The translations under genes and the position numbers were made by a program. The notes under the pieces were generated by a model. The model saw only the letters and a program-made list of their open reading frames with translations, made no database searches and was not told where the DNA came from. A DNA stretch of 64,000 nucleotides from Amycolatopsis lexingtonensis (GTDB taxonomy: Bacteria; Actinomycetota; Actinomycetes; Mycobacteriales; Pseudonocardiaceae). The stretch's first letter is position 1; the number at the start of each line of letters is the position of its first letter. This document shows positions 1 to 64,000 of this stretch, piece by piece. Where the stretch lies: contig NZ_JADBEG010000001.1 of the NCBI RefSeq assembly GCF_014873755.1, positions 7,662,501-7,726,500 on the forward strand, given 5' to 3'.

Positions 1-1021
1 CGTCCGCGTCGCGACGACCGGCACCACGGACACCTACAGCAAGGTCCTCTCCCGCACCGGTGACCGCGCGGTCGTGCTGCTCAACCGCGGTGAGGCGCCG
101 ACGCGGATGACGCTGAAGTTCGCCGACGCCGGGCTCACCGGCCGGGTGGCCATTCGCGACCTCCGTGCCCGCGCCGATCGCGGCGCCGCCGTCGGCGAGT
201 ACTCGGTCACCGTGCCCGCGCACGGGACCGCGTTCCTCCGCCTGCACGGCACCGACCTCGTCCCCGGCGCCGACGTCGCCGGGCCCGCGTCGGCCAGTCC
301 CTCGGTGGTCCGCAGCGGCGGGAAGACCGTCACGTTCTTCCGCGACCGCGCCGGGAACCTCCAGCAGACCGGCCTCGACGGGCCGCGCCAGGTCGGCGGC
401 GGGTTCCTCGGCCAGCCCGCGGCGATCGCTTCCGGGGACCGGATCGACGTCTACGTCCGCGGCCTCGACAACGTCCTCTACCAGCGCAGTTACGCGAAGA
501 ACTGGGGTGACTGGAAGCGGCTCGGCGGCACGCTCACCGACTCGCCGTCCGTCACCAGCGACGGAACCGTCTTCGTGCGGGGTGCCGACGGCCAGGTCTG
601 GCAGCGGACCAGCGCCGGTCGGTGGTCCGGTCTCGGTGCCCCGGGTGGCAAGCCGATCTACGGCCGCCCCGGCGCGGCGACGTCCACCAGCGGCACGGTC
701 GTCGCGGTCCGGACCGCCGACGACAGCGTCTGGGCTCGCACGAACACCGGCGGCACCTGGTCGGACTGGACGTCGATCGGTGGCACGGTCAGCAGCAGCC
801 CGACGCTGGTCGCCGTCGGCGCGAAGGTCGCGCTCACCGCGTCCGCGAGCGACTACTCGCTGTGGGCCAACGACTGGTCCGGCTCGTGGGCGGGCTGGTT
901 CAAACGGCCGGAGTACCCGAGCGGGAGCATCGTGGGCACCCTGGGCGCGGCGTCCGACGGCGCGTCGCTGTGGTTCGCGGCGCGCGGTCCGGACGACCAT
1001 GTCCACGTAGCCCGGTTCTAG
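1..1021 (+). CDS. alpha-galactosidase-like glycoside hydrolase, C-terminal part (5' end outside window)
   Basis: The reading frame is open from the first base, so the catalytic domain lies upstream. The first ~85 residues resemble the C-terminal beta-sandwich of GH27/GH36 alpha-galactosidases: 'DRAVVLLNRGEAPTRM' followed by 'RDLRARADRGAAVGEYSV' and 'VPAHGTAFLRLHG'. After residue ~95 come about five repeats ending in W-x-x-x-GG/W-x-x-LGG patterns (for example 'WGDWKRLGGTLTDSPSV' and 'WSDWTSIGGTVSSSPTL'), typical of a PLL/tectonin-like sugar-binding beta-propeller. Probably a secreted enzyme releasing galactose that feeds the downstream sugar-acid genes (inference). Stop TAG 1019-1021; the SDR gene follows 15 bp later. 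Confidence 0.7.
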   Translation, partial: VRVATTGTTDTYSKVLSRTGDRAVVLLNRGEAPTRMTLKFADAGLTGRVAIRDLRARADRGAAVGEYSVTVPAHGTAFLRLHGTDLVPGADVAGPASASPSVVRSGGKTVTFFRDRAGNLQQTGLDGPRQVGGGFLGQPAAIASGDRIDVYVRGLDNVLYQRSYAKNWGDWKRLGGTLTDSPSVTSDGTVFVRGADGQVWQRTSAGRWSGLGAPGGKPIYGRPGAATSTSGTVVAVRTADDSVWARTNTGGTWSDWTSIGGTVSSSPTLVAVGAKVALTASASDYSLWANDWSGSWAGWFKRPEYPSGSIVGTLGAASDGASLWFAARGPDDHVHVARF

Positions 1022-1036
1022 GAACAGGAGAAGGCG

Positions 1037-1720
1037 ATGTCCACGCGTACGGCGGTGGTTACGGGAGCGGCGTCCGGGATCGGCAAAGCGACCGCCCGGA
1101 AGCTCCTCGACGACGGCTACCGCGTGCTGGGCGTGGACATCGCCGAACTCCCGGACGGCATCACGCCGATCCGGGGCAGCGTCAGCAATGAGGCGACCTG
1201 GGCCGGTATCGGCGAGGTCGACGCGCTGGTCAGCAACGCCTACGTCCCCAGCACCGGGCCGCTGCACGAGATCGACCGCGCCGAGTGGGAACGCCAGCTC
1301 GACGTCAACCTCACCGGCACGTACCTCGCGCTGAAGGCCTGCCTGCCGTCCCTGCGCGAGCGGCGCGGCGCGGTCGTGCTGGTCTCGTCGGTGCACGCGC
1401 ACTTCGGGCTGCCGGGCCACCCCGCGTACGCCGCGAGCAAGGGCGCGCTGGTCGCGCTGGCCCGGCAGCTTGCCGTCGAATACGCCCCCGACGTGCGCGT
1501 CAACTCCGTGCTGCCGGGGCCCGTGCTCACCGAAGCCTGGAACCGCATCTCGCCGGAGGACCGTGAGCGCAGCGCGCGGGCGACCCCGGCGGGCCGGCTC
1601 GGCGACCCGGCCGAAGTGGCGAACGCGATCGCCTTCCTGCTCTCGGACGCCGCGTCGTTCGTCACCGGAGCCGAGCTGACCGTCGACGGCGGCTGGTCCG
1701 CCGCCAAGGATTCCGCGTAG
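1037..1720 (+). CDS. SDR-family NAD(P)-dependent oxidoreductase
   Basis: Classical short-chain dehydrogenase of 227 residues. The cofactor motif TGAASGIG is at residues ~9-16, the NA-x motif is 'SNAYVPS', the catalytic Ser is in 'VLVSSVHAH' and the YxxxK pair is in 'YAASKGALVAL'. It ends with the usual 'ELTVDGGW' tail. An AGGAG ribosome site lies 6-11 nt before the ATG. It sits between an alpha-galactosidase fragment and a galactonate-dehydratase-like enolase, so an aldose (galactose-type) 1-dehydrogenase is a reasonable guess; the sequence alone does not fix the substrate. Confidence 0.85.
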   Translation: MSTRTAVVTGAASGIGKATARKLLDDGYRVLGVDIAELPDGITPIRGSVSNEATWAGIGEVDALVSNAYVPSTGPLHEIDRAEWERQLDVNLTGTYLALKACLPSLRERRGAVVLVSSVHAHFGLPGHPAYAASKGALVALARQLAVEYAPDVRVNSVLPGPVLTEAWNRISPEDRERSARATPAGRLGDPAEVANAIAFLLSDAASFVTGAELTVDGGWSAAKDSA

Positions 1721-1733
1721 ATGGGGGACACGG

Positions 1734-2879
1734 GTGAAGATCACCGGGGTTGAAACGTTTCTGGTCGCGCCGCGCTGGCTTTTCCTCAAGGTCAGCACGG
1801 ACGAGGGCGTCTGCGGCTGGGGCGAGCCCGTGGTCGAGGGCCGCGCGGAGACCGTGCGCGCGGCCGTGCACGAGTTGTCCGACCTGCTGATCGGCCAGGA
1901 CCCGCTGCGCATCGAGGACCACTGGCAGGTGCTGCGCCGCGGCGGCTTCTACCGCGGCGGCCCGGTGCTTTCCAGCGCGCTGGCCGGGTACGACCACGCC
2001 CTGTGGGACATCGCGGGCAAGGTCCGCGACGCGCCGGTGCACGAGCTGCTCGGCGGCCCGGTCCGCGACCGCGTCCGCGTCTACAGCTGGGTCGGCGGCG
2101 ACCGGCCGTCCGGCATCCGCGAAGCCGTGTCCGCGCAGGTCGAGGCGGGCTTCACCGCGGTGAAGATGAACGTCGCCGGCCCGCTGACGGCGATCGCGTC
2201 GCCCGCCGAAGCCGACGCCGCGGTGGCGCGCGCGTGGGAAGCGCGAGAGGTGCTCGGCCCGCACCGCGACCTCGCGATCGACTTCCACGGCCGTGTCTCG
2301 CCCGCGATGGCCCGCCGGCTGGTCAAGCTCCTCGAAGACGTCCAGCCGATGTTCGTCGAGGAGCCGATCCTGCCGGAAACGCAGGGCGACGCGCTGCGCT
2401 CGATCGTCGAAGCGTCCACCGTGCCGATCGCGGTCGGCGAGCGGCTCTACTCGCGCTGGGAGTTCAAGCCGGTGCTCGACGCCGGTGTCGCGGTCGTCCA
2501 GCCGGACCCCTCGCACGCGGGCGGCATCTCCGAGCTGCGGCGGATCGGCGCGCTCGCGGAGGTGTACGGCGCTTCGCTCGCCCCGCACTGCCCGCTTGGC
2601 CCGATCTCCCTGGCGGCGTCGCTGCAGGTGGCGTTCGCGACGCCGAACTTCCTGATCCAGGAACAAAGCGTGGGCATGCACTACCACGAAGGCCGCGAAC
2701 ACCAGTACCTCGTGGACGCGTCGCTCTTCGCCTTCCAGGACGGCCACGCGGCCCGGCCGCTGAAGCCCGGGCTCGGCATCGAGGTCGACGAAGAAGCCGT
2801 CCGCCGGGCTGACGAAGCAGGGCACGCGTGGCGTTCGCCGGTGTGGCGCCACGACGACGGGAGCCTCGCCGAATGGTGA
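1734..2879 (+). CDS. galactonate dehydratase-like enolase-superfamily protein
   Basis: 381 residues with the mandelate-racemase/muconate-lactonizing fold. Features: an N-terminal capping region, 'ALAGYDHALWDIAGK', the KxN-type catalytic lysine in 'FTAVKMNVAG', metal ligands in 'DLAIDFHGR', 'MFVEEPI' and 'VGERLYSRW', and the C-terminal 'APHCPLGPISLAA' segment with the His used by D-galactonate dehydratases (DgoD). These enzymes dehydrate an aldonic acid to the 2-keto-3-deoxy acid in the cytoplasm. GTG start with a GGGGGA site just upstream; its stop overlaps the next gene by 7 nt, so translation is probably coupled. Substrate could also be another sugar acid such as arabinonate or fuconate. 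Confidence 0.8.
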   Translation: MKITGVETFLVAPRWLFLKVSTDEGVCGWGEPVVEGRAETVRAAVHELSDLLIGQDPLRIEDHWQVLRRGGFYRGGPVLSSALAGYDHALWDIAGKVRDAPVHELLGGPVRDRVRVYSWVGGDRPSGIREAVSAQVEAGFTAVKMNVAGPLTAIASPAEADAAVARAWEAREVLGPHRDLAIDFHGRVSPAMARRLVKLLEDVQPMFVEEPILPETQGDALRSIVEASTVPIAVGERLYSRWEFKPVLDAGVAVVQPDPSHAGGISELRRIGALAEVYGASLAPHCPLGPISLAASLQVAFATPNFLIQEQSVGMHYHEGREHQYLVDASLFAFQDGHAARPLKPGLGIEVDEEAVRRADEAGHAWRSPVWRHDDGSLAEW

Positions 2880-3724
2880 CCTGGCTCGAGCGCGGCGACC
2901 TGCGCCTCGGCCTGGTCCCGGAGCTGGGCGGGCGGCTGCTTTCCGTTTCCCGCAAGGGCGTCGAACTGCTCTGGCGCAATCCGGCGCTGCTCGGCGACGG
3001 CCTGCGTGGCGACTACACGCCGAACTCCGGCCGGATGGGCGACTGGGTCAACTACGGCGGCGACAAGACGTGGCCCGCGCCGCAGGGCTGGGCCGGTCCG
3101 GACCAGTGGCCGGGCCCGCCCGACCCGGTCCTCGACTCCGGCCCGTACGCCCTGGCCCTGGACGGGGACACGGCGACCATGACCAGCGCGCCGGATCCGC
3201 GCACCGGACTGCGGTTCACGCGTGCGATCACGATCCTCGACAACGGCTACGAACTGCGGCTGCGCGCGCTCAACACCGCGGACCACCCGGTCCGGTGGGC
3301 ACTGTGGAACGTGACCCAGCTGCCCGGCGGCGGGACGGTCGTCGCGGGGCTCCGGCGCCCCGACGTCGTCGCGCTGGTCGCGGGCACCGGCACGCCGGAG
3401 TACACAGTGGACGGTGACCGGCTGGTCGTGCCGCCGCAGGACGTCGTCGGCAAGCTCGGGGTCCCGGGCACGTCGGGCCGGGTTTCCTACGGCGCCCTGA
3501 CGTTGAGCTTCGACGTCGACCCGCACGGCGAATACCCGGACGAGGGTTCGCCGCTGGAGATCTGGCTGGAGCACCCGCTCCCGGAACCCTTGGCGGAGCT
3601 GGGCGATCTGGACCCGCCGGCGCGGATCGTCGAGCTGGAAGTCCTCGGCCCGCTGACCACCCTGGCGCCCGGAGAAGAGACCCGGTTGTCGATCACTGCC
3701 GAAGTCCGGGAAGATGACGTGTGA
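2873..3724 (+). CDS. DUF4380-family, aldose-epimerase-like protein
   Basis: 283 residues; ATG 2873 was chosen because it overlaps the dehydratase stop by 7 nt and because the protein then begins with a normal first beta strand ('VTWLERGDLRLGLVPELGG'). A galactose-mutarotase-like fold is suggested by 'VPELGGRLLSVSRKGVELLW' and by the strongly conserved 'NYGGDKTWPAPQGW' block of DUF4380. It probably acts on an aldose or sugar acid of the same pathway, for example converting anomers for the dehydrogenase (inference). No catalytic residues are assigned with certainty. Its last four bases are the GTGA start of the amidase gene. Confidence 0.65.
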   Translation: MVTWLERGDLRLGLVPELGGRLLSVSRKGVELLWRNPALLGDGLRGDYTPNSGRMGDWVNYGGDKTWPAPQGWAGPDQWPGPPDPVLDSGPYALALDGDTATMTSAPDPRTGLRFTRAITILDNGYELRLRALNTADHPVRWALWNVTQLPGGGTVVAGLRRPDVVALVAGTGTPEYTVDGDRLVVPPQDVVGKLGVPGTSGRVSYGALTLSFDVDPHGEYPDEGSPLEIWLEHPLPEPLAELGDLDPPARIVELEVLGPLTTLAPGEETRLSITAEVREDDV

Positions 3725-5052
3725 CCTTCACCGTCCGAAGCCTGACCGCCGCGGTGTTCGCGCTGGCCGTCACCGCCGCTCTCCCCGTCACGGCCCACGC
3801 GCAGGAAGCGCCGGAATGCCCGGCGAACCTCGACTGCCGGTTCGTGCCCGCCGCCTACGACTGGGCGAGCGCCGACCACGGCAACCCCAACAACTACGGG
3901 AACTACGACCCCGCGAACCGGCCGGCCGACGGCCAGGGGATCCAGTACATCGTCATCCACGACACCGAAAGCGTGCCCGGCAGCGGGGTCAGCCCGTACG
4001 ACCAGGCGATCGCGACCTTCCAGAAGCCCGAAAGCGGGTCTAGCGCGCACTACGTGATCCGCTCATCCGACGGCCAGGTCACGCAGATGGTGCCGACCAA
4101 GGACGTCGCCTGGCACGCGGGCAACTGGACGATGAACGAGCACTCGATCGGCATCGAGCACGAGGGCATCGCGGCGCAGGGCGGCACCTGGTACACCGAA
4201 AAGATGTACCAGGCCTCGGCGAACCTGGTGAAGTTCCTGGCGGCGAAGTACCACATCCCGCTCGACCGGCAGCACATCATCGGCCACGAAGACATCTCCC
4301 GCGAGCGCACGGCGAACTTCGCTGCCGCGCACTGGGATCCGGGCCCGTACTGGGACTGGAACCACTACATGGAGCTGCTCGGCGCGCCGGCCGCGGCGAC
4401 CGGTCCCGCGGACGCCCAGTCCGTCACGATCAACCCGGACTACGCCACCAACCAGCCCGAGCTGACCACGTGCAGCGGTGGCACCTGCACGCCGCTGCCC
4501 GCGCACGGCGCCAACTTCGTCTACCTGCACGCGGCGCCGGACGCGGCCTCGCCGCTGATCACCGACCCGGTGGTGCACCCCGACGGCTCGGCGGGCACGA
4601 CCGCGATCGACGACTGGAGCGACAAGGCGGTCGCGGGCCGGACCTACGCGCTCGCCGGCGAGCAGGGCGACTGGACGGCGATCTGGTACGGCGGGCAGAA
4701 GGCGTGGTTCGCGAACCCCGGCCACAGTGTGACCTTGCCGGCGCGGGCCCAGCGCGTGACCGCGGCCACGTCGGCGCCGCTGTACGGCCGCGCCTTCCCC
4801 GAGCAGTCCGAGTACCCGGCCGAGATCCCGTTCGACCCGATCTGGACGGTCGGCGCCGTCCCGTGGACGCTGCCCGCGGGCCAGAGCTACGTCGTCACCG
4901 GGGAATTCCGCGCCGAGAACTACTACGCGCGCTTCGACCCGGCGGACGTGCCGGCCAACCACACGCTGGTCACGGGCGGGACGAAGTACCTCCAGCTCTC
5001 CTACAACCACCGGGTCGTCTACGTGAAGGCGTCCGACGTGCGACCCTGCTGA
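3721..5052 (+). CDS. secreted N-acetylmuramoyl-L-alanine amidase (Amidase_2)
   Basis: 443 residues. An N-terminal signal peptide ('SLTAAVFALAVTAALPVTAHA', cleavage near AHA-QE) precedes an Amidase_2/PGRP domain at ~70-215. Putative zinc ligands are in 'YIVIHDTES' and in the C-terminal 'HWDPGPYWDW' segment, with 'HYVIRSSDGQVTQMV', 'VAWHAGNW' and 'SIGIEHEG' as typical strands. The remaining ~220 residues form an SH3-like/wall-binding tail rich in W and Y. It would cut the stem peptide from peptidoglycan outside the cell. It overlaps the DUF4380 gene by GTGA, an odd operon partner for a wall hydrolase; it may simply be co-transcribed. Confidence 0.85.
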   Translation: MTFTVRSLTAAVFALAVTAALPVTAHAQEAPECPANLDCRFVPAAYDWASADHGNPNNYGNYDPANRPADGQGIQYIVIHDTESVPGSGVSPYDQAIATFQKPESGSSAHYVIRSSDGQVTQMVPTKDVAWHAGNWTMNEHSIGIEHEGIAAQGGTWYTEKMYQASANLVKFLAAKYHIPLDRQHIIGHEDISRERTANFAAAHWDPGPYWDWNHYMELLGAPAAATGPADAQSVTINPDYATNQPELTTCSGGTCTPLPAHGANFVYLHAAPDAASPLITDPVVHPDGSAGTTAIDDWSDKAVAGRTYALAGEQGDWTAIWYGGQKAWFANPGHSVTLPARAQRVTAATSAPLYGRAFPEQSEYPAEIPFDPIWTVGAVPWTLPAGQSYVVTGEFRAENYYARFDPADVPANHTLVTGGTKYLQLSYNHRVVYVKASDVRPC

Positions 5053-5062
5053 CCTGCGCAGG

Positions 5063-5068
5063 TATCGT
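5063..5068 (+). promoter_or_regulatory. -10 hexamer of putative leaderless purB promoter
   Basis: TATCGT lies 6 nt before the GTG of purB, the distance at which transcription would start at or next to the initiation codon. A GAGGGC stretch in between could also act as a weak ribosome site. Confidence 0.4.
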
Positions 5069-5074
5069 GAGGGC

Positions 5075-6502
5075 GTGACGGACAAGCCCCGCATTCCGAA
5101 CGTGCTCGCCGCCCGCTACGCCTCGGCGGAGCTGGTCTCGCTCTGGTCGCCGGAGCAGAAGGTCGTGCTGGAGCGGCAGCTCTGGCTGGCCGTCCTCAAG
5201 GCGCAGAAGGACCTCGGCGTCGAGGTGCCGGACGGCGTCGTCGAGGCGTACGAGCGCGTCCTCGACGACGTGCGGCTGGACTCGATCGCGGAGCGCGAGC
5301 GCGTCACCCGGCACGACGTCAAGGCGCGGATCGAGGAGTTCAGCGCCCTCGCCGGGCAGGAGCACGTCCACAAGGGCATGACCTCGCGCGACCTCACCGA
5401 GAACGTCGAGCAGCTGCAGCTGCTCCGCTCGCTCGAGCTGGTCCGCACCCGCGTCGCCGCCGTGCTGGCGCGGCTGGCCGCGCTCGCCGTCGAGCACGCG
5501 GACACCGTCATGGCCGGGCGCTCGCACAACGTCGCCGCGCAGGCCACCACGCTCGGCAAGCGGTTCGCCACCGCGGCCGACGAGCTGCTGGTCGCCTTCG
5601 AGCGGCTCGACAACCTCATCGAGCGGTACCCGCTGCGCGGCATCAAGGGCCCGGTCGGCACCGCGCAGGACATGCTCGACCTGCTCGGCGACGAGTCCAC
5701 TTTGGACCAGCTCGAAGACCGCGTGATGCAGCACCTCGGCTTCAACCGCCGGTTCACCAGCGTCGGCCAGGTGTACCCGCGCTCGCTCGACTTCGACGTG
5801 CTGTCCACTGTGGTCCAGCTCGCCGCGGCGCCGTCCAGCCTGGCCAAGACGATCCGGCTGATGGCGGGCCACGAGCTGGTCACCGAGGGCTTCAAGCCCG
5901 GCCAGGTCGGCTCGTCGGCCATGCCGCACAAGATGAACACCCGCTCGTGCGAGCGCGTGAACGGCCTCGCCGTCGTGCTGCGCGGCTACCTCTCGATGAT
6001 CGGCGAGCTGGCCGGCGACCAGTGGAACGAGGGCGACGTCTCCGACTCGGTCGTCCGCCGGGTGGCGCTGCCGGACGCGTTCTTCGCGCTCGACGGCCTG
6101 CTGGAGACCTTCCTCACGGTGCTCACCGAATTCGGCGCGTTCCCGGCGGTGATCGAGCGTGAGCTGGATCGCTACCTGCCGTTCCTGACCACGACGAAGG
6201 TGCTCATGGCGTCGGTCCGCGGCGGCGTCGGGCGTGAGACGGCCCACGAAGCCATCAAGGAGCACGCCGTCGCCGTCGCGCTGGAAATGCGCGAAGGCCG
6301 CGCCGACAACGACCTCCTCGACCGCTTCGCCGCCGATGAGCGCATCCCGCTCGACCGCGGTGAGCTGGACAAACTCCTCGCCGACCGGATCTCGTTCACC
6401 GGGACGGCCGGGCGTCAGGTGGCGCAGGTGGCCGAGCGCGTCGCGCAGGTCCTCGAGCGGTTCCCCGAGGCGGCGGGATACGCGCCGCAGCCGATCCTGT
6501 GA
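5075..6502 (+). CDS. purB: adenylosuccinate lyase
   Basis: 475 residues, the usual length for the PurB clade of the fumarase/aspartase superfamily. It splits SAICAR to AICAR and adenylosuccinate to AMP, releasing fumarate. Seen in the protein: 'HKGMTSRDLTEN' (conserved region 1), 'AGRSHNVAAQATTLGKRF' (region 2 with His) and the superfamily signature 'GSSAMPHKMNTRSCERVNG' with the flexible catalytic-serine loop. It is the first of the purine genes in this window; the order purB...purC...purSQ...purL...purFM matches the mycobacterial chromosome. The next operon starts 115 bp downstream. Confidence 0.95.
   Translation: MTDKPRIPNVLAARYASAELVSLWSPEQKVVLERQLWLAVLKAQKDLGVEVPDGVVEAYERVLDDVRLDSIAERERVTRHDVKARIEEFSALAGQEHVHKGMTSRDLTENVEQLQLLRSLELVRTRVAAVLARLAALAVEHADTVMAGRSHNVAAQATTLGKRFATAADELLVAFERLDNLIERYPLRGIKGPVGTAQDMLDLLGDESTLDQLEDRVMQHLGFNRRFTSVGQVYPRSLDFDVLSTVVQLAAAPSSLAKTIRLMAGHELVTEGFKPGQVGSSAMPHKMNTRSCERVNGLAVVLRGYLSMIGELAGDQWNEGDVSDSVVRRVALPDAFFALDGLLETFLTVLTEFGAFPAVIERELDRYLPFLTTTKVLMASVRGGVGRETAHEAIKEHAVAVALEMREGRADNDLLDRFAADERIPLDRGELDKLLADRISFTGTAGRQVAQVAERVAQVLERFPEAAGYAPQPIL
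5695..5707. repeat. GTCCA-N3-TGGAC palindromic word (in purB)
   Basis: GTCCACTTTGGAC, a 13-mer with perfect 5-bp arms. The Ser-Thr-Leu-Asp codons TCC ACT TTG GAC use A/T-rich synonymous choices unusual for this genome. The same 13-mer recurs at 25440. Confidence 0.5.
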
Positions 6503-6617
6503 GCTGACGCACCCGTCCACAGAATGGAACGAATCCACTCGAACGGGCGAAATCCCTAATCTCGATCGCTGACCCACGGAGCGCTGTCCGGCGCCAGTAC
6601 CCACCATGGAAGAAGCG

Positions 6618-7436
6618 ATGAGATCCACGCTGTCCAAGATCGCCGCCGCCCTCACCGCGGGCGCGCTGACGTTGACCCTCGCCGCCTGCGGTGGTTCCGA
6701 CGCGGGGACGAAGACCCTCCGCGTCGGGACCCTGAGCGACGCCCCGCCGTCGATCTACCTGGAGAACGGCCGCTTCACGGGCTACGACAACGAGCTGCTG
6801 CGCGACATCGCCAAGCGTGAGGGCTTCGAGGTCGAGTTCGTCGGCACCGAGTTCTCCAGCCTGCTGGCCGGCGTCGCGACCGGCAAGTTCGACATCGGCA
6901 GCTCGACGATCTCGAGCACCGAGGCGCGCAAGAAGACGGTCGCGTTCTCCGACGGCTACAACACCGGCTTCACCACGGTCGTCACGGCGAAGGGCGCCAA
7001 CCTCAAGGACGTCGCCGCGCTGTCGGGCAAGCGCCTCGGCGTGGTCCAGGGTTCGGTGCAGGACGAGCTGGCCGGCAAGACCGCCGGCGCCCAGGTCGTG
7101 CGCTTCCCGGACTACAACGCGGGTTTCGCGCAGCTGAAGAACGGCACGCTGGACGGCTGGGTCGTGCCGCAGGACATCGGGCAGAAGTACCTGGACCAGA
7201 ACCCCGGTGTGCCGCTGGAACTCGGCTACACGGTCGAGGACAAGGACACCCCCTCGGCGTTCGCCGTGGCCAAGACGAACACCGATCTGCTGAACAAGCT
7301 CAACGACGGGCTGCGGAAAGCCGTCGCCGACGGTACGGTCGCCCGGATCTACGGGCAGTTCTACAAGAACACGCCGCTGTCGAAGGAACTTCAGCAGGGC
7401 GGCCCCGGTCTGCCGGTCAAGAACGTGGGTGCGTGA
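6618..7436 (+). CDS. amino-acid ABC transporter substrate-binding lipoprotein 1
   Basis: 272 residues from ATG 6618 (GGAAG site 5 nt upstream); an in-frame ATG at 6606 would add four residues. Lipoprotein signal with lipobox LAAC ('LTLTLAACGG'). Family-3 solute-binding fold: 'TLRVGTLSDAPPSIYL', 'FTGYDNELLRDIA' and the amino-acid-carboxylate-binding segment 'SSTISSTEARKKTVAFSDGY'. Where the two following paralogues carry an Asp (LDQ / FDQ) that normally holds the substrate alpha-amino group, this copy has 'DGWVVPQD' with Pro, so its ligand may differ. First of three tandem paralogues; the next gene starts 1 nt after its stop. Confidence 0.88.
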   Translation: MRSTLSKIAAALTAGALTLTLAACGGSDAGTKTLRVGTLSDAPPSIYLENGRFTGYDNELLRDIAKREGFEVEFVGTEFSSLLAGVATGKFDIGSSTISSTEARKKTVAFSDGYNTGFTTVVTAKGANLKDVAALSGKRLGVVQGSVQDELAGKTAGAQVVRFPDYNAGFAQLKNGTLDGWVVPQDIGQKYLDQNPGVPLELGYTVEDKDTPSAFAVAKTNTDLLNKLNDGLRKAVADGTVARIYGQFYKNTPLSKELQQGGPGLPVKNVGA

Positions 7437-7437
7437 C

Positions 7438-8205
7438 ATGAAGAAGCTGATCGTCACCGTGCTGGCCGCCGCCCTCACGCTCACCGCGTGCGGCGGGGGT
7501 GCCGAGAGCGCTTCCTCGACGCTGCGCGTGGGGACGCTGAGCGACGCGCCGCCCAACATCTACTTGAAGGACGGCAACTACACCGGCTTCGACAACGAGC
7601 TGCTCAAGGCCATCGCGGCCAAGCAGAACCTGAAGCTGGAGTTCGCCGCGACCGACTTCTCCGCGCTGCTCGGACAGGTCGCCTCCGGCCGCTTCGACAT
7701 CGCCAGCTCGGCGATCGCGCAGACCGACGAGCGCAAGAAGACGGTCGACTTCTCCGCGGCCTACGACTTCGAAACGATGAGCATCCAGGCCAAGCAGGGC
7801 ACCCCGGTGACCGACGAGAAGGGCTTGGCGGGCAAGCGCGTCGCCGTCATCCAGGCGACCGTCGGCGACCACTGGCTGACCAGCACGGTGCCCGCCGCGC
7901 AGGCCGTGCGCTTCCCCGACTACGCCGCCGCGCTGACCGCGCTGAAGACCGGTGCCGTCGACGCGTACATCCTCGACCAGAGCATCGCCGAGAAGAACGT
8001 CACCGACAACCCGGACGCCAAGCTGGTCGTCGTGAAGAGCTTCGTCACCGACGTGCCGCACGGTTTCGCCGTGAAGAAGGGCAACGCCGAGCTGCTCAAG
8101 AAGGTCGACGACGGGCTCAAGCAGGTGATCTCCGACGGGACCTGGCTTAAGCTGCACCAGCAGTTCCTGCCGACCGCTCCGGTGCCGGCCGGGTTCCAGG
8201 GTTAG
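7438..8205 (+). CDS. amino-acid ABC transporter substrate-binding lipoprotein 2
   Basis: 255 residues; the ATG at 7438 begins one base after the previous TGA. Lipobox LTAC in 'AAALTLTACGGG'. It shares long blocks with the third paralogue: 'GNYTGFDNELLKAIAAK', 'LKLEFAATDFSALLGQV', 'AQTDERKKTVDFSAAY' and 'AVDAYILDQ' with the alpha-amino-binding Asp. It should be tethered to the outer membrane leaflet and deliver a polar amino acid to the permease encoded downstream. Clearly a product of tandem duplication. Confidence 0.88.
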   Translation: MKKLIVTVLAAALTLTACGGGAESASSTLRVGTLSDAPPNIYLKDGNYTGFDNELLKAIAAKQNLKLEFAATDFSALLGQVASGRFDIASSAIAQTDERKKTVDFSAAYDFETMSIQAKQGTPVTDEKGLAGKRVAVIQATVGDHWLTSTVPAAQAVRFPDYAAALTALKTGAVDAYILDQSIAEKNVTDNPDAKLVVVKSFVTDVPHGFAVKKGNAELLKKVDDGLKQVISDGTWLKLHQQFLPTAPVPAGFQG

Positions 8206-8212
8206 GAGAAGC

Positions 8213-8992
8213 ATGAAGAAGACACTGGTCACGGCGCTCACCGCGACCTTGCTGGCGGCGCTCACGGCGTGCGGCGGCTCGGACGGCGGCGACGGCAAGA
8301 CCCTGCGGGTCGGCACGCTGAGCGACTCGAAGCCGAACGCCTACCAGGAGAACGGCAACTACACCGGCTTCGACAACGAGCTGCTGAAGGCCATCGCAGC
8401 CAAGGAAGGCCTGAAGCTGGAGTTCGCCGCGACGGAGTTCTCGGCGCTGCTCGGCCAGGTCGCGAACGGCACGTTCGACATCGGCAGCTCGGCGATCTCC
8501 CAGACCGAGGCCCGCAAGAAGACCGTCGACTTCTCCGCGCCGTACAACTACCAGTCCCTCGGCATCGAGGCGAAGGAGACCGCCGGCATCACCGACGAGA
8601 ACTCGTTGGCGGGCAAGCGGATCGGCGTCGTTCAGGGCACGGTCTCGGACACGTGGCTCGGCTCGAACGCGCCGACCGCGCAGGCCGTCCGCTTCCCGAA
8701 CGACGCGGCCGCCCTCAACGCGCTCAAGACCGGCGCGATCGACGGCGCGGTGTTCGACCAGGCCACCGCCGAGGACTACGCGAAGAACAACGCCGACGCG
8801 AAGCTCAAGGTGACCAAGGCGATCACCACGACCATCCCGCACGGGTTCGCCTTCAAGAAGGGCAACAACGACCTGATCGGCAAGATCAACGACGGCCTCA
8901 AGAAGGTCATCGCGGACGGCACCTGGGTCAAGGTGCACGACCAGTTCGAGCCGACCGCGCCCGTGCCCGCGGAGTTCAAGGCGGGGCAGTAG
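8213..8992 (+). CDS. amino-acid ABC transporter substrate-binding lipoprotein 3
   Basis: 259 residues; AGGAGAA ribosome site 3-9 nt before the ATG. Lipobox LTAC in 'LAALTACGGSDGG'. Binding segments are 'SQTEARKKTVDFSAPY' (Arg for substrate carboxylate) and 'AIDGAVFDQATA' (Asp for alpha-amino group). It is closest to paralogue 2 by eye. The permease start lies 6 nt after its stop, so the third binding protein is the one most tightly linked to the membrane component. Confidence 0.88.
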   Translation: MKKTLVTALTATLLAALTACGGSDGGDGKTLRVGTLSDSKPNAYQENGNYTGFDNELLKAIAAKEGLKLEFAATEFSALLGQVANGTFDIGSSAISQTEARKKTVDFSAPYNYQSLGIEAKETAGITDENSLAGKRIGVVQGTVSDTWLGSNAPTAQAVRFPNDAAALNALKTGAIDGAVFDQATAEDYAKNNADAKLKVTKAITTTIPHGFAFKKGNNDLIGKINDGLKKVIADGTWVKVHDQFEPTAPVPAEFKAGQ

Positions 8993-9004
8993 TCCACAAT
9001 GGAC
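8992..9004. repeat. GTCCA-N3-TGGAC palindromic word (binding protein/permease junction)
   Basis: GTCCACAATGGAC, perfect 5-bp arms, spanning the gap between the stop of binding protein 3 and the ATG of the permease. The same 13-mer occurs at 27509. Confidence 0.5.
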
Positions 9005-9766
9005 GATTTCATCAACACCTTTCTCGACTGGGACTACATTTCGCAGGTCCTGCCGGACCTCGCGAAGACGGGCCTGCTGAACACGCTGATCCTCGCGGTG
9101 ACGTCCGCGCTGATCGGCACTGTGCTCGGCATGGTGCTGGCGGTGATGGGCCTCTCGACCAAGTGGTGGCTGCGCTGGCCGGCGCGGATCTACACCGACG
9201 TCTTCCGCGGGCTGCCGGCCATCCTGACGATCCTGCTGATCGGCCAGGGGCTCGGCACGCTCGCGCGGGACGTCGTCGGCACGAACCCGTACCCGATGGG
9301 CATCCTGGCGCTGTCGCTGATCGCCGCCGCCTACATCGGCGAGATCTTCCGGTCCGGCATCCAGAGCGTGGACAAGGGCCAGATGGAGGCCAGCCGGGCG
9401 CTCGGGATGAGCTACGCCAAGTCGATGCTGCTGGTGATCATCCCGCAGGGCGTCCGGCGCGTGCTGCCCGCGCTGGTGAACCAGTTCATCGCGCTGGTCA
9501 AGGACTCCAGCCTCGTCTACGTGCTCGGGCTGCTGTCCGGCCAGCGCGAGCTGTTCCGGATCGGCCAGGATCTCGCGGCCAACACCGGGAACCTCTCGCC
9601 GCTGGTCGCGGCCGGGGTGTTCTTCCTGGTGATCACCGTGCCGCTGACGCACCTGGTCAACTACATCGACAAGAAACTCCGGACCGGGCGCAAGGTGCGC
9701 GTGGACGAGCCGGACGACAGTGACCCGGTGGAGATCGGTCCCGGCGGGAGGGTGAGCACGTGGTGA
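8999..9766 (+). CDS. amino-acid ABC transporter permease
   Basis: 255 residues, His/Glu/Gln/Arg-type three-TM family. Membrane segments are visible at ~20-45 ('TGLLNTLILAVTSALIGTVL'), ~60-85 and ~190-215. The EAA loop that contacts the ATPase is 'GQMEASRALGMSYAKSM'; 'KDSSLVYVLGL' is the typical downstream helix. It probably works as a homodimer, because only one permease gene is present. It overlaps the ATPase gene by 7 nt. Confidence 0.92.
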   Translation: MDDFINTFLDWDYISQVLPDLAKTGLLNTLILAVTSALIGTVLGMVLAVMGLSTKWWLRWPARIYTDVFRGLPAILTILLIGQGLGTLARDVVGTNPYPMGILALSLIAAAYIGEIFRSGIQSVDKGQMEASRALGMSYAKSMLLVIIPQGVRRVLPALVNQFIALVKDSSLVYVLGLLSGQRELFRIGQDLAANTGNLSPLVAAGVFFLVITVPLTHLVNYIDKKLRTGRKVRVDEPDDSDPVEIGPGGRVSTW

Positions 9767-10503
9767 CGACGGCGGTGCGTTCGTCCAGTGTGGAGCTTCG
9801 CGACATCCACGTCAGTTTCGGCACCCTGGAGGTCCTGCGCGGCGTGGACCTCAAGGTCGAGAGCGGCAAGACGACCTGCGTCATCGGGCCGTCCGGCTCC
9901 GGTAAGTCGACGCTCCTGCGGTGCGTGAACCGCCTGCAGGAGCCCGGCTCCGGGGATCTGCTGCTCGACGGCGAGTCCGTGATCAGGTCCGACCCGGACG
10001 CGCTGCGCCAGCGCGTCGGCATGGTGTTCCAGCACTTCAACCTCTTCGGCCACCGGAGCGTGCTGGACAACATCGTGCTGCCCTTGCGCAGCGTGAAGAA
10101 GATCGGCAAGGAGGAAGCGGCGGAGATCGCCCGCGCCCGCCTCGCCGACGTCGGCCTCGCGGACAAGGCGCCGTACCGCCCGAGCGCGCTTTCGGGCGGT
10201 CAGCAGCAGCGCGTCGCGATCGCGCGGGCGCTGGCCATGGACCCCGAGGTGATGCTCTTCGACGAGGCCACCAGCGCGCTCGACCCCGAGCTGGTCAAGG
10301 GCGTGCTGAACCTGATGGCCGGGCTGGCTTCGCGGGGCTTGACGCTGATCGTGGTCACGCACGAGATGGGGTTCGCCAGGAGCGTGGCCGACGAGGTGGC
10401 GTTCATGGACGCGGGCAAGATCGTCGAGCAGGGCCCGCCGGCCCGCCTGTTCGACGAGCCGCAGAGCCCGCGCCTGCAGCGGTTCCTGTCCCAGGTGCTC
10501 TGA
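9760..10503 (+). CDS. amino-acid ABC transporter ATP-binding protein
   Basis: 247 residues, GlnQ-type. Walker A GPSGSGKST at ~40, Q-loop 'VFQHFNLFGH', signature LSGGQQQRVAIARAL, Walker B 'VMLFDEATSALDPE', and His switch 'VVTHEMGF'. GTG start inside the permease gene indicates translational coupling. It powers uptake for all three binding lipoproteins. The gene ends inside a hairpin shared with the converging glycosyltransferase gene. Confidence 0.95.
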   Translation: MVTTAVRSSSVELRDIHVSFGTLEVLRGVDLKVESGKTTCVIGPSGSGKSTLLRCVNRLQEPGSGDLLLDGESVIRSDPDALRQRVGMVFQHFNLFGHRSVLDNIVLPLRSVKKIGKEEAAEIARARLADVGLADKAPYRPSALSGGQQQRVAIARALAMDPEVMLFDEATSALDPELVKGVLNLMAGLASRGLTLIVVTHEMGFARSVADEVAFMDAGKIVEQGPPARLFDEPQSPRLQRFLSQVL

Positions 10504-10517
10504 GCGCCCGCGCTCAG
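10500..10517. terminator. bidirectional hairpin containing both convergent stop codons
   Basis: CTGAGCG (10500-10506) and CGCTCAG (10511-10517) are perfect complements with a CCCG loop. The TGA of the ABC ATPase and the TGA of the opposing glycosyltransferase lie in the two arms, so one palindrome serves both genes. Confidence 0.55.
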
Positions 10518-11740
10518 AAACCGGCCGGTACGCGCACCTCGCGGCCGACGCGGCGGGCTTCGGCGAGCAGTTCGTTCCGCCACCGGTCCCACAGCCCGGC
10601 CATCCGCGACGTGACGATCACCGCGTCGACGGACTGGTCGGGCATCGGCGTGCGCAGGCCCATGGTGTGGTGCCCGGTGTGCCGGCCCGACGCGGTCGCC
10701 TTCGCCAGCAGCGCGGCGTCGAAGTCCAGCAGGATCGCGGGTGGCACGGTGGCCGGGATCTCCCCGCCGGCGCCGAGAACGGCGATCTTCGCGCCCGGGG
10801 GAAGGCCCCGCACCGCCTCGGCCAGCTCGGCCGCCACGTCCGTGTCGCGGGCCTGCTCCTGCCACTCCACCAGGGCGCGGTAGTCCTCTTCGTAGCTGAT
10901 GAAGAGGTGCTGGACGGCCAGCGCCCAGCCGATCTCGACGACCGGCTCCCGGTGCTGGGCCAGGAAGTGGAGCATGTTCTGGGCGAACTGCTCCCACAGG
11001 TCGAACTGCTCCCGTTCGTGGGGCAGGTCGACCACCCAGGCGTCCTCGGCGACCTCGAACCGCACGCCGTGGCGGGACAGCCGGAACCCGAGTTCCGTGT
11101 CCTCCCCGCCCCAGCCGTGGAACCGCTCGTCGAAGCCGCCGACCGCCCGGAAGTCGTCCAGGCGCAACGAACAGTTGATGGTCCAGAACAGCCGCCACGG
11201 CAGGAGATCGGTGCCGGCCTTGACGTCCATCAGCTGCTCGTGCCGGACGTCCCGGAAATCCGGGTCGTCGGCGTAGCGCGCGACGGTCTCTTCCGGCCCC
11301 AGCCGCTCGACGGCTTCGGTGACCCAGGACGTGTCCTTCTCCGGGCTGTACCCGTGCGCGTACCCGATGACCGCCCGGCGTTCGCTTTCGTCGCTGTGCG
11401 CGGCGAGGTGGCGGAGCAGGAGGTCGGTGCCGAACAGCGGCCCGGTGTCCAGGAAGAACAGGATGGATGCGGTGGCCAGCGCCGCGCCGGCGTTGCGCGC
11501 GGTGCCCGCCCGGAACCCGAGGTCCTCCTGGAAGTGGTACTTCACCCGCAGCCGATCCGCGAAGGACTCGACCACCTCCTTCGTCGCGTCGGACGACCCG
11601 TCGTCCGCGACGATCACCTCGAACTCACCGGGCGGCAGCTGCTGCCGAGTCAGGTGGTCGAGGGTGGTCCGCAGCATCTCGCAGCGGTTGTACGTGGGGA
11701 TGACCACGGAGATCCGTGGGCGAGCTTGGTCCGAAGGCAT
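10514..11740 (-). CDS. family 2 glycosyltransferase with galactosyltransferase-type motif and Rossmann-like tail
   Basis: 408 residues from ATG 11740. GT2 domain at ~10-280: 'ISVVIPTYNRCEMLRTTLDH', 'VIVADDGSSDATKEVV', 'ILFFLDTG' in place of the usual DxD region, and 'FHGWGGEDTELGFRLSRHG', the GWGGED motif of Glyco_transf_7C/galactosyltransferases. The last ~100 residues look like the second half of a class I methyltransferase ('KIAVLGAGGE', 'ILLDFDAALLAKATASG', 'TPMPDQSVDAVIVTSRM'). Acceptor and sugar are unknown; no glycan genes adjoin it. Confidence 0.8.
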   Translation of the reverse strand: MPSDQARPRISVVIPTYNRCEMLRTTLDHLTRQQLPPGEFEVIVADDGSSDATKEVVESFADRLRVKYHFQEDLGFRAGTARNAGAALATASILFFLDTGPLFGTDLLLRHLAAHSDESERRAVIGYAHGYSPEKDTSWVTEAVERLGPEETVARYADDPDFRDVRHEQLMDVKAGTDLLPWRLFWTINCSLRLDDFRAVGGFDERFHGWGGEDTELGFRLSRHGVRFEVAEDAWVVDLPHEREQFDLWEQFAQNMLHFLAQHREPVVEIGWALAVQHLFISYEEDYRALVEWQEQARDTDVAAELAEAVRGLPPGAKIAVLGAGGEIPATVPPAILLDFDAALLAKATASGRHTGHHTMGLRTPMPDQSVDAVIVTSRMAGLWDRWRNELLAEARRVGREVRVPAGF

Positions 11741-11845
11741 GGTGACCGACCGATCCTCTCCTGACTCGCGCGACAAGAGCGTGGCACCGGCCACCGCGGC
11801 CGGGCGTCTCCGGAAATGCGGTCCGTCGCCCGGGCGGGCCCCGGG

Positions 11846-11851
11846 TAGCCT
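11846..11851 (+). promoter_or_regulatory. -10 hexamer, putative leaderless promoter of MOSC gene
   Basis: TAGCCT ends 6 nt before the ATG at 11858; no purine-rich ribosome site is visible between them. Confidence 0.4.
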
Positions 11852-11857
11852 GCGGGC

Positions 11858-12739
11858 ATGGCGAGGATCGCGCGGCTGACGTACTACCCGGTCAAGGGGT
11901 GTGCCGGCACTTCGGTGCCGTCCGCGGAGGTGGGGCCGGCCGGGCTGGCGCACGACCGGGTCTTCCAGGTCGTCGCGCCGGACGGCGATTTCCGCAGCCA
12001 GCGCCGGTACCCGGTGCTGGCGTCGGTCAGGCCGCGGGTGCTCGGCGACCGGCTCGCGCTGTCCGCGCCGGGCCACGGCGACCTCGAGCTCGACATCCGC
12101 CGCGACGGCCCCCGGCACCCGGGCTCGACGTTCTCCTGGCAGGGCGAAGGCGTCCACCAGGGGCAAGCCGCGGCCGAATGGTTCTCGGACCTGCTCGGCC
12201 TGCCGTCGGTGCTGATCGGGGTCGCACCGGACCACGAGCGCGTCACCGGCGGCGAAACCCCGGGCACGGCCGCGTTCGCCGACGGCCACGCGCTGCTCGT
12301 CGCGTCCGAGTCCTCTTTGGACGGACTGAACGCCCGCATCCTCGAACGCGGCGGCGAACCCGTGCCGATGGACCGCTTCCGCCCCAACGTCGTCGTCTCC
12401 GGCTGGCTCGAGCCGCACACCGAAGACGAAGTCCGCACGATGGCGGCGGGTACCGCGGAGTTCGGCTACGCCAAGCAGTGCGTGCGCTGCACGGTGCCGA
12501 TGGTCGACCAGGAGACCGGCGAGAAGGCCGGCCCGGAGCCGATCCGCACGCTGGCGACCTACCGCCGCCACGCCGACGGCGGCGTGGTGTTCGGGATGAA
12601 GGCCGCGGTGCTGCGCCCGGGTCAGCTGGCGGTGGGCGACGAGGTGATCGTGCACTCCTGGGCCGGCCCGAGCCCCAGCACCGCGGCCGCCGAACCGCCG
12701 TTGACGGCGACCGCGAGCCGCCCGGCCGAGTCGGTGTAG
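11858..12739 (+). CDS. MOSC domain-containing protein
   Basis: 293 residues. N-terminal MOSC_N barrel ('IARLTYYPVKGCAG' and 'LAHDRVFQVV'), then the MOSC domain with 'MDRFRPNVVVSGW' and the sulfur/molybdenum-cofactor cysteine region 'AKQCVRCTVPMVDQETGEK', as in mARC-type proteins that carry a sulfurated molybdopterin. It may reduce N-hydroxylated compounds or transfer sulfur (family knowledge). The last ~25 residues ('SPSTAAAEPPLTATASRPAE') are low complexity and lie entirely antisense to the converging SAM hydrolase gene, so the ancestral C terminus was probably near 12655. Confidence 0.85.
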   Translation: MARIARLTYYPVKGCAGTSVPSAEVGPAGLAHDRVFQVVAPDGDFRSQRRYPVLASVRPRVLGDRLALSAPGHGDLELDIRRDGPRHPGSTFSWQGEGVHQGQAAAEWFSDLLGLPSVLIGVAPDHERVTGGETPGTAAFADGHALLVASESSLDGLNARILERGGEPVPMDRFRPNVVVSGWLEPHTEDEVRTMAAGTAEFGYAKQCVRCTVPMVDQETGEKAGPEPIRTLATYRRHADGGVVFGMKAAVLRPGQLAVGDEVIVHSWAGPSPSTAAAEPPLTATASRPAESV

Positions 12740-13428
12740 AGGACGCTCGCGCCGGCGGGGACGTCCGCGAACGTCCGCCCGAGCACCGTCGTGACCGCGA
12801 CCCGCTCGCTGTGCACGGAAACCGCGCCGGTCAGCCCGGACAGCTCGAGGTCGGCCGGCGTCGCGGCGAGCTGGACGTTGCCGAAGTGGTCGACCGTCAG
12901 CACCTCCGACACCAGCTTTCCGGGGAAGGCCGCGACGAACGGTTCCGGCATCGAGACCAGGTCGGTGACCGGGTCGCCGAACGCCGAAGGCGCGACACCC
13001 AGCGCGAGGTGCGCGGCGGCGGGGGCGAAGACGTCCCGCCCGTGGAACGTCGCCGACGTGACCGGCAGCCGCAGCGACGGCTCGGCCAGTTCGTACGCCG
13101 CCCGGACCCCGCCCAGCGCCTGCGCGGCCGGCAGCAGGAGGCCGTTGTCCGGCCCGACCAGCAGTCCGTCTTCGGCGACCACGACCACGCCGAGCCGGGC
13201 GGTGCCCACCCCCGGGTCGACGACGGCGACGTGCACCGACGCCGGCAGGAACGGTGCCGTCTGGGCCAGCGCCATGGCCCCGTGCCGGATGTCCTGGGGC
13301 GGTACTTCGTGCGTCACGTCGATCACCCGCACGGCGGGCGCGAGCCGGGCGATCACGCCGTGGCAGGCCGCCACGAAGCCGTCGCGCAGGCCGTAGTCGG
13401 TGGTCACCGAGATCCAGTCGTACGCCAT
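12622..13428 (-). CDS. SAM hydroxide adenosyltransferase (DUF62 family)
   Basis: 268 residues from ATG 13428 (an in-frame start at 13443 adds five). All family blocks are present: 'TTDYGLRDGFVAACHGVI', 'VIDVTHEVPPQDI', 'VAVVDPGVGTARLG', 'LVGPDNGLLLPA', 'TFHGRDVFAPAAAHLALG', and 'VLTVDHFGNVQL'. Members hydrolyse S-adenosylmethionine to adenosine and methionine; fluorinase and chlorinase are specialised relatives. A bacterial housekeeping SAM hydrolase is most likely here. The 3' 118 bp overlap the convergent MOSC gene. Confidence 0.88.
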   Translation of the reverse strand: MAYDWISVTTDYGLRDGFVAACHGVIARLAPAVRVIDVTHEVPPQDIRHGAMALAQTAPFLPASVHVAVVDPGVGTARLGVVVVAEDGLLVGPDNGLLLPAAQALGGVRAAYELAEPSLRLPVTSATFHGRDVFAPAAAHLALGVAPSAFGDPVTDLVSMPEPFVAAFPGKLVSEVLTVDHFGNVQLAATPADLELSGLTGAVSVHSERVAVTTVLGRTFADVPAGASVLYTDSAGRLAVAVNGGSAAAVLGLGPAQECTITSSPTAS

Positions 13429-13462
13429 GCCAGCATCATCCATGGTGGCGGAGGGTGCCCGT

Positions 13463-13468
13463 TAGGGT
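13463..13468 (+). promoter_or_regulatory. -10 hexamer, putative leaderless purC promoter
   Basis: TAGGGT followed by 7 nt and then the GTG at 13476. No Shine-Dalgarno-like purine run is present in the 7-nt gap. Confidence 0.4.
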
Positions 13469-13475
13469 TCATTCC

Positions 13476-14471
13476 GTGACACCCCTCCCCATCGTCGCCA
13501 CCGGCAAGGTCCGCGACCTCTACGCCGTGGGCGACGACCACCTGCTGGTCGTCGCGTCCGACCGCATTTCGGCCTTCGAGCGCGTGTTCCCCACCCCCGT
13601 CCCGGACAAGGGCCGGGTGCTCACCGCGATGAGCGCGTTCTGGTTCCGCGAGCTCGCCGACGTCCTGCCGAACCACCTGGTGGCCACGGACGGGCCGCTG
13701 GTCCCGGCGTCCTTCCGCGGCCGGGGCCTGCTGGTCGAGCGGCTCGACATGCTGCCGGTGGAGGCGGTCGTCCGCGGGTACCTGACCGGGCGCGGGTACG
13801 CGGACTACCGCCGGTCCGGCGAGGTCTGCGGGCTCGGGCTGCCGGCCGGGCTGCCCGAGTGCGCCCGGCTGCCGGAGCCGATCTTCACGCCGTCCACCAA
13901 GGCGCGGCCCGGCGAACCGGACGAGAACATCGACTTCGCCACGTTCGCGGCGATCCTCGGCCGCGCGCACGCCGAGGAGGTCCGCGAGGCGTCGCTGGAG
14001 CTGTACCGCCGGGGCGCCGCCCGGGCCGCTGAGCAGGGCCTGCTGCTCGCGGACACGAAGTTCGAGTTCGGCATCGGGGCCAACGGCGGGCTGGTGCTCG
14101 CGGACGAGCTGCTGACCCCGGATTCGGCGCGCTACTGGCTCGCCGGCGACCACCGGCCCGGCCGCCCGCGGCCGTCGTTCGACAAGCAGCACGTGCGCGA
14201 TTGGCTGGTCGGGCCGTCCTCGGGCTGGGACTGCGGGTCCGCCCTGCCGCCGTTGCCGCCCGCGGTGGTGACCGCCACGCGCGACCGGTACATCGAGGCG
14301 TACCACCGCATCACCGGGCTTTCCCTGGCAGACTGGCCGCGTGATCCTGCTGATCTGCGGCAGCCTGCGAGCAGGCTCGGGCAATGCGGCGGTGCTGGGG
14401 ACCGTCGCGACGCTCACCGCGAGCCAGACGTACACCGGCCTCGGCGACCTGCCGCACTTCAACCCCGATGA
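13476..14471 (+). CDS. purC: phosphoribosylaminoimidazole-succinocarboxamide synthase, 3' end apparently frameshifted
   Basis: GTG 13476 gives the normal N terminus ('IVATGKVRDLYAVGDDHLLV'). SAICAR-synthetase signatures: 'RGYLTGRGYADYR', 'FTPSTKARPGEPDENI', 'LLADTKFEFGI', 'LADELLTPDSARYW' and 'SFDKQHVRDWL'. It joins aspartate to CAIR with ATP. Conserved sequence stops at 'HRITGLSLADW' (codon 14334-14336). The frame then runs on for 45 unrelated residues to a TGA at 14469-14471, over the FMN reductase gene. One extra base at 14337-14340 would give ...DWPA-stop using the GTGA overlap, so an indel or sequence error is likely. Confidence 0.9.
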   Translation: MTPLPIVATGKVRDLYAVGDDHLLVVASDRISAFERVFPTPVPDKGRVLTAMSAFWFRELADVLPNHLVATDGPLVPASFRGRGLLVERLDMLPVEAVVRGYLTGRGYADYRRSGEVCGLGLPAGLPECARLPEPIFTPSTKARPGEPDENIDFATFAAILGRAHAEEVREASLELYRRGAARAAEQGLLLADTKFEFGIGANGGLVLADELLTPDSARYWLAGDHRPGRPRPSFDKQHVRDWLVGPSSGWDCGSALPPLPPAVVTATRDRYIEAYHRITGLSLADWPRDPADLRQPASRLGQCGGAGDRRDAHREPDVHRPRRPAALQPR

Positions 14472-14856
14472 CGACCGCGACCCGCTGCACCCGGCGGTCG
14501 CCTCGCTCCGGGCCGCGATCAAGGACGCCGACGCGATCCTGATCTGCACCCCGGAGTACGCGGGCGGGCTGCCGGGCTCGTTCAAGAACCTCCTGGACTG
14601 GACGGTCGGCGGCGGCGAGATCTACGGCAAGCCGGTGGCGTGGATCAACGCGTCCTCGATCGCGGCGCCGACCGGCGGCCGGGACGCGCACGACTCGCTG
14701 CGCAAGGTCCTGACGTACGCGGGCGCGAAGATCGTCGACGAGGCCTGCGCCCGGATCCCGGTCTCGCGCGCCGACGTAGCCGACGGCCAGGTCGCCGATC
14801 CCGACCTGCGCGGGCGGATCGCGATGGCCGTGCGGCTGCTGCGTGAAGGCGTCTGA
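14341..14856 (+). CDS. NADPH-dependent FMN reductase family protein
   Basis: 171 residues, flavodoxin-like fold. FMN-phosphate loop 'ICGSLRAGSGNAAVL' at the N terminus and the signature 'CTPEYAGGLPGSFKNLLDW' in the middle, which identify the YieF/ArsH/FMN_red family. It would transfer electrons from NADPH to FMN or quinone-like acceptors in the cytoplasm. GTG start lies at the position where purC should end, so the two were probably translationally coupled. Confidence 0.85.
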   Translation: MILLICGSLRAGSGNAAVLGTVATLTASQTYTGLGDLPHFNPDDDRDPLHPAVASLRAAIKDADAILICTPEYAGGLPGSFKNLLDWTVGGGEIYGKPVAWINASSIAAPTGGRDAHDSLRKVLTYAGAKIVDEACARIPVSRADVADGQVADPDLRGRIAMAVRLLREGV

Positions 14857-14912
14857 CCCTTCCGGCAACGGACGCCCGCCCGTTCTGCGCAGTTCACGGG
14901 AGTTTCAGACGC

Positions 14913-15626
14913 GTGCGTCCCAATGGTGGCGTGGACGCTCGCTTGCTGGTTTCGCTGTCGGGAATCACCCCGCGCACGCTGCACCGGTGCGCCGACCTCG
15001 CGGCCGAACTCGACCGCCGCAAGGTGCCGTTGTCCCTGCTGTACGCCGCCCGCACCGGCGAAGGCCCGGTGACGGAGTGGGTGCGCGCCCGCGCCCGCAG
15101 CGGTGACTCCGTGCTGCTCCACGGCTACGACCACACCGTCACGCCCACCCACCGCACGGTGTACCTGGGCAAGAAGGCGGAGTTCGCGACGCTGCCGGCG
15201 CACGAGGCCCGGCTCCGGCTGATCGCGGCGAAGGCGCTGCTCGACACCGCCGGCCTCGACGTCGACGGCTTCGCCCCGCCGCGCTGGATCGCGTCACAGG
15301 GCACGCTGCAGGCGCTCGCCGAGCACGGCTTCCGGCTGTGCGCCGACCTCGGCGCGGTCCGGGACCTCGTCACCGGCGAGGTACGCCGCGCTCGAGTCCA
15401 GGCGTTCACGAGCCAGTCGCACCGCACGGAGACAGTCCGCTGCTTCGCGCTGGTACTGGCGGCGGCTCGCGCGGCCCGCCGGGGCGGGCTGGTCCGGCTG
15501 GGGGTGGAAGCCACGGACCTCACCCGCCCCGGCCTCCGCCAGGCCTTGCTGGACGCCGTCGACGTCGCGCTGGAGAACCGCGCGTTCGGAGCGACGTACG
15601 GCTCGCTGCGCGCGGTGGCGGCCTGA
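14913..15626 (+). CDS. DUF2334 (polysaccharide-deacetylase-like) protein
   Basis: 237 residues from GTG 14913; GTG 14931 ('VDARLLVSLSGI') is an equally good start. Deacetylase-like features: 'LLVSLSGITPRTLHRCADLA', the metal-site His in 'VLLHGYDHTV', and 'GFAPPRWIASQGTL' with 'HGFRLCADLGAV', all typical of actinobacterial DUF2334. The NodB-fold suggests hydrolysis of an acetyl or similar amide on a glycan, but activity is unproven for this group. It stands alone between the FMN reductase and a converging TetR gene. Confidence 0.75.
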   Translation: MRPNGGVDARLLVSLSGITPRTLHRCADLAAELDRRKVPLSLLYAARTGEGPVTEWVRARARSGDSVLLHGYDHTVTPTHRTVYLGKKAEFATLPAHEARLRLIAAKALLDTAGLDVDGFAPPRWIASQGTLQALAEHGFRLCADLGAVRDLVTGEVRRARVQAFTSQSHRTETVRCFALVLAAARAARRGGLVRLGVEATDLTRPGLRQALLDAVDVALENRAFGATYGSLRAVAA

Positions 15627-15663
15627 ACGACCCCGTGGGGCATCGCTTCTCGCTCTGGAGTTG

Positions 15664-16314
15664 TCAAACACCGCCGCCCCTCGACGGGGGACGGAGCTCG
15701 CCCCGGAATCCATGCACCGGGTTCGGGTCGAGCAGCGCGTCGAGCTGACCGAAGGCCACGTCGACCGCTGGGGCGAGTGCGGGTGCGTCCGCGCCGGCCA
15801 GCCGGTTGCCCGCCTGGTAGCAGGCCACGGCGATCTGCGCCGCCAGTACCGCGACCTCGCGGGGTGTGCCGCGCTCCAGCAGGATCGCTTCGCCCAGCTC
15901 GGCGAACCGTTGCAGCTTCCGCGCGCTGCGGTCCTTGAGCTCCGTGTTCTGCTCCACCAGGCGCTGGTGCATCTCGTAGCGCTCGGCGTCCGTCGTGGCT
16001 TCCGTGCACACTTCCAGCACCAGGGCGCGGATCTGCTCCAGTGCTGCCGGCAGGCTTTGCGGTGCCCCGCCGGGTAAGGCCCGCTGGCGCTCCGCCAAGT
16101 GGTCCAGCAGCTGTTGCTCGTCCGAAAACACCACCTCCTGCTTGTCGCCGAAATACCGGAAGAACGTCGTGCGCCCCACTTCCGCGCGCTCCGCGATGTC
16201 CGTGACCGTGACCTCGGCGAAGCCGCGCTCCGCGAATAGTTCGAAGGCGGCCTCCACGATCTGCTCGCGAGCCTGTTTCTGCTTCCGCTCCCGCAGCGAG
16301 GGGCGTTGATTCAT
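15664..16314 (-). CDS. TetR-family transcriptional regulator
   Basis: 216 residues. The N-terminal DNA-binding domain is clear: 'AREQIVEAAFELFAERGF', 'VTVTDIAERAEVGRTTFFRY' and 'FGDKQEVVF'. The C-terminal ligand domain is not recognisable. Divergent from an SDR gene with 89 bp between the starts; that gap carries regularly spaced repeats of (A/T)CGAGT type, so it very likely represses itself and the SDR. A TACCGT hexamer 6 nt before its ATG also reads as a leaderless -10. Confidence 0.9.
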   Translation of the reverse strand: MNQRPSLRERKQKQAREQIVEAAFELFAERGFAEVTVTDIAERAEVGRTTFFRYFGDKQEVVFSDEQQLLDHLAERQRALPGGAPQSLPAALEQIRALVLEVCTEATTDAERYEMHQRLVEQNTELKDRSARKLQRFAELGEAILLERGTPREVAVLAAQIAVACYQAGNRLAGADAPALAPAVDVAFGQLDALLDPNPVHGFRGELRPPSRGGGV

Positions 16315-16337
16315 GGCTCCACGGTAGCGGATTCGGT

Positions 16338-16390
16338 ATCGAGTGCGCTACGGTACCGAGTACCAGTTCGAATCGAGTACCTGATCGAGT
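16338..16390. promoter_or_regulatory. operator array between TetR and SDR genes
   Basis: ATCGAGT at 16338, ACCGAGT at 16355, ATCGAGT at 16372 and ATCGAGT at 16384, spaced 17, 17 and 12 bp. The second unit lies inside GGTACCGAGTACC (16352-16364), whose GGTAC/GTACC arms are perfect complements. The array covers the whole promoter gap, as expected for cooperative TetR binding. Confidence 0.6.
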
Positions 16391-16403
16391 GACGGGGGAT
16401 GGG

Positions 16404-17342
16404 ATGACCGAAGCGACGAAGACGCTGCTCATGACCGGTGCGAGCCGGGGCATCGGCCGGGTCGCGGCCGAACGGCTGCTGCGGGACCGGCCGGACCAGT
16501 TGCTGCTCGTCGTCGTGCGCGGGGAGGAGGCCGGGCGTCGGCTCGCGCGTGAGCTGGCCGAGCGCACGGGGAACGCGAACGTCCGGCCGGTGTCGTGCGA
16601 CCTCGGCTCCCTGGCGGAGGTGCGCGCGGCGGCGGAAGCCGTGCGGGCGATGCTGGACGAGCGGGAAATCCCGCCGCTGGCGGGCTTCCTGGGCAACGCG
16701 GGTGTCCAGATGGCGTCGGCCGCGAAGGCGACGGCGGACGGCTTCGAAGCCACGTTCGGGATCAATGTCCTGGCGAACTACCTGCTGCTCCGCTTGCTCG
16801 CCGACCGGTTCGAAGCGGGCGCGCGCGTGGTGATCACCGGCAGTGAGTCGCACTTCGGCGACTTCCGGCACAACCTGGGTCTCGTTCCGGCGCCCCGCTG
16901 GACGGACACCCGAAATCTCGCCCGGCCGGGCACCGGCCCCGAAGCTGAAAGCGTGACCGCGGGGCGCCGGGCCTATTCGACGAGCAAGCTCGGCGTGCAG
17001 TACCTGGTGCACGCGTTCGCGAGGCGGATCCCCGAGGCCGACGTCTACGCCTACACCCCGGGGCTGGTCCCCGGTACGGGTCTCGTCCGTGACGCCGGCG
17101 CGATCCAGCGCTTCGGTTTCCGGTGGTTGCTTCCGCTGTTGTGGGCGACGCCTATCGCGTCGAGCCCGCAGACGGCCGGGGCCAAGCTGGCGGCGACCAT
17201 GACGGCGGTTCGGCCGGGCGAGTCCGGGGCATACCTCGACCGCGGCCGGGTCGTGCCGTCTTCGGCGGAGTCGTACGACGAGGAGCGGGAGGAGGAGCTG
17301 TGGCGTGGCGCGGCCGAGTTGTGCGGCGTACCGGTGTCGTGA
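16404..17342 (+). CDS. SDR-family oxidoreductase (protochlorophyllide-reductase-like length)
   Basis: 312 residues from ATG 16404, preceded by GGGGG at 16394-16398 (GTG 16389 is an alternative). Cofactor motif TGASRGIG, 'LAGFLGNAGVQ', and 'YSTSKLGVQYLVHAFAR' with the YxxxK pair. The longer C terminus matches the retinol-dehydrogenase/WWOX-like SDR branch. It is presumably induced by the ligand of the divergent TetR regulator; small hydrophobic carbonyl or alcohol detoxification is a guess. Confidence 0.85.
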   Translation: MTEATKTLLMTGASRGIGRVAAERLLRDRPDQLLLVVVRGEEAGRRLARELAERTGNANVRPVSCDLGSLAEVRAAAEAVRAMLDEREIPPLAGFLGNAGVQMASAAKATADGFEATFGINVLANYLLLRLLADRFEAGARVVITGSESHFGDFRHNLGLVPAPRWTDTRNLARPGTGPEAESVTAGRRAYSTSKLGVQYLVHAFARRIPEADVYAYTPGLVPGTGLVRDAGAIQRFGFRWLLPLLWATPIASSPQTAGAKLAATMTAVRPGESGAYLDRGRVVPSSAESYDEEREEELWRGAAELCGVPVS

Positions 17343-17361
17343 CCGGCACGCCGCGCGCGGC

Positions 17362-17997
17362 TTAGAGCTTCGTGAGTTCGGCCCGCTCGAGCACCTTGAC
17401 CTCGGTCCCTTCGGGCGCGAGGTTCCCGAACAGGCCGTAGTGCATGGCGGGGTTGGCCAGCACGGCCTCGTGAATGGGCACGGCCACCCGCGGCGCGACG
17501 GCCCGCAGGTAGTCGACCGCTTCCCCGGCCTTCAGCCACGGTGCCCCGGTCGGCAGCCCCAGCACGTCGATCTTCTGCTCCGGCACGAAGAACGAGTCAC
17601 CGGGGTGGAAGAAGGCGCCGTCGTCGAAGACGTACCCGATGTTCGGGATGACGGGAATGTCGGAGTGGATCACGGCGTGCTCCCCGCCGACGGCCTTGAC
17701 GGACGTGTCCCCGATCGCGAAGGCGTCCCCGACGTTGGCGACGTCGAACTGAACCCCCAGCTTCTGGACGGCTTCGGCGGACCCGGGATCGACGATCAGC
17801 TTCGCCTCGGGGTTGGCTTCCAGGACCTTCGGCAGCTTCTCGACGTCGAGGTGGTCGAAGTGCTGGTGCGTCACCAGCACGGCGGACAGCTCCCGCTCGC
17901 CCTCGAACCCGGTGGAGAACGCCCCGGGGTCGATCAGGATCCGCTCGGAGCCGGTCTCCAGGAGCAGGCAGGCGTGTCCGAAATGGACGATACGCAT
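17362..17997 (-). CDS. MBL-fold metallo-hydrolase
   Basis: 211 residues from ATG 17997 (GGAGAA ribosome site upstream). Metallo-beta-lactamase superfamily, UlaG/YtnP-like: 'IVHFGHACLLLETG', 'ILIDPGAF', metal motif 'VTHQHFDHLDVEKLP', then 'AVGGEHAVIHSD' and 'FFHPGDSFFVP'. Two zinc ions are expected, with hydrolysis of a phosphoester or lactone-like bond; the substrate is unknown. Convergent with the SDR gene, 19 bp apart. Confidence 0.85.
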   Translation of the reverse strand: MRIVHFGHACLLLETGSERILIDPGAFSTGFEGERELSAVLVTHQHFDHLDVEKLPKVLEANPEAKLIVDPGSAEAVQKLGVQFDVANVGDAFAIGDTSVKAVGGEHAVIHSDIPVIPNIGYVFDDGAFFHPGDSFFVPEQKIDVLGLPTGAPWLKAGEAVDYLRAVAPRVAVPIHEAVLANPAMHYGLFGNLAPEGTEVKVLERAELTKL

Positions 17998-18239
17998 CGA
18001 TGGTTCTCCTTCACACGTGGACGATTCCAGCCTAGTCCGGGTTGTCGCCACGTCGCCAACACGCTCGGTGGCCGACCGTCGGTCCGGCGCCGGCGGGCCG
18101 GGCCGAAATCCTCGTCAGCGGTGACGCTCGGTTTCCATTTCCGGGAATGTCCTTGATCTGTCCACCCCGAACGGAGCAACTTCGGCCAATTGTGGCCCGG
18201 TGGCTTATTCTGTAGCGTCCGGCACTCGGCGCGGGGGGA

Positions 18240-19130
18240 GTGGGCGTCCAGATGCTCAAGAGCTTCCTCGGCTGGCTCCGGGACTACGTGGTCTACACCG
18301 GCATTGTGGGGCTGGTGGAAGGCGTGCTGGGTATCCTGGCCTTCGGCGGGCTGCTCAGCGCATTGCTCGGGAATACCGCGATAAAGGCGGGCGCAATCGT
18401 CGCCGTTCTCCTCGGCGTGATCGGCTTGTACATCCTGCTGATCGCGAACCGGGTCGAATGGCGGTCACGAACGGAACTCGACCGGCGGCTGCTCCAGTAC
18501 TACTGCAACGTCCTCAAGGAACGGCACGGTCACTCGTGGCGGATCGCCAGCTGGGTGGAGTCCGCCGCGGTGCGGGCCAACGGCGACGCGAGCGAAGTGA
18601 TCACCGTGAAGGCGATCGTCGAATGCGACCTGCTCGACTTCTTCGCCATCCGCACGGGCGCGGGCTGGCATCAATCCGAGAAAGCGCGCCGCAAGGTGAA
18701 GGTGGCGGTCAAATCACTCGAAGTCGACGGCATCGGCGGTACGCGAAGGGATGCGACATCCACGTGGCTGAATGACGACAGGTTGGAAGTCATCGCCCAT
18801 TTCGGCAGTCCGGCGAGACGTGGCGACGAGATCGTCATGGTGATCGAAAAAGAATGGCCCGGAAAGTGTGCTCCGTTGATGCGGGAACGGCAGCCGGATG
18901 AATTCGCCTTGACGTTCGCGTGTGTCACCGATTACCTGGAATACGCTGTCCAGTTGCCGGAGGGCAGTGATGTCGCTTGTGACACGATCGGGCTGGTGAA
19001 GGGCCGGCACGACTACTCGCTGGCGGTCCGGCGCAACGGTGTCGGGCCGACCGAGGTGTGTTTGGTGGTGAGGAACATCCCGCCACGGCTTCGGGTCGGG
19101 ATGCGCCTCGACCTGAAGAAGGCGAGGTAG
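18240..19130 (+). CDS. membrane protein of unknown function
   Basis: 296 residues from GTG 18240 (ATG 18252 is equally possible). Two hydrophobic helices at ~16-40 ('TGIVGLVEGVLGILAFGG') and ~46-68 ('AGAIVAVLLGVIGLYILLIA') are followed by a ~220-residue soluble domain with no motif I recognise. The domain is charged, with 'DRRLLQYYCNVLKERHGHSW' near its start. Its codon use is visibly less GC-biased than the neighbours, which hints at recent acquisition. TATTCT at 18206-18211 could be its -10 box. No operon partner. Confidence 0.65.
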   Translation: MGVQMLKSFLGWLRDYVVYTGIVGLVEGVLGILAFGGLLSALLGNTAIKAGAIVAVLLGVIGLYILLIANRVEWRSRTELDRRLLQYYCNVLKERHGHSWRIASWVESAAVRANGDASEVITVKAIVECDLLDFFAIRTGAGWHQSEKARRKVKVAVKSLEVDGIGGTRRDATSTWLNDDRLEVIAHFGSPARRGDEIVMVIEKEWPGKCAPLMRERQPDEFALTFACVTDYLEYAVQLPEGSDVACDTIGLVKGRHDYSLAVRRNGVGPTEVCLVVRNIPPRLRVGMRLDLKKAR

Positions 19131-19325
19131 CCCGTCGGGGTGACGGGGCCTCTTGCTGCTGTTGCAGGCGGGACCTACGTGTCTCCGCCTTCGCCACCTT
19201 GGTGAATCATTACCGTCCTCGACTAGGCATTACGGGAGCCCCCGGCCACCTGTTCCGGCCGAAGACCCGCGACTGTAGCGCCACGCTCGTCTATCGCACA
19301 AATGAAAGCACGATTCGCTGGTCAT

Positions 19326-19340
19326 CCCATCGAGAATGGG
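19326..19340. terminator. small hairpin in 222-bp gap 19131-19352
   Basis: CCCAT (19326-19330), loop CGAGA, ATGGG (19336-19340). It lies just downstream of the converging ArsR-like gene. The rest of the gap shows no gene and no recognisable RNA. Confidence 0.3.
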
Positions 19341-19352
19341 TCGAAGTGTTGC

Positions 19353-20285
19353 TCACAGCTTCCCGGCCAGCAAGGCGTCCCCGAGTTCCGTCCGCCGGTA
19401 CAGCACCCGGTGCCCCCGCCGCTCCGAAGCCAGCAGCCCCGCACCCCGCAACGCCGTCAAGTGCGCCGAAACCGTCGCCGGCGCCAGCCCGTGCCGCCCG
19501 GCCAGCTCGGTGGTCGCCGCCGGGCGGTCCAGCGTCGCCAGCAACATCGCCCGGGTCCGGCCCAGTACCTCCGACAACGCTTCCGGCAACGCCGCCGTGG
19601 ACGTCCACAGCGAAGCGACCCCGCGAGCGGGATACAGCACGGAAATCTGCCACGGCGGCACCGTCACCACCCCGACGTTCGGCCACGCGAACACCGCCGG
19701 GATCAGCAACAGCCCGCGCGAATCGATCTCCAGCCGCTCTCGGGACCGGACGTCGACCAGCACCGACGTTCCCGAAAGCCGGATGCGCGGATGCAGCTCC
19801 GAAAACATCGCCGCGATGCCGCCCGAACCCAGCTGCCGCGTCCGGAACGCGATGTCCGCCGCCAGCAGTTCGCGCAGGCGGGGCCACTCCGGCTCGAGCA
19901 GCGCGTGCCACACGATCTCGAGCTGGTCGGCGAGCAGGTCGCGCGCGGTCGCCGGGTCGTCGGGCAGCAGCGACAGGTCCGCGTCGACCATCCCCAGCTC
20001 GAGTGCCACCTGGGACGGCGGTGTCGCCCGCACGGCCCGCAGTTGGGCCGAAGCCGTCGTCTCCGGGCCGCCGGGCGGCGGGCTCAGGAACTCGGTGATG
20101 TAGTGCCGCGCGCTCAGCACCGCAGCCAGCTCGGGCACGTCGGGAAGGTCGGACAGCCACGGCGGGTGCGCCGGGTGCGCGCGGACGCCGAGCAGCGTCT
20201 GGACGGCGCCGAGCACCTCTTCCAGCGGCGAAATCGCGAACCGGACGCGCTGGCTGCCGGCCGCGGTCAGAACCAGTTCGATCAT
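19353..20285 (-). CDS. ArsR-like winged-helix regulator with large N-terminal domain (DUF5937 type)
   Basis: 310 residues from ATG 20285. About 230 N-terminal residues of the DUF5937 kind ('FAISPLEEVLGAVQTLLG', 'LLIPAVFAWPNVGVV', 'ISVLYPARGVASLW') precede a C-terminal ArsR winged helix: 'LGRTRAMLLATLDRPAATTE', 'HGLAPATVSAHLTALRGAG' and 'RRGHRVLYRRTELG'. The N domain may sense a small molecule. Divergent from an MFS exporter with 61 bp between starts, so it probably controls that transporter. Confidence 0.82.
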   Translation of the reverse strand: MIELVLTAAGSQRVRFAISPLEEVLGAVQTLLGVRAHPAHPPWLSDLPDVPELAAVLSARHYITEFLSPPPGGPETTASAQLRAVRATPPSQVALELGMVDADLSLLPDDPATARDLLADQLEIVWHALLEPEWPRLRELLAADIAFRTRQLGSGGIAAMFSELHPRIRLSGTSVLVDVRSRERLEIDSRGLLLIPAVFAWPNVGVVTVPPWQISVLYPARGVASLWTSTAALPEALSEVLGRTRAMLLATLDRPAATTELAGRHGLAPATVSAHLTALRGAGLLASERRGHRVLYRRTELGDALLAGKL

Positions 20286-20346
20286 CGCCGATTCGCTCTC
20301 ACCCGAATGAGTGTGCCGCACGAACGCCGCCGGAGAGGGTGTCGGC

Positions 20347-21486
20347 ATGTCGTTGTTCACCCATCGCGCCTACTGGCGCTGGTCGGCGGGCGTGCAGTTC
20401 GCCCGGCTCCCGGCGACCATGGCGCCGCTCGCTTTCACCCTGCTCACGACGGCCACGACCGGGTCGTACCGGCTGGGTGGCGTGCTCATGTCGGTCTTCG
20501 TCGTCGCCGAGATGGCCGGTGCCGTGCCGGTCGGGCGGCTGCTCGACCGCGTCGGGCCGTCCCGCGGCCTGACGGCGCTTCTGCTCTTCACCGCCGCGGG
20601 GTTCGGCGTGCTGGCCGCGGCCGCGAAAGCGCCGGCCCCGGTGCTGCTCGCGCTGGTCCTGCTGCCCGGGATCTCGGCCGGCGCCCTGTCCGGCGGCTTC
20701 CGGACGCTCCTGGCCGACACGGTGGACGACGAGCTGCTGCCCCGCGCGATCTCCGTCGACGCGATGCTCCTCGAAGGCGTGCTGATCGGCGGCCCGGCGC
20801 TGGTCGCGCTGCTCGACCTGGCTGGCCCGGTCGTCCCGGTGGCCGCCATGGCCGTGGCCTGCGTGGCCGCCGCCGCGCTCGTCCCGCGCCGCGCGGGTGT
20901 CCCTGATCGGGTGGAATCCGCCGCCGACGTCCCGCCCGCGCGGCTCCTCGCCTACCTGCCGTGGCTGTGCTGCGCGTTCACCGTCGGGCTGCTGCTCTCG
21001 ACGATCGAGGTCGCGCCGCTGCCGCTGGTGCTGCGCCTCGGCGCGCCGGAGACCGCCGCGCCGGTCGTCATCGCCGTGCTCAGCGGGGCGAGCATCCTGG
21101 GCAGCGCGCTCTACGCGTGGCGCGGCAAGACCGGCGACCCGCGGCTGTTCCTCGCCGGGTTCGTGGCCGGCGGGCTCACCCTCGCGGCGGATTTCGGCTG
21201 GCCGGGACTGATCGCGTCGATCGCGGTCATCGGCGGGTGCACCGGGCCGCTGGTCGCCGCGACGTCGGTCAACCTCCAGCGTCTCCTGCCGAAGAACCGC
21301 AGGTCAGCGGGGTTCTCCCTGAGCTTCACCGTGCAGGCGTGCGGCTTCGGGCTGGGCTCGCTGGCGGTCGGCGTGCTGCCGTTGTGGCTCGCCCCGCTCT
21401 TCGGTGTCTTTGCCGCGGCGATCGCCGGTGCAATGCTGGTGGTGAAGCCCGCGCGAGCTATTGGCACAGTGTCAGTAACGTCGTAA
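20347..21486 (+). CDS. MFS transporter
   Basis: 379 residues from ATG 20347, preceded by GGAGAGGG. About 11-12 hydrophobic segments; N-half motif 'GAVPVGRLLDRVGPSRGL' matches the MFS loop 2-3 (G-x-x-x-D-R-x-G-R-R) pattern. The substrate cannot be read from sequence. Paired divergently with a DUF5937/ArsR regulator, an arrangement common for drug or metabolite exporters in actinobacteria. Confidence 0.85.
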   Translation: MSLFTHRAYWRWSAGVQFARLPATMAPLAFTLLTTATTGSYRLGGVLMSVFVVAEMAGAVPVGRLLDRVGPSRGLTALLLFTAAGFGVLAAAAKAPAPVLLALVLLPGISAGALSGGFRTLLADTVDDELLPRAISVDAMLLEGVLIGGPALVALLDLAGPVVPVAAMAVACVAAAALVPRRAGVPDRVESAADVPPARLLAYLPWLCCAFTVGLLLSTIEVAPLPLVLRLGAPETAAPVVIAVLSGASILGSALYAWRGKTGDPRLFLAGFVAGGLTLAADFGWPGLIASIAVIGGCTGPLVAATSVNLQRLLPKNRRSAGFSLSFTVQACGFGLGSLAVGVLPLWLAPLFGVFAAAIAGAMLVVKPARAIGTVSVTS

Positions 21487-21519
21487 CCTGGGCTGAACCT
21501 CGACCCACGGGAGACGCCG

Positions 21520-23016
21520 ATGACCGCCGTCCAGCCGAAGCCGACGTCGGTCGGCGAAACCTTCGACTCGCTCAGCCCGGCGACCGACGAGGTGGTCGGA
21601 ACCTACCCGATCCACTCGGCGGAAGACGTCAAGGCGGCCGTCGAGCGGGCGCGCATCGCCGCGAAGTGGTGGGAAGGCCTCGGCTTCGCCGGGCGCGCGG
21701 AGCGGCTGAAGAGCTGGAAGGGCGTGCTGACGCGGCGGCTGCCGCAGCTGTGCCAGGTGGTCCGCGACGAGACGGGCAAGCCGATCGCCGACGCGCAACT
21801 CGAGAGCGTCCTGGCCATCGAGCACATCGCCTGGGCGGGCAAGCACGCGAAGAAGATCCTCGGCAAGCAGAAGCGCTCGGCCGGGCTGCTGATGTCGAAC
21901 CAGGCCGCCACCGTCGAGTACCAGCCGCTCGGCGTGGTCGGCGTGATCGGCCCGTGGAACTACCCGGTGTTCACCCCGCTCGGCTCCATCGCGTACGCGC
22001 TCGCGGCGGGCAACGCCGTCGTCTTCAAGCCCAGCGAGTACACCCCCGGCGTCGGGAAGTGGCTGGTCGACGCGTTCGCCGAGATCGTCCCGGAGAAGCC
22101 GGTGCTGCAGCTGATCACCGGCTTCGGCGAGACCGGCGCGGCGCTGGTCGGCGCCGGCGTCGACAAGATCGCGTTCACCGGCTCGACCGCCACCGGCAAG
22201 CGGATCATGGCCGCGGCCGCCGAGACGCTCACCCCGGTCGTCATCGAGGCGGGCGGCAAGGACCCGGTGCTCGTCGACGCGGACGCCGACCTCGACGCGG
22301 CGGCCGACGCCACGGTCTGGGGCGCGTTCTCCAACTCCGGCCAGACCTGCATCGGCGTCGAGCGCGTGTACGTCCACGAGAAGGTGCACGACGCCTTCGT
22401 GGCGAAGGTCGTCGAGAAGTCCAAGGACGTGCGCGCGGGTTCGGACGAGGCCGCGCAGTACGGCCCGGTGACGATGCCGTCGCAGCTCGGCGTGATCAAG
22501 CGCCACATCCAGGACGCGCTGGCCCGCGGCGGCAAGGCGGTCCTCGGCGGCGAGGACGCGGTCGGCGACCGCTACGCGCAGCCCACGGTGCTGATCGACG
22601 TCCCGGAGGACTCCGAGGCGGTCAAGGAGGAGACCTTCGGGCCGACGGTGACGATCGCGAAGGTCCGCGACATGGACGAAGCGGTCGAGTTGGCGAACAG
22701 CACGAAGTACGGCCTGGGCTCGACGGTCTTCTCGAAGTCCCGAGGCGTCGAGCTGGCCGAGAAGCTGCGCACGGGCATGACGGCGATCAACGCGCCGCTG
22801 TCGTTCGCGGGCATCGCCTCCCTGCCTTTCGGCGGGGTCGGCGACTCGGGCTTCGGCCGCATCCACGGCCCGGAGGGGCTGCGCGAGTTCGCCCGCACGA
22901 AGGCGATCGCGCGTCAGCGGTTCACCGCCCCGCTGACGCTGACGTCGTTCACCCGCAAGGAATCGACGGACGCGCTGGTCGCCAAGCTGGTGACCATCCT
23001 GCACGGCAAGCGCTAG
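21520..23016 (+). CDS. NAD(P)-dependent aldehyde dehydrogenase
   Basis: 498 residues. Family residues: 'VVGVIGPWNYPVFTPLG' (Asn of the oxyanion hole), 'FKPSEYTP', 'ITGFGETGAALV', 'IAFTGSTATGKRI' (cofactor), general base Glu in 'PVVIEAGGKDP' and nucleophile Cys in 'NSGQTCIGVERVYV'. It oxidises an aldehyde to the acid. The converging GMC alcohol oxidase suggests an alcohol-aldehyde-acid pair, for instance choline to betaine, but they are transcribed towards each other, so co-function is an inference. Stop TAG is shared through CTAG with that gene. Confidence 0.9.
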   Translation: MTAVQPKPTSVGETFDSLSPATDEVVGTYPIHSAEDVKAAVERARIAAKWWEGLGFAGRAERLKSWKGVLTRRLPQLCQVVRDETGKPIADAQLESVLAIEHIAWAGKHAKKILGKQKRSAGLLMSNQAATVEYQPLGVVGVIGPWNYPVFTPLGSIAYALAAGNAVVFKPSEYTPGVGKWLVDAFAEIVPEKPVLQLITGFGETGAALVGAGVDKIAFTGSTATGKRIMAAAAETLTPVVIEAGGKDPVLVDADADLDAAADATVWGAFSNSGQTCIGVERVYVHEKVHDAFVAKVVEKSKDVRAGSDEAAQYGPVTMPSQLGVIKRHIQDALARGGKAVLGGEDAVGDRYAQPTVLIDVPEDSEAVKEETFGPTVTIAKVRDMDEAVELANSTKYGLGSTVFSKSRGVELAEKLRTGMTAINAPLSFAGIASLPFGGVGDSGFGRIHGPEGLREFARTKAIARQRFTAPLTLTSFTRKESTDALVAKLVTILHGKR

Positions 23017-24581
23017 CGGCCCCGGATCAGATCCGCGGCCTTCTCCGCGACCATGACGGTCGGCGCGTTCGTGTTGCCCCGCGGCACCACGGGCATCACG
23101 GACGCGTCGACCACGCGCAGGCCCTCGACGCCGTTCACCCGCAGCTGCGGATCGACGACCGTCCCGATCGAGCACGTCCCGACGGGGTGGTAGAGCGTCT
23201 GCGTGTTCTCGCGGATGTGGTCGGCCAGCTCGGAATCGCTCAGATCGTGCCGCGACGGCAGGAACGGCTGGTCGAGGAACCGCTTGAGCGGCCCCGACTT
23301 CCCGATGTCGATCAGCGCGCGCAGCCCGGCGATCATCGTCTCCATGTCCTTCGGCTCCGCGTAGTACGCCGGGTCGATTTCCGGCTTCCACAACGGGTTC
23401 GCCGACTTCAGCCGCAGCCGGCCGCGGCTCGCGACGTCCACCAGCGTCGCCGCCGACGTGAAGCCGGGGACCGTCGGTTCGCGCAACCCGTTGTCGTAGA
23501 ACAACGTCGGCGCCACGTGGATCTGCATGTCCGGCGCGGGCAGGCCGTCGCCGGTCGGGAAGAACGCGCCCGCTTCGCCGATGTTGGACGCCAGCGGCCC
23601 GCGCTTGGTCAGCTGGTAGCGGACGAGGCCGCGCGGCGTGGCCGCGTCGACCAGGTCGGTGGTGCCGCGCGTGGACCAGATGATCCCGCAGGCCGGGTGG
23701 TCGTGCAGGTTCTCGCCGACGCCGGGCAGCGCGGCGACGACGTCGATGCCGTGCTCGCGCAGGTGCTCGGCCGGGCCGACACCGGAGACCATCAGCAGTT
23801 GCGGCGAGTTCACCGCCCCGCCGCTCAGGATCACCTCGGTGGACGCGTGCGCGGTGCGCTCGACGCCGTTGTCCAAATAGGACACTCCGACCGCGCGGGT
23901 GCCTTCGAAGACGATCCGGGTCGCGGGCGAGGACGTCTTCACGGTGAGGTTCGGCCGCTCGAGCGCCGGGCGCAGGTAGGCGTCCGCGGTGGACCAGCGG
24001 CGGCCCTTCTTGCAGGTCACCTGGTAGACGCCGGCGCCTTCCTGGCTCTCGCCGTTGAAGTCGTCGGTGCGCTTGAGGCCCCACGCGACGGCCGAGTCGA
24101 CCCAGGCGTGCGACAGCTCGTGGGTGAACCGCCGGTCCTCGACGTGCAGCGGGCCGTCGGTGCCGTGCAGCGGCCCGCCGAGCCGCTGGTTGCCCTCGGC
24201 GCGCTTGAAGTACGGGAGGACGTCGTCCCAGCCCCAGCCTTCGGCACCGTGGGAATCGCGCCAGCCGTCGTAGTCGGCGCGGTTGCCGCGGATGTAGATC
24301 ATCGCGTTGATCGACGAGCAGCCGCCGAGCACCTTCCCGCGCGGCCAGTAGGACGTCTTGCCGGTGTGCTTCTGCTCGACGGTCTCGTAGTTCCAGTCCC
24401 ACTTGGTCTTGAACAGCGAGGGGAACGCGGCGGGGATGTGGATCTCGTCCGCGGTGTCCTCGCCGCCCGCTTCGAGCAGCAGGACCTGCGCCGACGGGTC
24501 CTCGGTGAGCCGGTTGGCGAGCACGCAGCCCGCGCTGCCGGCGCCGACGATGACGTAGTCGAAGGACTCCTGGACGGCCAC
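23013..24581 (-). CDS. GMC-family FAD oxidoreductase (choline/alcohol dehydrogenase type)
   Basis: 522 residues. FAD-binding 'VIVGAGSAGCVLANRLTED' and 'LLLEAGGEDT', GMC signature 1 region 'WPRGKVLGGCSSINAMIYIR', signature 2 region 'ILSGGAVNSPQLLMVSG', and C-terminal catalytic 'LYHPVGTCSIG' with His, then 'NTNAPTVMVAEKAADL'. Length and motifs fit BetA-like choline or long-chain alcohol dehydrogenases. GGAGGCACC precedes the ATG. No betaine transporter or BetI regulator is adjacent, so the substrate is open. Confidence 0.88.
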   Translation of the reverse strand: MAVQESFDYVIVGAGSAGCVLANRLTEDPSAQVLLLEAGGEDTADEIHIPAAFPSLFKTKWDWNYETVEQKHTGKTSYWPRGKVLGGCSSINAMIYIRGNRADYDGWRDSHGAEGWGWDDVLPYFKRAEGNQRLGGPLHGTDGPLHVEDRRFTHELSHAWVDSAVAWGLKRTDDFNGESQEGAGVYQVTCKKGRRWSTADAYLRPALERPNLTVKTSSPATRIVFEGTRAVGVSYLDNGVERTAHASTEVILSGGAVNSPQLLMVSGVGPAEHLREHGIDVVAALPGVGENLHDHPACGIIWSTRGTTDLVDAATPRGLVRYQLTKRGPLASNIGEAGAFFPTGDGLPAPDMQIHVAPTLFYDNGLREPTVPGFTSAATLVDVASRGRLRLKSANPLWKPEIDPAYYAEPKDMETMIAGLRALIDIGKSGPLKRFLDQPFLPSRHDLSDSELADHIRENTQTLYHPVGTCSIGTVVDPQLRVNGVEGLRVVDASVMPVVPRGNTNAPTVMVAEKAADLIRGR

Positions 24582-24748
24582 GGTGCCTCCTGTTGGCGAG
24601 ATGTCAACGACTCATCATGGCGCAGCGCCGCGCCCTCGGCCAGTCTAGGTTTTCCGGTGGCCCTCGCCACCTGGGCGCGAGTGCGGCAAATGGTGTCAAC
24701 TATGCTGGCCCGGTACCCACGACCTGCGTGAATAAGGAGCAGCCTGCC

Positions 24749-24988
24749 GTGGCCCGAGTCGTCGTCGACGTCATGCCGAAGCCCGAAATCCTCGACCCGC
24801 AGGGACAGGCCGCGCTCGGCGCCGCCGGCCGCCTCGGCTTCACCGGGATCAAGGAGATCCGCCAGGGCAAGCACTTCGAGATCGAGGTCGACGACACGGT
24901 CGACGACGCCACGCTGGAGAAGATCGCCGAGGGCTTCCTGGCGAACCCGGTGATCGAGCAGTGGACCATCAAGCGGGTGGAGGCGTGA
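24749..24988 (+). CDS. purS: phosphoribosylformylglycinamidine synthase subunit PurS
   Basis: 79 residues from GTG 24749, with AAGGAGC 9-15 nt upstream. Typical PurS: '[20 protein letters not shown]', '[13 protein letters not shown]' and '[14 protein letters not shown]'. PurS bridges PurL and PurQ in the three-subunit FGAM synthase of Gram-positives. It overlaps purQ by GTGA, ensuring coupled synthesis. Confidence 0.95.
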
Positions 24989-25662
24989 GCGCGCGCATCG
25001 GCGTCATCACGTTCCCGGGCACCCTGGACGACGGCGACGCGGCCCGCGCGGTCCGCTACGCCGGCGCCGAGGCGGTCCCGCTCTGGCACGCGGACGAGAA
25101 CCTCCACGACGTCGACGCGGTCGTCGTCCCGGGCGGCTTCTCCTACGGCGACTACCTGCGCGCGGGCGTGATCGCCCGCTTCGCCCCGGTGATGACCCCG
25201 GTGATCGAAGCGGCCCGCGGCGGCATGCCGGTCCTCGGCATCTGCAACGGCTTCCAGATCCTGTGCGAGGCGGGCCTCCTGCCGGGCGCGATGATCCGCA
25301 ACCAGGGCCTCCACTTCATCTGCCGCGACCAGTGGCTCCGCGTGGAGAACACCGACACGGCGTGGACCACGCGGTACGAGGCCGGGGCCGAGATCCTGAT
25401 CCCGATGAAGAACATCGACGGCTGCTACATGGCCGAGCAGTCCACTTTGGACGAGCTCGAGGCCGAGGGCCGCGTGGTCTTCCGGTACGTGGGCGGCAAC
25501 CCGAACGGCTCGCGCAATGACATCGCGGGCATCCGCAGCGAAAACGGCCGGGTCGTCGGCCTGATGCCGCACCCGGAGCACGCGATCGACGCGTTGACCG
25601 GGCCGTCCGACGACGGGCTGGGGATGTTCTTCAGCGCGGTGGACGCGCTGGTCAAGGCCTGA
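24985..25662 (+). CDS. purQ: phosphoribosylformylglycinamidine synthase, glutaminase subunit PurQ
   Basis: 225 residues from GTG 24985. Class I glutamine amidotransferase: '[20 protein letters not shown]', nucleophile Cys in '[20 protein letters not shown]', and the His-x-Glu pair in '[15 protein letters not shown]'. It supplies ammonia from glutamine to PurL. A strong hairpin follows 16 bp after its stop, separating it from the converging ABC exporter. Confidence 0.96.
25440..25452. repeat. GTCCA-N3-TGGAC palindromic word (in purQ)
   Basis: GTCCACTTTGGAC, identical to the 13-mer in purB at 5695, again encoding Ser-Thr-Leu-Asp with ACT and TTG codons. Confidence 0.5.
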
Positions 25663-25677
25663 GGTCGCACCGGCGGT

Positions 25678-25715
25678 TCCGGGGCTGCGGGACGCTCATC
25701 GTCCACAGCCCCGGA
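25678..25715. terminator. long hairpin between convergent purQ and ABC exporter
   Basis: Outer arms TCCGGGGCTG (25678-25687) and CAGCCCCGGA (25706-25715); inner arms GGACG (25690-25694) and CGTCC (25700-25704) around a CTCAT loop. No U-tract, as is common in high-GC actinobacteria. It serves both converging operons. Confidence 0.65.
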
Positions 25716-25720
25716 CCGCT

Positions 25721-27466
25721 TCAGCTGGCCGCCGCCACCAGGCGTGCGTACGAACCGCCCGCCGAGAGCAGGGCCGAGTGCGGGCCCAGCTCCGTGATGC
25801 GGCCGTCCTCGACCACCGCGACCCGGTCGGCCGCCGCGGCCGTGTGCAGGCGGTGGGCGATCGCGATGACCGTCCGCCCGGACAGCACGCTGTTCAGCGA
25901 CCGCTCCAGGTCCCGCGCCGAGCCCGTGTCCAGCAGCGACGTCGCTTCGTCCAGCACCAGCGTGTGCGGGTCGGCCAGCACCACCCGGGCCAGCGCCAGC
26001 TGCTGCGCGATCGCCGCCGGCACCGGGTGCTCGCCGGAGCCCAGCTTCGTGTCGAGCCCGGACGGCAGCGACGCGACCCAGTCCGACGCGCCCGCCGAGG
26101 CCAGCGCGGCCAGCAGCTCGTCGTCCGTCCAATCGCCACCCGAACGCCGGGCCGGCAGGGCCAGGTTCTGCCGCAGGGTCCCCGAGAACACGTGGTGTTC
26201 CTGGGTCAGCAGCAGCACCTCGCCGCGCAGGACGTCGTCGGCCAGCGCCGAGACGTCCTGGCCGCCGATCCGCACCGAACCCGACGACGGCGCCGCGATG
26301 CCGGCCAGCAGCCGGCCGAGCGTCGACTTGCCCGCGCCGGACGGCCCGACGATCGCCAGCCGCTCGCCGCGCGGTACCCGCAGGTCGATGCCGTGCAGCA
26401 CCTCGCGGTCGGCGGTGTAGGCGAACCGGACGTCGTGCACGTCGATGTCGCGGCCGCGCGGCACCTCCGTCACCTTCTCCGCACCCTCGGCGGCCACCGA
26501 GTGGACACCGCGGATCCGGCGCGCCGCGGCCGCCGCGACCTGCAGGTCCTCCAGCCAGAACAGCGCCTCGTTCAGCGGCGCCGCCATCGCCTGCGTGTAC
26601 AGCAGCATCGTGGTGATCTCGCCGAGCCCTGCCCAGCCCCGCGTGTACGCGAGCAGCCCGAGCGGCAGCATGACCGCCAGCGGGACGACGTAGCTGATCT
26701 CCAGCGACGGCAGCCAGCGCAGCTGCAGCGCTCGCATCCGCCGCTCGCCGTAAATGCTGCGGTCCAGCGCCTCGTACGCCGCGCCGACCCGCCGGTCGGT
26801 CAGGCCGAGCGCCTCCACCGTGCGCGCGCCTTCGGCCGTCTCGTGGACGCTGGTGGTCAGGTCCGCCCAGCGGTCCAGCATCCACTGCATGACCGCCGGG
26901 ATCCGCCGCTGGTACCAGATGTTGACCGGCACCAGCAGCGGCACCGCGACCAGCAGGCCCAGCGCCAGCAGCGGCGACGTCAGCACCATCGCGACGACCG
27001 TGAACACCACGGTCACCGCCGCGACCAGGATCTCCGGCGCCGCGAACCGCGCCGCGTGGTCGATCCGGCCGAGGTCGGTGGTGGCCCGGCTGAGCAGGTC
27101 GCCGGTACCCGCCGCCTCGACGGTGCCGAGCGGCAGCTTCAGCGCCGTCCCGACGAACTCCTCGCGCGCGTTGGCCAGCACCAGCTCGCCGAACACCGCC
27201 CCGCGCAGCCGGGCGATCTTCCGCGCCAGCGCCTGCAGGAGCAGGATCCCTACGAACGCCGCCGCGAGCACGTCGACGTGGCCGGTGGTGGTGCCGGCCG
27301 CGACGTCGTCGACGAGCGCACCGAGCAGCTGCGGGCCGGCCAGCCCGATCAGCGTGGCCACCGCCAGCGCGCCCAGCAGCAGGCCGAACTCGCGTTTGTG
27401 GACCGCCGCCGTCCGCAGCGCCCAGCGGCGGACGTCCCGCCGGGACGCCGTGGGGAGCCGTTTCAT
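25721..27466 (-). CDS. ABC exporter half-transporter, subunit B (intact Walker A, lost signature)
   Basis: 581 residues: six-TM exporter domain (~20-310), then ATPase. Walker A '[16 protein letters not shown]', Q-loop '[11 protein letters not shown]', Walker B '[12 protein letters not shown]' and His switch 'VIAIAHRL' are intact. The LSGGQ signature is replaced by '[18 protein letters not shown]'. Its partner, translated first and overlapping by 4 nt, lacks Walker A but keeps the signature. The two must therefore form a heterodimer with a single working ATP site. Cargo unknown; multidrug-type heterodimers are the closest match. Confidence 0.9.
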
Positions 27467-29097
27467 ACCGTCACTACCTTCGCGTTGAAGACTTCGTCCG
27501 CCACATGTGTCCACAATGGACTCTGGCTGAACACCACCGTCGTCTTGCCGCGGCGCAGCGCCGCGACGCGCTCGGTGATGCGTGCCTCCGTGTGCGCGTC
27601 GACCGCCGACGTCGGCTCGTCCAGCACCAGCACGTCGGCGTCGGCCGCCAGCGCGCGGGCCAGGTTCAGCCGCTGCCGCTGACCGCCGGACACCTCGCGG
27701 CCGCGCTCGCCGATCACCTCGTCGACGCCGCCGGGCAGCGCCTCCACGATGTCGTCGGCGTCGGCCGCGTACAGCGCTTCGGTGATGCCCACGCCGCTCT
27801 CCCGCGCCGGCGCCAGCTGCTCGCGCAACACGCCGGAGAACCAGATGTCCTGGTTGTGCGCGTAGACGACCCGCCGCCGCAGCTCCGCGAGCGCGACCTG
27901 GTCCGCCCGGACCCCGCCGACCAGCACCGCTTCGCCGTCGGCCGCGTCGGCGAACCGGGCCAGCCGGTCCGCCACCGCTTCGCCGCCGGCACCGAAGTCG
28001 ACGACCGTCAGGCGGCCGGGCGCGACCCGGACGCCGGACTCGGTGTCGACCAGCTCCAGCGGCCCTTCGGGCAGCGGCACCGGCGTCTCCGGGTCCGCCA
28101 GCTTCGGGCGGATCGCCAGCAGCGCCACGACCTTCCGCGACGCGACCAGCCCGGACGTGATCGAGCCGACCGCCTCGGTCGCGGCGGTGACCGGCCAGAT
28201 CAGGAACGCCGAAACGCCGTAGAACGCCACCAGCTGCCCGACGTCGATCGAGCCGGCCACGGCCAGCCGCGCGCCGAGCCAGGTGATCACCACGGTGACC
28301 AGGCCCGGCAGCGCGATCTCCGCCGCGGCCAGCCACGCCTCGGCCTTGCCGACCTCGACGCCGGCCCGCCGCACCCGCTGGCTCGTCTCGCGGAAGCGGG
28401 CGAAGAACCGCCGCTCGCCGCCGATGCCGCGCAGGATCCGCAGGCCGGACACGATGTCCGCGCCCAGCGCGTTGACGTCCCCGCGTTGCTCACGCTGCTT
28501 CGCCTTGCGCTTCTGCAGCGGCGCGAGCAGCGGGCCGATGCCGAGCACCGCGACCGGCACGCCGACCAGCGCGACCACGCCGAGCAGCGGCGACGTCGAG
28601 ACCAGCCACACCGCGACCACTACGAACGCCAGCAGCGAACCGACCGCGCGGCCGGTCATCTCGACGGTGTTGCCGATGTGGTTGATGTCGGTGGTGCTGA
28701 CGGCGACGAGGTTGCCGGTCGTCGTCTGCTCGCGCAGGCCGGCGCCGACGCGGGTGGTGTGCGCCGACACGGTGCGCTGCGTCGTGCCCGCGCCGTGCAG
28801 CCACAGGCCGTAGTTGAGGAAGTGCAGCCAGGTCCCGAAGACCGTCTGCACCAGGCCGAGGACGGCCGCCGCGAGCGCCCAGCGCCCGACGGCGGCGCCG
28901 TCGTGCGCGCCGATGGCGCCGATGCCCTGGCCGACGACCAGCGGCAGCAGCGCACCGGGAAGCGCCCAGACGACACCGATCGCGGCCGCGCCCAGCACCG
29001 TCCCGAGCCGGGCCCGGAAGACGGCGAGCAGGAAGCGGCTCGCGGTCGGCCGCGCGGGCAGCCGCAGCGGCGGAAGGGGGTATGTGGCGGAAAGCAC
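27463..29097 (-). CDS. ABC exporter half-transporter, subunit A (lost Walker A, intact signature)
   Basis: 544 residues, GTG start. Exporter TM domain with '[20 protein letters not shown]' and '[11 protein letters not shown]'-type helices. In the ATPase the P-loop region reads '[17 protein letters not shown]' with no GxxGxGK[ST], and the His-switch region reads 'VVFSQSPLW' with Gln for His. The signature '[15 protein letters not shown]' and Walker B '[12 protein letters not shown]' are normal. It therefore donates only the signature to the composite site. Upstream lies a 234-bp divergent gap to purL. Confidence 0.88.
27509..27521. repeat. GTCCA-N3-TGGAC palindromic word (in exporter subunit A)
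   Basis: GTCCACAATGGAC, identical to the copy at 8992; here on the antisense side of coding sequence near the gene's 3' end. Confidence 0.5.
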
Positions 29098-29318
29098 GAT
29101 TCTTGACGGTAAGCCGACCCCCGGACGAAGGCGACCGATTTTCGGGCCGCGCGGCTTGGGGGACCCCCGGTTTCAACGTTACTCGCGGGGTCCGACAATT
29201 CGGGGGCCCGCGCGCCCGGGTTGTCCCCAGGCCGGGCCGCGGTGTCGCGCCGCTCACACCCGCCGGTGGCCGTCCCGATTTCGGTGGCCCACCGTCCGGG
29301 GCACCACCGGGCGGCCCG

Positions 29319-29324
29319 TATCCT
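29319..29324 (+). promoter_or_regulatory. -10 hexamer, putative leaderless purL promoter
   Basis: TATCCT ends 7 nt before the GTG at 29332; the gap GGCGGCC has no clear ribosome site. The upstream gap 29098-29331 shows no gene. Confidence 0.42.
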
Positions 29325-29331
29325 GGCGGCC

Positions 29332-31638
29332 GTGGCGAACCCTGACACGGACACCGTGACCAGCACCGTTGACACCACCGAGCGCGCCGGGGCGACCCCG
29401 GAGCACACCCAGCCGTATCGCGAATTGGGTCTTGCCGACGACGAGTACGCCCGCATCCGGGAAATCCTCGGCCGCCGGCCCACCGACGCCGAGCTGGCCA
29501 TGTACTCGGTGATGTGGAGCGAGCACTGCTCCTACAAGTCGTCGAAGAAGCACCTGCGCTACTTCGGGGAGACCGCCACCGACGAGATGAAGGCCAAGAT
29601 GCTGGCCGGCATCGGCGAAAACGCGGGCGTCGTCGACATCGGCGAGGGCTGGGCGGTCACCTTCAAGGTGGAGAGCCACAACCACCCGTCCTATGTGGAG
29701 CCCTACCAGGGTGCCGCGACCGGCGTCGGCGGCATCGTCCGCGACATCATGGCGATGGGCGCGCGGCCGCTCGCGGTCGCCGACGCGCTGCGCTTCGGCC
29801 CGGCCGACGCCCCCGACACCAAGCGCGTGCTGCCCGGCGTCGTGGCCGGCGTCGGCGGCTACGGCAACTGCCTCGGCCTGCCGAACATCGGTGGCGAGCT
29901 CGTCTTCGACCCGTCCTACGCCGGCAACCCGCTGGTGAACGCCCTGTGCGTCGGCGCGATGCGCGTCGAAGACCTGCACCTCGCGTTCGCGTCCGGCACG
30001 GGCAACAAGATCATCCTGTTCGGCGCGCGCACCGGCCTCGACGGCATCGGCGGCGTTTCCGTCCTGGCGAGTGACACCTTTTCGGGTGACGAGTCGGCGT
30101 CCGGCCGCAAGAAGCTCCCGAGCGTCCAGGTCGGCGACCCGTTCACCGAGAAGGTGCTCATCGAGTGCTGCCTCGAGCTGTTCGCGCAGAAGCTGGTCGT
30201 CGGCATCCAGGACCTCGGCGGCGCCGGGCTGTCCTGCGCGACGTCCGAGCTGGCCGCGGCCGGCGACGGCGGCATGCACATCTACCTCGACCGCGTTCCG
30301 TTGCGCGCCACCGGGATGACGCCCGCCGAGGTGCTCTCGAGCGAGTCGCAGGAGCGCATGTGCGCGGTCGTCTCGCCGGAGAACGTCGAGGCGTTCATGG
30401 CGGTCTGCCGCAAGTGGGACGTCATCGCCACCGACATCGGCGAGGTCACCGACGGCGAGCACCTGGTCATCACCTGGCACGACGAGGTCGTTGTCGACGT
30501 CCCGGCGCACACTGTGGCGCACCAGGGCCCGGTGTACGACCGGCCGATCGAGCGACCGTCCACTCAGGACGCGCTGATCGCGGACACCTCGGCGACGCTG
30601 CCGCGTCCGTCCACTCCGGACGAATTGCGCGCGGACGTGCTGCGGTTGATCGCCTCGCCGAACCAGGCGTCGAAGGAATGGGTGACGTCGCAGTACGACC
30701 GGTACGTGCGCGGCAATTCCGTGCTGTCGCAGCCGTCGGACTCCGGCATGATCCGGATCGACGAGTCGTCCGGCCGAGGCGTCTCGGTGGCGACGGACTG
30801 CAACAGCAAGTTCGTCTACCTCGACCCGTACCGCGGCGCGCAGCTGGCGCTGGCGGAGGCGTACCGCAACGTGGCGACGGGTGGCGCGACCCCGGTCGCG
30901 GTCTCGGACTGCCTGAATTTCGGCGCCCCGACCGACCCGGGCGTGATGTGGCAGTTCGAGCAGGCGGTCCACGGCCTCGCGGACGGCTGCGTCGAGCTCG
31001 GCATCCCGGTGACGGGCGGCAACGTGAGCTTCTTCAACCAGACCGGTTCGACGGCGATCCTGCCGACCCCGGTGATCGGCGTCCTCGGCGTGATCGACGA
31101 CGTCACCCGCCGCATCCCGACCGGCATCGGCGCGGAAGCGGGCGAAACCCTGCTGCTGCTGGGGGAAACGCACGACGAGCTGGACGGTTCGGCGTGGGCC
31201 CGCGAGCTGCACGGCCACCTCGGCGGCGTGCCCCCGCGCGTGGACCTGGCGCGGGAGAAGCTGCTGGGCGAGATCCTGGTGGCGGGCTCCCGCGACGGCA
31301 TGATCTCGGCCGCGCACGACCTGTCCGACGGCGGCCTGATCCAGACGCTGGTCGAGACCGTCCTGATCGGACAGTGCGGCGCCCGGGTCTTCCTCGACAC
31401 CGACCAGGACCCGTTCGTCCAGCTGTTCTCCGAGTCGGCGGGCCGCGTGCTGGTGGCGGTCCCGCGCACGGAGGAGCTGCGCTTCACGGAGATGTGCACC
31501 GCGCGCGGCCTGCCGTGGCGCAAGACCGGCGTGGTCGACCCGGAGTCGGGCACGCTGGAGCTGCAGGGCATCACGGAGTTCACGCTGGACGAGCTGCGCG
31601 AGGTGTGGGAAGGCGCCCTGCCGGCGCTGTTCGACTGA
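29332..31638 (+). CDS. purL: phosphoribosylformylglycinamidine synthase subunit PurL
   Basis: 768 residues from GTG 29332, the short PurL form that needs separate PurS and PurQ, both present upstream. Active-site '[18 protein letters not shown]', ATP/metal segments '[20 protein letters not shown]' and '[14 protein letters not shown]', '[15 protein letters not shown]', and the pseudo-symmetric second half '[20 protein letters not shown]' and 'ITGGNVSF'-like '[13 protein letters not shown]'. It catalyses ATP-dependent conversion of FGAR to FGAM. A hairpin follows directly after the stop. Confidence 0.96.
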
Positions 31639-31650
31639 GCCGTTCCGGTC

Positions 31651-31678
31651 TGTCCACAACCCGAGCGGGCTGTGGACA
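31651..31678. terminator. hairpin downstream of purL
   Basis: TGTCCACA (31651-31658) pairs with TGTGGACA (31671-31678); inside, CCCG (31660-31663) pairs with CGGG (31666-31669). It lies 12 bp after the purL stop and before a converging gene. Confidence 0.6.
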
Positions 31679-31758
31679 GACCGGGCTCGGCAACGGGTTT
31701 CGTCGCACCCCGCCGGTAGACTGGACTCGGGGACGCCCCCCGGAGGAGGGCGGGGGTG

Positions 31759-32862
31759 TCAGCCCCGCTTCGCGACGATCCGCAAGTCCCCGTCGTGCAG
31801 TTCCTCGAAGTCCCAAGCCTCCGGCAGCTGCACGTCCTTCTCGGCCCGGACCCGCGTGTTGTACAACGAAACCGCCGCCGGCAGCTCGGCGAACCGCAGG
31901 TCGGTCTGCCCACCGAACGAAGCCCGCCGCAGGTCGAGCGATCCCGTCACCCGCACCCCGCCGAACAGCGCGTCGTTGCCGAACTTCGCGTCCTTGAACG
32001 TCGTCTCCCCGGCGAACGTCGTGTCCGTGAAGTCCGTCAGCTCCGCGAACTCAGTCCCGCTGAACCAGGCGTGACTCTCGAAAACCGCGCCCCGGCACCG
32101 GAAGTACCCGATCAGCCGCCCTCGGCCGGTGCCCGCCGCCGTGAAGTACACGCGGCCCGTGAACCGGCAGCCGCTGAAGTTGGTGCTGCTGTGCAGGGCC
32201 GCGTAGCGCAGCAGCATCCCGCCGATCCGGCACCCCGAAAAATCGAGGTATTCGACGATCGCGCCGGTCAGGTCGAGGTCGTAATCCGGGGCGTCCGGCG
32301 AAGAAGCCGGCGGCAGCAGGTCCTTCACCAGTCGCTGCGCGGTGAGCCGCACCTGCAGCTCCTGCTCCTGCTCGGGCGTGCCCCGGGTGCCGTCGCGTTC
32401 CTTGCGGTCGAGGTCCTTGTCGTAGCGCGGGTGCTCGAACGGCCGCCGCAGGTACGAGCACAGCACGTCCAGGACCGTCTGCGTGTACTCCGGCCGGCTC
32501 CGCGCCAGCCCCGCCAGCGCGTGCAGCGCACCCACGCGCACCTGGTCCGCGGCGTGGCCGAGCAGCTCGACCGCCTTCGCGAACCGCTCGTCCGCCACCC
32601 GCTCGCGGTCCTGTTCCGCGCGCTGCGACTCGAGTTCGTGCCGGCGGCGTTCGACGTCCTGGCGGCGTTCCTCGACCCGGCGGCGCCGGTCGTTGAGCCA
32701 CAGCGCGTACAGCGCCACGATCGCGCCGCCGGCGAGACCGCCCGTCTTCAGCGCGTCACTGCGGCTGGTGGCGGGGTCGGTCAGCAGCCAGCCGCCGACC
32801 CCCAGCAGCAGCACCAGCGACGCGAAGAACGTCCACGCCAGCGGTGATCGCCACAGCTTCAC
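31759..32862 (-). CDS. membrane-anchored pentapeptide-repeat protein
   Basis: 367 residues. Two N-terminal membrane helices (~8-28 and ~39-55), a charged coiled-coil segment ('RRRVEERRQDVERRRHELES'), a helical stretch of ~100 residues, then from ~200 an F-type pentapeptide-repeat helix: 'YLDFSGCRIGGMLLRYAALH', 'AVFESHAWFSGTEFAELTDF' and 'TTFAGETTFKDAKFGNDALF'. Such beta-helices act as scaffolds; no enzymatic role is known. The downstream neighbour gene starts 4 bp before it, so the two form a minus-strand pair. Confidence 0.82.
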   Translation of the reverse strand: MKLWRSPLAWTFFASLVLLLGVGGWLLTDPATSRSDALKTGGLAGGAIVALYALWLNDRRRRVEERRQDVERRRHELESQRAEQDRERVADERFAKAVELLGHAADQVRVGALHALAGLARSRPEYTQTVLDVLCSYLRRPFEHPRYDKDLDRKERDGTRGTPEQEQELQVRLTAQRLVKDLLPPASSPDAPDYDLDLTGAIVEYLDFSGCRIGGMLLRYAALHSSTNFSGCRFTGRVYFTAAGTGRGRLIGYFRCRGAVFESHAWFSGTEFAELTDFTDTTFAGETTFKDAKFGNDALFGGVRVTGSLDLRRASFGGQTDLRFAELPAAVSLYNTRVRAEKDVQLPEAWDFEELHDGDLRIVAKRG

Positions 32863-32866
32863 CCGC

Positions 32867-33775
32867 TCAGGAAACCAGCATGGTGCTGACGCAGAAACCC
32901 TTGTCGTCGAAGTTCGTCGCGCTCAGCGTGCCCTTGACGTTCTTGCCGGCGGACGTCCCGGTGACCTGGCCCTCGACCAGGTACTCGTCGTCCGGCACCT
33001 CGCCGAGCTGCAGCTTCAGCGGCGGCTTGAGGAACGTGTCGAGCCACGAGTCGAGCAGGTCCTTCGAGTCGGCGCAGCCCAGCGCGATCGCGCCGGCCTT
33101 GTCGCCGCCGTTCAGCTTGTCGATGAAGCCTTGCAGGACCGCCTTGGCGTCCGAAGCACCCGAGCCTGACGGGGCTTTGGAAGTCGGCGTCGTCTTCTTG
33201 GGCGTGCTCGTCTTCGGGGCCGTCGGCTTCGCGGACGTGCTCGACGACGGCGGCGCCGCGACGGTCGTGTCGTCCTTCGACAGGAAGAACCCGGGCGCGA
33301 CGAAACCGGTGACGCCCAGCGCCGCCAGCACGACGACCACGGTGGCGCCGATGGCGATCCACATCCCGGTCTTGCTCTTCTTCGGCGGCGCCGGCGGCCC
33401 GCCGAAGCCCTGCGCGTAGCCGGCCTGGTTCGGGTCCCAGCCGGACATCTGGCCGCCCTGGTTCGGGTCCCAGGCCTGCTGGCCGTACTGCTGCGCGTTC
33501 GGGTCCGCCCACGCCGACTGCTGCTGCTGCGCGTTGGGGTCGCCCCACTGCGGCTGCGGGCTCGCCGGGAAGCCGCCCGACGGGTAACCCTGCTGCTGCT
33601 GCTGGCTCGGGTCCCAGCCCTGCGGGTACTGCTGCGTCGGGTACGGCTGTTGCTGCTGGTTGGGGTCCCACCCGCCCTGCTGCGGGTACGGCTGCTGCGG
33701 GAAGCCGCCGGACTGCGGCTGCTGGCCGTACGGGTCGGGCTGGCCGGGCTGGCCCGGCTGAGGCGGGTACGTCAT
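32867..33775 (-). CDS. Pro/Gln-rich membrane protein with extracytoplasmic DUF4878-like domain
   Basis: 302 residues. The first ~130 are a disordered cytoplasmic tail with repeats of 'GWDPNQ', 'QQPYPTQQ' and 'WADPNAQQ'. One membrane helix (~137-160, 'MWIAIGATVVVVLAALGVTG') is followed by a Ser/Thr/Pro/Lys linker and a ~100-residue domain ('AKAVLQGFIDKLNGGDKAGA') resembling the NTF2-like DUF4878 fold. Such proteins are frequent in actinobacterial envelopes; function unknown. Transcribed just upstream of the pentapeptide-repeat gene (4-bp gap). Confidence 0.72.
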   Translation of the reverse strand: MTYPPQPGQPGQPDPYGQQPQSGGFPQQPYPQQGGWDPNQQQQPYPTQQYPQGWDPSQQQQQGYPSGGFPASPQPQWGDPNAQQQQSAWADPNAQQYGQQAWDPNQGGQMSGWDPNQAGYAQGFGGPPAPPKKSKTGMWIAIGATVVVVLAALGVTGFVAPGFFLSKDDTTVAAPPSSSTSAKPTAPKTSTPKKTTPTSKAPSGSGASDAKAVLQGFIDKLNGGDKAGAIALGCADSKDLLDSWLDTFLKPPLKLQLGEVPDDEYLVEGQVTGTSAGKNVKGTLSATNFDDKGFCVSTMLVS

Positions 33776-33891
33776 CTTTCATGCCTTCCGGGCGCTGGGT
33801 GTTTCGTCCGCGTTCCGACGTCCGGTGGACGCGAGCGGTTCCCCAGGACGTGTGCGCAGCATTCTGCAAGCTCGGACGGTACGGCATGAAA

Positions 33892-33939
33892 CCGGCTCCC
33901 GGCCGGGCCGACGCGAAGTCGTCACGAACCGGGAGCCGG
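33892..33939. terminator. hairpin downstream of GH25 gene
   Basis: CCGGCTCCCGG (33892-33902) and CCGGGAGCCGG (33929-33939) are perfect 11-bp arms with a 26-nt loop. Lies 12 bp past the minus-strand stop at 33951. Confidence 0.6.
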
Positions 33940-33950
33940 GGTGGTGCGGG

Positions 33951-34820
33951 TCAGCCGTTGGCGAGTGCCTGGAGCCGGTCGTAGGCACCGTTGAAGGTGT
34001 CCTGGTCGAGCGGGCTCGAGGTGTACTGCCAGACGGTGTAGTAGCTCCAGTTGTACGGCAGGGTGCCCACCGTCGACGCGTACCGCGCGACCCACAGCGG
34101 GGCCGTGCTGGAGAAGTCACCGCTCACACAGCTGCTCCACCAGCTCGTCGACGTGTAGATCACCGGGTACCGGCCGGTCAGGGAGTGGTAGGTGTCGTGG
34201 AAGTCGAGGATCCACGACGTCATCCCGGCCTTGCTCAGCCCGTAACAGGTCGCGCCGTACGGGTTGTACTCCATGTCGAGCGCGCCCGGCAGGGTCTTGC
34301 CGTCCCTCGACCAGCCGCCGCCGTGGGCCACGAAGTACTTGGCCTGCGCCGCGCCGCTCGAGGTGTTCGGCGTGGCGAAGTGGTACGCGCCGCGGATGAA
34401 GCCCTGGTTGTAGGAGCCGTTGTACTGCTGCGCGAAGTACGGGTTGGTGTAGCTGGTGCTCTCGGTGGCCTTGGTCCAGACGAACCGCTTGCCCTGGTTC
34501 CACCAGCTCGCCCAGTCGACGTTGCCCTGGTAGCTGGCGACGTCCATGCCGGCGACGGTGGCCAGCACCTGGTTGGGGACCGCCTGGGCCGGCTGCGGCT
34601 GCTGAGCCGCCTTCTGCGTGTCCGGTGTCGACTTGTCGCCTTCGACGCGCCGGATCTGCGACCCCAGTTCGTGGTTGTGCTGTGCGATGTCCGCGTTGAT
34701 CGCGGCGACCGGGTCGGCCTCGGGGGAGAACGTCGCCGCCTGCGCCGTGCTGCCGAGCAGGAGCAGCGTGGCCGGGACGACCAGGGCGGCGAACAGCCGC
34801 ACTCTTCGGGAAGTGGACAT
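33951..34820 (-). CDS. secreted GH25 muramidase (lysozyme) 1
   Basis: 289 residues. Signal peptide 'LFAALVVPATLLLLGSTAQA', a ~65-residue linker, then GH25: 'GMDVASYQGNVDWASWW' (catalytic-site Asp), 'FVWTKATES', 'FIRGAYHFA', the D-x-E motif in 'LPGALDMEYNPYG', 'YPVIYTSTSWW' and 'TVWQYTS'. It cleaves the MurNAc-GlcNAc bond of peptidoglycan outside the cell. The neighbouring gene is a second GH25 copy, closely similar across the catalytic domain, so a tandem duplication is evident. Confidence 0.92.
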   Translation of the reverse strand: MSTSRRVRLFAALVVPATLLLLGSTAQAATFSPEADPVAAINADIAQHNHELGSQIRRVEGDKSTPDTQKAAQQPQPAQAVPNQVLATVAGMDVASYQGNVDWASWWNQGKRFVWTKATESTSYTNPYFAQQYNGSYNQGFIRGAYHFATPNTSSGAAQAKYFVAHGGGWSRDGKTLPGALDMEYNPYGATCYGLSKAGMTSWILDFHDTYHSLTGRYPVIYTSTSWWSSCVSGDFSSTAPLWVARYASTVGTLPYNWSYYTVWQYTSSPLDQDTFNGAYDRLQALANG

Positions 34821-34850
34821 GATGGAATCCCTTCACAGAACCCTCGCTGA

Positions 34851-34876
34851 GGGCGGCTATGTGCAGGTAGCCGCCC
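34851..34876. promoter_or_regulatory. hairpin in 5' region of GH25 gene 1
   Basis: GGGCGGCTA (34851-34859) and TAGCCGCCC (34868-34876), 8-nt loop, 31 bp before the minus-strand ATG. It could be a 5'-UTR control hairpin or a terminator of the upstream gene. I could not match it to a known riboswitch core. Confidence 0.35.
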
Positions 34877-35013
34877 GGGCACGATTGTTGAGGACGGGAT
34901 GGCGGTTTGTCACTCAGTTCCGTGAAATTGGGTATACGCGTGGGTGATTTTCTCGGGAAGTCGATCTTCAATTCGTGACTGGTTAACACCTATTACCGGG
35001 GGCGCTGCGCCGT

Positions 35014-35814
35014 TCAGCCCAGCGCGAGCGCGAGCAGCCGGTCGGCCGGGCCGTTGAACCAGTTCTGGTCGCCGGGCAGGGGGCCGCGGTCGGCGAACTG
35101 CCAGATCGTGTGCACGCCCCAGCCGGCGGGCAGCTCGCCGATGTAGGTGTTGTAGCGGGCGATCCAGAGCGGGTTGTTCCCGAAGCCCCCGTTGTTCGCG
35201 GTGCAGCGCTTCCACCAGCTCGTCGACGTGTAGATCGTCGGGTAGCGGCCGGTCGCCGCGCGGTAGGTCTCGGAGAAGTCACTGATCCAGCGGACCATGC
35301 CGGCGGCGTCCTTGCCGTAGCAGGTTTCGCCGTACGGGTTGTACTCCGCGTCGAGCGCGCCGGGCAGGGTCCGGCCGTCGGCCGACCAGCCGCCGCCGTG
35401 GGCGAGGAAGTACCGCGCCTGCGCGGCCCCGTCGGAGACGTCCGGCCGCGCGAAGTGGTAGGCGCCGCGGATCAGGCCGGCGTCGTACGAGCCGTTGTAC
35501 TGCTGCGCGAACTGCGGGTTGACGAAGCCGGTGCCCTCGGTCGCCTTGACGTAGACGAACTTGGCGCCGGCGCGCGCCGCGCCCGGCCAGTCGACCGGGC
35601 CCTGGTGCCCGCTGACGTCGTGCCCGAGCTGCTGGTCGTCGGACCCGTACAGCACATCGGGCGCCGCGCCGACCCCTTCCACCTTGGCGATCTGCGAACC
35701 CGCGAAGTGTTCTTCGGCCCCGGCGTAGATGTCCTGTGCGGTCGCCGGCGACTGGCCGGCGACGAGCAGGACCGCGGCGGCGAGGGGTAGCGATATCCGA
35801 CGATTCACCCTCAT
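35014..35814 (-). CDS. secreted GH25 muramidase (lysozyme) 2
   Basis: 266 residues from ATG 35814, with GGGGAG 4 nt upstream (GTG 35823 is a weaker alternative). Signal peptide 'ISLPLAAAVLLVAGQSPATA'. GH25 domain: 'LGHDVSGHQGPVDWPGA', 'FVYVKATEGTGFVNPQFA', the D-x-E motif in 'LPGALDAEYNPYG', 'YPTIYTSTSWW' and 'TIWQFAD'. Compared with copy 1 the linker is shorter. Separated from copy 1 by 193 bp that include its own hairpin, so the two are probably separately expressed. Confidence 0.92.
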   Translation of the reverse strand: MRVNRRISLPLAAAVLLVAGQSPATAQDIYAGAEEHFAGSQIAKVEGVGAAPDVLYGSDDQQLGHDVSGHQGPVDWPGAARAGAKFVYVKATEGTGFVNPQFAQQYNGSYDAGLIRGAYHFARPDVSDGAAQARYFLAHGGGWSADGRTLPGALDAEYNPYGETCYGKDAAGMVRWISDFSETYRAATGRYPTIYTSTSWWKRCTANNGGFGNNPLWIARYNTYIGELPAGWGVHTIWQFADRGPLPGDQNWFNGPADRLLALALG

Positions 35815-35856
35815 GCTCCCCACCGGTCTCGTGAGACTTATCCAGCCTCACGATGC

Positions 35857-35885
35857 ACCCGAGTCGCCGATCCGGCGACTCGGGT
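35857..35885. terminator. hairpin downstream of SseB-like gene
   Basis: ACCCGAGTCGCCG (35857-35869), loop ATC, CGGCGACTCGGGT (35873-35885): a perfect 13-bp stem 28 bp past the minus-strand stop at 35914. Confidence 0.68.
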
Positions 35886-35913
35886 TGTCACTCGATGGGG
35901 TTAAACCCGCAGG

Positions 35914-36603
35914 TCAGCGCTGTTCGTCGGCGATCGCCTTCAGAAGGTGCTCGGCCGGCACGACGGCCGTGATCAGGTCGTGCGGGTTGATCGCGACCGG
36001 GTGCCCGCCGAGCAGGCTGACGATGTCGCGGCCCAGCACGGCGCGGGCGTGCGGCCACTCGCTCGGCACCAGCGCCTTGCGGGTGTAGGCCGGCACCATC
36101 ACGCGGCCGTCGGTGTTGTGGAAGCCGATGACCGTGCGCTGCACCGGCGACATCGCGTAGACGAACAGCGTCGAGTCGAGAACGATCTTCGGCAGGTCCG
36201 ACGCCGGGCGGTGCTCGGTGCGGACGAGCTGCAGCAGGTGCTCGAGGTCGTTCGTCGGTTCCGGGAAACCCAGCGCCTTCGGCGAAGGCCGGTAGCGGTC
36301 GTTGGGGTGGAAGTCCGCGACGACGTCGCCGACCCCGTTCACCGGGTAGGCGCCGACGACCGCCCACGACGGGACCGGGCCGTTCGGGTCGAAGGCTTCG
36401 TCGATGACGTAGAGCCAGCTGTTGGGGTTGGCGCGGGCGTTCGCCCGCATCTCCGCGGTGATCTCGGGCGTGCCGTGCTTGCCGGAGCGCCGGGCCTGCT
36501 GGCCGGAGCGCCGCGCCGCGCGGCTGTGCCTGCCGGGGTGTTCCGGCCCGTTTCCGGTGGGCTGCTGCGAAACCATCCGATCCGCCTCGTCCCGCTGCGC
36601 CAT
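35914..36603 (-). CDS. SseB-like protein, possibly type VII secretion-associated
   Basis: 229 residues; ATG 36603 has GGGGA upstream, ATG 36576 is an alternative. A basic, disordered N terminus ('RHSRAARRSGQQARRSGKHG') precedes a domain with 'NSWLYVIDEAFDPNG', 'VVGAYPVNG', and a C-terminal half resembling SseB ('RVMVPAYTRKALVPS' and 'LGRDIVSLLGGHPVAINPHD'). Related actinobacterial proteins are often annotated as T7SS-associated; no ESX genes are in this window, so the role is open. Confidence 0.6.
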   Translation of the reverse strand: MAQRDEADRMVSQQPTGNGPEHPGRHSRAARRSGQQARRSGKHGTPEITAEMRANARANPNSWLYVIDEAFDPNGPVPSWAVVGAYPVNGVGDVVADFHPNDRYRPSPKALGFPEPTNDLEHLLQLVRTEHRPASDLPKIVLDSTLFVYAMSPVQRTVIGFHNTDGRVMVPAYTRKALVPSEWPHARAVLGRDIVSLLGGHPVAINPHDLITAVVPAEHLLKAIADEQR

Positions 36604-36652
36604 CTCGTCCCCACGTTCTCGGGTGTGCCTTAAAACTCTTGGTGGGCCACTC

Positions 36653-36658
36653 TACTGT
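36653..36658 (+). promoter_or_regulatory. -10 hexamer, putative leaderless promoter of sterol-carrier-like gene
   Basis: TACTGT ends 6 nt before the ATG at 36665, with TTGCCC between and no ribosome site. Confidence 0.42.
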
Positions 36659-36664
36659 TTGCCC

Positions 36665-37045
36665 ATGGCCTCTTCGCGTTCGGTCGACCCCGGACAGTTA
36701 CGTGCGGCGGTGGTGGCGGTTTTCCCTTGGCTGCAGGGCGATGCGCCGGACCCGGCGCGCCCCGAACTCGCCGCGGCGGTCCGGCTCAGCCTGCGCGCGC
36801 TGGCGGCCGACGCGCCGGGCCGCACGGTCGAAGTCCGCGTGCCGCCGTTCGCGGCGGTGCAGTGCGTGGAAGGGCCGCGGCACACCCGCGGCACCCCGCC
36901 GAACGTGATCGAGACCGACCCGCGCACGTGGCTCGAACTGGCTACCGGCCAACTGGACTGGACCACTGCCGTGGCGGCCGGCCGGGTGTCCGCGTCGGGC
37001 ACCCGGGCCGACCTTTCCCATTGGCTCCCCCTCGTCCGCCTCTGA
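36665..37045 (+). CDS. small sterol-carrier-family protein (SCP_3 type)
   Basis: 126 residues. Recognised by 'RTVEVRVPPFAAVQCVEG', 'PRHTRGTPPNVIETDPRTW' and 'LATGQLDWTTAVAAGRVSAS'. In M. tuberculosis the corresponding gene (Rv0807) directly precedes purF, so its place in this cluster is conserved, although here a methyltransferase/XRE/DUF397 group has been inserted between it and purF. SCP folds bind hydrophobic ligands; the bacterial role is unknown. Confidence 0.8.
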   Translation: MASSRSVDPGQLRAAVVAVFPWLQGDAPDPARPELAAAVRLSLRALAADAPGRTVEVRVPPFAAVQCVEGPRHTRGTPPNVIETDPRTWLELATGQLDWTTAVAAGRVSASGTRADLSHWLPLVRL

Positions 37046-37058
37046 CGGACGGGAAGCC

Positions 37059-37892
37059 TTACGGCTTGCGGCCGACGCCGCCGGCGATCGTCCGCTGCGC
37101 GACGTTCAGGTCCTTGAGCCGCGGGCCGTCCGGCCACCAGTCGGCGCACCGGACCACGCCCGGCGGCACCATGTCGAGGCCGGGGAACAGCTCTTCGATC
37201 TCCTTCTGCGTCCGGAAGGTGCCGGAGCCCATCGGGCTGTGCAGGAAGAAGTCCTCCATCCGGCGGGCGGTCGCGGAGTCGTCGTTCTCGGGGTCGAAGA
37301 AATGGCTGAGCCCGACGAAGGAGCCGGACGGCAGCGCGTCGACGTACTCCCGCATGATCTCGGCCGGCCGTGCGGAGTCGCCGTTGAAGTGGTGCAGCGT
37401 GCCCATCTGGAGCAGGACCAGCGGCTGGCTGAAGTCGATGTGCTCGCGGACGACCTCGTTCTGCAGGATCCGCGCCGGCTCGAAGATGTCTTCGGCGACG
37501 AAGTGGGTGTGCTCGTTCTCCTCCAGCAGCGCCCGGCCGTGGGCGAGGACCACCGGGTCGTTGTCGACGTAGACGACCTTGGTCTCCGGGTTGATCCGCT
37601 GGACGACCTGGTGGGTGTTCTCCGCGGTCGGCAGGCCCGAGCCGAGGTCGAGGAACTGCGTGATGCCGGTCTGGCTCGCGAGGAAGCGGCAGGCGCGGAT
37701 GAGGAAGCCGCGGTTCTCGAACGCGAGGTCCTGCGCCTCCGGGGCGGCCTTCTGCACCTTGTGCAGGACCTCCCGGTCGATCTCGTAGTTGTCCTTCCCG
37801 AGCAGGAAGGCGTCGTACACGCGCGCGATGCTGGCACGGGTCGGGTCGACCCCCACGGGAACTCGTTCGGTCCGGGTCGCGGCATCGGGCAT
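37059..37892 (-). CDS. SAM-dependent methyltransferase (DUF574/SAV2177 type)
   Basis: 277 residues. Family hallmarks: 'PTRASIARVYDAFLLGKDNY', 'SQTGITQFLDLGSGLPTAEN' (SAM glycine loop), 'VVYVDNDPVVLAHGRALL' and 'LLQMGTLHHFNGD'. Members are highly multiplied in actinomycetes and often sit beside XRE/DUF397 genes, as here; the methyl acceptor is unknown. A perfect 16-bp palindrome lies 35-50 bp upstream of its ATG, in the gap shared with the divergent XRE gene. Confidence 0.85.
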   Translation of the reverse strand: MPDAATRTERVPVGVDPTRASIARVYDAFLLGKDNYEIDREVLHKVQKAAPEAQDLAFENRGFLIRACRFLASQTGITQFLDLGSGLPTAENTHQVVQRINPETKVVYVDNDPVVLAHGRALLEENEHTHFVAEDIFEPARILQNEVVREHIDFSQPLVLLQMGTLHHFNGDSARPAEIMREYVDALPSGSFVGLSHFFDPENDDSATARRMEDFFLHSPMGSGTFRTQKEIEELFPGLDMVPPGVVRCADWWPDGPRLKDLNVAQRTIAGGVGRKP

Positions 37893-37926
37893 CTTGAACC
37901 TCGCAAGTTCTGTGTCGAAAGTCTCG

Positions 37927-37942
37927 TACTCTACGTAGAGTA
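37927..37942. promoter_or_regulatory. 16-bp perfect palindrome, candidate operator
   Basis: TACTCTACGTAGAGTA reads identically on both strands. It lies in the 164-bp gap between the divergent methyltransferase (start 37892) and XRE regulator (start 38057), and is the obvious candidate site for that regulator or another HTH dimer. Confidence 0.55.
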
Positions 37943-38056
37943 GGCCGACGCGCGCACGGGGTAAACCGGGTCACCTCTTTGCGCAGGACGGGTTAACGTG
38001 TACTTTCGGTAGTCGGGCTAGAACCCCCTGGTGACGTGAGCGCGGAAGGTCCGGGA

Positions 38057-38935
38057 ATGAACGCGGTGAACGCGTCCGCAGGAGAACAGAACATCGGCCC
38101 CACGGCGCGCCGCATGATCCTGGGCTCGCAGCTGCGGCGGCTCCGTGAAGAAGCCGGCATCACCCGCCAGCAGGCCGGGTACAACATCCGCGGGTCCGAA
38201 TCGAAGATCAGCCGCCTCGAGCTGGGCCGCGTCGGCTTCAAGGAACGCGACGTCACCGACCTCCTGACGATGTACGGCGTCGAGGACGCGACGGAACGCC
38301 AGACGTTCCTCGACATGGTCAAGCAGTCGAACGAGCCGGGCTGGTGGCGGCGCTTCGGCGACACCATGCCGAACTGGTTCACCGACCTCGTCGGCCTCGA
38401 AGAAGCCGCCGCGCGAATCCAGATCTGGGAGCCGATCTACGTGTCGGGCCTGCTCCAGATCGAGCCGTACGCCCGCGCGATCTTCAGCCACGGCCGCCCG
38501 GAGATGGCCGACGAGCGGGTCGACCAGCTGGTCGCGCTGCGCATGCGCCGGCAGAAGATGTTCAGCAGGCCGGACGCGCCCCGCGTGTGGATGGTGCTCG
38601 ACGAGTCGGTCCTGCACCGGCCGATCGGCGGCGTGAAGGTCCTCAAGCAGCAGATCGAATACCTGCTCGAGATGAGCGCGCTGCCCCACGTGTCGGTCCA
38701 GGTGCTGCCGTACACGCGCAGCGGGCTGTCCGCGGAACACGCGTTTTCGCTGCTGCGGTTCGGCGAACCGGAACTGCCGAACATCGCCTACGTCGAATAC
38801 CTGACGGGCGCGCACTACATCGAGAAGCGCGAAGAGATCGAGAAGTACAGCCGGGCACTCGACATGCTGGCGGTCGACTCGGAGACGCCGGAACGGAGCC
38901 GCGCCCTGCTGGCGAAGCGGCGCGCGGAGATCTGA
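38057..38935 (+). CDS. XRE-family regulator with DUF5753 domain
   Basis: 292 residues from ATG 38057, preceded by GGAAGG; GTG 38036 would add seven residues. Helix-turn-helix at ~20-75: 'LGSQLRRLREEAGITRQQAG', 'YNIRGSESKISRLELGRVGF' and 'VTDLLTMYGV'. The C-terminal DUF5753 sensor-like domain includes 'EPIYVSGLLQIEPYARAIF', 'VWMVLDESVLHRPIGG' and 'VQVLPYTRSGLSAEHAFSLL'. These WhiJ/Scr1-like regulators act with DUF397 partners; one is encoded at 39444. Confidence 0.9.
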   Translation: MNAVNASAGEQNIGPTARRMILGSQLRRLREEAGITRQQAGYNIRGSESKISRLELGRVGFKERDVTDLLTMYGVEDATERQTFLDMVKQSNEPGWWRRFGDTMPNWFTDLVGLEEAAARIQIWEPIYVSGLLQIEPYARAIFSHGRPEMADERVDQLVALRMRRQKMFSRPDAPRVWMVLDESVLHRPIGGVKVLKQQIEYLLEMSALPHVSVQVLPYTRSGLSAEHAFSLLRFGEPELPNIAYVEYLTGAHYIEKREEIEKYSRALDMLAVDSETPERSRALLAKRRAEI

Positions 38936-38979
38936 CGCGCGGGTTCATCGCCGGTCGCGAATGCCTCGTCGGCGCGGTG

Positions 38980-39030
38980 TCTTGAATGAGTCATTCAGGA
39001 CCTCCGGTGCCCTGAATGACTCATTCAAGA
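38980..39030. repeat. 20-bp perfect inverted repeat with nested palindromes
   Basis: Left arm 38980-38999 and right arm 39011-39030 are exact reverse complements, loop 11 nt. Each arm itself contains the 15-bp palindrome TGAATGA-G/C-TCATTCA. It lies after the XRE gene. The motif is reminiscent of dispersed intergenic palindromes; a degenerate relative follows at 39142. Confidence 0.75.
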
Positions 39031-39111
39031 CCTTTGCCGCCGGGGCGTGCCAAGCCGCCGAGCCGCGCCGGGCCAGGTCCGCCGAGTCGGACCGAACCGA
39101 TCCGGGCCTGC

Positions 39112-39139
39112 CGCCGGGAGGGCGCTGACCCTCCCGGCG
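39112..39139. terminator. GC-rich hairpin
   Basis: CGCCGGGAGGG (39112-39122), loop CGCTGA, CCCTCCCGGCG (39129-39139). A perfect 11-bp stem; candidate terminator for the XRE gene, though 177 bp after its stop. Confidence 0.5.
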
Positions 39140-39443
39140 CGGTGAAAGAGTCGTTCACGACGTCCCCGCCCCGAGCGCTGCCTGCCGACATCACTCTCCG
39201 GAGTCTCCCGCTCAAGACGTTCCCACTCACCGCTAACTACAAGTAGTGGTTAACCCGAACGAGCACCCTCCTATCACCCGATAGGTTAACCGTGACCAGG
39301 TGATTCTTTACCGTCAGAGAACTTTGCAAGAAATTCTGCACGTGCATTTACCGTTGCAGGCACACGTGCTAGCCTTCGATACGCGGGCAAATGCACATGC
39401 AGATGCAGCGCCCGGGGCATATTCCGCTTCGAGAGGTGGGAAC

Positions 39444-39683
39444 ATGGCTGAGCGATTCGAGAACGGCATCCCGGCCGATCGGCTCTCCGGCGCCCAGTGG
39501 CGCAAGGCGAGCTACAGCGGCGCGGTGGGCAACTGCGTCGAGGTGGCACCGCTGGTCAGCGGCGAGATCGCGATGCGCAATTCGCGCTTCCCGACCGGCC
39601 CGGCGCTCGTCTACACGCGCGCGGAGATGGCGGCCTTCCTGGCCGGCGCCAAGGACGGTGAATTCGACGATGTCCTCGGCTGA
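39444..39683 (+). CDS. DUF397 domain protein
   Basis: 79 residues; GAGAGGTGGG ribosome region just upstream of the ATG. Typical DUF397: 'WRKASYSGAVGNCVEVAPL' and 'IAMRNSRFPTGPALVYTRAE', then 'MAAFLAGAKDGEFDD'. DUF397 proteins partner genetically with XRE/DUF5753 regulators such as the one at 38057 and are thought to modulate them. Overlaps the next gene by 14 nt. Confidence 0.9.
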   Translation: MAERFENGIPADRLSGAQWRKASYSGAVGNCVEVAPLVSGEIAMRNSRFPTGPALVYTRAEMAAFLAGAKDGEFDDVLG

Positions 39684-39975
39684 GGCCGTCGCCTCCGTCT
39701 TCGACATCGAAACCGGACTGCAAGAGCTGGTGGCACGCGGTTACCAGTTCGTCCACCCCGCCGACGAGCGTGGCGAGGTCCTCGCCGTCGTCGGTGTGCG
39801 GGTGCACGACGACGTGGTGGACGTGGTCCGGCTCAATGCCGAGGACGACGTAGTGGCGACCCGGATGCCCGGCACCGAAGACAACATCTTCGAGCCGGAG
39901 CGGTGGCTGTGGCGCCGCCGTGGCGAAGGCGCACAGGTGCTCTCCGAAATCCTCGCGTTGCCGGATGCCTCTTAA
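39670..39975 (+). CDS. small hypothetical protein coupled to DUF397
   Basis: 101 residues, acidic. It begins inside the DUF397 gene (14-nt overlap), so the two are translated together. Visible pattern: 'ASVFDIETGLQELVARGYQF', 'GVRVHDDVVDVVRLNAEDDV' and 'IFEPERWLWRRRGEG'. I do not recognise the family. Its tight linkage suggests a third member of the XRE/DUF397 module. A strong hairpin follows its stop. Confidence 0.7.
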   Translation: MSSAEAVASVFDIETGLQELVARGYQFVHPADERGEVLAVVGVRVHDDVVDVVRLNAEDDVVATRMPGTEDNIFEPERWLWRRRGEGAQVLSEILALPDAS

Positions 39976-39990
39976 GAACCCAAGCTTGCG

Positions 39991-40030
39991 GGCCTCGTCC
40001 GAAGTGGTCAGAACCACTCCGGGCGGGGCC
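39991..40030. terminator. 18-bp-stem hairpin before purF
   Basis: GGCCTCGTCCGAAGTGGT (39991-40008), loop CAGA, ACCACTCCGGGCGGGGCC (40013-40030). Every position pairs if three G-U wobbles are allowed, which shows selection on the plus-strand RNA. It insulates the DUF397 pair from purF. Confidence 0.7.
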
Positions 40031-40056
40031 TGACTCATGTCGGCACCGTCTACACT
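40030..40056 (+). promoter_or_regulatory. putative purF promoter
   Basis: CTGACT (40030-40035) and TACACT (40051-40056) with a 15-bp spacer; the -10 is good, the spacer short. A 5' leader of about 30 nt would precede the GTG of purF, with AGGAG at 40082-40086. Confidence 0.4.
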
Positions 40057-40094
40057 GAAAACCGGCCTGACCACGTCTTCCCAGGAGCTCCTCG

Positions 40095-41621
40095 GTGGTT
40101 TCCGACCCGCAGCTCGTGTCCGACCAGCCCGAACCGGAACCCCGCGAGGAGTGTGGCGTCTTCGGCGTCTGGGCTCCCGGGGAAGAAGTCGCGAAGCTGA
40201 CCTACTACGGCCTCTACGCCCTGCAGCACCGGGGCCAGGAGGCCGCCGGCATCTCCGTCTCCGACGGCTCGCAGATCGTGGTCTTCAAGGACCTCGGCCT
40301 GGTCAGCCAGGTGTTCGACGAGCAGATCCTGCAGTCGCTGCAGGGGCACATCGCCGTCGGGCACTGCCGGTATTCGACCACCGGCGCGACCATCTGGGAG
40401 AACGCCCAGCCGATCTTCCGCACCACGGAAACCGGCAGCGGCCTGTCCTTCGCGCACAACGGCAACCTCGTCAACACGGCTGAGCTGCGCGAACGCACCA
40501 TCGAGGCGGGGCTCAAGCCGCACGCGGGCTTGACCGGCTCGTCGAGCGACTCGGACCTCATCTGCGGCCTGCTCGCCGCGAACGCCGCCGACAAGGGCAT
40601 CGAGGCCGCGGCCATGGAGCTGCTGCCCACCCTGAAGGGCGCCTTCTGCCTGGTGTTCTCCGACGAGAACACGCTGTACGCGGCCCGTGACCCGCACGGT
40701 GTGCACCCGCTGGTGCTCGGCCGGCTCGAGCGCGGCTGGGTCGTCTCCAGCGAGACGGCCGGCCTCGACATCGTCGGCGCGTCCTTCGTCCGCGAGGTCG
40801 AGCCCGGCGAGCTCATCGCGATCGACGCCGCGGGCCTGCGCTCGTCCCGGTTCGCGAACCCGGACCCCAAGGGCTGCGTCTTCGAGTACGTCTACCTCGC
40901 GCGCCCCGACACCACGATCGCCGGCCGCGGCGTGCACGCCACCCGCGTCGAGATCGGGCGCCGGCTGGCCGGCGAGCAGCCGGTCGAAGCCGACCTGGTC
41001 ATGCCGGTGCCGGAGTCGGGCACGCCGGCCGCGATCGGCTACGCGCAGGGCTCCGGCATCCCCTACGGCACCGGCCTGGTGAAGAACGCCTACGTCGGGC
41101 GCACGTTCATCCAGCCGTCGCAGACCATCCGCCAGCTGGGCATCCGCCTCAAGCTGAACCCGCTGCGCGACGTCATCCGCGGCAAGCGCCTGGTCGTGGT
41201 GGACGACTCGATCGTCCGCGGCAACACCCAGCGCGCGCTGGTCCGGATGCTGCGGGAGGCCGGCGCGCTCGAGGTGCACGTCCGGATCGCGTCACCGCCC
41301 GTGCGCTGGCCGTGCTTCTACGGCATCGACTTCGCGTCGCGGGCCGAGCTCGTCGCGAACGGCGTCGACACCGACGGCATCCGGCGCTCGATCGGCGCCG
41401 ACTCCTTGGGTTACATTTCCCTGGACGGCCTGGTCGCGGCGACGGAACAGCCGAAGTCGCGGCTGTGCACGGCGTGCTTCTCCGGCGAGTACCCGATCGA
41501 GCTCCCGGAGGACGCGCTGATCGGGAAGCACCTGCTCGAAAGCCTCGACTCGGTCAATGGCGCGGCGACCCCGGTCAGCCCCGCCGGGTACGGTGCCGAA
41601 GACGCCGTCCGGCGTCCCTAG
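40095..41621 (+). CDS. purF: amidophosphoribosyltransferase
   Basis: 508 residues. The N-terminal nucleophile Cys is residue 20 ('EECGVFGVWAPGEE'), so a 19-residue propeptide is removed. Glutaminase features: 'ALQHRGQEAAGISV', 'GHCRYSTTG' and 'FAHNGNLVN'. The PRPP-binding motif is 'RLVVVDDSIVRGNTQRALV', and four cysteines suited to an iron-sulfur cluster are present (C-terminal 'LCTACFSGEYP' among them). First committed step of purine synthesis. purM follows 29 bp later. Confidence 0.97.
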   Translation: MVSDPQLVSDQPEPEPREECGVFGVWAPGEEVAKLTYYGLYALQHRGQEAAGISVSDGSQIVVFKDLGLVSQVFDEQILQSLQGHIAVGHCRYSTTGATIWENAQPIFRTTETGSGLSFAHNGNLVNTAELRERTIEAGLKPHAGLTGSSSDSDLICGLLAANAADKGIEAAAMELLPTLKGAFCLVFSDENTLYAARDPHGVHPLVLGRLERGWVVSSETAGLDIVGASFVREVEPGELIAIDAAGLRSSRFANPDPKGCVFEYVYLARPDTTIAGRGVHATRVEIGRRLAGEQPVEADLVMPVPESGTPAAIGYAQGSGIPYGTGLVKNAYVGRTFIQPSQTIRQLGIRLKLNPLRDVIRGKRLVVVDDSIVRGNTQRALVRMLREAGALEVHVRIASPPVRWPCFYGIDFASRAELVANGVDTDGIRRSIGADSLGYISLDGLVAATEQPKSRLCTACFSGEYPIELPEDALIGKHLLESLDSVNGAATPVSPAGYGAEDAVRRP

Positions 41622-41650
41622 CAGTTCCTTCCAGAGGGAGTCCTTCCACC

Positions 41651-42721
<1,071 letters not shown>

Positions 42722-42723
42722 CC

Positions 42724-43155
42724 GTGGCCACCGGGGACGTCGTGGTCGGCTCCCGGTTCGTCGTCCCCGAGACCGAGCTGAGCGAACGCTTTTCGCGCTC
42801 GTCCGGCCCCGGCGGCCAGGGCGTCAACACCACGGACTCGCGCGTCGAGCTGTCGTTCGACGTCGCCGCGTCGCCGTCGATCCCGGAACACCTGCGCGAC
42901 CGCGTGCTGGCCGCGCTGGAGTCCCGGCTGGTCGACGGCGTCCTGACCATCGCGGCCAGCGAGCACCGTTCGCAGCTGCAGAACCGCGAAGCAGCCCGCG
43001 GCCGGCTGGCGAACCTGCTGCTCGACGCGTCGGCGCCGCCGCCCGCCAAGCGGCGCCCCACGAAGCCCTCGCGGGGTTCGAAGGAGCGCCGCCTGGCGTC
43101 GAAGAAGCGCCGGAGCGACGTGAAACGAGGCCGCTCCGGCCGCTTCGACGACTAG
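42724..43155 (+). CDS. arfB: ArfB-like peptidyl-tRNA hydrolase (ribosome rescue)
   Basis: 143 residues. The GGQ motif sits in 'FSRSSGPGGQGVNTTDSRVE' as in ArfB/YaeJ (ICT1), followed by a linker and a basic tail ('RRLASKKRRSDVKRGRSGR') that in family members enters the mRNA channel of stalled ribosomes. It would hydrolyse peptidyl-tRNA on ribosomes lacking a stop codon. Starts 2 bp after purM. Its TAG stop shares CTAG with the converging GNAT gene. Confidence 0.9.
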   Translation: MATGDVVVGSRFVVPETELSERFSRSSGPGGQGVNTTDSRVELSFDVAASPSIPEHLRDRVLAALESRLVDGVLTIAASEHRSQLQNREAARGRLANLLLDASAPPPAKRRPTKPSRGSKERRLASKKRRSDVKRGRSGRFDD

Positions 43156-43892
43156 GCCAGCGACAGGTGCACGCACTCCCCGGCCGGCTGGTAGCCGACC
43201 CGGGCGTAGACGGCGCCAATCCCCAGGTCACCGGGGGTGAGGAACACCGTGTGCGCCCCGGCCTCGTGGACGTCCCGGGTGAGCCGCGCGGTGAGCGCCG
43301 CGGCGATCCCGCGGCCCCGGTACGGCTCGAGCACGGCGATCCCGGCGATCTCGGTGGTGCCGTCGACGACCTCCAGCGCGAGGCCGCCGCCGACAACCAC
43401 ACCGTCGTCCTCCGCCAAGAGGTACCGGACACCTGAGCCGGCCTTCAGCCGCTCGACCTCGTCGTCGTCGATCTCCGCGGGTTCGCCGAACGCGGTGTTC
43501 TGCGCCGACCGCATCCGCCGGAAGTCCTCGTCGGACTCCGGTGCGCGTAGCCGGATCCCGGCCGGTGTCGGCTTGTCGACCCGGTCGGCGGGGGCGCACG
43601 TCATCAGCGGCACCCGCCGTTCGAGCGTGTACCCCGCCCCGACCAGCAGGTTCTCCAGGTCGGGGGCGACTTCGGTGAAGTACTCCAGCCTCGGGAGCAG
43701 GTCCCGCCGCCGGAACGCCGCGGTGAGCGCGTCAATCTCCGTGGCACTCGGCTTCGCGCCGTCGTCCGGGATCGCGTAGTTGAGCATCGGGTGCGCCGTG
43801 CCCGGCGAGTAGGTCGCCAGGAACGGGCCGACCCGCTCGGTCTCCCGGCCGCGCGGCGCCGTTGTGCGGACATAGTTCTGGATGGCGGACAT
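43152..43892 (-). CDS. GNAT-family N-acetyltransferase
   Basis: 246 residues. The N-terminal ~110 residues are a degenerate GNAT-like half; the C-terminal half has the acetyl-CoA motif A 'EIAGIAVLEPYRGRGIAAAL', preceded by 'GVRYLLAEDDGVVVGGGLAL' and followed by 'AGAHTVFLTPG' and 'VYARVGYQPAGE'. Double-GNAT architecture of unknown acceptor. Its TAG stop overlaps the arfB stop through CTAG. Confidence 0.85.
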   Translation of the reverse strand: MSAIQNYVRTTAPRGRETERVGPFLATYSPGTAHPMLNYAIPDDGAKPSATEIDALTAAFRRRDLLPRLEYFTEVAPDLENLLVGAGYTLERRVPLMTCAPADRVDKPTPAGIRLRAPESDEDFRRMRSAQNTAFGEPAEIDDDEVERLKAGSGVRYLLAEDDGVVVGGGLALEVVDGTTEIAGIAVLEPYRGRGIAAALTARLTRDVHEAGAHTVFLTPGDLGIGAVYARVGYQPAGECVHLSLA

Positions 43893-44067
43893 TCGAGCCT
43901 TTCGAAAAGCACGTCAAGGAACCGCGGACCTCGAAACGGGCTCGCGGGCGGATCGCCGGGCGTCGGGCCTAGCGGGGGCCGACGCCGGAAGCGGCGCCAG
44001 GCATAGGCGGTCATTCCTCGACTCGAAGGGGCTCTTCGCGCTCAGTTTCGCACTGGCCGCAACCGGA

Positions 44068-44724
44068 TTACTGGCGCTCCGGGTGCGCGATGGCGGCGTA
44101 GCGCGTGTCCCACACCGAACGCGGCACGCGCATCCTGAGCGTGGGCGACTCGCAGATCCGCCGCCGTTGCGCCGGGATGGCGACCGGCACCGGAGGTGGC
44201 GGGTCCAGCGCGCGCCACCCGCGGCGGCTCAGCGCCGCACCGAGCGTCGCGCCCACGGTGTTCAGCAGGACGTCGTCGGTCGACGTCACCCGGCCCGAGT
44301 GGATCAGATATTGCGTACCCTCCACCAGCAGCGATGCGAGCAACGCGGCCAGCGCGACGCGTGAGAGCGCGCGCAGCCGCCGCATCCGAAGGGGCAGCAG
44401 GACGCCGAGCGGGCAGAGCAGCAGGACGTTGCCGATCACCTGCCAGAGTGACCCGTCGTCGGCGAAAGCCGCGGTGATGTCGGAGCCGGGAACGAGATCG
44501 AGAGTGCTCTCGGAAGAGCCGCCGACCGGCATGATGACCAGGCAAAACACCAGAAAGGCAACGAGCAGGGCGGCGCAGTCGACGCCGGCTGTCGCGGTCG
44601 CGAAGCGGGCCGGGAGTCTTCGGCGGCGCCGGGCCGCGAGCAGTGGCCAGCCGACCAGCGCGTACGGCAGCGCGATCGCCGAAATCGGAATCATCCCCCA
44701 GAAGGCGCGAAGCAGGGCTTCCAT
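44068..44724 (-). CDS. VanZ-family membrane protein
   Basis: 218 residues from ATG 44724. Hydrophobic segments at ~8-30, ~44-65, ~97-117, ~125-150. VanZ signature region: 'WQVIGNVLLLCPLGVLLPLR' and 'EGTQYLIHSGRVTSTDDVLL' followed by 'NTVGATLGAALS'. The ~45-residue C-terminal tail is unrelated and basic. VanZ itself lowers teicoplanin susceptibility by an unknown mechanism; most homologues have no known function. Confidence 0.85.
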   Translation of the reverse strand: MEALLRAFWGMIPISAIALPYALVGWPLLAARRRRRLPARFATATAGVDCAALLVAFLVFCLVIMPVGGSSESTLDLVPGSDITAAFADDGSLWQVIGNVLLLCPLGVLLPLRMRRLRALSRVALAALLASLLVEGTQYLIHSGRVTSTDDVLLNTVGATLGAALSRRGWRALDPPPPVPVAIPAQRRRICESPTLRMRVPRSVWDTRYAAIAHPERQ

Positions 44725-44864
44725 GCGCCTCCTCTCTCGGAACCCCTCCACTCAAGATCACCTTCGCATCACAAGATCGACTCGGCAGTCCGAGCGAGCC
44801 GCACTATTCGGTGATCTTTCCGGTGGCGGAGTCCGGCCCGCCGTGGTTCGGTCGGGAGGCGCAC

Positions 44865-44888
44865 TGTCCACAGTGGAAACTGTGGACA
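44865..44888. terminator. inverted repeat downstream of Gfo/Idh gene
   Basis: TGTCCACAGT (44865-44874), GGAA, ACTGTGGACA (44879-44888), a perfect 10-bp stem 76 bp past the minus-strand stop at 44964. Same TGTCCACA arm as the purL terminator at 31651. Confidence 0.5.
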
Positions 44889-44963
44889 ACCCTGTGGAAG
44901 AAATGGGGGATGGTGGCGGAAACCGTTGTTACGCAACGGAAACGCGCGCGAGGAGCCTGTGTA

Positions 44964-45869
44964 CTACTCGGCGAGCCGGCGGGCCTGGTCGAGCAGCGTC
45001 TGCAGGTGCAGGCCGCGCCGGACGTCGCACGGGTGGGTCGTCGTGCCGCTGGCGATCATCGCCGCGAAGTCGTCCAGGAGCGCGGTGTAGGACTCCTGCG
45101 CCGAGCCCGGTTTGCGGCCGAGCGTCCGGTAGCCGTGCTCACCCCAGACGGCGAGTTCGACGACGGTCGGCTGCACTGGCAGCCGCAGCGAAAGCGTGGC
45201 GGTGCTGATCACGCCGCCCTCGTGGGCCAGCATCAGGTGCCAGAGGTCGCCCGGGCTCCGCCGCGCGGCGACGACGCCGGTGATCGGGCCGAGCGCGGCG
45301 TCGAGGAGGTCGAGCGCGTGCGGGCCGATGTCGAACAGCGCGCCGCCGTCGTCCTGGCGCCATTCCGACGCCGCGTACTGGCCGCCGAGCAGGGCACCGG
45401 ACAGCCAGCGCGCGCCACCACCAGCCCAGCCGCCCGCCTGGGCGAGACCGGCGAGCCACTCCTGGGTCTGCGTCGAGTACCGCAGGGTCAGCACGACGAG
45501 CGCGGCGACGTCGGCGGCGGCGACCGCGTCGGCCAGCCGTCGCGCGCCTTCGAGGTCGGCGGCGATCGGCTTCTCGAGGATCAGGTGCTTCCCGGCTTCG
45601 GCCGCGCGCACGCCCAGTTCGGCCTGGATCGACGGCGGTACGGCGAGCGCGACCGCGTCGACCTGCTCGAACAGCTCCTCGACGCTGCCTGCGGTGTTCG
45701 CGCAGTGCGTCTCCGCAAGCGCTTGCGCCGCCTCCGGCCGCCGGGCCCAGACCGCGGTCAGCGCCGTGCCGGGGTGGTCCGCGAGGCCCGGCGCGTGCAC
45801 CGTCTTCGCCCACGGGCCGGCGCCGATGAGGCCGACGCGCAGCTGTCCGTCCGCGATGAGCTGTCCCAC
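44964..45869 (-). CDS. Gfo/Idh/MocA-family oxidoreductase
   Basis: 301 residues, GTG start. Rossmann 'LRVGLIGAGPWAKTVHAPGL', the family EKP motif in 'GKHLILEKPIAADLEGARRL', and the dimerising alpha/beta domain including 'DDGGALFDIGPHALDLLDAA'. NAD(P)-dependent sugar or cyclitol dehydrogenation is the usual activity; substrate not predictable. TAGACT is placed 7 nt upstream of the GTG, as in a leaderless message. Confidence 0.88.
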   Translation of the reverse strand: MGQLIADGQLRVGLIGAGPWAKTVHAPGLADHPGTALTAVWARRPEAAQALAETHCANTAGSVEELFEQVDAVALAVPPSIQAELGVRAAEAGKHLILEKPIAADLEGARRLADAVAAADVAALVVLTLRYSTQTQEWLAGLAQAGGWAGGGARWLSGALLGGQYAASEWRQDDGGALFDIGPHALDLLDAALGPITGVVAARRSPGDLWHLMLAHEGGVISTATLSLRLPVQPTVVELAVWGEHGYRTLGRKPGSAQESYTALLDDFAAMIASGTTTHPCDVRRGLHLQTLLDQARRLAE

Positions 45870-45876
45870 GGCCCGC

Positions 45877-45882
45877 AGTCTA
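45877..45882 (-). promoter_or_regulatory. -10 hexamer, putative leaderless promoter of Gfo/Idh gene
   Basis: On the minus strand TAGACT is followed by 7 nt and the GTG at 45869. Confidence 0.42.
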
Positions 45883-45934
45883 GGTGTGTCGCTCGTCGCG
45901 CCCGAACCGCACCTTCGGCGGGTGCTGTCCTGGC

Positions 45935-45940
45935 TAAAGT
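45935..45940 (+). promoter_or_regulatory. -10 hexamer, putative leaderless promoter of ECF operon
   Basis: TAAAGT, then GCCTGC, then the ATG at 45947; no ribosome site. Confidence 0.42.
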
Positions 45941-45946
45941 GCCTGC

Positions 45947-46567
45947 ATGATCGCCTCCCGTTTCGCCGTCGTCTGCGCTCTCCTGTTCGGCGCCGCCTTC
46001 GTGGGCGCCGCGCCCGCGTCGGCGGCGGCCACGGACGGGACCTGCCCGGAGGGCGGCGGCGTCACGGTGGTCGTCGACTTCGGCGACCTGGGCCCGCAGC
46101 CGTTGATCCGCTGCGCCCCCGGCACGCCGGCGAACGGCATCGCGGCGCTGCAGGAGGCCGGCATCGAGGTGGCCGGGTCGCAGAAGTACGGCCTGGCCGT
46201 GGCCTGCCGGATCGCGGGCAAGCCGGGACCCGACGTCGAGTCGTGCGCGGGCATGCCGTCGGCGACGGCGTACTGGAGCTACTGGCACGCCTCCGCCGGC
46301 GGCAGCTGGACGTCGAGCCAGGAGGGCGCGCAGACCGCGAAGCCGGCTGCGGGTGGGTTCGAGGGCTGGGCGTTCGCGCGGCCGAAGACGGCGAACGACC
46401 TGCCCGCGCCGCCGCGGGTGGCGCCGGTGCGGCAGGCGGCCACGGCTGCTCCCGCACCCGCTGAGCAGGGCAGTTCGTTCCCTTGGGGCCTGGTGATCGG
46501 CGCGGTCGTGATCGTGGTGGTCGGCGGCGCCGGGATCGTCGTCGCCCGTCGCCGGCGTGCGCAGTAG
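45947..46567 (+). CDS. secreted, membrane-anchored SCO2322/DUF4430-like protein of ECF operon
   Basis: 206 residues. Signal peptide (~1-27, 'FAVVCALLFGAAFVGAAPASA'-type), a ~120-residue beta-rich domain and a C-terminal anchor helix ('WGLVIGAVVIVVVGGAGIVV') ending RRRRAQ. The domain has 'CPEGGGVTVVVDFGDLG', 'ANGIAALQEAGIEVAG', paired cysteines, and 'AYWSYWHASAGGSWTSSQEG'. This pattern resembles DUF4430, the beta domain of transcobalamin/intrinsic factor, and Streptomyces SCO2322-type proteins that accompany ECF genes. I infer a surface substrate-capturing subunit. It overlaps the EcfT gene by 11 nt. Confidence 0.65.
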   Translation: MIASRFAVVCALLFGAAFVGAAPASAAATDGTCPEGGGVTVVVDFGDLGPQPLIRCAPGTPANGIAALQEAGIEVAGSQKYGLAVACRIAGKPGPDVESCAGMPSATAYWSYWHASAGGSWTSSQEGAQTAKPAAGGFEGWAFARPKTANDLPAPPRVAPVRQAATAAPAPAEQGSSFPWGLVIGAVVIVVVGGAGIVVARRRRAQ

Positions 46568-47627
46568 GGCGCTGCACCCCGGCGCCTGGTGGGCGTGGGC
46601 GCTCGCGCTGGCTGTCGCCGCCAGCCGCACGACGAACCCGCTGCTGCTCGGCCTGATCATCGCCGTCGCCGGGTTCGTCGTCGCGAACCGGCGGACCGAC
46701 GCGCCGTGGGCGCTGGCGTTCCGTCTCTACGCGTACGTCGGCGCCTTGATCGTCGCCTCGCGCGTGGTCTTCCGGATCCTGGTGGGCGGTGACGACGGCG
46801 GGCACGTGCTGTTCTCGCTGCCGCGGATCCCGCTCGCCGCCGGGTTGTCCCTGCTCGGGCCGACGTCGGCGGAGGAGCTGCTCGGCGGCTTCTACGACGG
46901 CCTGCGGCTGGCCACGATGGTGGTCTGCGTCGGCGCCGCGAACGCGTTGGCGAACCCGAAACGCCTGCTCAAGGCGGTTCCGGGCGCGCTGTACGAGGTG
47001 GGCACGGCGGTGACGGTGGCGCTGACGGTCGCACCCCAGCTCGTCGAAAGCGTGCAACGCGTCCGGCGCGCGCGGCGGCTCCGGGCGGGCCGGACTCGCG
47101 GGCCGCGGGCGGTGAAGGGCATCGTGGTGCCGGTGCTGGAGGACGCGATGGACCGCTCGCTGCGGCTGGCGGCCGCGATGGACTCCCGGGGCTACGGGCG
47201 CCGGGCGTACCTGAGTTTCGGCCTGCGCGCGCTGATCGCCACCTGTGTGCTGGCCGGCTTGGCCGGGGTGTGCGTCGGCGTCTACGGCGTGCTCGACGGG
47301 ACGTCGTCGTGGCTCGGCGTCCCGCTGCTGGCCGCGGGCCTGGTGGTGGCGGTCGTGGGGTTCGTCCTCGGCGGGCGGCGCGTCCGGCGCACGGCGTACC
47401 GGCCGGACCCGTGGCGGTGGCCGGAGACGCTGGTTGTCGCGGCCGGTGCCGGATCGTGCGCGCTGCTGTTCGCCACCGCGCGGATCGACCCCGGCCGGCT
47501 GTTCCCGTCGCTGAGTCCGCTGCGCTGGCCGGAGGTTTCCTGGGTGCACGTGGTGTCCGTGCTGGTCGCGGTGCTGCCGGCGTTCGTCGCGCCCCCACCG
47601 CCGTCGTTGTCGGAGGTCGTCCGGTGA
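46557..47627 (+). CDS. ecfT: ECF transporter transmembrane subunit EcfT
   Basis: 356 residues, CbiQ/EcfT family but about 90 residues longer than usual, with extra C-terminal helices (~225-350). Hydrophobic helices at ~10-42, ~58-75, ~110-130. Coupling-helix motif 'RLAAAMDSRGYGRRAYL' (A-x-x-x-RG) contacts the ATPases. It links the ATPase to the substrate-binding S component. GTG start overlaps the upstream gene; GTGA overlap with the ATPase gene. Confidence 0.88.
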   Translation: MRSRALHPGAWWAWALALAVAASRTTNPLLLGLIIAVAGFVVANRRTDAPWALAFRLYAYVGALIVASRVVFRILVGGDDGGHVLFSLPRIPLAAGLSLLGPTSAEELLGGFYDGLRLATMVVCVGAANALANPKRLLKAVPGALYEVGTAVTVALTVAPQLVESVQRVRRARRLRAGRTRGPRAVKGIVVPVLEDAMDRSLRLAAAMDSRGYGRRAYLSFGLRALIATCVLAGLAGVCVGVYGVLDGTSSWLGVPLLAAGLVVAVVGFVLGGRRVRRTAYRPDPWRWPETLVVAAGAGSCALLFATARIDPGRLFPSLSPLRWPEVSWVHVVSVLVAVLPAFVAPPPPSLSEVVR

Positions 47628-49222
47628 TCGAGTTCTCGCGGGTCACGGTGACCTACCCGGACGCCTCGCGCGCGGTCCTTTCCGATGTGTCGCTGGAGGT
47701 CGAGGAAGGCGAGTTGTGCCTGGTCGCGGGGCCCACCGGGGCGGGCAAGTCGACGTTGCTCGGGCTGCTGAACGGGCTCGTCCCGCACTTCACCGGTGGC
47801 CGCCTGGCGGGCCGGGTGCTCGTGGCCGGGCTGGACACGGCTTCGCACCCACCACGGGAGCTGGCTTCGGTCGTCGGCGTCGTCGGGCAGGACCCCTTGG
47901 CCGGGTTCGTGACGGACACCGTCGAGGAGGAGCTCGCGTACGCGATGGAGCAGCTGGCGGTGCCGCCGGACGTCATGCGCAAGCGGGTCGAGGAAACCCT
48001 GGACCTGCTGGGCATCGCGGAACTGCGCAACCGTCCACTTCGGACACTCTCGGGCGGCCAGCAGCAGCGCGTCGCGATCGGCTCGGTGCTGACGGCCCAC
48101 CCGTCCGTCGTCGTGCTCGACGAGCCGACGTCCGCACTGGACCCGACCGCGGCCGAGGACGTCCTCGCGGCGATCACCCGGCTGGTGCACGACCTGGGGA
48201 CGACGGTGGTCGTCGCGGAGCACCGGATGGAGCGCGTCGCGCAGTACGCGGACCGCCTGCTGTACCTGCCGGGCGACGGCTCGGTGCGCTCCGGGCCACC
48301 CGCGGAGATCCTGGCGACGTCTTCGATCGCACCCCCGATCGCCGAGCTGGGGCGGCTCGCGGGCTGGTCACCACTGCCTCTGTCGGTCCGGGACGCGCGG
48401 CGTGTCGCGGGGCCCCTGCGGTCTCGGCTTCAGAAATTGTCGGTGGTGGGTCGTAGCCTTTCGGTGACCGGTCAAGCACTGGACGTGAGAGGGGTGGTGG
48501 TCCGCTACGGAGATGTCTCGGCGGTGCGCGGGGTGGACCTGCGTGCCGGGCCGGGGGAAGTGATCGCGCTGATGGGACGCAACGGCTCCGGCAAGTCGTC
48601 GCTTCTCTGGGCGGTGCAGGGCAGCGGCCCGAGGTCGGCGGGGAAGGTCGACGTCGGGGGCGCTGATCCCGCGTCGCTCAAGCCACGAGCGGCCCGTCAG
48701 CGCGTGGGGCTGGTCCCGCAGACACCGGCGGACCTGCTGTACCTGGATTCGGTGGCCGCCGAGTGCGCACAGGCGGACACCGAGTCGCGGGTGGCGGCGG
48801 GAACGACGCGTGAGCTGCTGGACCGCCTGTCCCCGGGAATCGCCGGCGAAGCGCACCCCGGCGACCTCTCGGAGGGGCAGCGACTGGCCCTTGTGCTGGC
48901 GGTCCAGCTGGCCGCGGCACCCCCGGTGGTGCTGCTGGACGAGCCCACCCGCGGCCTGGACTACCACGCGAAACGGCGCTTCGCCGCGATCCTGCGAGAG
49001 CTGGCCTCGCAGGACCGCGCGGTGCTGCTGGCCACCCACGACGTCGAGTTCGTGGCCACGGTGGCCACCCGCGTGGTGGTCATGGCCGAGGGCGAGATCG
49101 TCGCGGACGGCCCGACGAAGGAGGTCATCGTGGCGTCGCCGGCGTTCGCCCCGCAGGTGGCGAAGATCCTGGCGCCGGAACGGTGGCTGACGGTGGACGA
49201 GGTCGCGGAAGCCCTGGCATGA
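47624..49222 (+). CDS. ecfA: fused ECF transporter ATPase (EcfA1-EcfA2 in one chain)
   Basis: 532 residues with two complete ATP-binding domains. First: 'AGPTGAGKSTLLGLLNG', 'LSGGQQQRVAIGSVL' and '[14 protein letters not shown]'. Second (from ~290): 'MGRNGSGKSSLLWAVQG', 'LSEGQRLALVLAVQ' and 'VVLLDEPTRGLDYH'. Both P-loops keep their Lys and both Walker B motifs their Glu. Energises uptake through EcfT. The gene stops at 49222 and the S-component gene starts only 277 bp later. Confidence 0.92.
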   Translation: MIEFSRVTVTYPDASRAVLSDVSLEVEEGELCLVAGPTGAGKSTLLGLLNGLVPHFTGGRLAGRVLVAGLDTASHPPRELASVVGVVGQDPLAGFVTDTVEEELAYAMEQLAVPPDVMRKRVEETLDLLGIAELRNRPLRTLSGGQQQRVAIGSVLTAHPSVVVLDEPTSALDPTAAEDVLAAITRLVHDLGTTVVVAEHRMERVAQYADRLLYLPGDGSVRSGPPAEILATSSIAPPIAELGRLAGWSPLPLSVRDARRVAGPLRSRLQKLSVVGRSLSVTGQALDVRGVVVRYGDVSAVRGVDLRAGPGEVIALMGRNGSGKSSLLWAVQGSGPRSAGKVDVGGADPASLKPRAARQRVGLVPQTPADLLYLDSVAAECAQADTESRVAAGTTRELLDRLSPGIAGEAHPGDLSEGQRLALVLAVQLAAAPPVVLLDEPTRGLDYHAKRRFAAILRELASQDRAVLLATHDVEFVATVATRVVVMAEGEIVADGPTKEVIVASPAFAPQVAKILAPERWLTVDEVAEALA

Positions 49223-49499
49223 GAGGCCCGACCCCACCGACGGCGCCGCGGCTGGCCCGCGCTTGCCTCCCGCGACCCTTCGCGCCGACCGGCGGCCGAG
49301 CATGGCAAGCCGCTGGCACGCCCCTTGCTGCCCAAGCGCGGTCGGCCACGGGCGCGGGTTCGTTTCGGCTGCGGGTCCGGGCGGGGTTCAGCGTGGCCAG
49401 CTACCCGGCCGCGCCCAGCGCGCCGCCGAGCCGCGGCCGTGCCCTGCCGACCGGCGCAGGCTCAGCTCGAGCCCCCGAAGCGGCACCGGAGCCGGCGCC
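49223..49499. other. 277-bp spacer inside ECF operon
   Basis: No credible gene: the open frames are Ala/Pro/Arg-rich shadows. The other junctions of this operon overlap by 4-11 nt, so this gap is exceptional. I saw no cobalamin-riboswitch core (no conserved B12-box-like GCCACTG) and no clear hairpin. Confidence 0.5.
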
Positions 49500-50297
49500 A
49501 TGACCGACTTCCTCCCCAAACCCCGCACCATCCGGCTCACCCCGCGGCCCGCGCTGGTCCTCACCACCGCGAGCCTCCTCGGCTTGGCCATGTTCTGCTG
49601 GCCCCTCTTCGCCAACCCCCAGCCGACCGCCGCCGCCCACACCGCCGATGCGCCGTTCGTCTTCATGGCGACCCTGCCGGTGCTGATCCTCGTCGTCCTC
49701 GCCGAACTGTCCCGCGGCGGCATCGATGCCAAAGCGCTCGCCCTCCTCGGCGTGCTCTCCGCCGTCAACGCCGGGCTGCGGCCGCTCGGGGCCGGGACCG
49801 GGGGCATCGAGCTGGTCTTCTTCATGCTCGTGCTCGCCGGGCGGGTCTTCGGGCCCGGGTTCGGGTTCGTGCTCGGCTCGACGTCGCTGTTCACCAGCGC
49901 GCTGCTCACCGCCGGCGTGGGGCCGTGGCTGCCGTTCCAGATGCTCGCGTCGTCGCTCATCGGGCTCGGGGCCGGGTTGCTGCCCCGGGCGCGCGGCAAG
50001 GCCGAGATCGCGATGCTCGTCGCGTACGGCGTGTTCGCGGCCTACTTCTTCGGGCTCCTCATGAGCCTGTGGTCATGGCCGTTCCTCGCCGGCGACAGCA
50101 CGCAGCTCGGCTTCGTCCCCGGCGCGCCGCTGGCGGAGAACCTTCACCGGTTCGTGGTGTACACCGTGCTGACCTCGACGCTCGGCTGGGACACCGGGCG
50201 CGCGATCACCAACGCCGTCGCCCTCGTCGTGCTGGGGCCGGCCATTCTCGCGGTCCTGCGCCGCGCGGCCCGGCGGGCGGCCTTCGATCAGCTGTAG
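49500..50297 (+). CDS. ECF transporter S component (substrate-binding membrane subunit)
   Basis: 265 residues from ATG 49500. About seven hydrophobic helices; 'LALLGVLSAVNAGLRPLGAG' and 'LAGRVFGPGFGFVLGSTSLF' with 'GVGPWLPFQMLASSLIGLGA' are typical of S components of the large, vitamin-type group, where a G-P-W-x-P-F/Q motif recurs in CbrT/QueT-like proteins. Substrate not certain; linkage to a DUF4430-like protein favours a corrinoid. Its last 10 bp overlap the converging dehydrogenase gene. Confidence 0.78.
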   Translation: MTDFLPKPRTIRLTPRPALVLTTASLLGLAMFCWPLFANPQPTAAAHTADAPFVFMATLPVLILVVLAELSRGGIDAKALALLGVLSAVNAGLRPLGAGTGGIELVFFMLVLAGRVFGPGFGFVLGSTSLFTSALLTAGVGPWLPFQMLASSLIGLGAGLLPRARGKAEIAMLVAYGVFAAYFFGLLMSLWSWPFLAGDSTQLGFVPGAPLAENLHRFVVYTVLTSTLGWDTGRAITNAVALVVLGPAILAVLRRAARRAAFDQL

Positions 50298-51142
50298 GAG
50301 TAGAACCCGCGGCCGGTCTTCTTGCCGAGCAGGCCCGCGTCCACCATGCGCAGCAGCAGCGGCGGCGACGAGTACAGCGGCTCCTTGAACTCCGCGTACA
50401 TCGAGTCCGCGATGGCCTTGATCGTGTCCAACCCGATCAGGTCTGACAGCCGCAGCGGGCCCATCGGGTGGGCGGTGCCCAGCTCCATGCCGCGGTCGAT
50501 GTCCTCGGCCGAGGCGAAGCCCGACTCGATCATGCGGATCGCCGAGAGCAGGTACGGCACCAGCAGCGAGTTCACGATGAACCCGGCGCGGTCCTGCGAA
50601 CGGATGACCGTCTTGCCCAGCGCCGTCGTCGCGTGTTCCTCCGCGCGGCGGGCGGTCTCCTCGCTCGTCAGCAGCGAGGGCACCAGCTCCACCAGCGGCA
50701 GCACCGGCACCGGGTTGAAGAAGTGGATGCCGACCACCTGCTGCGGCCGGCTCGTCGCCATGCCCAGCTTCATGATCGGGATCGAGGACGTGTTGGACGC
50801 GAACACCGCGTCCTCCGCCTCGACGATCTTGTCCAGCTGGCGGAAGACGTCGACCTTCGCCTGCTCCTGCTCGAGGATCGCCTCGACGACCAGTTCGCGG
50901 TCGGCGAACTCGGCGATGTCGGTCGTGAACCGGAGCCGGTTGAGAGCCGCGTCGGCGTCCTCGGCGGACACCTTGCCGCTCTTGACGCCGCGCTGCAGGG
51001 ACTTCTCGATGCGCGCCTTGCCCGCGTCGAGCGCCGGCTGGTTCACCTCGGTGACCACGACGTCCAACCCGGCCCTGGCGTGCACCTCGGCGATGCCGGA
51101 ACCCATCAGTCCCGCCCCGACGACTCCAACTCGACTGACCAC
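50288..51142 (-). CDS. 3-hydroxybutyryl-CoA dehydrogenase
   Basis: 284 residues, GTG start with AAGGAG upstream. NAD-binding 'GVVGAGLMGSGIAEVHARAG', 'FASNTSSIPIMKLG', catalytic His in 'VVGIHFFNPVPVLPLVELVP', and the family segment 'ELGTAHPMGPLRLSDLIGLD'. Length and motifs match FadB2/Hbd enzymes that interconvert acetoacetyl-CoA and 3-hydroxybutyryl-CoA. Convergent 10-bp overlap with the ECF S component. Confidence 0.93.
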   Translation of the reverse strand: MVSRVGVVGAGLMGSGIAEVHARAGLDVVVTEVNQPALDAGKARIEKSLQRGVKSGKVSAEDADAALNRLRFTTDIAEFADRELVVEAILEQEQAKVDVFRQLDKIVEAEDAVFASNTSSIPIMKLGMATSRPQQVVGIHFFNPVPVLPLVELVPSLLTSEETARRAEEHATTALGKTVIRSQDRAGFIVNSLLVPYLLSAIRMIESGFASAEDIDRGMELGTAHPMGPLRLSDLIGLDTIKAIADSMYAEFKEPLYSSPPLLLRMVDAGLLGKKTGRGFYSYS

Positions 51143-51247
51143 CGGCTCACTCCTTCATCGCTTCGCAGGCCCGTTCTTGGGCAGCACGCAGCGCGCGAGG
51201 GCGGTTGCCGGGTTTTGCCCAGCTCGCCCTCGCGCGGTTACGCGTGC

Positions 51248-51436
51248 TCAACGACGGTACTCGTCGTACCCGTCGTCGTACGGGTCTTGATCTTCGCTGT
51301 CGGACTCCTCGTAATGACTGCTGGAGGAGTTACTCGACAGCTCGCGCTGCAAAGCATCGAAGTCGGTCTCGTGCGAGCTGTACTTGAGCTCGCGCGCCAC
51401 CTTCGTCTGCTTGGCCTTAGCCCGGCCGCGCCCCAT
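51248..51436 (-). CDS. DUF3073 small protein
   Basis: 62 residues from ATG 51436, with a GAGGGGG ribosome region 7-13 nt upstream. 'GRGRAKAKQTKVARELKYSS' is the invariant DUF3073 start; the tail is acidic, low-complexity 'SSSSHYEESDSEDQDPYDD'. Orthologue of M. tuberculosis Rv0810c, which there lies beside purM; here ~8.5 kb of other genes separates them. Function unknown. Confidence 0.9.
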   Translation of the reverse strand: MGRGRAKAKQTKVARELKYSSHETDFDALQRELSSNSSSSHYEESDSEDQDPYDDGYDEYRR

Positions 51437-51643
51437 GGCTCGACCCCCTCGCACAGGGGCGGGGCGGCCGGGGGAATCGGCGGCCCCGCATCGTCTCGAC
51501 AATTCTTTCCTGCTCACACCGTACCGTGTCCGGGGGGTTCGATGCGACGTGGCACGGTGTGCCGGTGGTGACAGTGTCGGCCGAACACCGGTTACCGGCC
51601 GGTCGGTGACGATCGGCGCAGGTAGACGTGCCACGATCTACCC

Positions 51644-52540
51644 GTGCTCCGTCCCTTCGTGGCCTACCTGCGGGTGTACGAACCCCTGCTCGCCCTGGGC
51701 GACCCGCCGGACGAACGGCTGCGTGCGGCCGTCGCGGCGGCCAAGCTGCGGCGGACGGACGCGGGCGCCCGCGAGCAGGCCATGTGGCTCAAGTCACAAG
51801 TCGCCGCCCCGCGGCGGTTGCTGCCCGCCGAGCTCGCCGACGGCCGTCCCGCCCCGAGCCTGCTGACCGACGTCCTGGTGCTGGCCCCGGAGGACGTGCC
51901 GGGTGGCAAGGCCGAAGCCGGCCCGCTGGTCTGCCCGCTGGAACTGCGCGCCCGCTCGGCGGCCGCGCTGGTGACGTTCCTGGGCGACGCGCACCCGGCG
52001 CTGAAGAACGTCGTCCTCGACGAGGGCGGCTTCACCCAGGAGACGATCCGCGCCCGCACCAAGTCGGCGATGGCGGACCTGAGCACGACGGCGGCCCACA
52101 CGCTGTCGACGACGTGGACGGTCCCGCTGCCCTGGTTCGTGCTGATCGACCCGGACGACCGCCGCCTGGTCCTCGGCAGCGGCCGCGACGACCCGAAGCG
52201 CGAACTCTCCTGGCGCGCGACGCTCGCCGACGCCCAGCACCGCGCCCGCGAGGCCGGCGAGCTGCTGGAGCAGACCTTCGGCGACTCCGGCCCCGGCCGG
52301 GTCCTCTTCGAAACGCGCCGCTGGCTCGACAACTTCCACCCGGACTCGGTGATCGAGCTCGACTACGGCGGCCTGGTCCAGCTGTTCGCGGACGCGGTCC
52401 TGGAGGCCGACAACACGGCGGACGAAGTCCACGACATCCTGGACGCGCTGCGCTCGGGCAATGTCGAGGAGCTGGCCGAGCTGTTCTCGGACCTGCGCGA
52501 GTTCTGGGGCGACCTCGCCGCCCGCGAGCGGTCGAACTAG
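51644..52540 (+). CDS. conserved actinobacterial protein of unknown function
   Basis: 298 residues, GTG start. Visible segments: 'LRPFVAYLRVYEPLLALGD', 'EQAMWLKSQVAAPRRLLPA', 'WTVPLPWFVLIDPDDRRLVL', 'ARRWLDNFHPDSVIELDYGG'-type helix and 'LVQLFADAVLEADNTADEV'. I do not recognise a fold with known activity. It has no signal peptide or membrane segment. A CACGAT hexamer 6 nt before the GTG may be a leaderless -10. Its TAG stop shares CTAG with the converging asparaginase gene. Confidence 0.75.
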   Translation: MLRPFVAYLRVYEPLLALGDPPDERLRAAVAAAKLRRTDAGAREQAMWLKSQVAAPRRLLPAELADGRPAPSLLTDVLVLAPEDVPGGKAEAGPLVCPLELRARSAAALVTFLGDAHPALKNVVLDEGGFTQETIRARTKSAMADLSTTAAHTLSTTWTVPLPWFVLIDPDDRRLVLGSGRDDPKRELSWRATLADAQHRAREAGELLEQTFGDSGPGRVLFETRRWLDNFHPDSVIELDYGGLVQLFADAVLEADNTADEVHDILDALRSGNVEELAELFSDLREFWGDLAARERSN

Positions 52541-53472
52541 CCGCGCAGTTCCGGGACCCGGATCTCGCCGGCCGGGCGGCCGCCGCCCAGGATCGAGCCG
52601 TGGGCGAGTGCGTCCAGTCCGGACACGTCCACACCCAGGTACCGCAGGGCTGCCACCGCGAGCGGGGCGCACGCGCGCTTGGCGCCGTCGTCGATCTTGA
52701 TCGCGACCGCGAAGCCGTCCGGCAACGCGAACGCCTGGACGCCCTCCGCGCCCGCCTTCGAAACCAGGCCGTCCACGGCGGACATCAGGTCCGTGTCCTC
52801 GCGGCCGGTGCCGCCGACCAGCCACGGGTGCGTCCGCATCGCCGTGGCCACCCGGCTCGCGGGGCCGTCCGGGGCCGTGGCCAGCCTGCCGAACGCGCGA
52901 GCCAGCCCGGTCAGCGAGAACGCGAACAGCGGGGCACCACAACCGTCCACTCCGGTGTGGGCGATCGGCTCGCCCGTCAGCTCCGCGACCGTCGCCGCGA
53001 TCTGCTGCTGCAGCGGGTGGTCCGGGGCTTCGTACCCCGACGTGGGCCAGCCGGCGCGGAGGCAGGTGGTCAGCATCGCCGTGTGCTTGCCGGAGCAGTT
53101 CATCATCACGCGGCGGGGCTCGGCCGCGTCGCGCATGCTCGGGACGTGCAGCGGGAAGTCCGGGGGGCAAGCCAGGTCGTCTTCGTGCAGGCCGGCCGCT
53201 TCCAGCAGTTCCAGCACGCGCTTCACGTGGCCCGGCTCGCCGGAGTGCGACGCGCACGCCAGCGCCAGGTCCTCGCCGTCGAAGTCCAGGCCTGCACGCA
53301 GCATGCCGACCGCCTGCAGGGGCTTGTTCGACGAGCGCGGGTACACCGGCGAGGTGACGTCGCCCAGCACCAGGCGGGCTTCGCCTTCGGGGCCGGTCAA
53401 GACCAGGGCGCCGCGGTGGACGCTTTCGACGAAACCGGAGCGGACGACCTCGGCCAGGACGGGGTTGGTCAC
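52537..53472 (-). CDS. asparaginase II-family protein
   Basis: 311 residues of the thermolabile/AnsA-unrelated 'L-asparaginase II' family (R. etli type). Motifs: 'VVRSGFVESVHRGALVLTG', 'PVYPRSSNKPLQAVGMLRAG', 'LALACASHSGEPGHVKRVLE', 'MNCSGKHTAMLTTC', and 'HTGVDGCGAPLFAFSLTGLA'. These give the Ser-Lys and Cys residues of that family. It hydrolyses asparagine to aspartate and ammonia. Overlaps the upstream rsiG gene by 4 nt, so they are co-translated. Confidence 0.9.
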   Translation of the reverse strand: MTNPVLAEVVRSGFVESVHRGALVLTGPEGEARLVLGDVTSPVYPRSSNKPLQAVGMLRAGLDFDGEDLALACASHSGEPGHVKRVLELLEAAGLHEDDLACPPDFPLHVPSMRDAAEPRRVMMNCSGKHTAMLTTCLRAGWPTSGYEAPDHPLQQQIAATVAELTGEPIAHTGVDGCGAPLFAFSLTGLARAFGRLATAPDGPASRVATAMRTHPWLVGGTGREDTDLMSAVDGLVSKAGAEGVQAFALPDGFAVAIKIDDGAKRACAPLAVAALRYLGVDVSGLDALAHGSILGGGRPAGEIRVPELRG

Positions 53473-54035
53473 TGCTCGCCGCGTCCTCGTTCGCTCTCGA
53501 GCAGCTCGTCCACAGTGGCCGAACCCTGCTGGTAGCGCTTCGCGATCTCCGCGTTGAGCGTGTCCATCACGCCCTGGACCTCGCGCCGGAACGACGACAC
53601 CGACAGCTCTTCGCTGGCGTAGGTGTCCAAAGCGGAGGCGAGCTTCTCGTCCGAGAGGGAGCCGACGTCGGTGAGGTCGGTGTCGCCGATCAGGGCTTCC
53701 GCGTGCCGGCGGTGTTCGCCGGCCCGGGACGGCTCCAGCTGCTGGTGCCGACCGGAACCCGCCGCCGGGCCCAGTGCGTTGTCGGCCAGGATCGTCGCCA
53801 GCTGGTCGACGATGCTGGCTTCGCCGCCGGAGCTGCGCCGCACCTGCTCGGCGCGCACGATGTCGATGCGCGCGTGCAAGAGCCGGCGCAGGTAGGACAG
53901 GTCCGTCTCTTCCTGCGCGGCTTCGTCGCGCCGCTCGCGCAGCACCTTCAGCGGCAATTCGCCCAAGCCGCTGAGGTACCCCGGGCCGAGCACGCGGTCG
54001 ATCCGCCGCCTGCCGCCGGGCCGCACTTCGATCAC
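53469..54035 (-). CDS. rsiG: RsiG-like c-di-GMP-responsive anti-sigma factor (AmfC family)
   Basis: 188 residues from GTG 54035. Two helices carry the E(X)3S(X)2R(X)3Q(X)3D signature that binds cyclic di-GMP in Streptomyces RsiG: residues E143, S147, R150, Q154, D158 match fully, and E43, S47, R50, H54, D58 match except His for Gln. The first lies in 'ETDLSYLRRLLHARID'. RsiG sequesters the sporulation/motility sigma factor WhiG when loaded with c-di-GMP. No sigma gene is in the window. Overlaps the asparaginase gene by 4 nt. Confidence 0.85.
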   Translation of the reverse strand: MIEVRPGGRRRIDRVLGPGYLSGLGELPLKVLRERRDEAAQEETDLSYLRRLLHARIDIVRAEQVRRSSGGEASIVDQLATILADNALGPAAGSGRHQQLEPSRAGEHRRHAEALIGDTDLTDVGSLSDEKLASALDTYASEELSVSSFRREVQGVMDTLNAEIAKRYQQGSATVDELLESERGRGEQ

Positions 54036-54084
54036 AGCGCAGTTTATCCCGGTTGGGCGTGATCTCGCTGTCAGGGGCTTTCGT

Positions 54085-55215
54085 TCAGCCACGGAGTTGC
54101 GCCGCCGCCGCACGCCCGGGGGCGGGCAGTTCCGACGGCACCGAGTCGGGGTCGATCGCCGCCTGCACGAGGTTGTCCTCCGAGCCGGCCAGCAGCTCCG
54201 CGCCCACCGGCGTCGACCGCTTGACCAGCGCCAACGCGATCGGGCCGAGTTCGTGGTGCTGGATGACCGTGCCGATCCGGCCGACCGTGCGGCCGTCGAG
54301 CAGCAGCGGGTCGCCGGGTTCCGGCGTGACCTCCGGCGAACCGTCCAGGTGGAGCAGCAGCAGGTTCCGCGGCGGGCGGCCGACGTTGTGCACCTTCGAC
54401 ACCGTCTCCTGGCCGCGGTAACAGCCCTTCGCGACGTGCGCGGCCGAGCCGACCCAGCCCACCTCGTGCGGGATCGTGCGGTCGTCGGTGTCCACGCCCC
54501 GCCGGGGGCGCACCGACTCGACGCGCAGGGCGTCGAACACCCAGCTGCCCGCCGCCCGCGCGCCCGCGTCGGTCAGCCGCTTCCACCAGTCGAGCAGCGC
54601 CGCGCGCGGGACGGCCAGATCGACGCTGGAGCGGCCCGGCCACGGCATCCGCCGCGCGAAACCGCCACCCGGCAGCGGCGCCACCGCGTACGGCTCCGGG
54701 CCGATCTCGGCGCCGACCGCGCTCAGCACGCGCTCGGCGTCCGGGCCGAGCACGGTGAGCAGCGCGAGCTCGGCGGTCGCGTCGCGGATGTCCACCTTGG
54801 ACCAGAACTTCATGGCTTCGAGGTATTCGAGCAGCGTCTGGGGGCCGCCCTTGGGGAGCGCGCTGGTGACGCGCGGACCCGGGTCGGTGTCGAGGTACAC
54901 CGTGCCGTCGAGGTGCGCGACCACCATGTGCGTCTCGACGCGGCCCTGGCTGTCGAGGACCAGCGCCTCGGTGCCGGAGCCCTCGGCGAGCCCGGTCACG
55001 TGCTGCGAGATGACCAGGTGCAGCCACGACAGCCGTTCTTCGCCGGTGACGGCGAGGAACTCGCGGTGCGACCGGTCGATCACGACCACGCCGCGCGAGG
55101 CCGTGCGCTGTTCCGCGAAGGGGTCTCCCCAGTGCCAGGGGACGCCGGCTTCGGGGTGGTCGTCGGGCGAAGGGATCGATCCGGGCACGTCCAGCAGCGG
55201 CGAGCGGTACGGCAT
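54085..55215 (-). CDS. ygfZ: folate-binding protein YgfZ/GcvT-like
   Basis: 376 residues from ATG 55215. GcvT fold with the diagnostic K-G-C-Y-x-G-Q-E motif in 'VAKGCYRGQETVSKVHNVGR', plus 'GVVVIDRSHREFLAVTGEER' and 'QGRVETHMVVAHLDG'. YgfZ helps make or repair certain Fe-S enzymes with tetrahydrofolate. Orthologue of Rv0811c by position. Divergent from pabC with 31 bp between starts, each preceded by its own -10 hexamer. Confidence 0.92.
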   Translation of the reverse strand: MPYRSPLLDVPGSIPSPDDHPEAGVPWHWGDPFAEQRTASRGVVVIDRSHREFLAVTGEERLSWLHLVISQHVTGLAEGSGTEALVLDSQGRVETHMVVAHLDGTVYLDTDPGPRVTSALPKGGPQTLLEYLEAMKFWSKVDIRDATAELALLTVLGPDAERVLSAVGAEIGPEPYAVAPLPGGGFARRMPWPGRSSVDLAVPRAALLDWWKRLTDAGARAAGSWVFDALRVESVRPRRGVDTDDRTIPHEVGWVGSAAHVAKGCYRGQETVSKVHNVGRPPRNLLLLHLDGSPEVTPEPGDPLLLDGRTVGRIGTVIQHHELGPIALALVKRSTPVGAELLAGSEDNLVQAAIDPDSVPSELPAPGRAAAAQLRG

Positions 55216-55222
55216 ACCGCCC

Positions 55223-55228
55223 AGCCTA
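55223..55228 (-). promoter_or_regulatory. -10 hexamer, putative leaderless ygfZ promoter
   Basis: Minus-strand TAGGCT, 7 nt before ATG 55215. Confidence 0.45.
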
Positions 55229-55234
55229 GGTGAG

Positions 55235-55240
55235 TACCGT
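55235..55240 (+). promoter_or_regulatory. -10 hexamer, putative leaderless pabC promoter
   Basis: TACCGT, 6 nt before ATG 55247. Only 6 bp separate it from the opposing ygfZ hexamer, so each -35 must lie inside the other gene. Confidence 0.45.
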
Positions 55241-55246
55241 GGCCGC

Positions 55247-56095
55247 ATGCGCGTCCTCGTCTTCCTCGACGGAACCCCGGCCGACCCCGACGTCGCCCAG
55301 ATCAAGGTCGACGACCTCGGGCTGCTGCGCGGCGACGGCGTCTTCGAGACGATCCTCGTCGTCGGCGGCAAGCCCCGTGAGCTGCGGCCGCACCTCGAGC
55401 GGCTGGCCCGTTCCGCGGCCATGCTCGACCTGCCGGAGCCCGACCTCGGCGCCTGGGAGCAGGTCGTTTCGGCGGTGCTCGAAAGGTGGACCGGCGGGCC
55501 CGAAATGACGCTGAAACTGGTGTACACCAGGGGATCCGACGGCGACCCCGCCGCGCGGCCGACCGGGTTCGCGCTCGGCTCCGAGGTGCCGCCGTCGATC
55601 TTGAAGGCCCGTGCCGAAGGCGTCGCCGCGATCACCCTCGAACGCGGTTTCCCGCCGGACCTCGCCGAGCGCGCGCCCTGGCTGCTGCTCGGCGCGAAGC
55701 CGTTGTCCTACGCGATGAACATGGCCGCGGTGCGCGAAGCCGGCCGCCGCGGCGCCGAAGATGTGATTTTCACCGCCGCGGACGGTTCGGTCTTCGAAGG
55801 GCCGACGTCGACCGTCGTGCTGGCGAAGGGCCGGACGCTCTACACGCCGCCGTCGAGCATCGGCATCCTGCCGGGCACCACCCAGGCCGCGCTGTTCCGC
55901 GGCGCCGAGAAGGCGGGCCGGGCGGTCAAGGTGGAGCCGCTGACGGTCCGCGACCTCGTCGAGGGCGACGGCGTCTTCATGGCCTCCAGCGTCCGCAAGC
56001 TGACCCGCGTGCACACGCTGGACGGCGAACGGCTGCCCGACTCTTCCGCGGTGTACGCCGAGCTCGTGGCGGCCTACGAGGGCGAGTACGCCTGA
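55247..56095 (+). CDS. pabC: aminodeoxychorismate lyase / class IV aminotransferase
   Basis: 282 residues, PLP fold type IV. 'GLLRGDGVFETILVVGGKPR', catalytic Lys in 'WLLLGAKPLSYAMNMAAVRE', 'GAEDVIFTAADGSVFEGPTS' and 'SIGILPGTTQAALF'. PabC makes p-aminobenzoate for folate, which fits its conserved placement next to the folate-using YgfZ; a branched-chain aminotransferase role cannot be excluded. Its 3' end overlaps the converging ParB-like gene by 22 bp. Confidence 0.85.
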   Translation: MRVLVFLDGTPADPDVAQIKVDDLGLLRGDGVFETILVVGGKPRELRPHLERLARSAAMLDLPEPDLGAWEQVVSAVLERWTGGPEMTLKLVYTRGSDGDPAARPTGFALGSEVPPSILKARAEGVAAITLERGFPPDLAERAPWLLLGAKPLSYAMNMAAVREAGRRGAEDVIFTAADGSVFEGPTSTVVLAKGRTLYTPPSSIGILPGTTQAALFRGAEKAGRAVKVEPLTVRDLVEGDGVFMASSVRKLTRVHTLDGERLPDSSAVYAELVAAYEGEYA

Positions 56096-56493
56096 ATGAT
56101 CCGCACTATCGCCGGCGCGACCGCTTCCGCGCGGTACGCGGCGATCTTGTGGTGGCCGTCGATGATCAGCTCGCGTTCGCCGTCGGCCAGCACGACCGCG
56201 ACCGGCCGGTGCCCGGTGCGGATGGCGGTCCGGTAGTAGCCGACGCGGGCCTCGTCGGACGGCGGCCAGGTGTCGGTCGGCGTCAGCTCCTGGTCCGCGG
56301 CGAGCCGTTCCGGCCCGCTCACGCGGTAGTCGCCGTCGACGAGCAGGTCGAGGACGGGCCCGAGCGTGGCGGCCAGCGGACGGCGCAGCTGCCCGGTCGC
56401 CAGTGCGATCCGCAGCGCCTGCGGGAGCTCCGCCCGCGCCCGCGTGTTCACGTCGAGGAAACCCGTGCCACCGCTGATCGTCACCTGTTCCAC
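56074..56493 (-). CDS. ParB/sulfiredoxin-fold-like hypothetical protein
   Basis: 139 residues from GTG 56493; GTG 56484 is nearly as good. The C-terminal half has 'PVAVVLADGERELIIDGHHK' and 'IAAYRAEAVAPAIVRII', recalling the DGHHR-A motif of ParB-like nucleases/kinases. The N-terminal half contains 'DVNTRARAELPQALRIALAT'. No DNA-partition genes are nearby. Convergent 22-bp overlap with pabC. Confidence 0.55.
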   Translation of the reverse strand: MEQVTISGGTGFLDVNTRARAELPQALRIALATGQLRRPLAATLGPVLDLLVDGDYRVSGPERLAADQELTPTDTWPPSDEARVGYYRTAIRTGHRPVAVVLADGERELIIDGHHKIAAYRAEAVAPAIVRIIQAYSPS

Positions 56494-56591
56494 AGTTATC
56501 AGGACGGGCGACGGCGCGACATGGTTCCAGCTCCTACCCGGACGGGTGCACCGGGTGACTCCGGTCTCACCTGCCTGGCGGTACCGGGTTT

Positions 56592-57440
56592 TCAGGACAG
56601 CCGGAAGCGGACGCGGGTGCCCGGACGGGCCTGCGCGAGCGCGCTCAGCGCCCCCGCGCGGACGACGGCCGCGACCGGGTAGCCGCCGGTGGTCGGGTGG
56701 TCGGCGAGGAACACCACCGGCAGCCCGTTCGGCGGCACCTGGATCGCGCCGGTGACGACGCCTTCGCTGGGCAGTTCGCCGTCGATCGCGCGGCGCAGCG
56801 GTGTCCCGTCGAGGCGCAGGCCGACGCGGTTCGACTCGGCCGTGACCGTCCACCACGCCGAGAGCCCGCCGGCCGCGTCCTCGAGCCAGTCGTCGCGGGG
56901 GCCTAGCGTCACCGGCACCACGAGTTCGCCGGGCGCCGGGACGGGGACGACGACGTCCGCGCCCGCCGGGATCCCCGTGGGCGCGCCGAGCGGGAGCACG
57001 TCGCCGGCGCGCAGCGGTTCGGGTCCGATGCCGGACAGGACGTCCCGCGACCGGCTGCCCAGCACCGGTTCGACGGCGATGCCGCCGGACACCGCGAGGT
57101 AGCAGCGCAGCCCGGTCGCCGGGGTGCCGACCGCCAGCGTCTGGTCGGCGCGCACCGGCACCGGCACGTGGGAGCCGAAGGGCCGGCCGTCGACGGCGAC
57201 GGAGACCGCCGGGCCGGTGACGGCGACCGTCACCGCGGCCGGGAACCGCGCCGTGAGCCCGCCGAGCAGGGCTTCGATCCCCGCGGCGGCTTCGGCGTTG
57301 CCCACCAGGCGGTTCGCGAGCCGCAGCGACGCCGTGTCCAGCGCGCCCGAAGGCGCGACGCCGAGATGCGCGTAGCCGGTCCGGCCGAGGTCCTCGACCA
57401 GCGCGTAGCGGCCCGGGTCCAGGACTTCCATGGACCTCAC
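56592..57440 (-). CDS. pxpC: 5-oxoprolinase subunit C (biotin-dependent carboxyltransferase family)
   Basis: 282 residues from GTG 57440 (ATG 57431 also possible). KipA/PxpC blocks: 'ALVEDLGRTGYAHLGVAPSG', 'DTASLRLANRLVGN', 'GLRCYLAVSGGIAVEPVLGS', 'ESNRVGLRLDGTPL' and 'PVVFLADHPTTGGYPVAAVV'. With PxpA and PxpB it hydrolyses 5-oxoproline to glutamate with ATP. Overlaps pxpB by GTGA. The PxpA gene is not in this window. Confidence 0.9.
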   Translation of the reverse strand: MRSMEVLDPGRYALVEDLGRTGYAHLGVAPSGALDTASLRLANRLVGNAEAAAGIEALLGGLTARFPAAVTVAVTGPAVSVAVDGRPFGSHVPVPVRADQTLAVGTPATGLRCYLAVSGGIAVEPVLGSRSRDVLSGIGPEPLRAGDVLPLGAPTGIPAGADVVVPVPAPGELVVPVTLGPRDDWLEDAAGGLSAWWTVTAESNRVGLRLDGTPLRRAIDGELPSEGVVTGAIQVPPNGLPVVFLADHPTTGGYPVAAVVRAGALSALAQARPGTRVRFRLS

Positions 57441-58033
57441 CGGACGCTCCGGAAGCGGACGCGGTCGCCCGGCGCGAACAACGCGGGCGGATCGGCGTGC
57501 GGGTCGAACAGCGTCGCCGACGTGTGCCCGAGCAGCCGCCAGCCGCCCGGTGATTCGCGCGGGTAGACGCCGGTGAACTCGCCGGCCAGGCCGACCGAGC
57601 CGGCCGGGACGCGGGTCCGCGGCGACTCCAGGCGCGGCTGGCGCAGCGGTTCCGGCAGGCCGGTCAGGTAGCCGAAGCCGGGCGCGAACCCGGTGAACGC
57701 GACGGTGTAGACGGGTTCAGTGTGCAGCTCGACGACCGCGTCCTCGGAGATCCCGGCGTCCGACGCGATCAGCGCGAGGTCCTCGCCGTCGTAGCGGACG
57801 TCGAGGGTGACTTCGCGCGGCTCGCCGTCGGGCGGGTGGGAGAGGTCGGCGCCGTCCAGCAGCGCCCGGACCGCGGCGACGCCCCCGACGACGAGCAGGC
57901 TGCGCGCGCCCGGCACGAGGTCGATGACCCCTTCGGGGCGGGCAGCCAGCACGGTCGCGTGCGCGGCCCGCAGCTGGCCGGGCGAGTCGCAGTCGAGCAG
58001 GGCGGCGTCCTCGCCACACCGCCGCCAGCGCAC
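57437..58033 (-). CDS. pxpB: 5-oxoprolinase subunit B
   Basis: 198 residues, KipI/PxpB family. 'CGEDAALLDCDSPGQLRAAH', 'VELHTEPVYTVAFTGFAPGF', 'GYLTGLPEPLRQPRLESPRT', 'VPAGSVGLAGEFTGVYP' and 'GGWRLLGHTSATLFDP'. Its C terminus overlaps pxpC by 4 nt. The FABP gene ends 4 bp upstream of it, so FABP-pxpB-pxpC may be one transcript. Confidence 0.9.
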   Translation of the reverse strand: MRWRRCGEDAALLDCDSPGQLRAAHATVLAARPEGVIDLVPGARSLLVVGGVAAVRALLDGADLSHPPDGEPREVTLDVRYDGEDLALIASDAGISEDAVVELHTEPVYTVAFTGFAPGFGYLTGLPEPLRQPRLESPRTRVPAGSVGLAGEFTGVYPRESPGGWRLLGHTSATLFDPHADPPALFAPGDRVRFRSVR

Positions 58034-58037
58034 GGCG

Positions 58038-58652
58038 TCAGCCGACGACGCGGTGCAGCAGGGCGGAGCTGTGGGGCTGCATCTCCTGGCCGACCATCGC
58101 GCGCTCCTCGACGTAGCCGAGGGAGCCCTCGATCAGGCCGTACAGCCGCTGGGCGGCGGTGACGTCCTTCGCCGTGGCCGTGCGGACCACCGCGTCGGTG
58201 CCGAGCTCCCAGGACGTCTGGTTGCGCGGCTTGCCGTAGTACAGCTCGACGATGCCGGTGTTGTGCGTGAGCAGCAGCTCGATGGTGTCGTCTTCGTGCG
58301 GCCGCCAGAACCCGGACTCGCGGGCGGCGGGGCGGATGACGTTGCCCTCGTCGTCGAGCAGCCAGGCCCGGGCCTCGTGGATCAGGAACGGACGGCCGTC
58401 GTGCGAGATCGTGAGCTGCTGCGCGAACTTGCGCGGGCCGTCGATGGTCGGGTAGTCGACCTCGCCCTCACCCCGCCAGACACCGACGAGCGGCAGCAGC
58501 GCGAGGCAGGCGTCGTTGAGGTTCGCCCCCTCGCGCAGGTTCGCGGTGTCGTTGGGGATGGGCAGGTCGTCCCACAGCGGAAGGTTGCGCGCCCGGGTGC
58601 TCTCCGCGCGCTTCTCCGCTGCCGCGATGGCTTCGTCGCCGCTGGCGGTCAT
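58038..58652 (-). CDS. FABP/nitrobindin-family heme-binding protein
   Basis: 204 residues. Ten-stranded barrel family (Rv0813c/nitrobindin): 'LVGVWRGEGEVDYPTIDGPR', 'FAQQLTISHDGRPFLIHEAR', 'ESGFWRPHEDDTIELLLTHN' and C-terminal 'MQPHSSALLHRV', whose His residues include the expected proximal heme ligand. Proposed peroxynitrite isomerisation/NO sensing. The ATG lies 3 bp after a 32-codon membrane microprotein gene, suggesting coupling. Confidence 0.85.
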   Translation of the reverse strand: MTASGDEAIAAAEKRAESTRARNLPLWDDLPIPNDTANLREGANLNDACLALLPLVGVWRGEGEVDYPTIDGPRKFAQQLTISHDGRPFLIHEARAWLLDDEGNVIRPAARESGFWRPHEDDTIELLLTHNTGIVELYYGKPRNQTSWELGTDAVVRTATAKDVTAAQRLYGLIEGSLGYVEERAMVGQEMQPHSSALLHRVVG

Positions 58653-58655
58653 GGG

Positions 58656-58754
58656 TCAGCGCTGGTCCGCGTACAGCCGGTAGACGACGTACACGGCGAA
58701 CCAGGTGATCGCGATGCCCGCCAGCACCAGCAGGGTCGTAAACAGGATTTCCAC
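58656..58754 (-). CDS. 32-residue single-span membrane microprotein
   Basis: GTG 58754 to TGA 58656. The product is one hydrophobic helix: starts MEILFTTLLVLAG, continues IAITWFAVYVVYRLY, and ends ADQR. Composition and positive-outside/Arg-terminal ending suit a single-pass membrane peptide, not random GC-rich sequence. It precedes the FABP gene by 3 bp. Function unknown; its reading frame is shorter than most gene-finder cut-offs. Confidence 0.65.
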   Translation of the reverse strand: MEILFTTLLVLAGIAITWFAVYVVYRLYADQR

Positions 58755-58779
58755 GCCTCGGAGGATAGTCCGCCCGCCC

Positions 58780-59979
58780 TCACCCGGCCCGGCGCAGGGT
58801 CGCCGCGGTGAGCACGGTCACCGACAGCAGGACCACCCCGGCCACCGCCATGGCCAGGTACAGGCCGCCCGGCAGCGTCGGACCGGCGGCCACCAGCGCG
58901 CCCAGCGCGGCGACGCCGAGCGCGGTGCCGGTCTGGCGGGCGGCGTTGACCGTCGCCGACGCGATCCCGCTGCGGTGCCCCGGCAGCCTCGCGAGGCCGA
59001 CGATGTTCGACGGCGTCACGGACAGCCCGACCCCGGCCCCGGCGACCGCGAAGGCCACGGCCACCAGCCAATACGGCGTCGAGGCGTCGAGGAGCAGGAA
59101 TGCGAACGAGCCCACCCCGGCGACTAGGTAGCTGACCGGCAGCAGCCGTTCGGCGCCGTAGCGGGCGGAGAGCCGACCGGCCGTGAAGGCGGCGACGACG
59201 TTGGCCAGCACGTACGGGAGCATCTGGACGCCCGCTTCGGACACCGAGAACCGGGTCCGCGCGAACAGCCGCACCGGCAGCATCGGGTGCGGCACGCGCA
59301 GTTCGACCACGACGAACGCGACCAGCGCGACGAGCCCGAACGCCCCGGTGACCAGCACGGACGGGCTCGCGCCGAGCCGGCCCGCCTCGATCACGGCGAA
59401 CGTCAGCAGGCCGATCCACAGCGCGCCGAGCACCTGCCCGGTCAGGTCGAGCGCGCCGTGCGCGGGGTCGCGGGACTCGGTGATCCCGCGGCGGCCGGTG
59501 AGGACGGCGGCGAGCCCGATCGGCACGTTGATCAGGAAGATCGACGGCCAGCCGAAGGCGTCGGTCAGCGGGCCGCCGACGAGCGGGCCGAGCACGAGCG
59601 CGCAGCCGGCGACCGTGCCCCACAGGCCCATCACGCGCGCCCGGGCGGCGGGTTCCGGGAAGGCGTGCGCGAGCAGCGCGACGGCGCCGGGGATCACCGC
59701 GGAGGCCGCGAAGCCCTGGACGAACCGGGCGGCGACCAGCCATCCGAGCGTCGGCGCCAGCGCGCAGCCGACCGACGCGACGGTGAAGACGGTCAGGCCG
59801 CTCAGGTAGACGAGCTTGCGGCCGTAGCGGTCGCCGAGCGTCCCGCCGGAGAGGATCACGGCCGTGAGCGCCACGGTGTAGCCGTCGACGATCCACTGCA
59901 GGCCGCTGAAGCTCGCGCCGAGCGTCCGCTGCATGGTCGGCAGCGCGACGCTCACCACGCTGACGTCGAGCAGGGCCAT
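58780..59979 (-). CDS. MFS drug/H+ antiporter (DHA2-like), 5' end damaged
   Basis: 399 residues from ATG 59979. MFS motifs: 'MALLDVSVVSVALPTMQ', 'GGTLGDRYGRKLVYLSGL', 'RFVQGFAASAVIPGAVALLA' and 'VNAARQTGTALGVAALGALV'. This ATG lies in the middle of TM1, and the frame continues upstream with TM1-like codons (LLTAVFLGSF) until a TGA at 60028-60030. A GTG with an AGGAAG site (60029-60031) sits one base out of frame. A one-base error or mutation is likely. In family 14-TM proteins length is ~450-500. Confidence 0.78.
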   Translation of the reverse strand: MALLDVSVVSVALPTMQRTLGASFSGLQWIVDGYTVALTAVILSGGTLGDRYGRKLVYLSGLTVFTVASVGCALAPTLGWLVAARFVQGFAASAVIPGAVALLAHAFPEPAARARVMGLWGTVAGCALVLGPLVGGPLTDAFGWPSIFLINVPIGLAAVLTGRRGITESRDPAHGALDLTGQVLGALWIGLLTFAVIEAGRLGASPSVLVTGAFGLVALVAFVVVELRVPHPMLPVRLFARTRFSVSEAGVQMLPYVLANVVAAFTAGRLSARYGAERLLPVSYLVAGVGSFAFLLLDASTPYWLVAVAFAVAGAGVGLSVTPSNIVGLARLPGHRSGIASATVNAARQTGTALGVAALGALVAAGPTLPGGLYLAMAVAGVVLLSVTVLTAATLRRAG

Positions 59980-60082
59980 GAAGCTGCCGAGGAAGACGGC
60001 GGTGAGCAGGCCGGTACGGGTGGCCGCTCACGCACTTCCTGCGCTGCCCCGCGACCACACCGCCCGCGTCCTGGCCGAAAAG

Positions 60083-60133
60083 CCGTGAAGGCCTCCTTAC
60101 CGGGCATAAAAGCCGGTAAGGAGGCCTTCACGG
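60083..60133. terminator. 21-bp perfect inverted repeat after sulfur operon
   Basis: Arms 60083-60103 and 60113-60133 are exact reverse complements (left arm begins CCGTGAAGGCCTCCTTACC), loop GCATAAAAG. It lies 9 bp past the DUF1416 stop. Strongest hairpin in the window; likely a terminator and perhaps a dispersed repeat. Confidence 0.75.
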
Positions 60134-60142
60134 ACTTGGGAC

Positions 60143-60454
60143 TCAGGCGACCGAGATCGCCAGCTGGTGCAGGCCCGGGCCGTCGGCGGTGACCGAAGCC
60201 TCGCCGTTGCCGGAGCGGTGCAGGGCGCGGACCGTCCAGTCGCCCGGCGCCGCGTAGAAGCGGAAGTCGCCCTCGGCCGAGGAGACCACCTCGCCGGTGA
60301 AGTCGCCGCCGCCGTCGAGGAGGCGGACGAACGCGCCGCCGACCGGCCCGTTCGCACCCGTCACCTTGCCGGCCAGCACGACCTGGCCGCGCGTGTCGTA
60401 GTTCGCGGGCGTGGCCTCCTGGACCGGTGCGCCGCAGCTGTCGTCAACCGCCAT
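60143..60454 (-). CDS. DUF1416 (SseC-like) protein
   Basis: 103 residues. 'DDSCGAPVQEATPANYDTRG', 'VVLAGKVTGANGPVGGAFVR', and 'EGDFRFYAAPGDWTVRALHR' show a carboxypeptidase-regulatory-like beta sandwich. Orthologue of Rv0814c (SseC2), always next to the rhodanese gene; its role in sulfur metabolism is unproven. Its ATG shares one base with the rhodanese TGA (TGATG), indicating coupling. Confidence 0.88.
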   Translation of the reverse strand: MAVDDSCGAPVQEATPANYDTRGQVVLAGKVTGANGPVGGAFVRLLDGGGDFTGEVVSSAEGDFRFYAAPGDWTVRALHRSGNGEASVTADGPGLHQLAISVA

Positions 60455-61290
60455 CACTTGGCTCCCAACTCGACCGGCACGCCGACCAGCGAGCCGTATT
60501 CCGTCCATGAACCGTCGTAGTTCTTCACGTCCTCGTAGCCCAGCAGCTCGTGGAGCGCGAACCACGCGATCGAGGAGCGCTCGCCGATGCGGCAGTAGGC
60601 GATGGTGCCCTTGCCCTCGTCGATGCCCTCGTCCTTGTAGAGCTCCTTGATCTCGTCCTCGGACTTGAAGGTGCCGTCTTCGTTGGCGACCTTCGCCCAC
60701 GGCACGTTCAGCGCACCGGGGATGTGACCCGGAACCTGGGACTGCTCCTGCGGCAGGTGCGCCGGGGCGAGCAGCTTGCCGGAGAACTCGTCGGGCGACC
60801 GCACGTCGACGAAGTTCTTCGACCCGATCGACTGGACGACCTCGTCGCGGAACGCGCGGAGGCTCAGGTCCTGGTCCTGCGCCTTGTACTCGGTGGCGGG
60901 GCGCTTGACCTCGTCGGAGCTCAGCTCACGGCCGTCGAGCTCCCACTTCTTGCGCCCGCCGTCGAGCAGCTGGACGTTCTCGTGGCCGTACAGCTTGAAG
61001 TACCAGTACGCGTAGGCGGCGAACCAGTTGTTGTTGCCGCCGTAGAGGATCACGCGGTCGTCGTTCGAGATGCCCTTCTCCGACAGGAGCTTCTCGAAGC
61101 CCTCCTTGGAGACGAAGTCGCGGCGCACCCCGTCCTGCAGGTCCTTGCGCCAGTCGAACTTCACCGCGCCCCGGATGTGGCCTCCGTCGTAGGCGGTGGT
61201 GTCCTCGTCGACCTCGGCGAACACGACGCCGGGGGTGTCCAGGTTCTCCTCGGCCCACTGAGTGGTGACCAGGACGTCTTCACGGCTCAT
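60454..61290 (-). CDS. thiosulfate sulfurtransferase (rhodanese)
   Basis: 278 residues, two rhodanese domains. The active-site loop of the second domain is 'AYCRIGERSSIAWFALHELL' with the persulfide Cys; first domain 'VVFAEVDEDTTAYDGGHIRG' and 'RVILYGGNNNWFAAYAYWYF'. Matches CysA2/SseA-type enzymes (Rv0815c by position) that move sulfur from thiosulfate to cyanide or protein acceptors. Middle gene of a leader peptide-DUF4395-rhodanese-DUF1416 operon. Confidence 0.93.
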   Translation of the reverse strand: MSREDVLVTTQWAEENLDTPGVVFAEVDEDTTAYDGGHIRGAVKFDWRKDLQDGVRRDFVSKEGFEKLLSEKGISNDDRVILYGGNNNWFAAYAYWYFKLYGHENVQLLDGGRKKWELDGRELSSDEVKRPATEYKAQDQDLSLRAFRDEVVQSIGSKNFVDVRSPDEFSGKLLAPAHLPQEQSQVPGHIPGALNVPWAKVANEDGTFKSEDEIKELYKDEGIDEGKGTIAYCRIGERSSIAWFALHELLGYEDVKNYDGSWTEYGSLVGVPVELGAK

Positions 61291-61319
61291 GGAACGGACT
61301 CTCTTTCTGGGGTTGAACT

Positions 61320-61754
61320 TCAGGACGACGCGCGGGCGGGGGTGAAGCGCTTGATGAGCAAGAACATTTCGCAGCCAAGACAGAAGTCGAAGGCCGCGTT
61401 GAGGAACGCCGCGAACAACGCGAACGCGGTCGCGACGATGCCGAGTGGAGTTATCCCCACGGCGAAGCCGATCGTGCCGACCAAGGCGAAGACGAACCCG
61501 ACGGCCTGCGCGAACCGCAGCGGGGCCGCGTCCTCGCGCTCGTCGGTCGGGCCGAGGCGCGGGGCCACGAACGTGCGGTAGAGCACCGAGTACGGCGCCG
61601 GCTTGAGCCCGACGAAGGCGCCGATGGCGAACACGACGGTCTGGATCGCCAGCAACGGCCACCACTGGGTGACCAGCACGACCGCGAGCACGATCGTGGT
61701 CAGGATGGCGGCGAACCGCGGGCCTCGCGGGTCGACGGCCGGTCCGGCGGACAT
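61320..61754 (-). CDS. DUF4395 membrane protein
   Basis: 144 residues, four hydrophobic segments. The signature is the C-terminal 'FDFCLGCEMFLLIKRF' with two cysteines at the membrane face; 'VGLKPAPYSVLYRTFVAPRL' is also typical. Family members accompany thioredoxin and rhodanese genes, suggesting redox or sulfur transport. Lies 29 bp upstream of the rhodanese gene on the minus strand, after an attenuator-type leader peptide. Confidence 0.85.
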   Translation of the reverse strand: MSAGPAVDPRGPRFAAILTTIVLAVVLVTQWWPLLAIQTVVFAIGAFVGLKPAPYSVLYRTFVAPRLGPTDEREDAAPLRFAQAVGFVFALVGTIGFAVGITPLGIVATAFALFAAFLNAAFDFCLGCEMFLLIKRFTPARASS

Positions 61755-61833
61755 GGATCCTCCAGCTGGAGCGAGAGATTACGTGCGAACGGCACGCGTC
61801 AGCGGCATCAGGGCTGGCGGGGACGGGCGTGGT

Positions 61834-61929
61834 TCAGCGCCGGTCGGACGACGCGCGACACAGGCTGCTGCGGACGCGGCAGAGGTCTACTGCGCGTCGC
61901 TGCGTGAGGAATGTGCTCAGCCTGGTCAC
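61834..61929 (-). CDS. 31-residue leader peptide with cysteine codons (attenuation leader)
   Basis: GTG 61929 to TGA 61834. Product: MTRLSTFLTQRRAVDLC, then RVRSSLCRASSDRR. This matches the short 'RRxVDLCRxxSxLC' leader peptides found ahead of sulfur-assimilation genes in actinobacteria. Cys codons TGC and TGT lie at positions 17 and 24. TACGCT is 7 nt upstream of the GTG, so it is probably leaderless. When cysteine is scarce, ribosome stalling at these codons would alter expression of the DUF4395-rhodanese-DUF1416 operon, as shown for related mycobacterial operons. Confidence 0.75.
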   Translation of the reverse strand: MTRLSTFLTQRRAVDLCRVRSSLCRASSDRR

Positions 61930-61936
61930 GGGTGCG

Positions 61937-61942
61937 AGCGTA
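61937..61942 (-). promoter_or_regulatory. -10 hexamer, leaderless promoter of sulfur operon
   Basis: Minus-strand TACGCT, 7 nt before GTG 61929. An inverted repeat lies over the expected -35 position. Confidence 0.5.
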
Positions 61943-61949
61943 CCCAGCT

Positions 61950-61986
61950 CTCCCTCAGAGTGGGAACCACGTTCACACTCTGGGAG
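61950..61986. promoter_or_regulatory. inverted repeat over sulfur-operon -35 region
   Basis: CTCCCTCAGAGTG (61950-61962) and CACTCTGGGAG (61976-61986) are complementary apart from one mismatch/bulge. The position overlapping the -35 suits a regulator binding as a dimer. Confidence 0.5.
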
Positions 61987-62014
61987 AAATCCCATTTGAC
62001 GGGAAGGTGGCTGG

Positions 62015-62443
62015 TCAGAGCGTCCGAGTCGTGAGATGTGGCTGCAACGCGGCCAGCAGCTCGGGTCCTTTGGGGACGCCGCCGACGCGCAGCAGCTCCC
62101 GGCCGTCCGGGGTCAGCGCGATGGTGGTCGGCGTCCGCAGCACGGACAGCGACTGCGCGACCTCCGGCTGGTTCGTGACGTCGAGTTCGACGTGGTGCAG
62201 GCCCTCGGTGCGCTCGGCGAGCGGACCGAGGACGGCCTTCGCGTGCCGGCACGGCGCGCAGAAGGTGGTGGAGATCTGGACCAGCGTCACGGCGGACGCC
62301 GGGTCGAGGGCGGCGGTGACGGGGCCAGGCAGCTCGCGCGCGGCGGGCTTCGCCTCGCGAACGCGCCCGTTGCGGGCCTTCAGCAGGACCCCGACGGCCA
62401 CGGCGGCCACCAGCGTCGCCGCGAGCACCCACAGTCCCGTCAC
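62015..62443 (-). CDS. membrane-anchored thioredoxin-like protein
   Basis: 142 residues, GTG start. N-terminal helix 'LWVLAATLVAAVAVGVLL', then a thioredoxin fold with active site CAPC in 'QISTTFCAPCRHAKAVLGPL' and cis-Pro loop 'LRTPTTIALTPDG'. Equivalent in position to Rv0816c (ThiX). Reduces disulfides or delivers electrons at the membrane face, probably in the same sulfur-redox group as the adjoining operon. Lies 12 bp downstream of lmeA. Confidence 0.88.
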   Translation of the reverse strand: MTGLWVLAATLVAAVAVGVLLKARNGRVREAKPAARELPGPVTAALDPASAVTLVQISTTFCAPCRHAKAVLGPLAERTEGLHHVELDVTNQPEVAQSLSVLRTPTTIALTPDGRELLRVGGVPKGPELLAALQPHLTTRTL

Positions 62444-62455
62444 CGCACCGCTCCT

Positions 62456-63352
62456 CTACTTGCTCAGGTCCGCGAAGGACACATTGGTCGCTTCGCCCTT
62501 GATCGTGACCGATCCGCTCTGCACCCGCACGCCGGTCGGGGTGACCGACAGCGGCAGGTCCTTCGTGTTGATCGAGGCCTTGAAGTTCGGCATCAGCGCC
62601 TTCTGCACCGCCGCGGGGACGACCGTGGTCTCCTGGTCGTTCCCGAACTGCAGCCGCTTGGGGACGAAGTTGATCGTCCCGCCCTTCGCGTCGGCTTCGA
62701 TCATCGCGAAACAGAAGATTTCCAGATCCTTGCCCGCGAACTGAAGGTGTCCCGAAATGCGGACACCGGTGCTCGACTCGTCGACGGGCTGGCCGTCGGC
62801 GCCGGTCGTGGTGGTCGGCGCCGGTTCGCTCTGGCCGGAGTCGCCGTTCTCGACGTAGTCGGTGCTCGACGGCTCGACCCGCAGGTCCTTGATCTTGTCC
62901 AGCGGCGAGAGGCGGGCCAGGTCGGCGGCCTTGATGGTGACCGAGCCGGTCAGCTCGCCGATGGTGATCGACTTCGTGTTGCCCGCCGTGAGGTCGGACA
63001 GCGGCGCCGAGACGTTCTCCAGCTCGGCGTTCACCGCGACGTCCTGGAGCTTGTCCGCGACCGGGAGACCCGCGGCCGACACGCTGATGTGACGGTAGTC
63101 ACCGCCCAGCGCCTGCGTGAGGAACGGGAAGCCGTGGATCGTCACCGACGGGTCGTCAGTCAGCTGAAGCTGCGTACGCGCCTTCTGCGAGATCATGTGC
63201 TCGGCGTACGCGGCGGCCCCGAAATCGGCGCCGACCAGCAGTAGCACGAGGACCACCAGCGCGATCACCCAGCGCCGGGCCCGGCGTCCGCGGCGCCGCG
63301 CGTCCGGCGCCGGTCCGGGTCGGTCGTCCCGGGTCACGGGCCTGCTCACCAT
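62456..63352 (-). CDS. lmeA: LmeA-like DUF2993 secreted protein
   Basis: 298 residues from ATG 63352. Basic cytoplasmic N terminus, membrane helix/signal 'WVIALVVLVLLLVGADFGAA', then DUF2993: 'AEHMISQKARTQLQL', 'VTIHGFPFLTQALGGDYRHI', 'VSVSAAGLPVADKLQDV'-like strand, and 'VQKALMPNFKASINTKDLPL'. In mycobacteria LmeA (Rv0817c) binds phosphoinositides and supports lipomannan elongation. Conserved next to glnR. A ~45-residue insertion rich in Asp/Thr/Pro lies in the middle. Confidence 0.85.
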   Translation of the reverse strand: MVSRPVTRDDRPGPAPDARRRGRRARRWVIALVVLVLLLVGADFGAAAYAEHMISQKARTQLQLTDDPSVTIHGFPFLTQALGGDYRHISVSAAGLPVADKLQDVAVNAELENVSAPLSDLTAGNTKSITIGELTGSVTIKAADLARLSPLDKIKDLRVEPSSTDYVENGDSGQSEPAPTTTTGADGQPVDESSTGVRISGHLQFAGKDLEIFCFAMIEADAKGGTINFVPKRLQFGNDQETTVVPAAVQKALMPNFKASINTKDLPLSVTPTGVRVQSGSVTIKGEATNVSFADLSK

Positions 63353-63402
63353 CGCGTCCGTACTCCTGTTCGTCGGGTCCACCGGGGTTTCTCCAGGTGT
63401 GA

Positions 63403-64000
<598 letters not shown>

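Follow-up and report, generated by a model that had tools for sequence, protein, structure and literature searches.

An operon of the soil bacterium Amycolatopsis lexingtonensis encodes, with a probability of roughly three in four, a dedicated ECF importer (one with its own ATPases) for cobalamin or related corrinoids that has a capture protein outside the membrane. In the usual description of ECF importers, substrate binding falls to the S component by itself, and B12 uptake in Gram-positive bacteria is only partly known. The operon lies in a 64,000-nucleotide stretch of DNA (the window), from a genome that consists of one contig of 10.7 Mb. Our reading is based on the gene order, the predicted fold of the first protein (B), the architecture of related loci, and the cobalamin riboswitches that precede most of these loci and are absent here. 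An earlier note, made from the sequence alone, had described the operon as a possible corrinoid capture system; its observation was confirmed and its interpretation is supported at the level of the family.

Results

Layout of the operon

The four genes stand in the order and at the positions that the earlier note had given (Table 1). Its description of the junctions was also accurate: the EcfT gene overlaps B by 11 nt and the ATPase gene by 4 nt, and a spacer precedes the S gene. The CbiQ match together with the two ABC ATPase stretches identifies the system as an ECF transporter. The ECF_ATPase_1 model matched the double ATPase with an E-value of 2e-82, under its equivalog cut-off. The neighbours on the opposite strand encode a GFO/IDH/MocA oxidoreductase and a 3-hydroxybutyryl-CoA dehydrogenase, which have no apparent relation to the operon.

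Table 1. The operon and its non-coding parts, with positions in the window.
Feature	Positions	Strand	Description
Region upstream of B	45870..45946	+	77 bp; riboswitch in sister-clade genomes, none found here
B	45947..46567	+	secreted, probably C-terminally membrane-anchored; transcobalamin/intrinsic-factor beta-domain fold at about residues 35-147
EcfT (transmembrane coupling subunit)	46557..47627	+	PF02361 (CbiQ), 44.8 bits, E 1.5e-11, cut-off 25
EcfA-EcfA' (two ATPases, single chain)	47624..49222	+	two PF00005 (ABC_tran) stretches
Spacer between ATPase and S genes	49223..49499	.	277 bp; contains a 94-codon open frame
S component (substrate-binding membrane subunit)	49500..50297	+	sub-cut-off PF12822 and PF07155 matches

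The B protein

The predicted model of B shows an N-terminal helix of low confidence (residues 6-14), two strands (75-78 and 82-89) that directly follow a helix (64-70), and a C-terminal helix (180-205) that terminates in RRRRAQ. Matches of B to sortase-signal profiles were all under their cut-offs, so a membrane anchor appears more likely than a cell-wall anchor.

Fold comparison grouped B with the beta domains of transcobalamin and intrinsic factor. Identity to the animal proteins was 10-18% across the aligned parts, and the Foldseek E-values were about 0.05 or worse. The earlier note had likened B to these beta domains through DUF4430 and had suggested a structure prediction and a profile search; the likeness was borne out by the former and not by the latter. 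The PF14478 (DUF4430) profile found no match in the B protein of the window, in its genome or in 50 family members, which argues against B as a DUF4430 member; of 197 genomes of the class, only 2 gave a PF14478 match. The comparison of B with 24 Streptomyces DUF4430 proteins by hhalign was not significant (probability 2.3%, E 0.02), and hmmsearch of the B profile against the PDB returned chance matches only. All three sequence-only routes to the fold thus failed.

The closest named database relatives of B are from Amycolatopsis, and the genome of the window has no second B gene. PF28005 is precomputed for most of the 120 B relatives listed, including the 99%-identical first one, and was absent from our Pfam scan of the B protein of the window. 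The NCBIfam model NF040672 (SCO2322 family) scored 35.1 bits against a cut-off of 85. Database names among the relatives listed include hypothetical protein, FliK and ABC substrate-binding protein. The title of PDB entry 5np4, an isolated human transcobalamin beta domain bound to cyanocobalamin, indicates that a lone transcobalamin beta domain is able to hold cobalamin.

The operon in other genomes

The S protein served as the only query in a scan of GTDB genomes, and the best 80 of 579 loci were retained (labelled with L-numbers); B and toroid domains were then located by profiles made for this analysis. Within these best 80 of 579 loci, a B domain was found upstream of EcfT in 65 of the 67 with at least 1.5 kb of upstream sequence. 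This gene order is far beyond chance, and the first gene is consistently linked to the ECF genes, a point that the earlier note had left to such a survey.

The same survey revealed the alpha/alpha toroid, corresponding to the alpha-barrel half of intrinsic factor. Among the best 80 of 579 loci, it was encoded upstream of EcfT in 41 of the 64 with at least 4 kb of context, and in five of the remaining 23 it followed the S gene (L033, L052, L053, L065 and L079). Recurring layouts in this set were toroid-toroid-B-B-EcfT-ATPase-S and toroid-B-toroid-B, and tandem toroid/beta arrays (aabb, abab) were found repeatedly. Toroid and beta domain shared one open frame in seven loci of the set, with the beta domain first in L009, L025, L037, L056 and L062 and the toroid first in L035 and L039. 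Two further genes follow the S gene in L024; one encodes a toroid protein, the other a true DUF4430 protein (35.8 bits, Pfam cut-off 23.8).

Against the PDB, the toroid profile found squalene-hopene cyclases, complement C3/C4 and alpha-2-macroglobulin; transcobalamin and intrinsic factor were absent from the matches listed. The predicted model of the L056 fusion (mean pLDDT 88.8) contains an alpha/alpha toroid. Transcobalamin took ranks 42 and 48 among the Foldseek matches listed for this model, and neither transcobalamin nor intrinsic factor appeared among the 50 VIA-align matches listed. In Pfam, 10 of 14 toroid rows matched PF13243 and five PF00432 (E 0.01), while the L024 toroid and the L056 fusion matched no family at E 0.001. 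As the toroid fold is common, its evidential strength lies in the pairing with a beta domain, as in intrinsic factor.

Cobalamin riboswitches and B12-linked neighbours

Among the 33 loci first scanned, 21 have a cobalamin riboswitch, above the gathering threshold of the Rfam model, no more than 600 nt ahead of a toroid or beta gene; such a riboswitch also lies upstream of B in four of eight toroid-less Amycolatopsis loci. A regular expression for the riboswitch had given one chance-like match and was superseded by the Rfam model and then by R1, a covariance model built from 26 of these riboswitches. The 26 seeds match R1 by construction, so the fair run is that on the 41 non-seed loci, where L015 is close to the seeds within L013-L016. 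R1 matched upstream of the operon in 30 of these 41 loci (E 7.9e-14 to 6.3e-25) and gave no upstream match in L002-L007, L032 and the context-poor L024, L042, L048 and L064. Many of these aptamers fall short of the Rfam gathering threshold: it yielded none in L009, L052 and L056, which gave R1 E-values of 3.3e-20 or better.

With the other 39 loci added, 58 of the 66 that have sufficient context carry a riboswitch ahead of the operon (best 80 of 579; 14 of the 80 were left out for too little upstream sequence, and the L005 row, E 0.86, was also dropped). With the fold of B and the toroids of its relatives, this count supports the corrinoid reading for the family. The eight riboswitch-less loci are L002-L007, the nearest relatives of the window, and L027 and L032, both of which start near a contig end. 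Of the 95 R1 matches, 81 are followed by a toroid, B or EcfT gene at a distance of at most 600 nt; the other 14 lie elsewhere. The Rfam model found 1-11 cobalamin riboswitches per whole genome (197 in 32 genomes), which makes chance placement before the operon very unlikely.

Units beyond the S gene carry riboswitches of their own in L010 of Umezawaea and in L021, L034, L051 and L056. Single neighbours also point to cobalamin: the cobalamin-independent methionine synthase MetE is encoded near the operon in L012 and in L021, where it has its own riboswitch, while genes for methylmalonyl-CoA mutase and MeaB lie directly upstream of the operon in L052. According to the part of PMC3766115 available to us, cobalamin riboswitches mark B12 synthesis, transport of B12 or its precursors, cobalt transport and replacement enzymes, and the inference on the ligand goes no further than that set.

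Probable loss of toroid and riboswitch in the clade of the window

The Rfam model at a permissive threshold found no cobalamin riboswitch over 45500-46100, so no RF00174-type aptamer was detected in the leader of the operon, and R1 over 40000-52000 gave a single 2.4-bit match (47847-47888, minus strand). The earlier note had remarked that the alpha-barrel half was missing from the window. This was correct and extends to the whole genome, where neither a single sequence nor the profile detected a toroid gene; a toroid encoded elsewhere in the genome was thereby rejected. The whole architecture of intrinsic factor and transcobalamin, a toroid joined to a beta domain, is consequently present in relatives and absent from this genome. 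The same profile gave E-values of 2.7e-90 or better in all five searched genomes with a toroid in the locus, two of which (L022 and L052) had contributed no row to it.

A tree was built from the EcfT, ATPase and S of 65 genomes; in it, the window and L002-L007 form one monophyletic group of seven (support 1.0), with L013-L016 and L018 as the sister clade (support of the joint clade 0.97). The sister clade has no toroid in the locus and a strong cobalamin riboswitch upstream of B. The next branch, A. anabasis (L008), has the layout B-toroid-B and a riboswitch. Whole genomes were searched for toroids in four of seven members of the clade of the window (its own, L003, L004 and L007) and three of five of the sister clade (L013, L014 and L018); in L002, L005, L006, L015 and L016 the absence refers to the locus. 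The profile found nothing in the whole genomes of L004 and L007. In L013, L014 and L018 it found only short weak repeats in long proteins, which we took for other families. A. iheyensis (L003) has a toroid-like fragment on another contig, in two matches, one of them with a stop; this is probably a decayed copy. Given the tree, and since the sister clade keeps the riboswitch without the toroid, the simplest history is that the toroid was lost first and the riboswitch later.

B remains under purifying selection within the clade of the window (dN/dS 0.13-0.27 in six pairwise comparisons), as do EcfT, the ATPase and S. Between the two toroid-less clades, B diverged about twice as fast (dN about 0.40 vs. 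0.16-0.20 for the other three proteins). The genome of the window encodes CobH, and the gene at its second-best riboswitch reads as a putative CobN; B12 import is therefore probably not essential, and uptake would be salvage.

The S component and the spacer before its gene

The S component scored under the cut-offs of PF12822 (27.2 bits, cut-off 30.7), PF07155 (23.9, cut-off 26.7) and TIGR04518 (21.7, cut-off 60), and no relative in the PDB was detectable by sequence. Across 25 orthologues, 63 columns are invariant. The spacer measures 61-455 nt in the seven genomes of the clade of the window and -4 nt in the five sister-clade genomes. Its open frame (49219-49503) overlaps both neighbours by ATGA, matched no Pfam or NCBIfam family, and is the sole full-length copy in the genome, with two short partial matches besides. 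We rejected it as a conserved gene: across the seven genomes the frame varies between 22 and 152 codons and the sequences are dissimilar. In four of them (the window and L002-L004) its end coincides with the S start, and in L005-L007 it does not.

Discussion

Proposed mechanism and other explanations

We propose that the C-terminal helix holds B on the outer face of the membrane, where its beta-grasp domain, one half of the cobalamin clamp of transcobalamin and intrinsic factor, would bind a corrinoid and pass it on to S. Toggling of S by EcfT and the double ATPase would then release the ligand inside. The binding, the hand-over from B to S and the inward direction are our inference. In most relatives the alpha/alpha-toroid protein would provide the other half of the clamp, and the leader riboswitch presumably silences the operon at high B12 supply. 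In the clade of the window, loss of the toroid and then of the riboswitch would have left a beta-only receptor outside riboswitch control. The ligand of this copy, which has neither riboswitch nor toroid gene, is thus taken from its relatives.

That both corrinoid-linked features are gone throughout a fully supported group of seven genomes might also mean that the family imports corrinoids while this clade was repurposed for a different vitamin-like ligand. B has diverged faster than its partners between the toroid-less clades, which would allow for a switch of ligand, and the presence of CobH agrees with such a switch. We consider it unlikely, with all four proteins under purifying selection and a sister clade that kept a strong cobalamin riboswitch upstream of B after its locus had no toroid: toroid loss does not end the link to cobalamin.

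Less probable still is the import of cobalt or of a B12 precursor or fragment (cobinamide, alpha-ribazole), with B recognising only part of the molecule. The CbiQ type of EcfT would suit it, but this type is general to ECF systems, and cobalt transporters of the CbiMNQO kind have CbiM and CbiN and not the S family of this operon. Cobalt and precursor transporters, too, can stand under cobalamin riboswitches (PMC3766115, in the part available), but a toroid with a transcobalamin-type beta domain is the architecture that clasps whole cobalamin. A small domain such as B, with no toroid partner in the locus of this clade, could finally be no receptor at all and instead a structural or regulatory partner that stabilises S or attaches the importer to the envelope; the tandem toroid/beta genes and the extra riboswitch-bearing units suit ligand-binding proteins and not assembly factors, which makes this very improbable.

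Within the preferred reading, corrinoid capture by B, we raise as a tentative and rather doubtful proposal that S replaces the lost toroid in the beta-only clades, with cobalamin clasped between the anchored beta domain and the outer face of S. If true, the intrinsic-factor clamp would be split between a receptor half and a transporter half. We know of no importer whose ligand site is made jointly by an extracellular lid and an S component.

Comparison with known systems

The animal proteins intrinsic factor, transcobalamin and haptocorrin use an endocytic receptor in place of a membrane anchor, whereas B has a predicted anchor. They also differ from B in sequence, as the low identity shows, and they have a toroid, which the window has not. 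In the animal proteins the toroid comes first, while here the beta domain comes first in five of the seven one-frame cases.

Burroughs et al. (2007, PMC1796856) predicted that transcobalamin-like SLBB proteins in CbiO/CbiQ operons scavenge B12. As in the family described here, these are secreted beta-grasp proteins encoded with an ECF-type ATPase and EcfT; the available part of that paper describes fusions to an alpha/alpha toroid that may lie on either side, and in some cases a second paralogue. That part places them in low-GC Gram-positives, planctomycetes and less often euryarchaea, does not name actinobacteria for this clade, and does not mention riboswitch control, which marks most loci of the family here. 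The beta domains here miss PF14478. Their bacteria usually have no B12 synthesis genes, according to the same text, whereas the genome of the window has CobH; their proteins are joined to a toroid, whereas this genome has none detectable. The family is a sequence-divergent actinobacterial branch of the kind they predicted; its regulation points strongly to cobalamin, and the window holds a reduced form of it.

ECF-CbrT of Lactobacillus delbrueckii is likewise an ECF importer with an S component, with B12 transport shown there and proposed here (PMC5997447); the work on ECF-CbrT employed an E. coli strain without btuF, metE and btuC. In the portion of that paper available, the substrate is bound by the S component and a surface receptor is not mentioned, whereas the operon here encodes a surface protein and ATPases. 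For the S component of the window, no relationship to a PDB chain is detectable by sequence. BtuG and BtuH of Bacteroidetes capture B12 at the surface and feed an importer from riboswitch-controlled loci, as proposed here, but have other folds than B and feed the outer-membrane channel BtuB; one Firmicutes btuH homologue lies near an ECF-like transporter (PMC8941943, available part). For mycobacteria, BacA/Rv1819c and BtuFCD-like genes are named in the accessible parts of PMC8088520 and PMC12713380, and the latter states that no mycobacterium is known with any part of an ECF-type B12 transporter. In the open-licence literature searched, we found no paper on the present actinobacterial family.

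The family is a riboswitch-marked actinobacterial case of a relative of intrinsic factor beside an ECF importer, and reading it as a capture importer suggests a function for proteins that now carry the three database names given above. Its members form a natural series, from toroid and beta domain with a riboswitch, through beta domain with a riboswitch, to the beta domain alone, so that how the two halves of the clamp share the work can be tested directly.

Toroid and beta units around the importer

Additional toroid or beta units were present past the S gene in five importer loci of relatives, and every one of them had its own cobalamin riboswitch match (coordinates are collected in the table). 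In another relative (L024, 1862-3912), the S gene is followed by a toroid gene and a DUF4430 gene, the latter confirmed by Pfam, indicating that both kinds of beta domain can be found near the importer. In L052, the region immediately upstream of the importer operon (313-3619) encodes methylmalonyl-CoA mutase together with MeaB, the GTPase associated with this enzyme.

Extra toroid or beta units in the importer loci of relatives
Feature	Locus	Coordinates	Remarks
Extra toroid or beta unit	L010	8851-9990	past S gene, own riboswitch match
Extra toroid or beta unit	L021	14854-15894	past S gene, own riboswitch match
Extra toroid or beta unit	L034	9084-10094	past S gene, own riboswitch match
Extra toroid or beta unit	L051	9261-9653	past S gene, own riboswitch match
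Extra toroid or beta unit	L056	8846-10396	past S gene, own riboswitch match

A toroid-like fragment with two separate profile matches, one of them containing a stop, was observed in the L003 genome, which belongs to the window's clade, on a contig other than that of the importer (L092, approximately 4114-4650). This fragment is probably a decayed toroid gene.

The spacer between the ATPase and S genes

The 277-bp spacer of the window contains a 94-codon frame (49219-49503) that shares ATGA with each flanking gene. Spacer length ranged from 61 to 455 nt across the window's clade, the sequences being unlike one another; in five sister-clade genomes there is no spacer and the genes overlap (-4 nt). 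The frame may be fast-changing filler preserving translational coupling between the ATPase and S genes.

Riboswitch detection

Two riboswitches scored above the cut-off in the window's own genome: one (L081, 4242918) adjoins a gene that reads as the ribonucleotide reductase subunit NrdB, and the other (L093, 9662000-9672000) a gene that reads as CobN-like. The cobalamin aptamers of L009, L052 and L056 fell below the Rfam gathering threshold, yet the family-built covariance model R1 recovered them at E values of 3.3e-20 or better. Some short actinobacterial cobalamin aptamers are overlooked at that threshold, and B12 regulons may be under-annotated in Actinobacteria.
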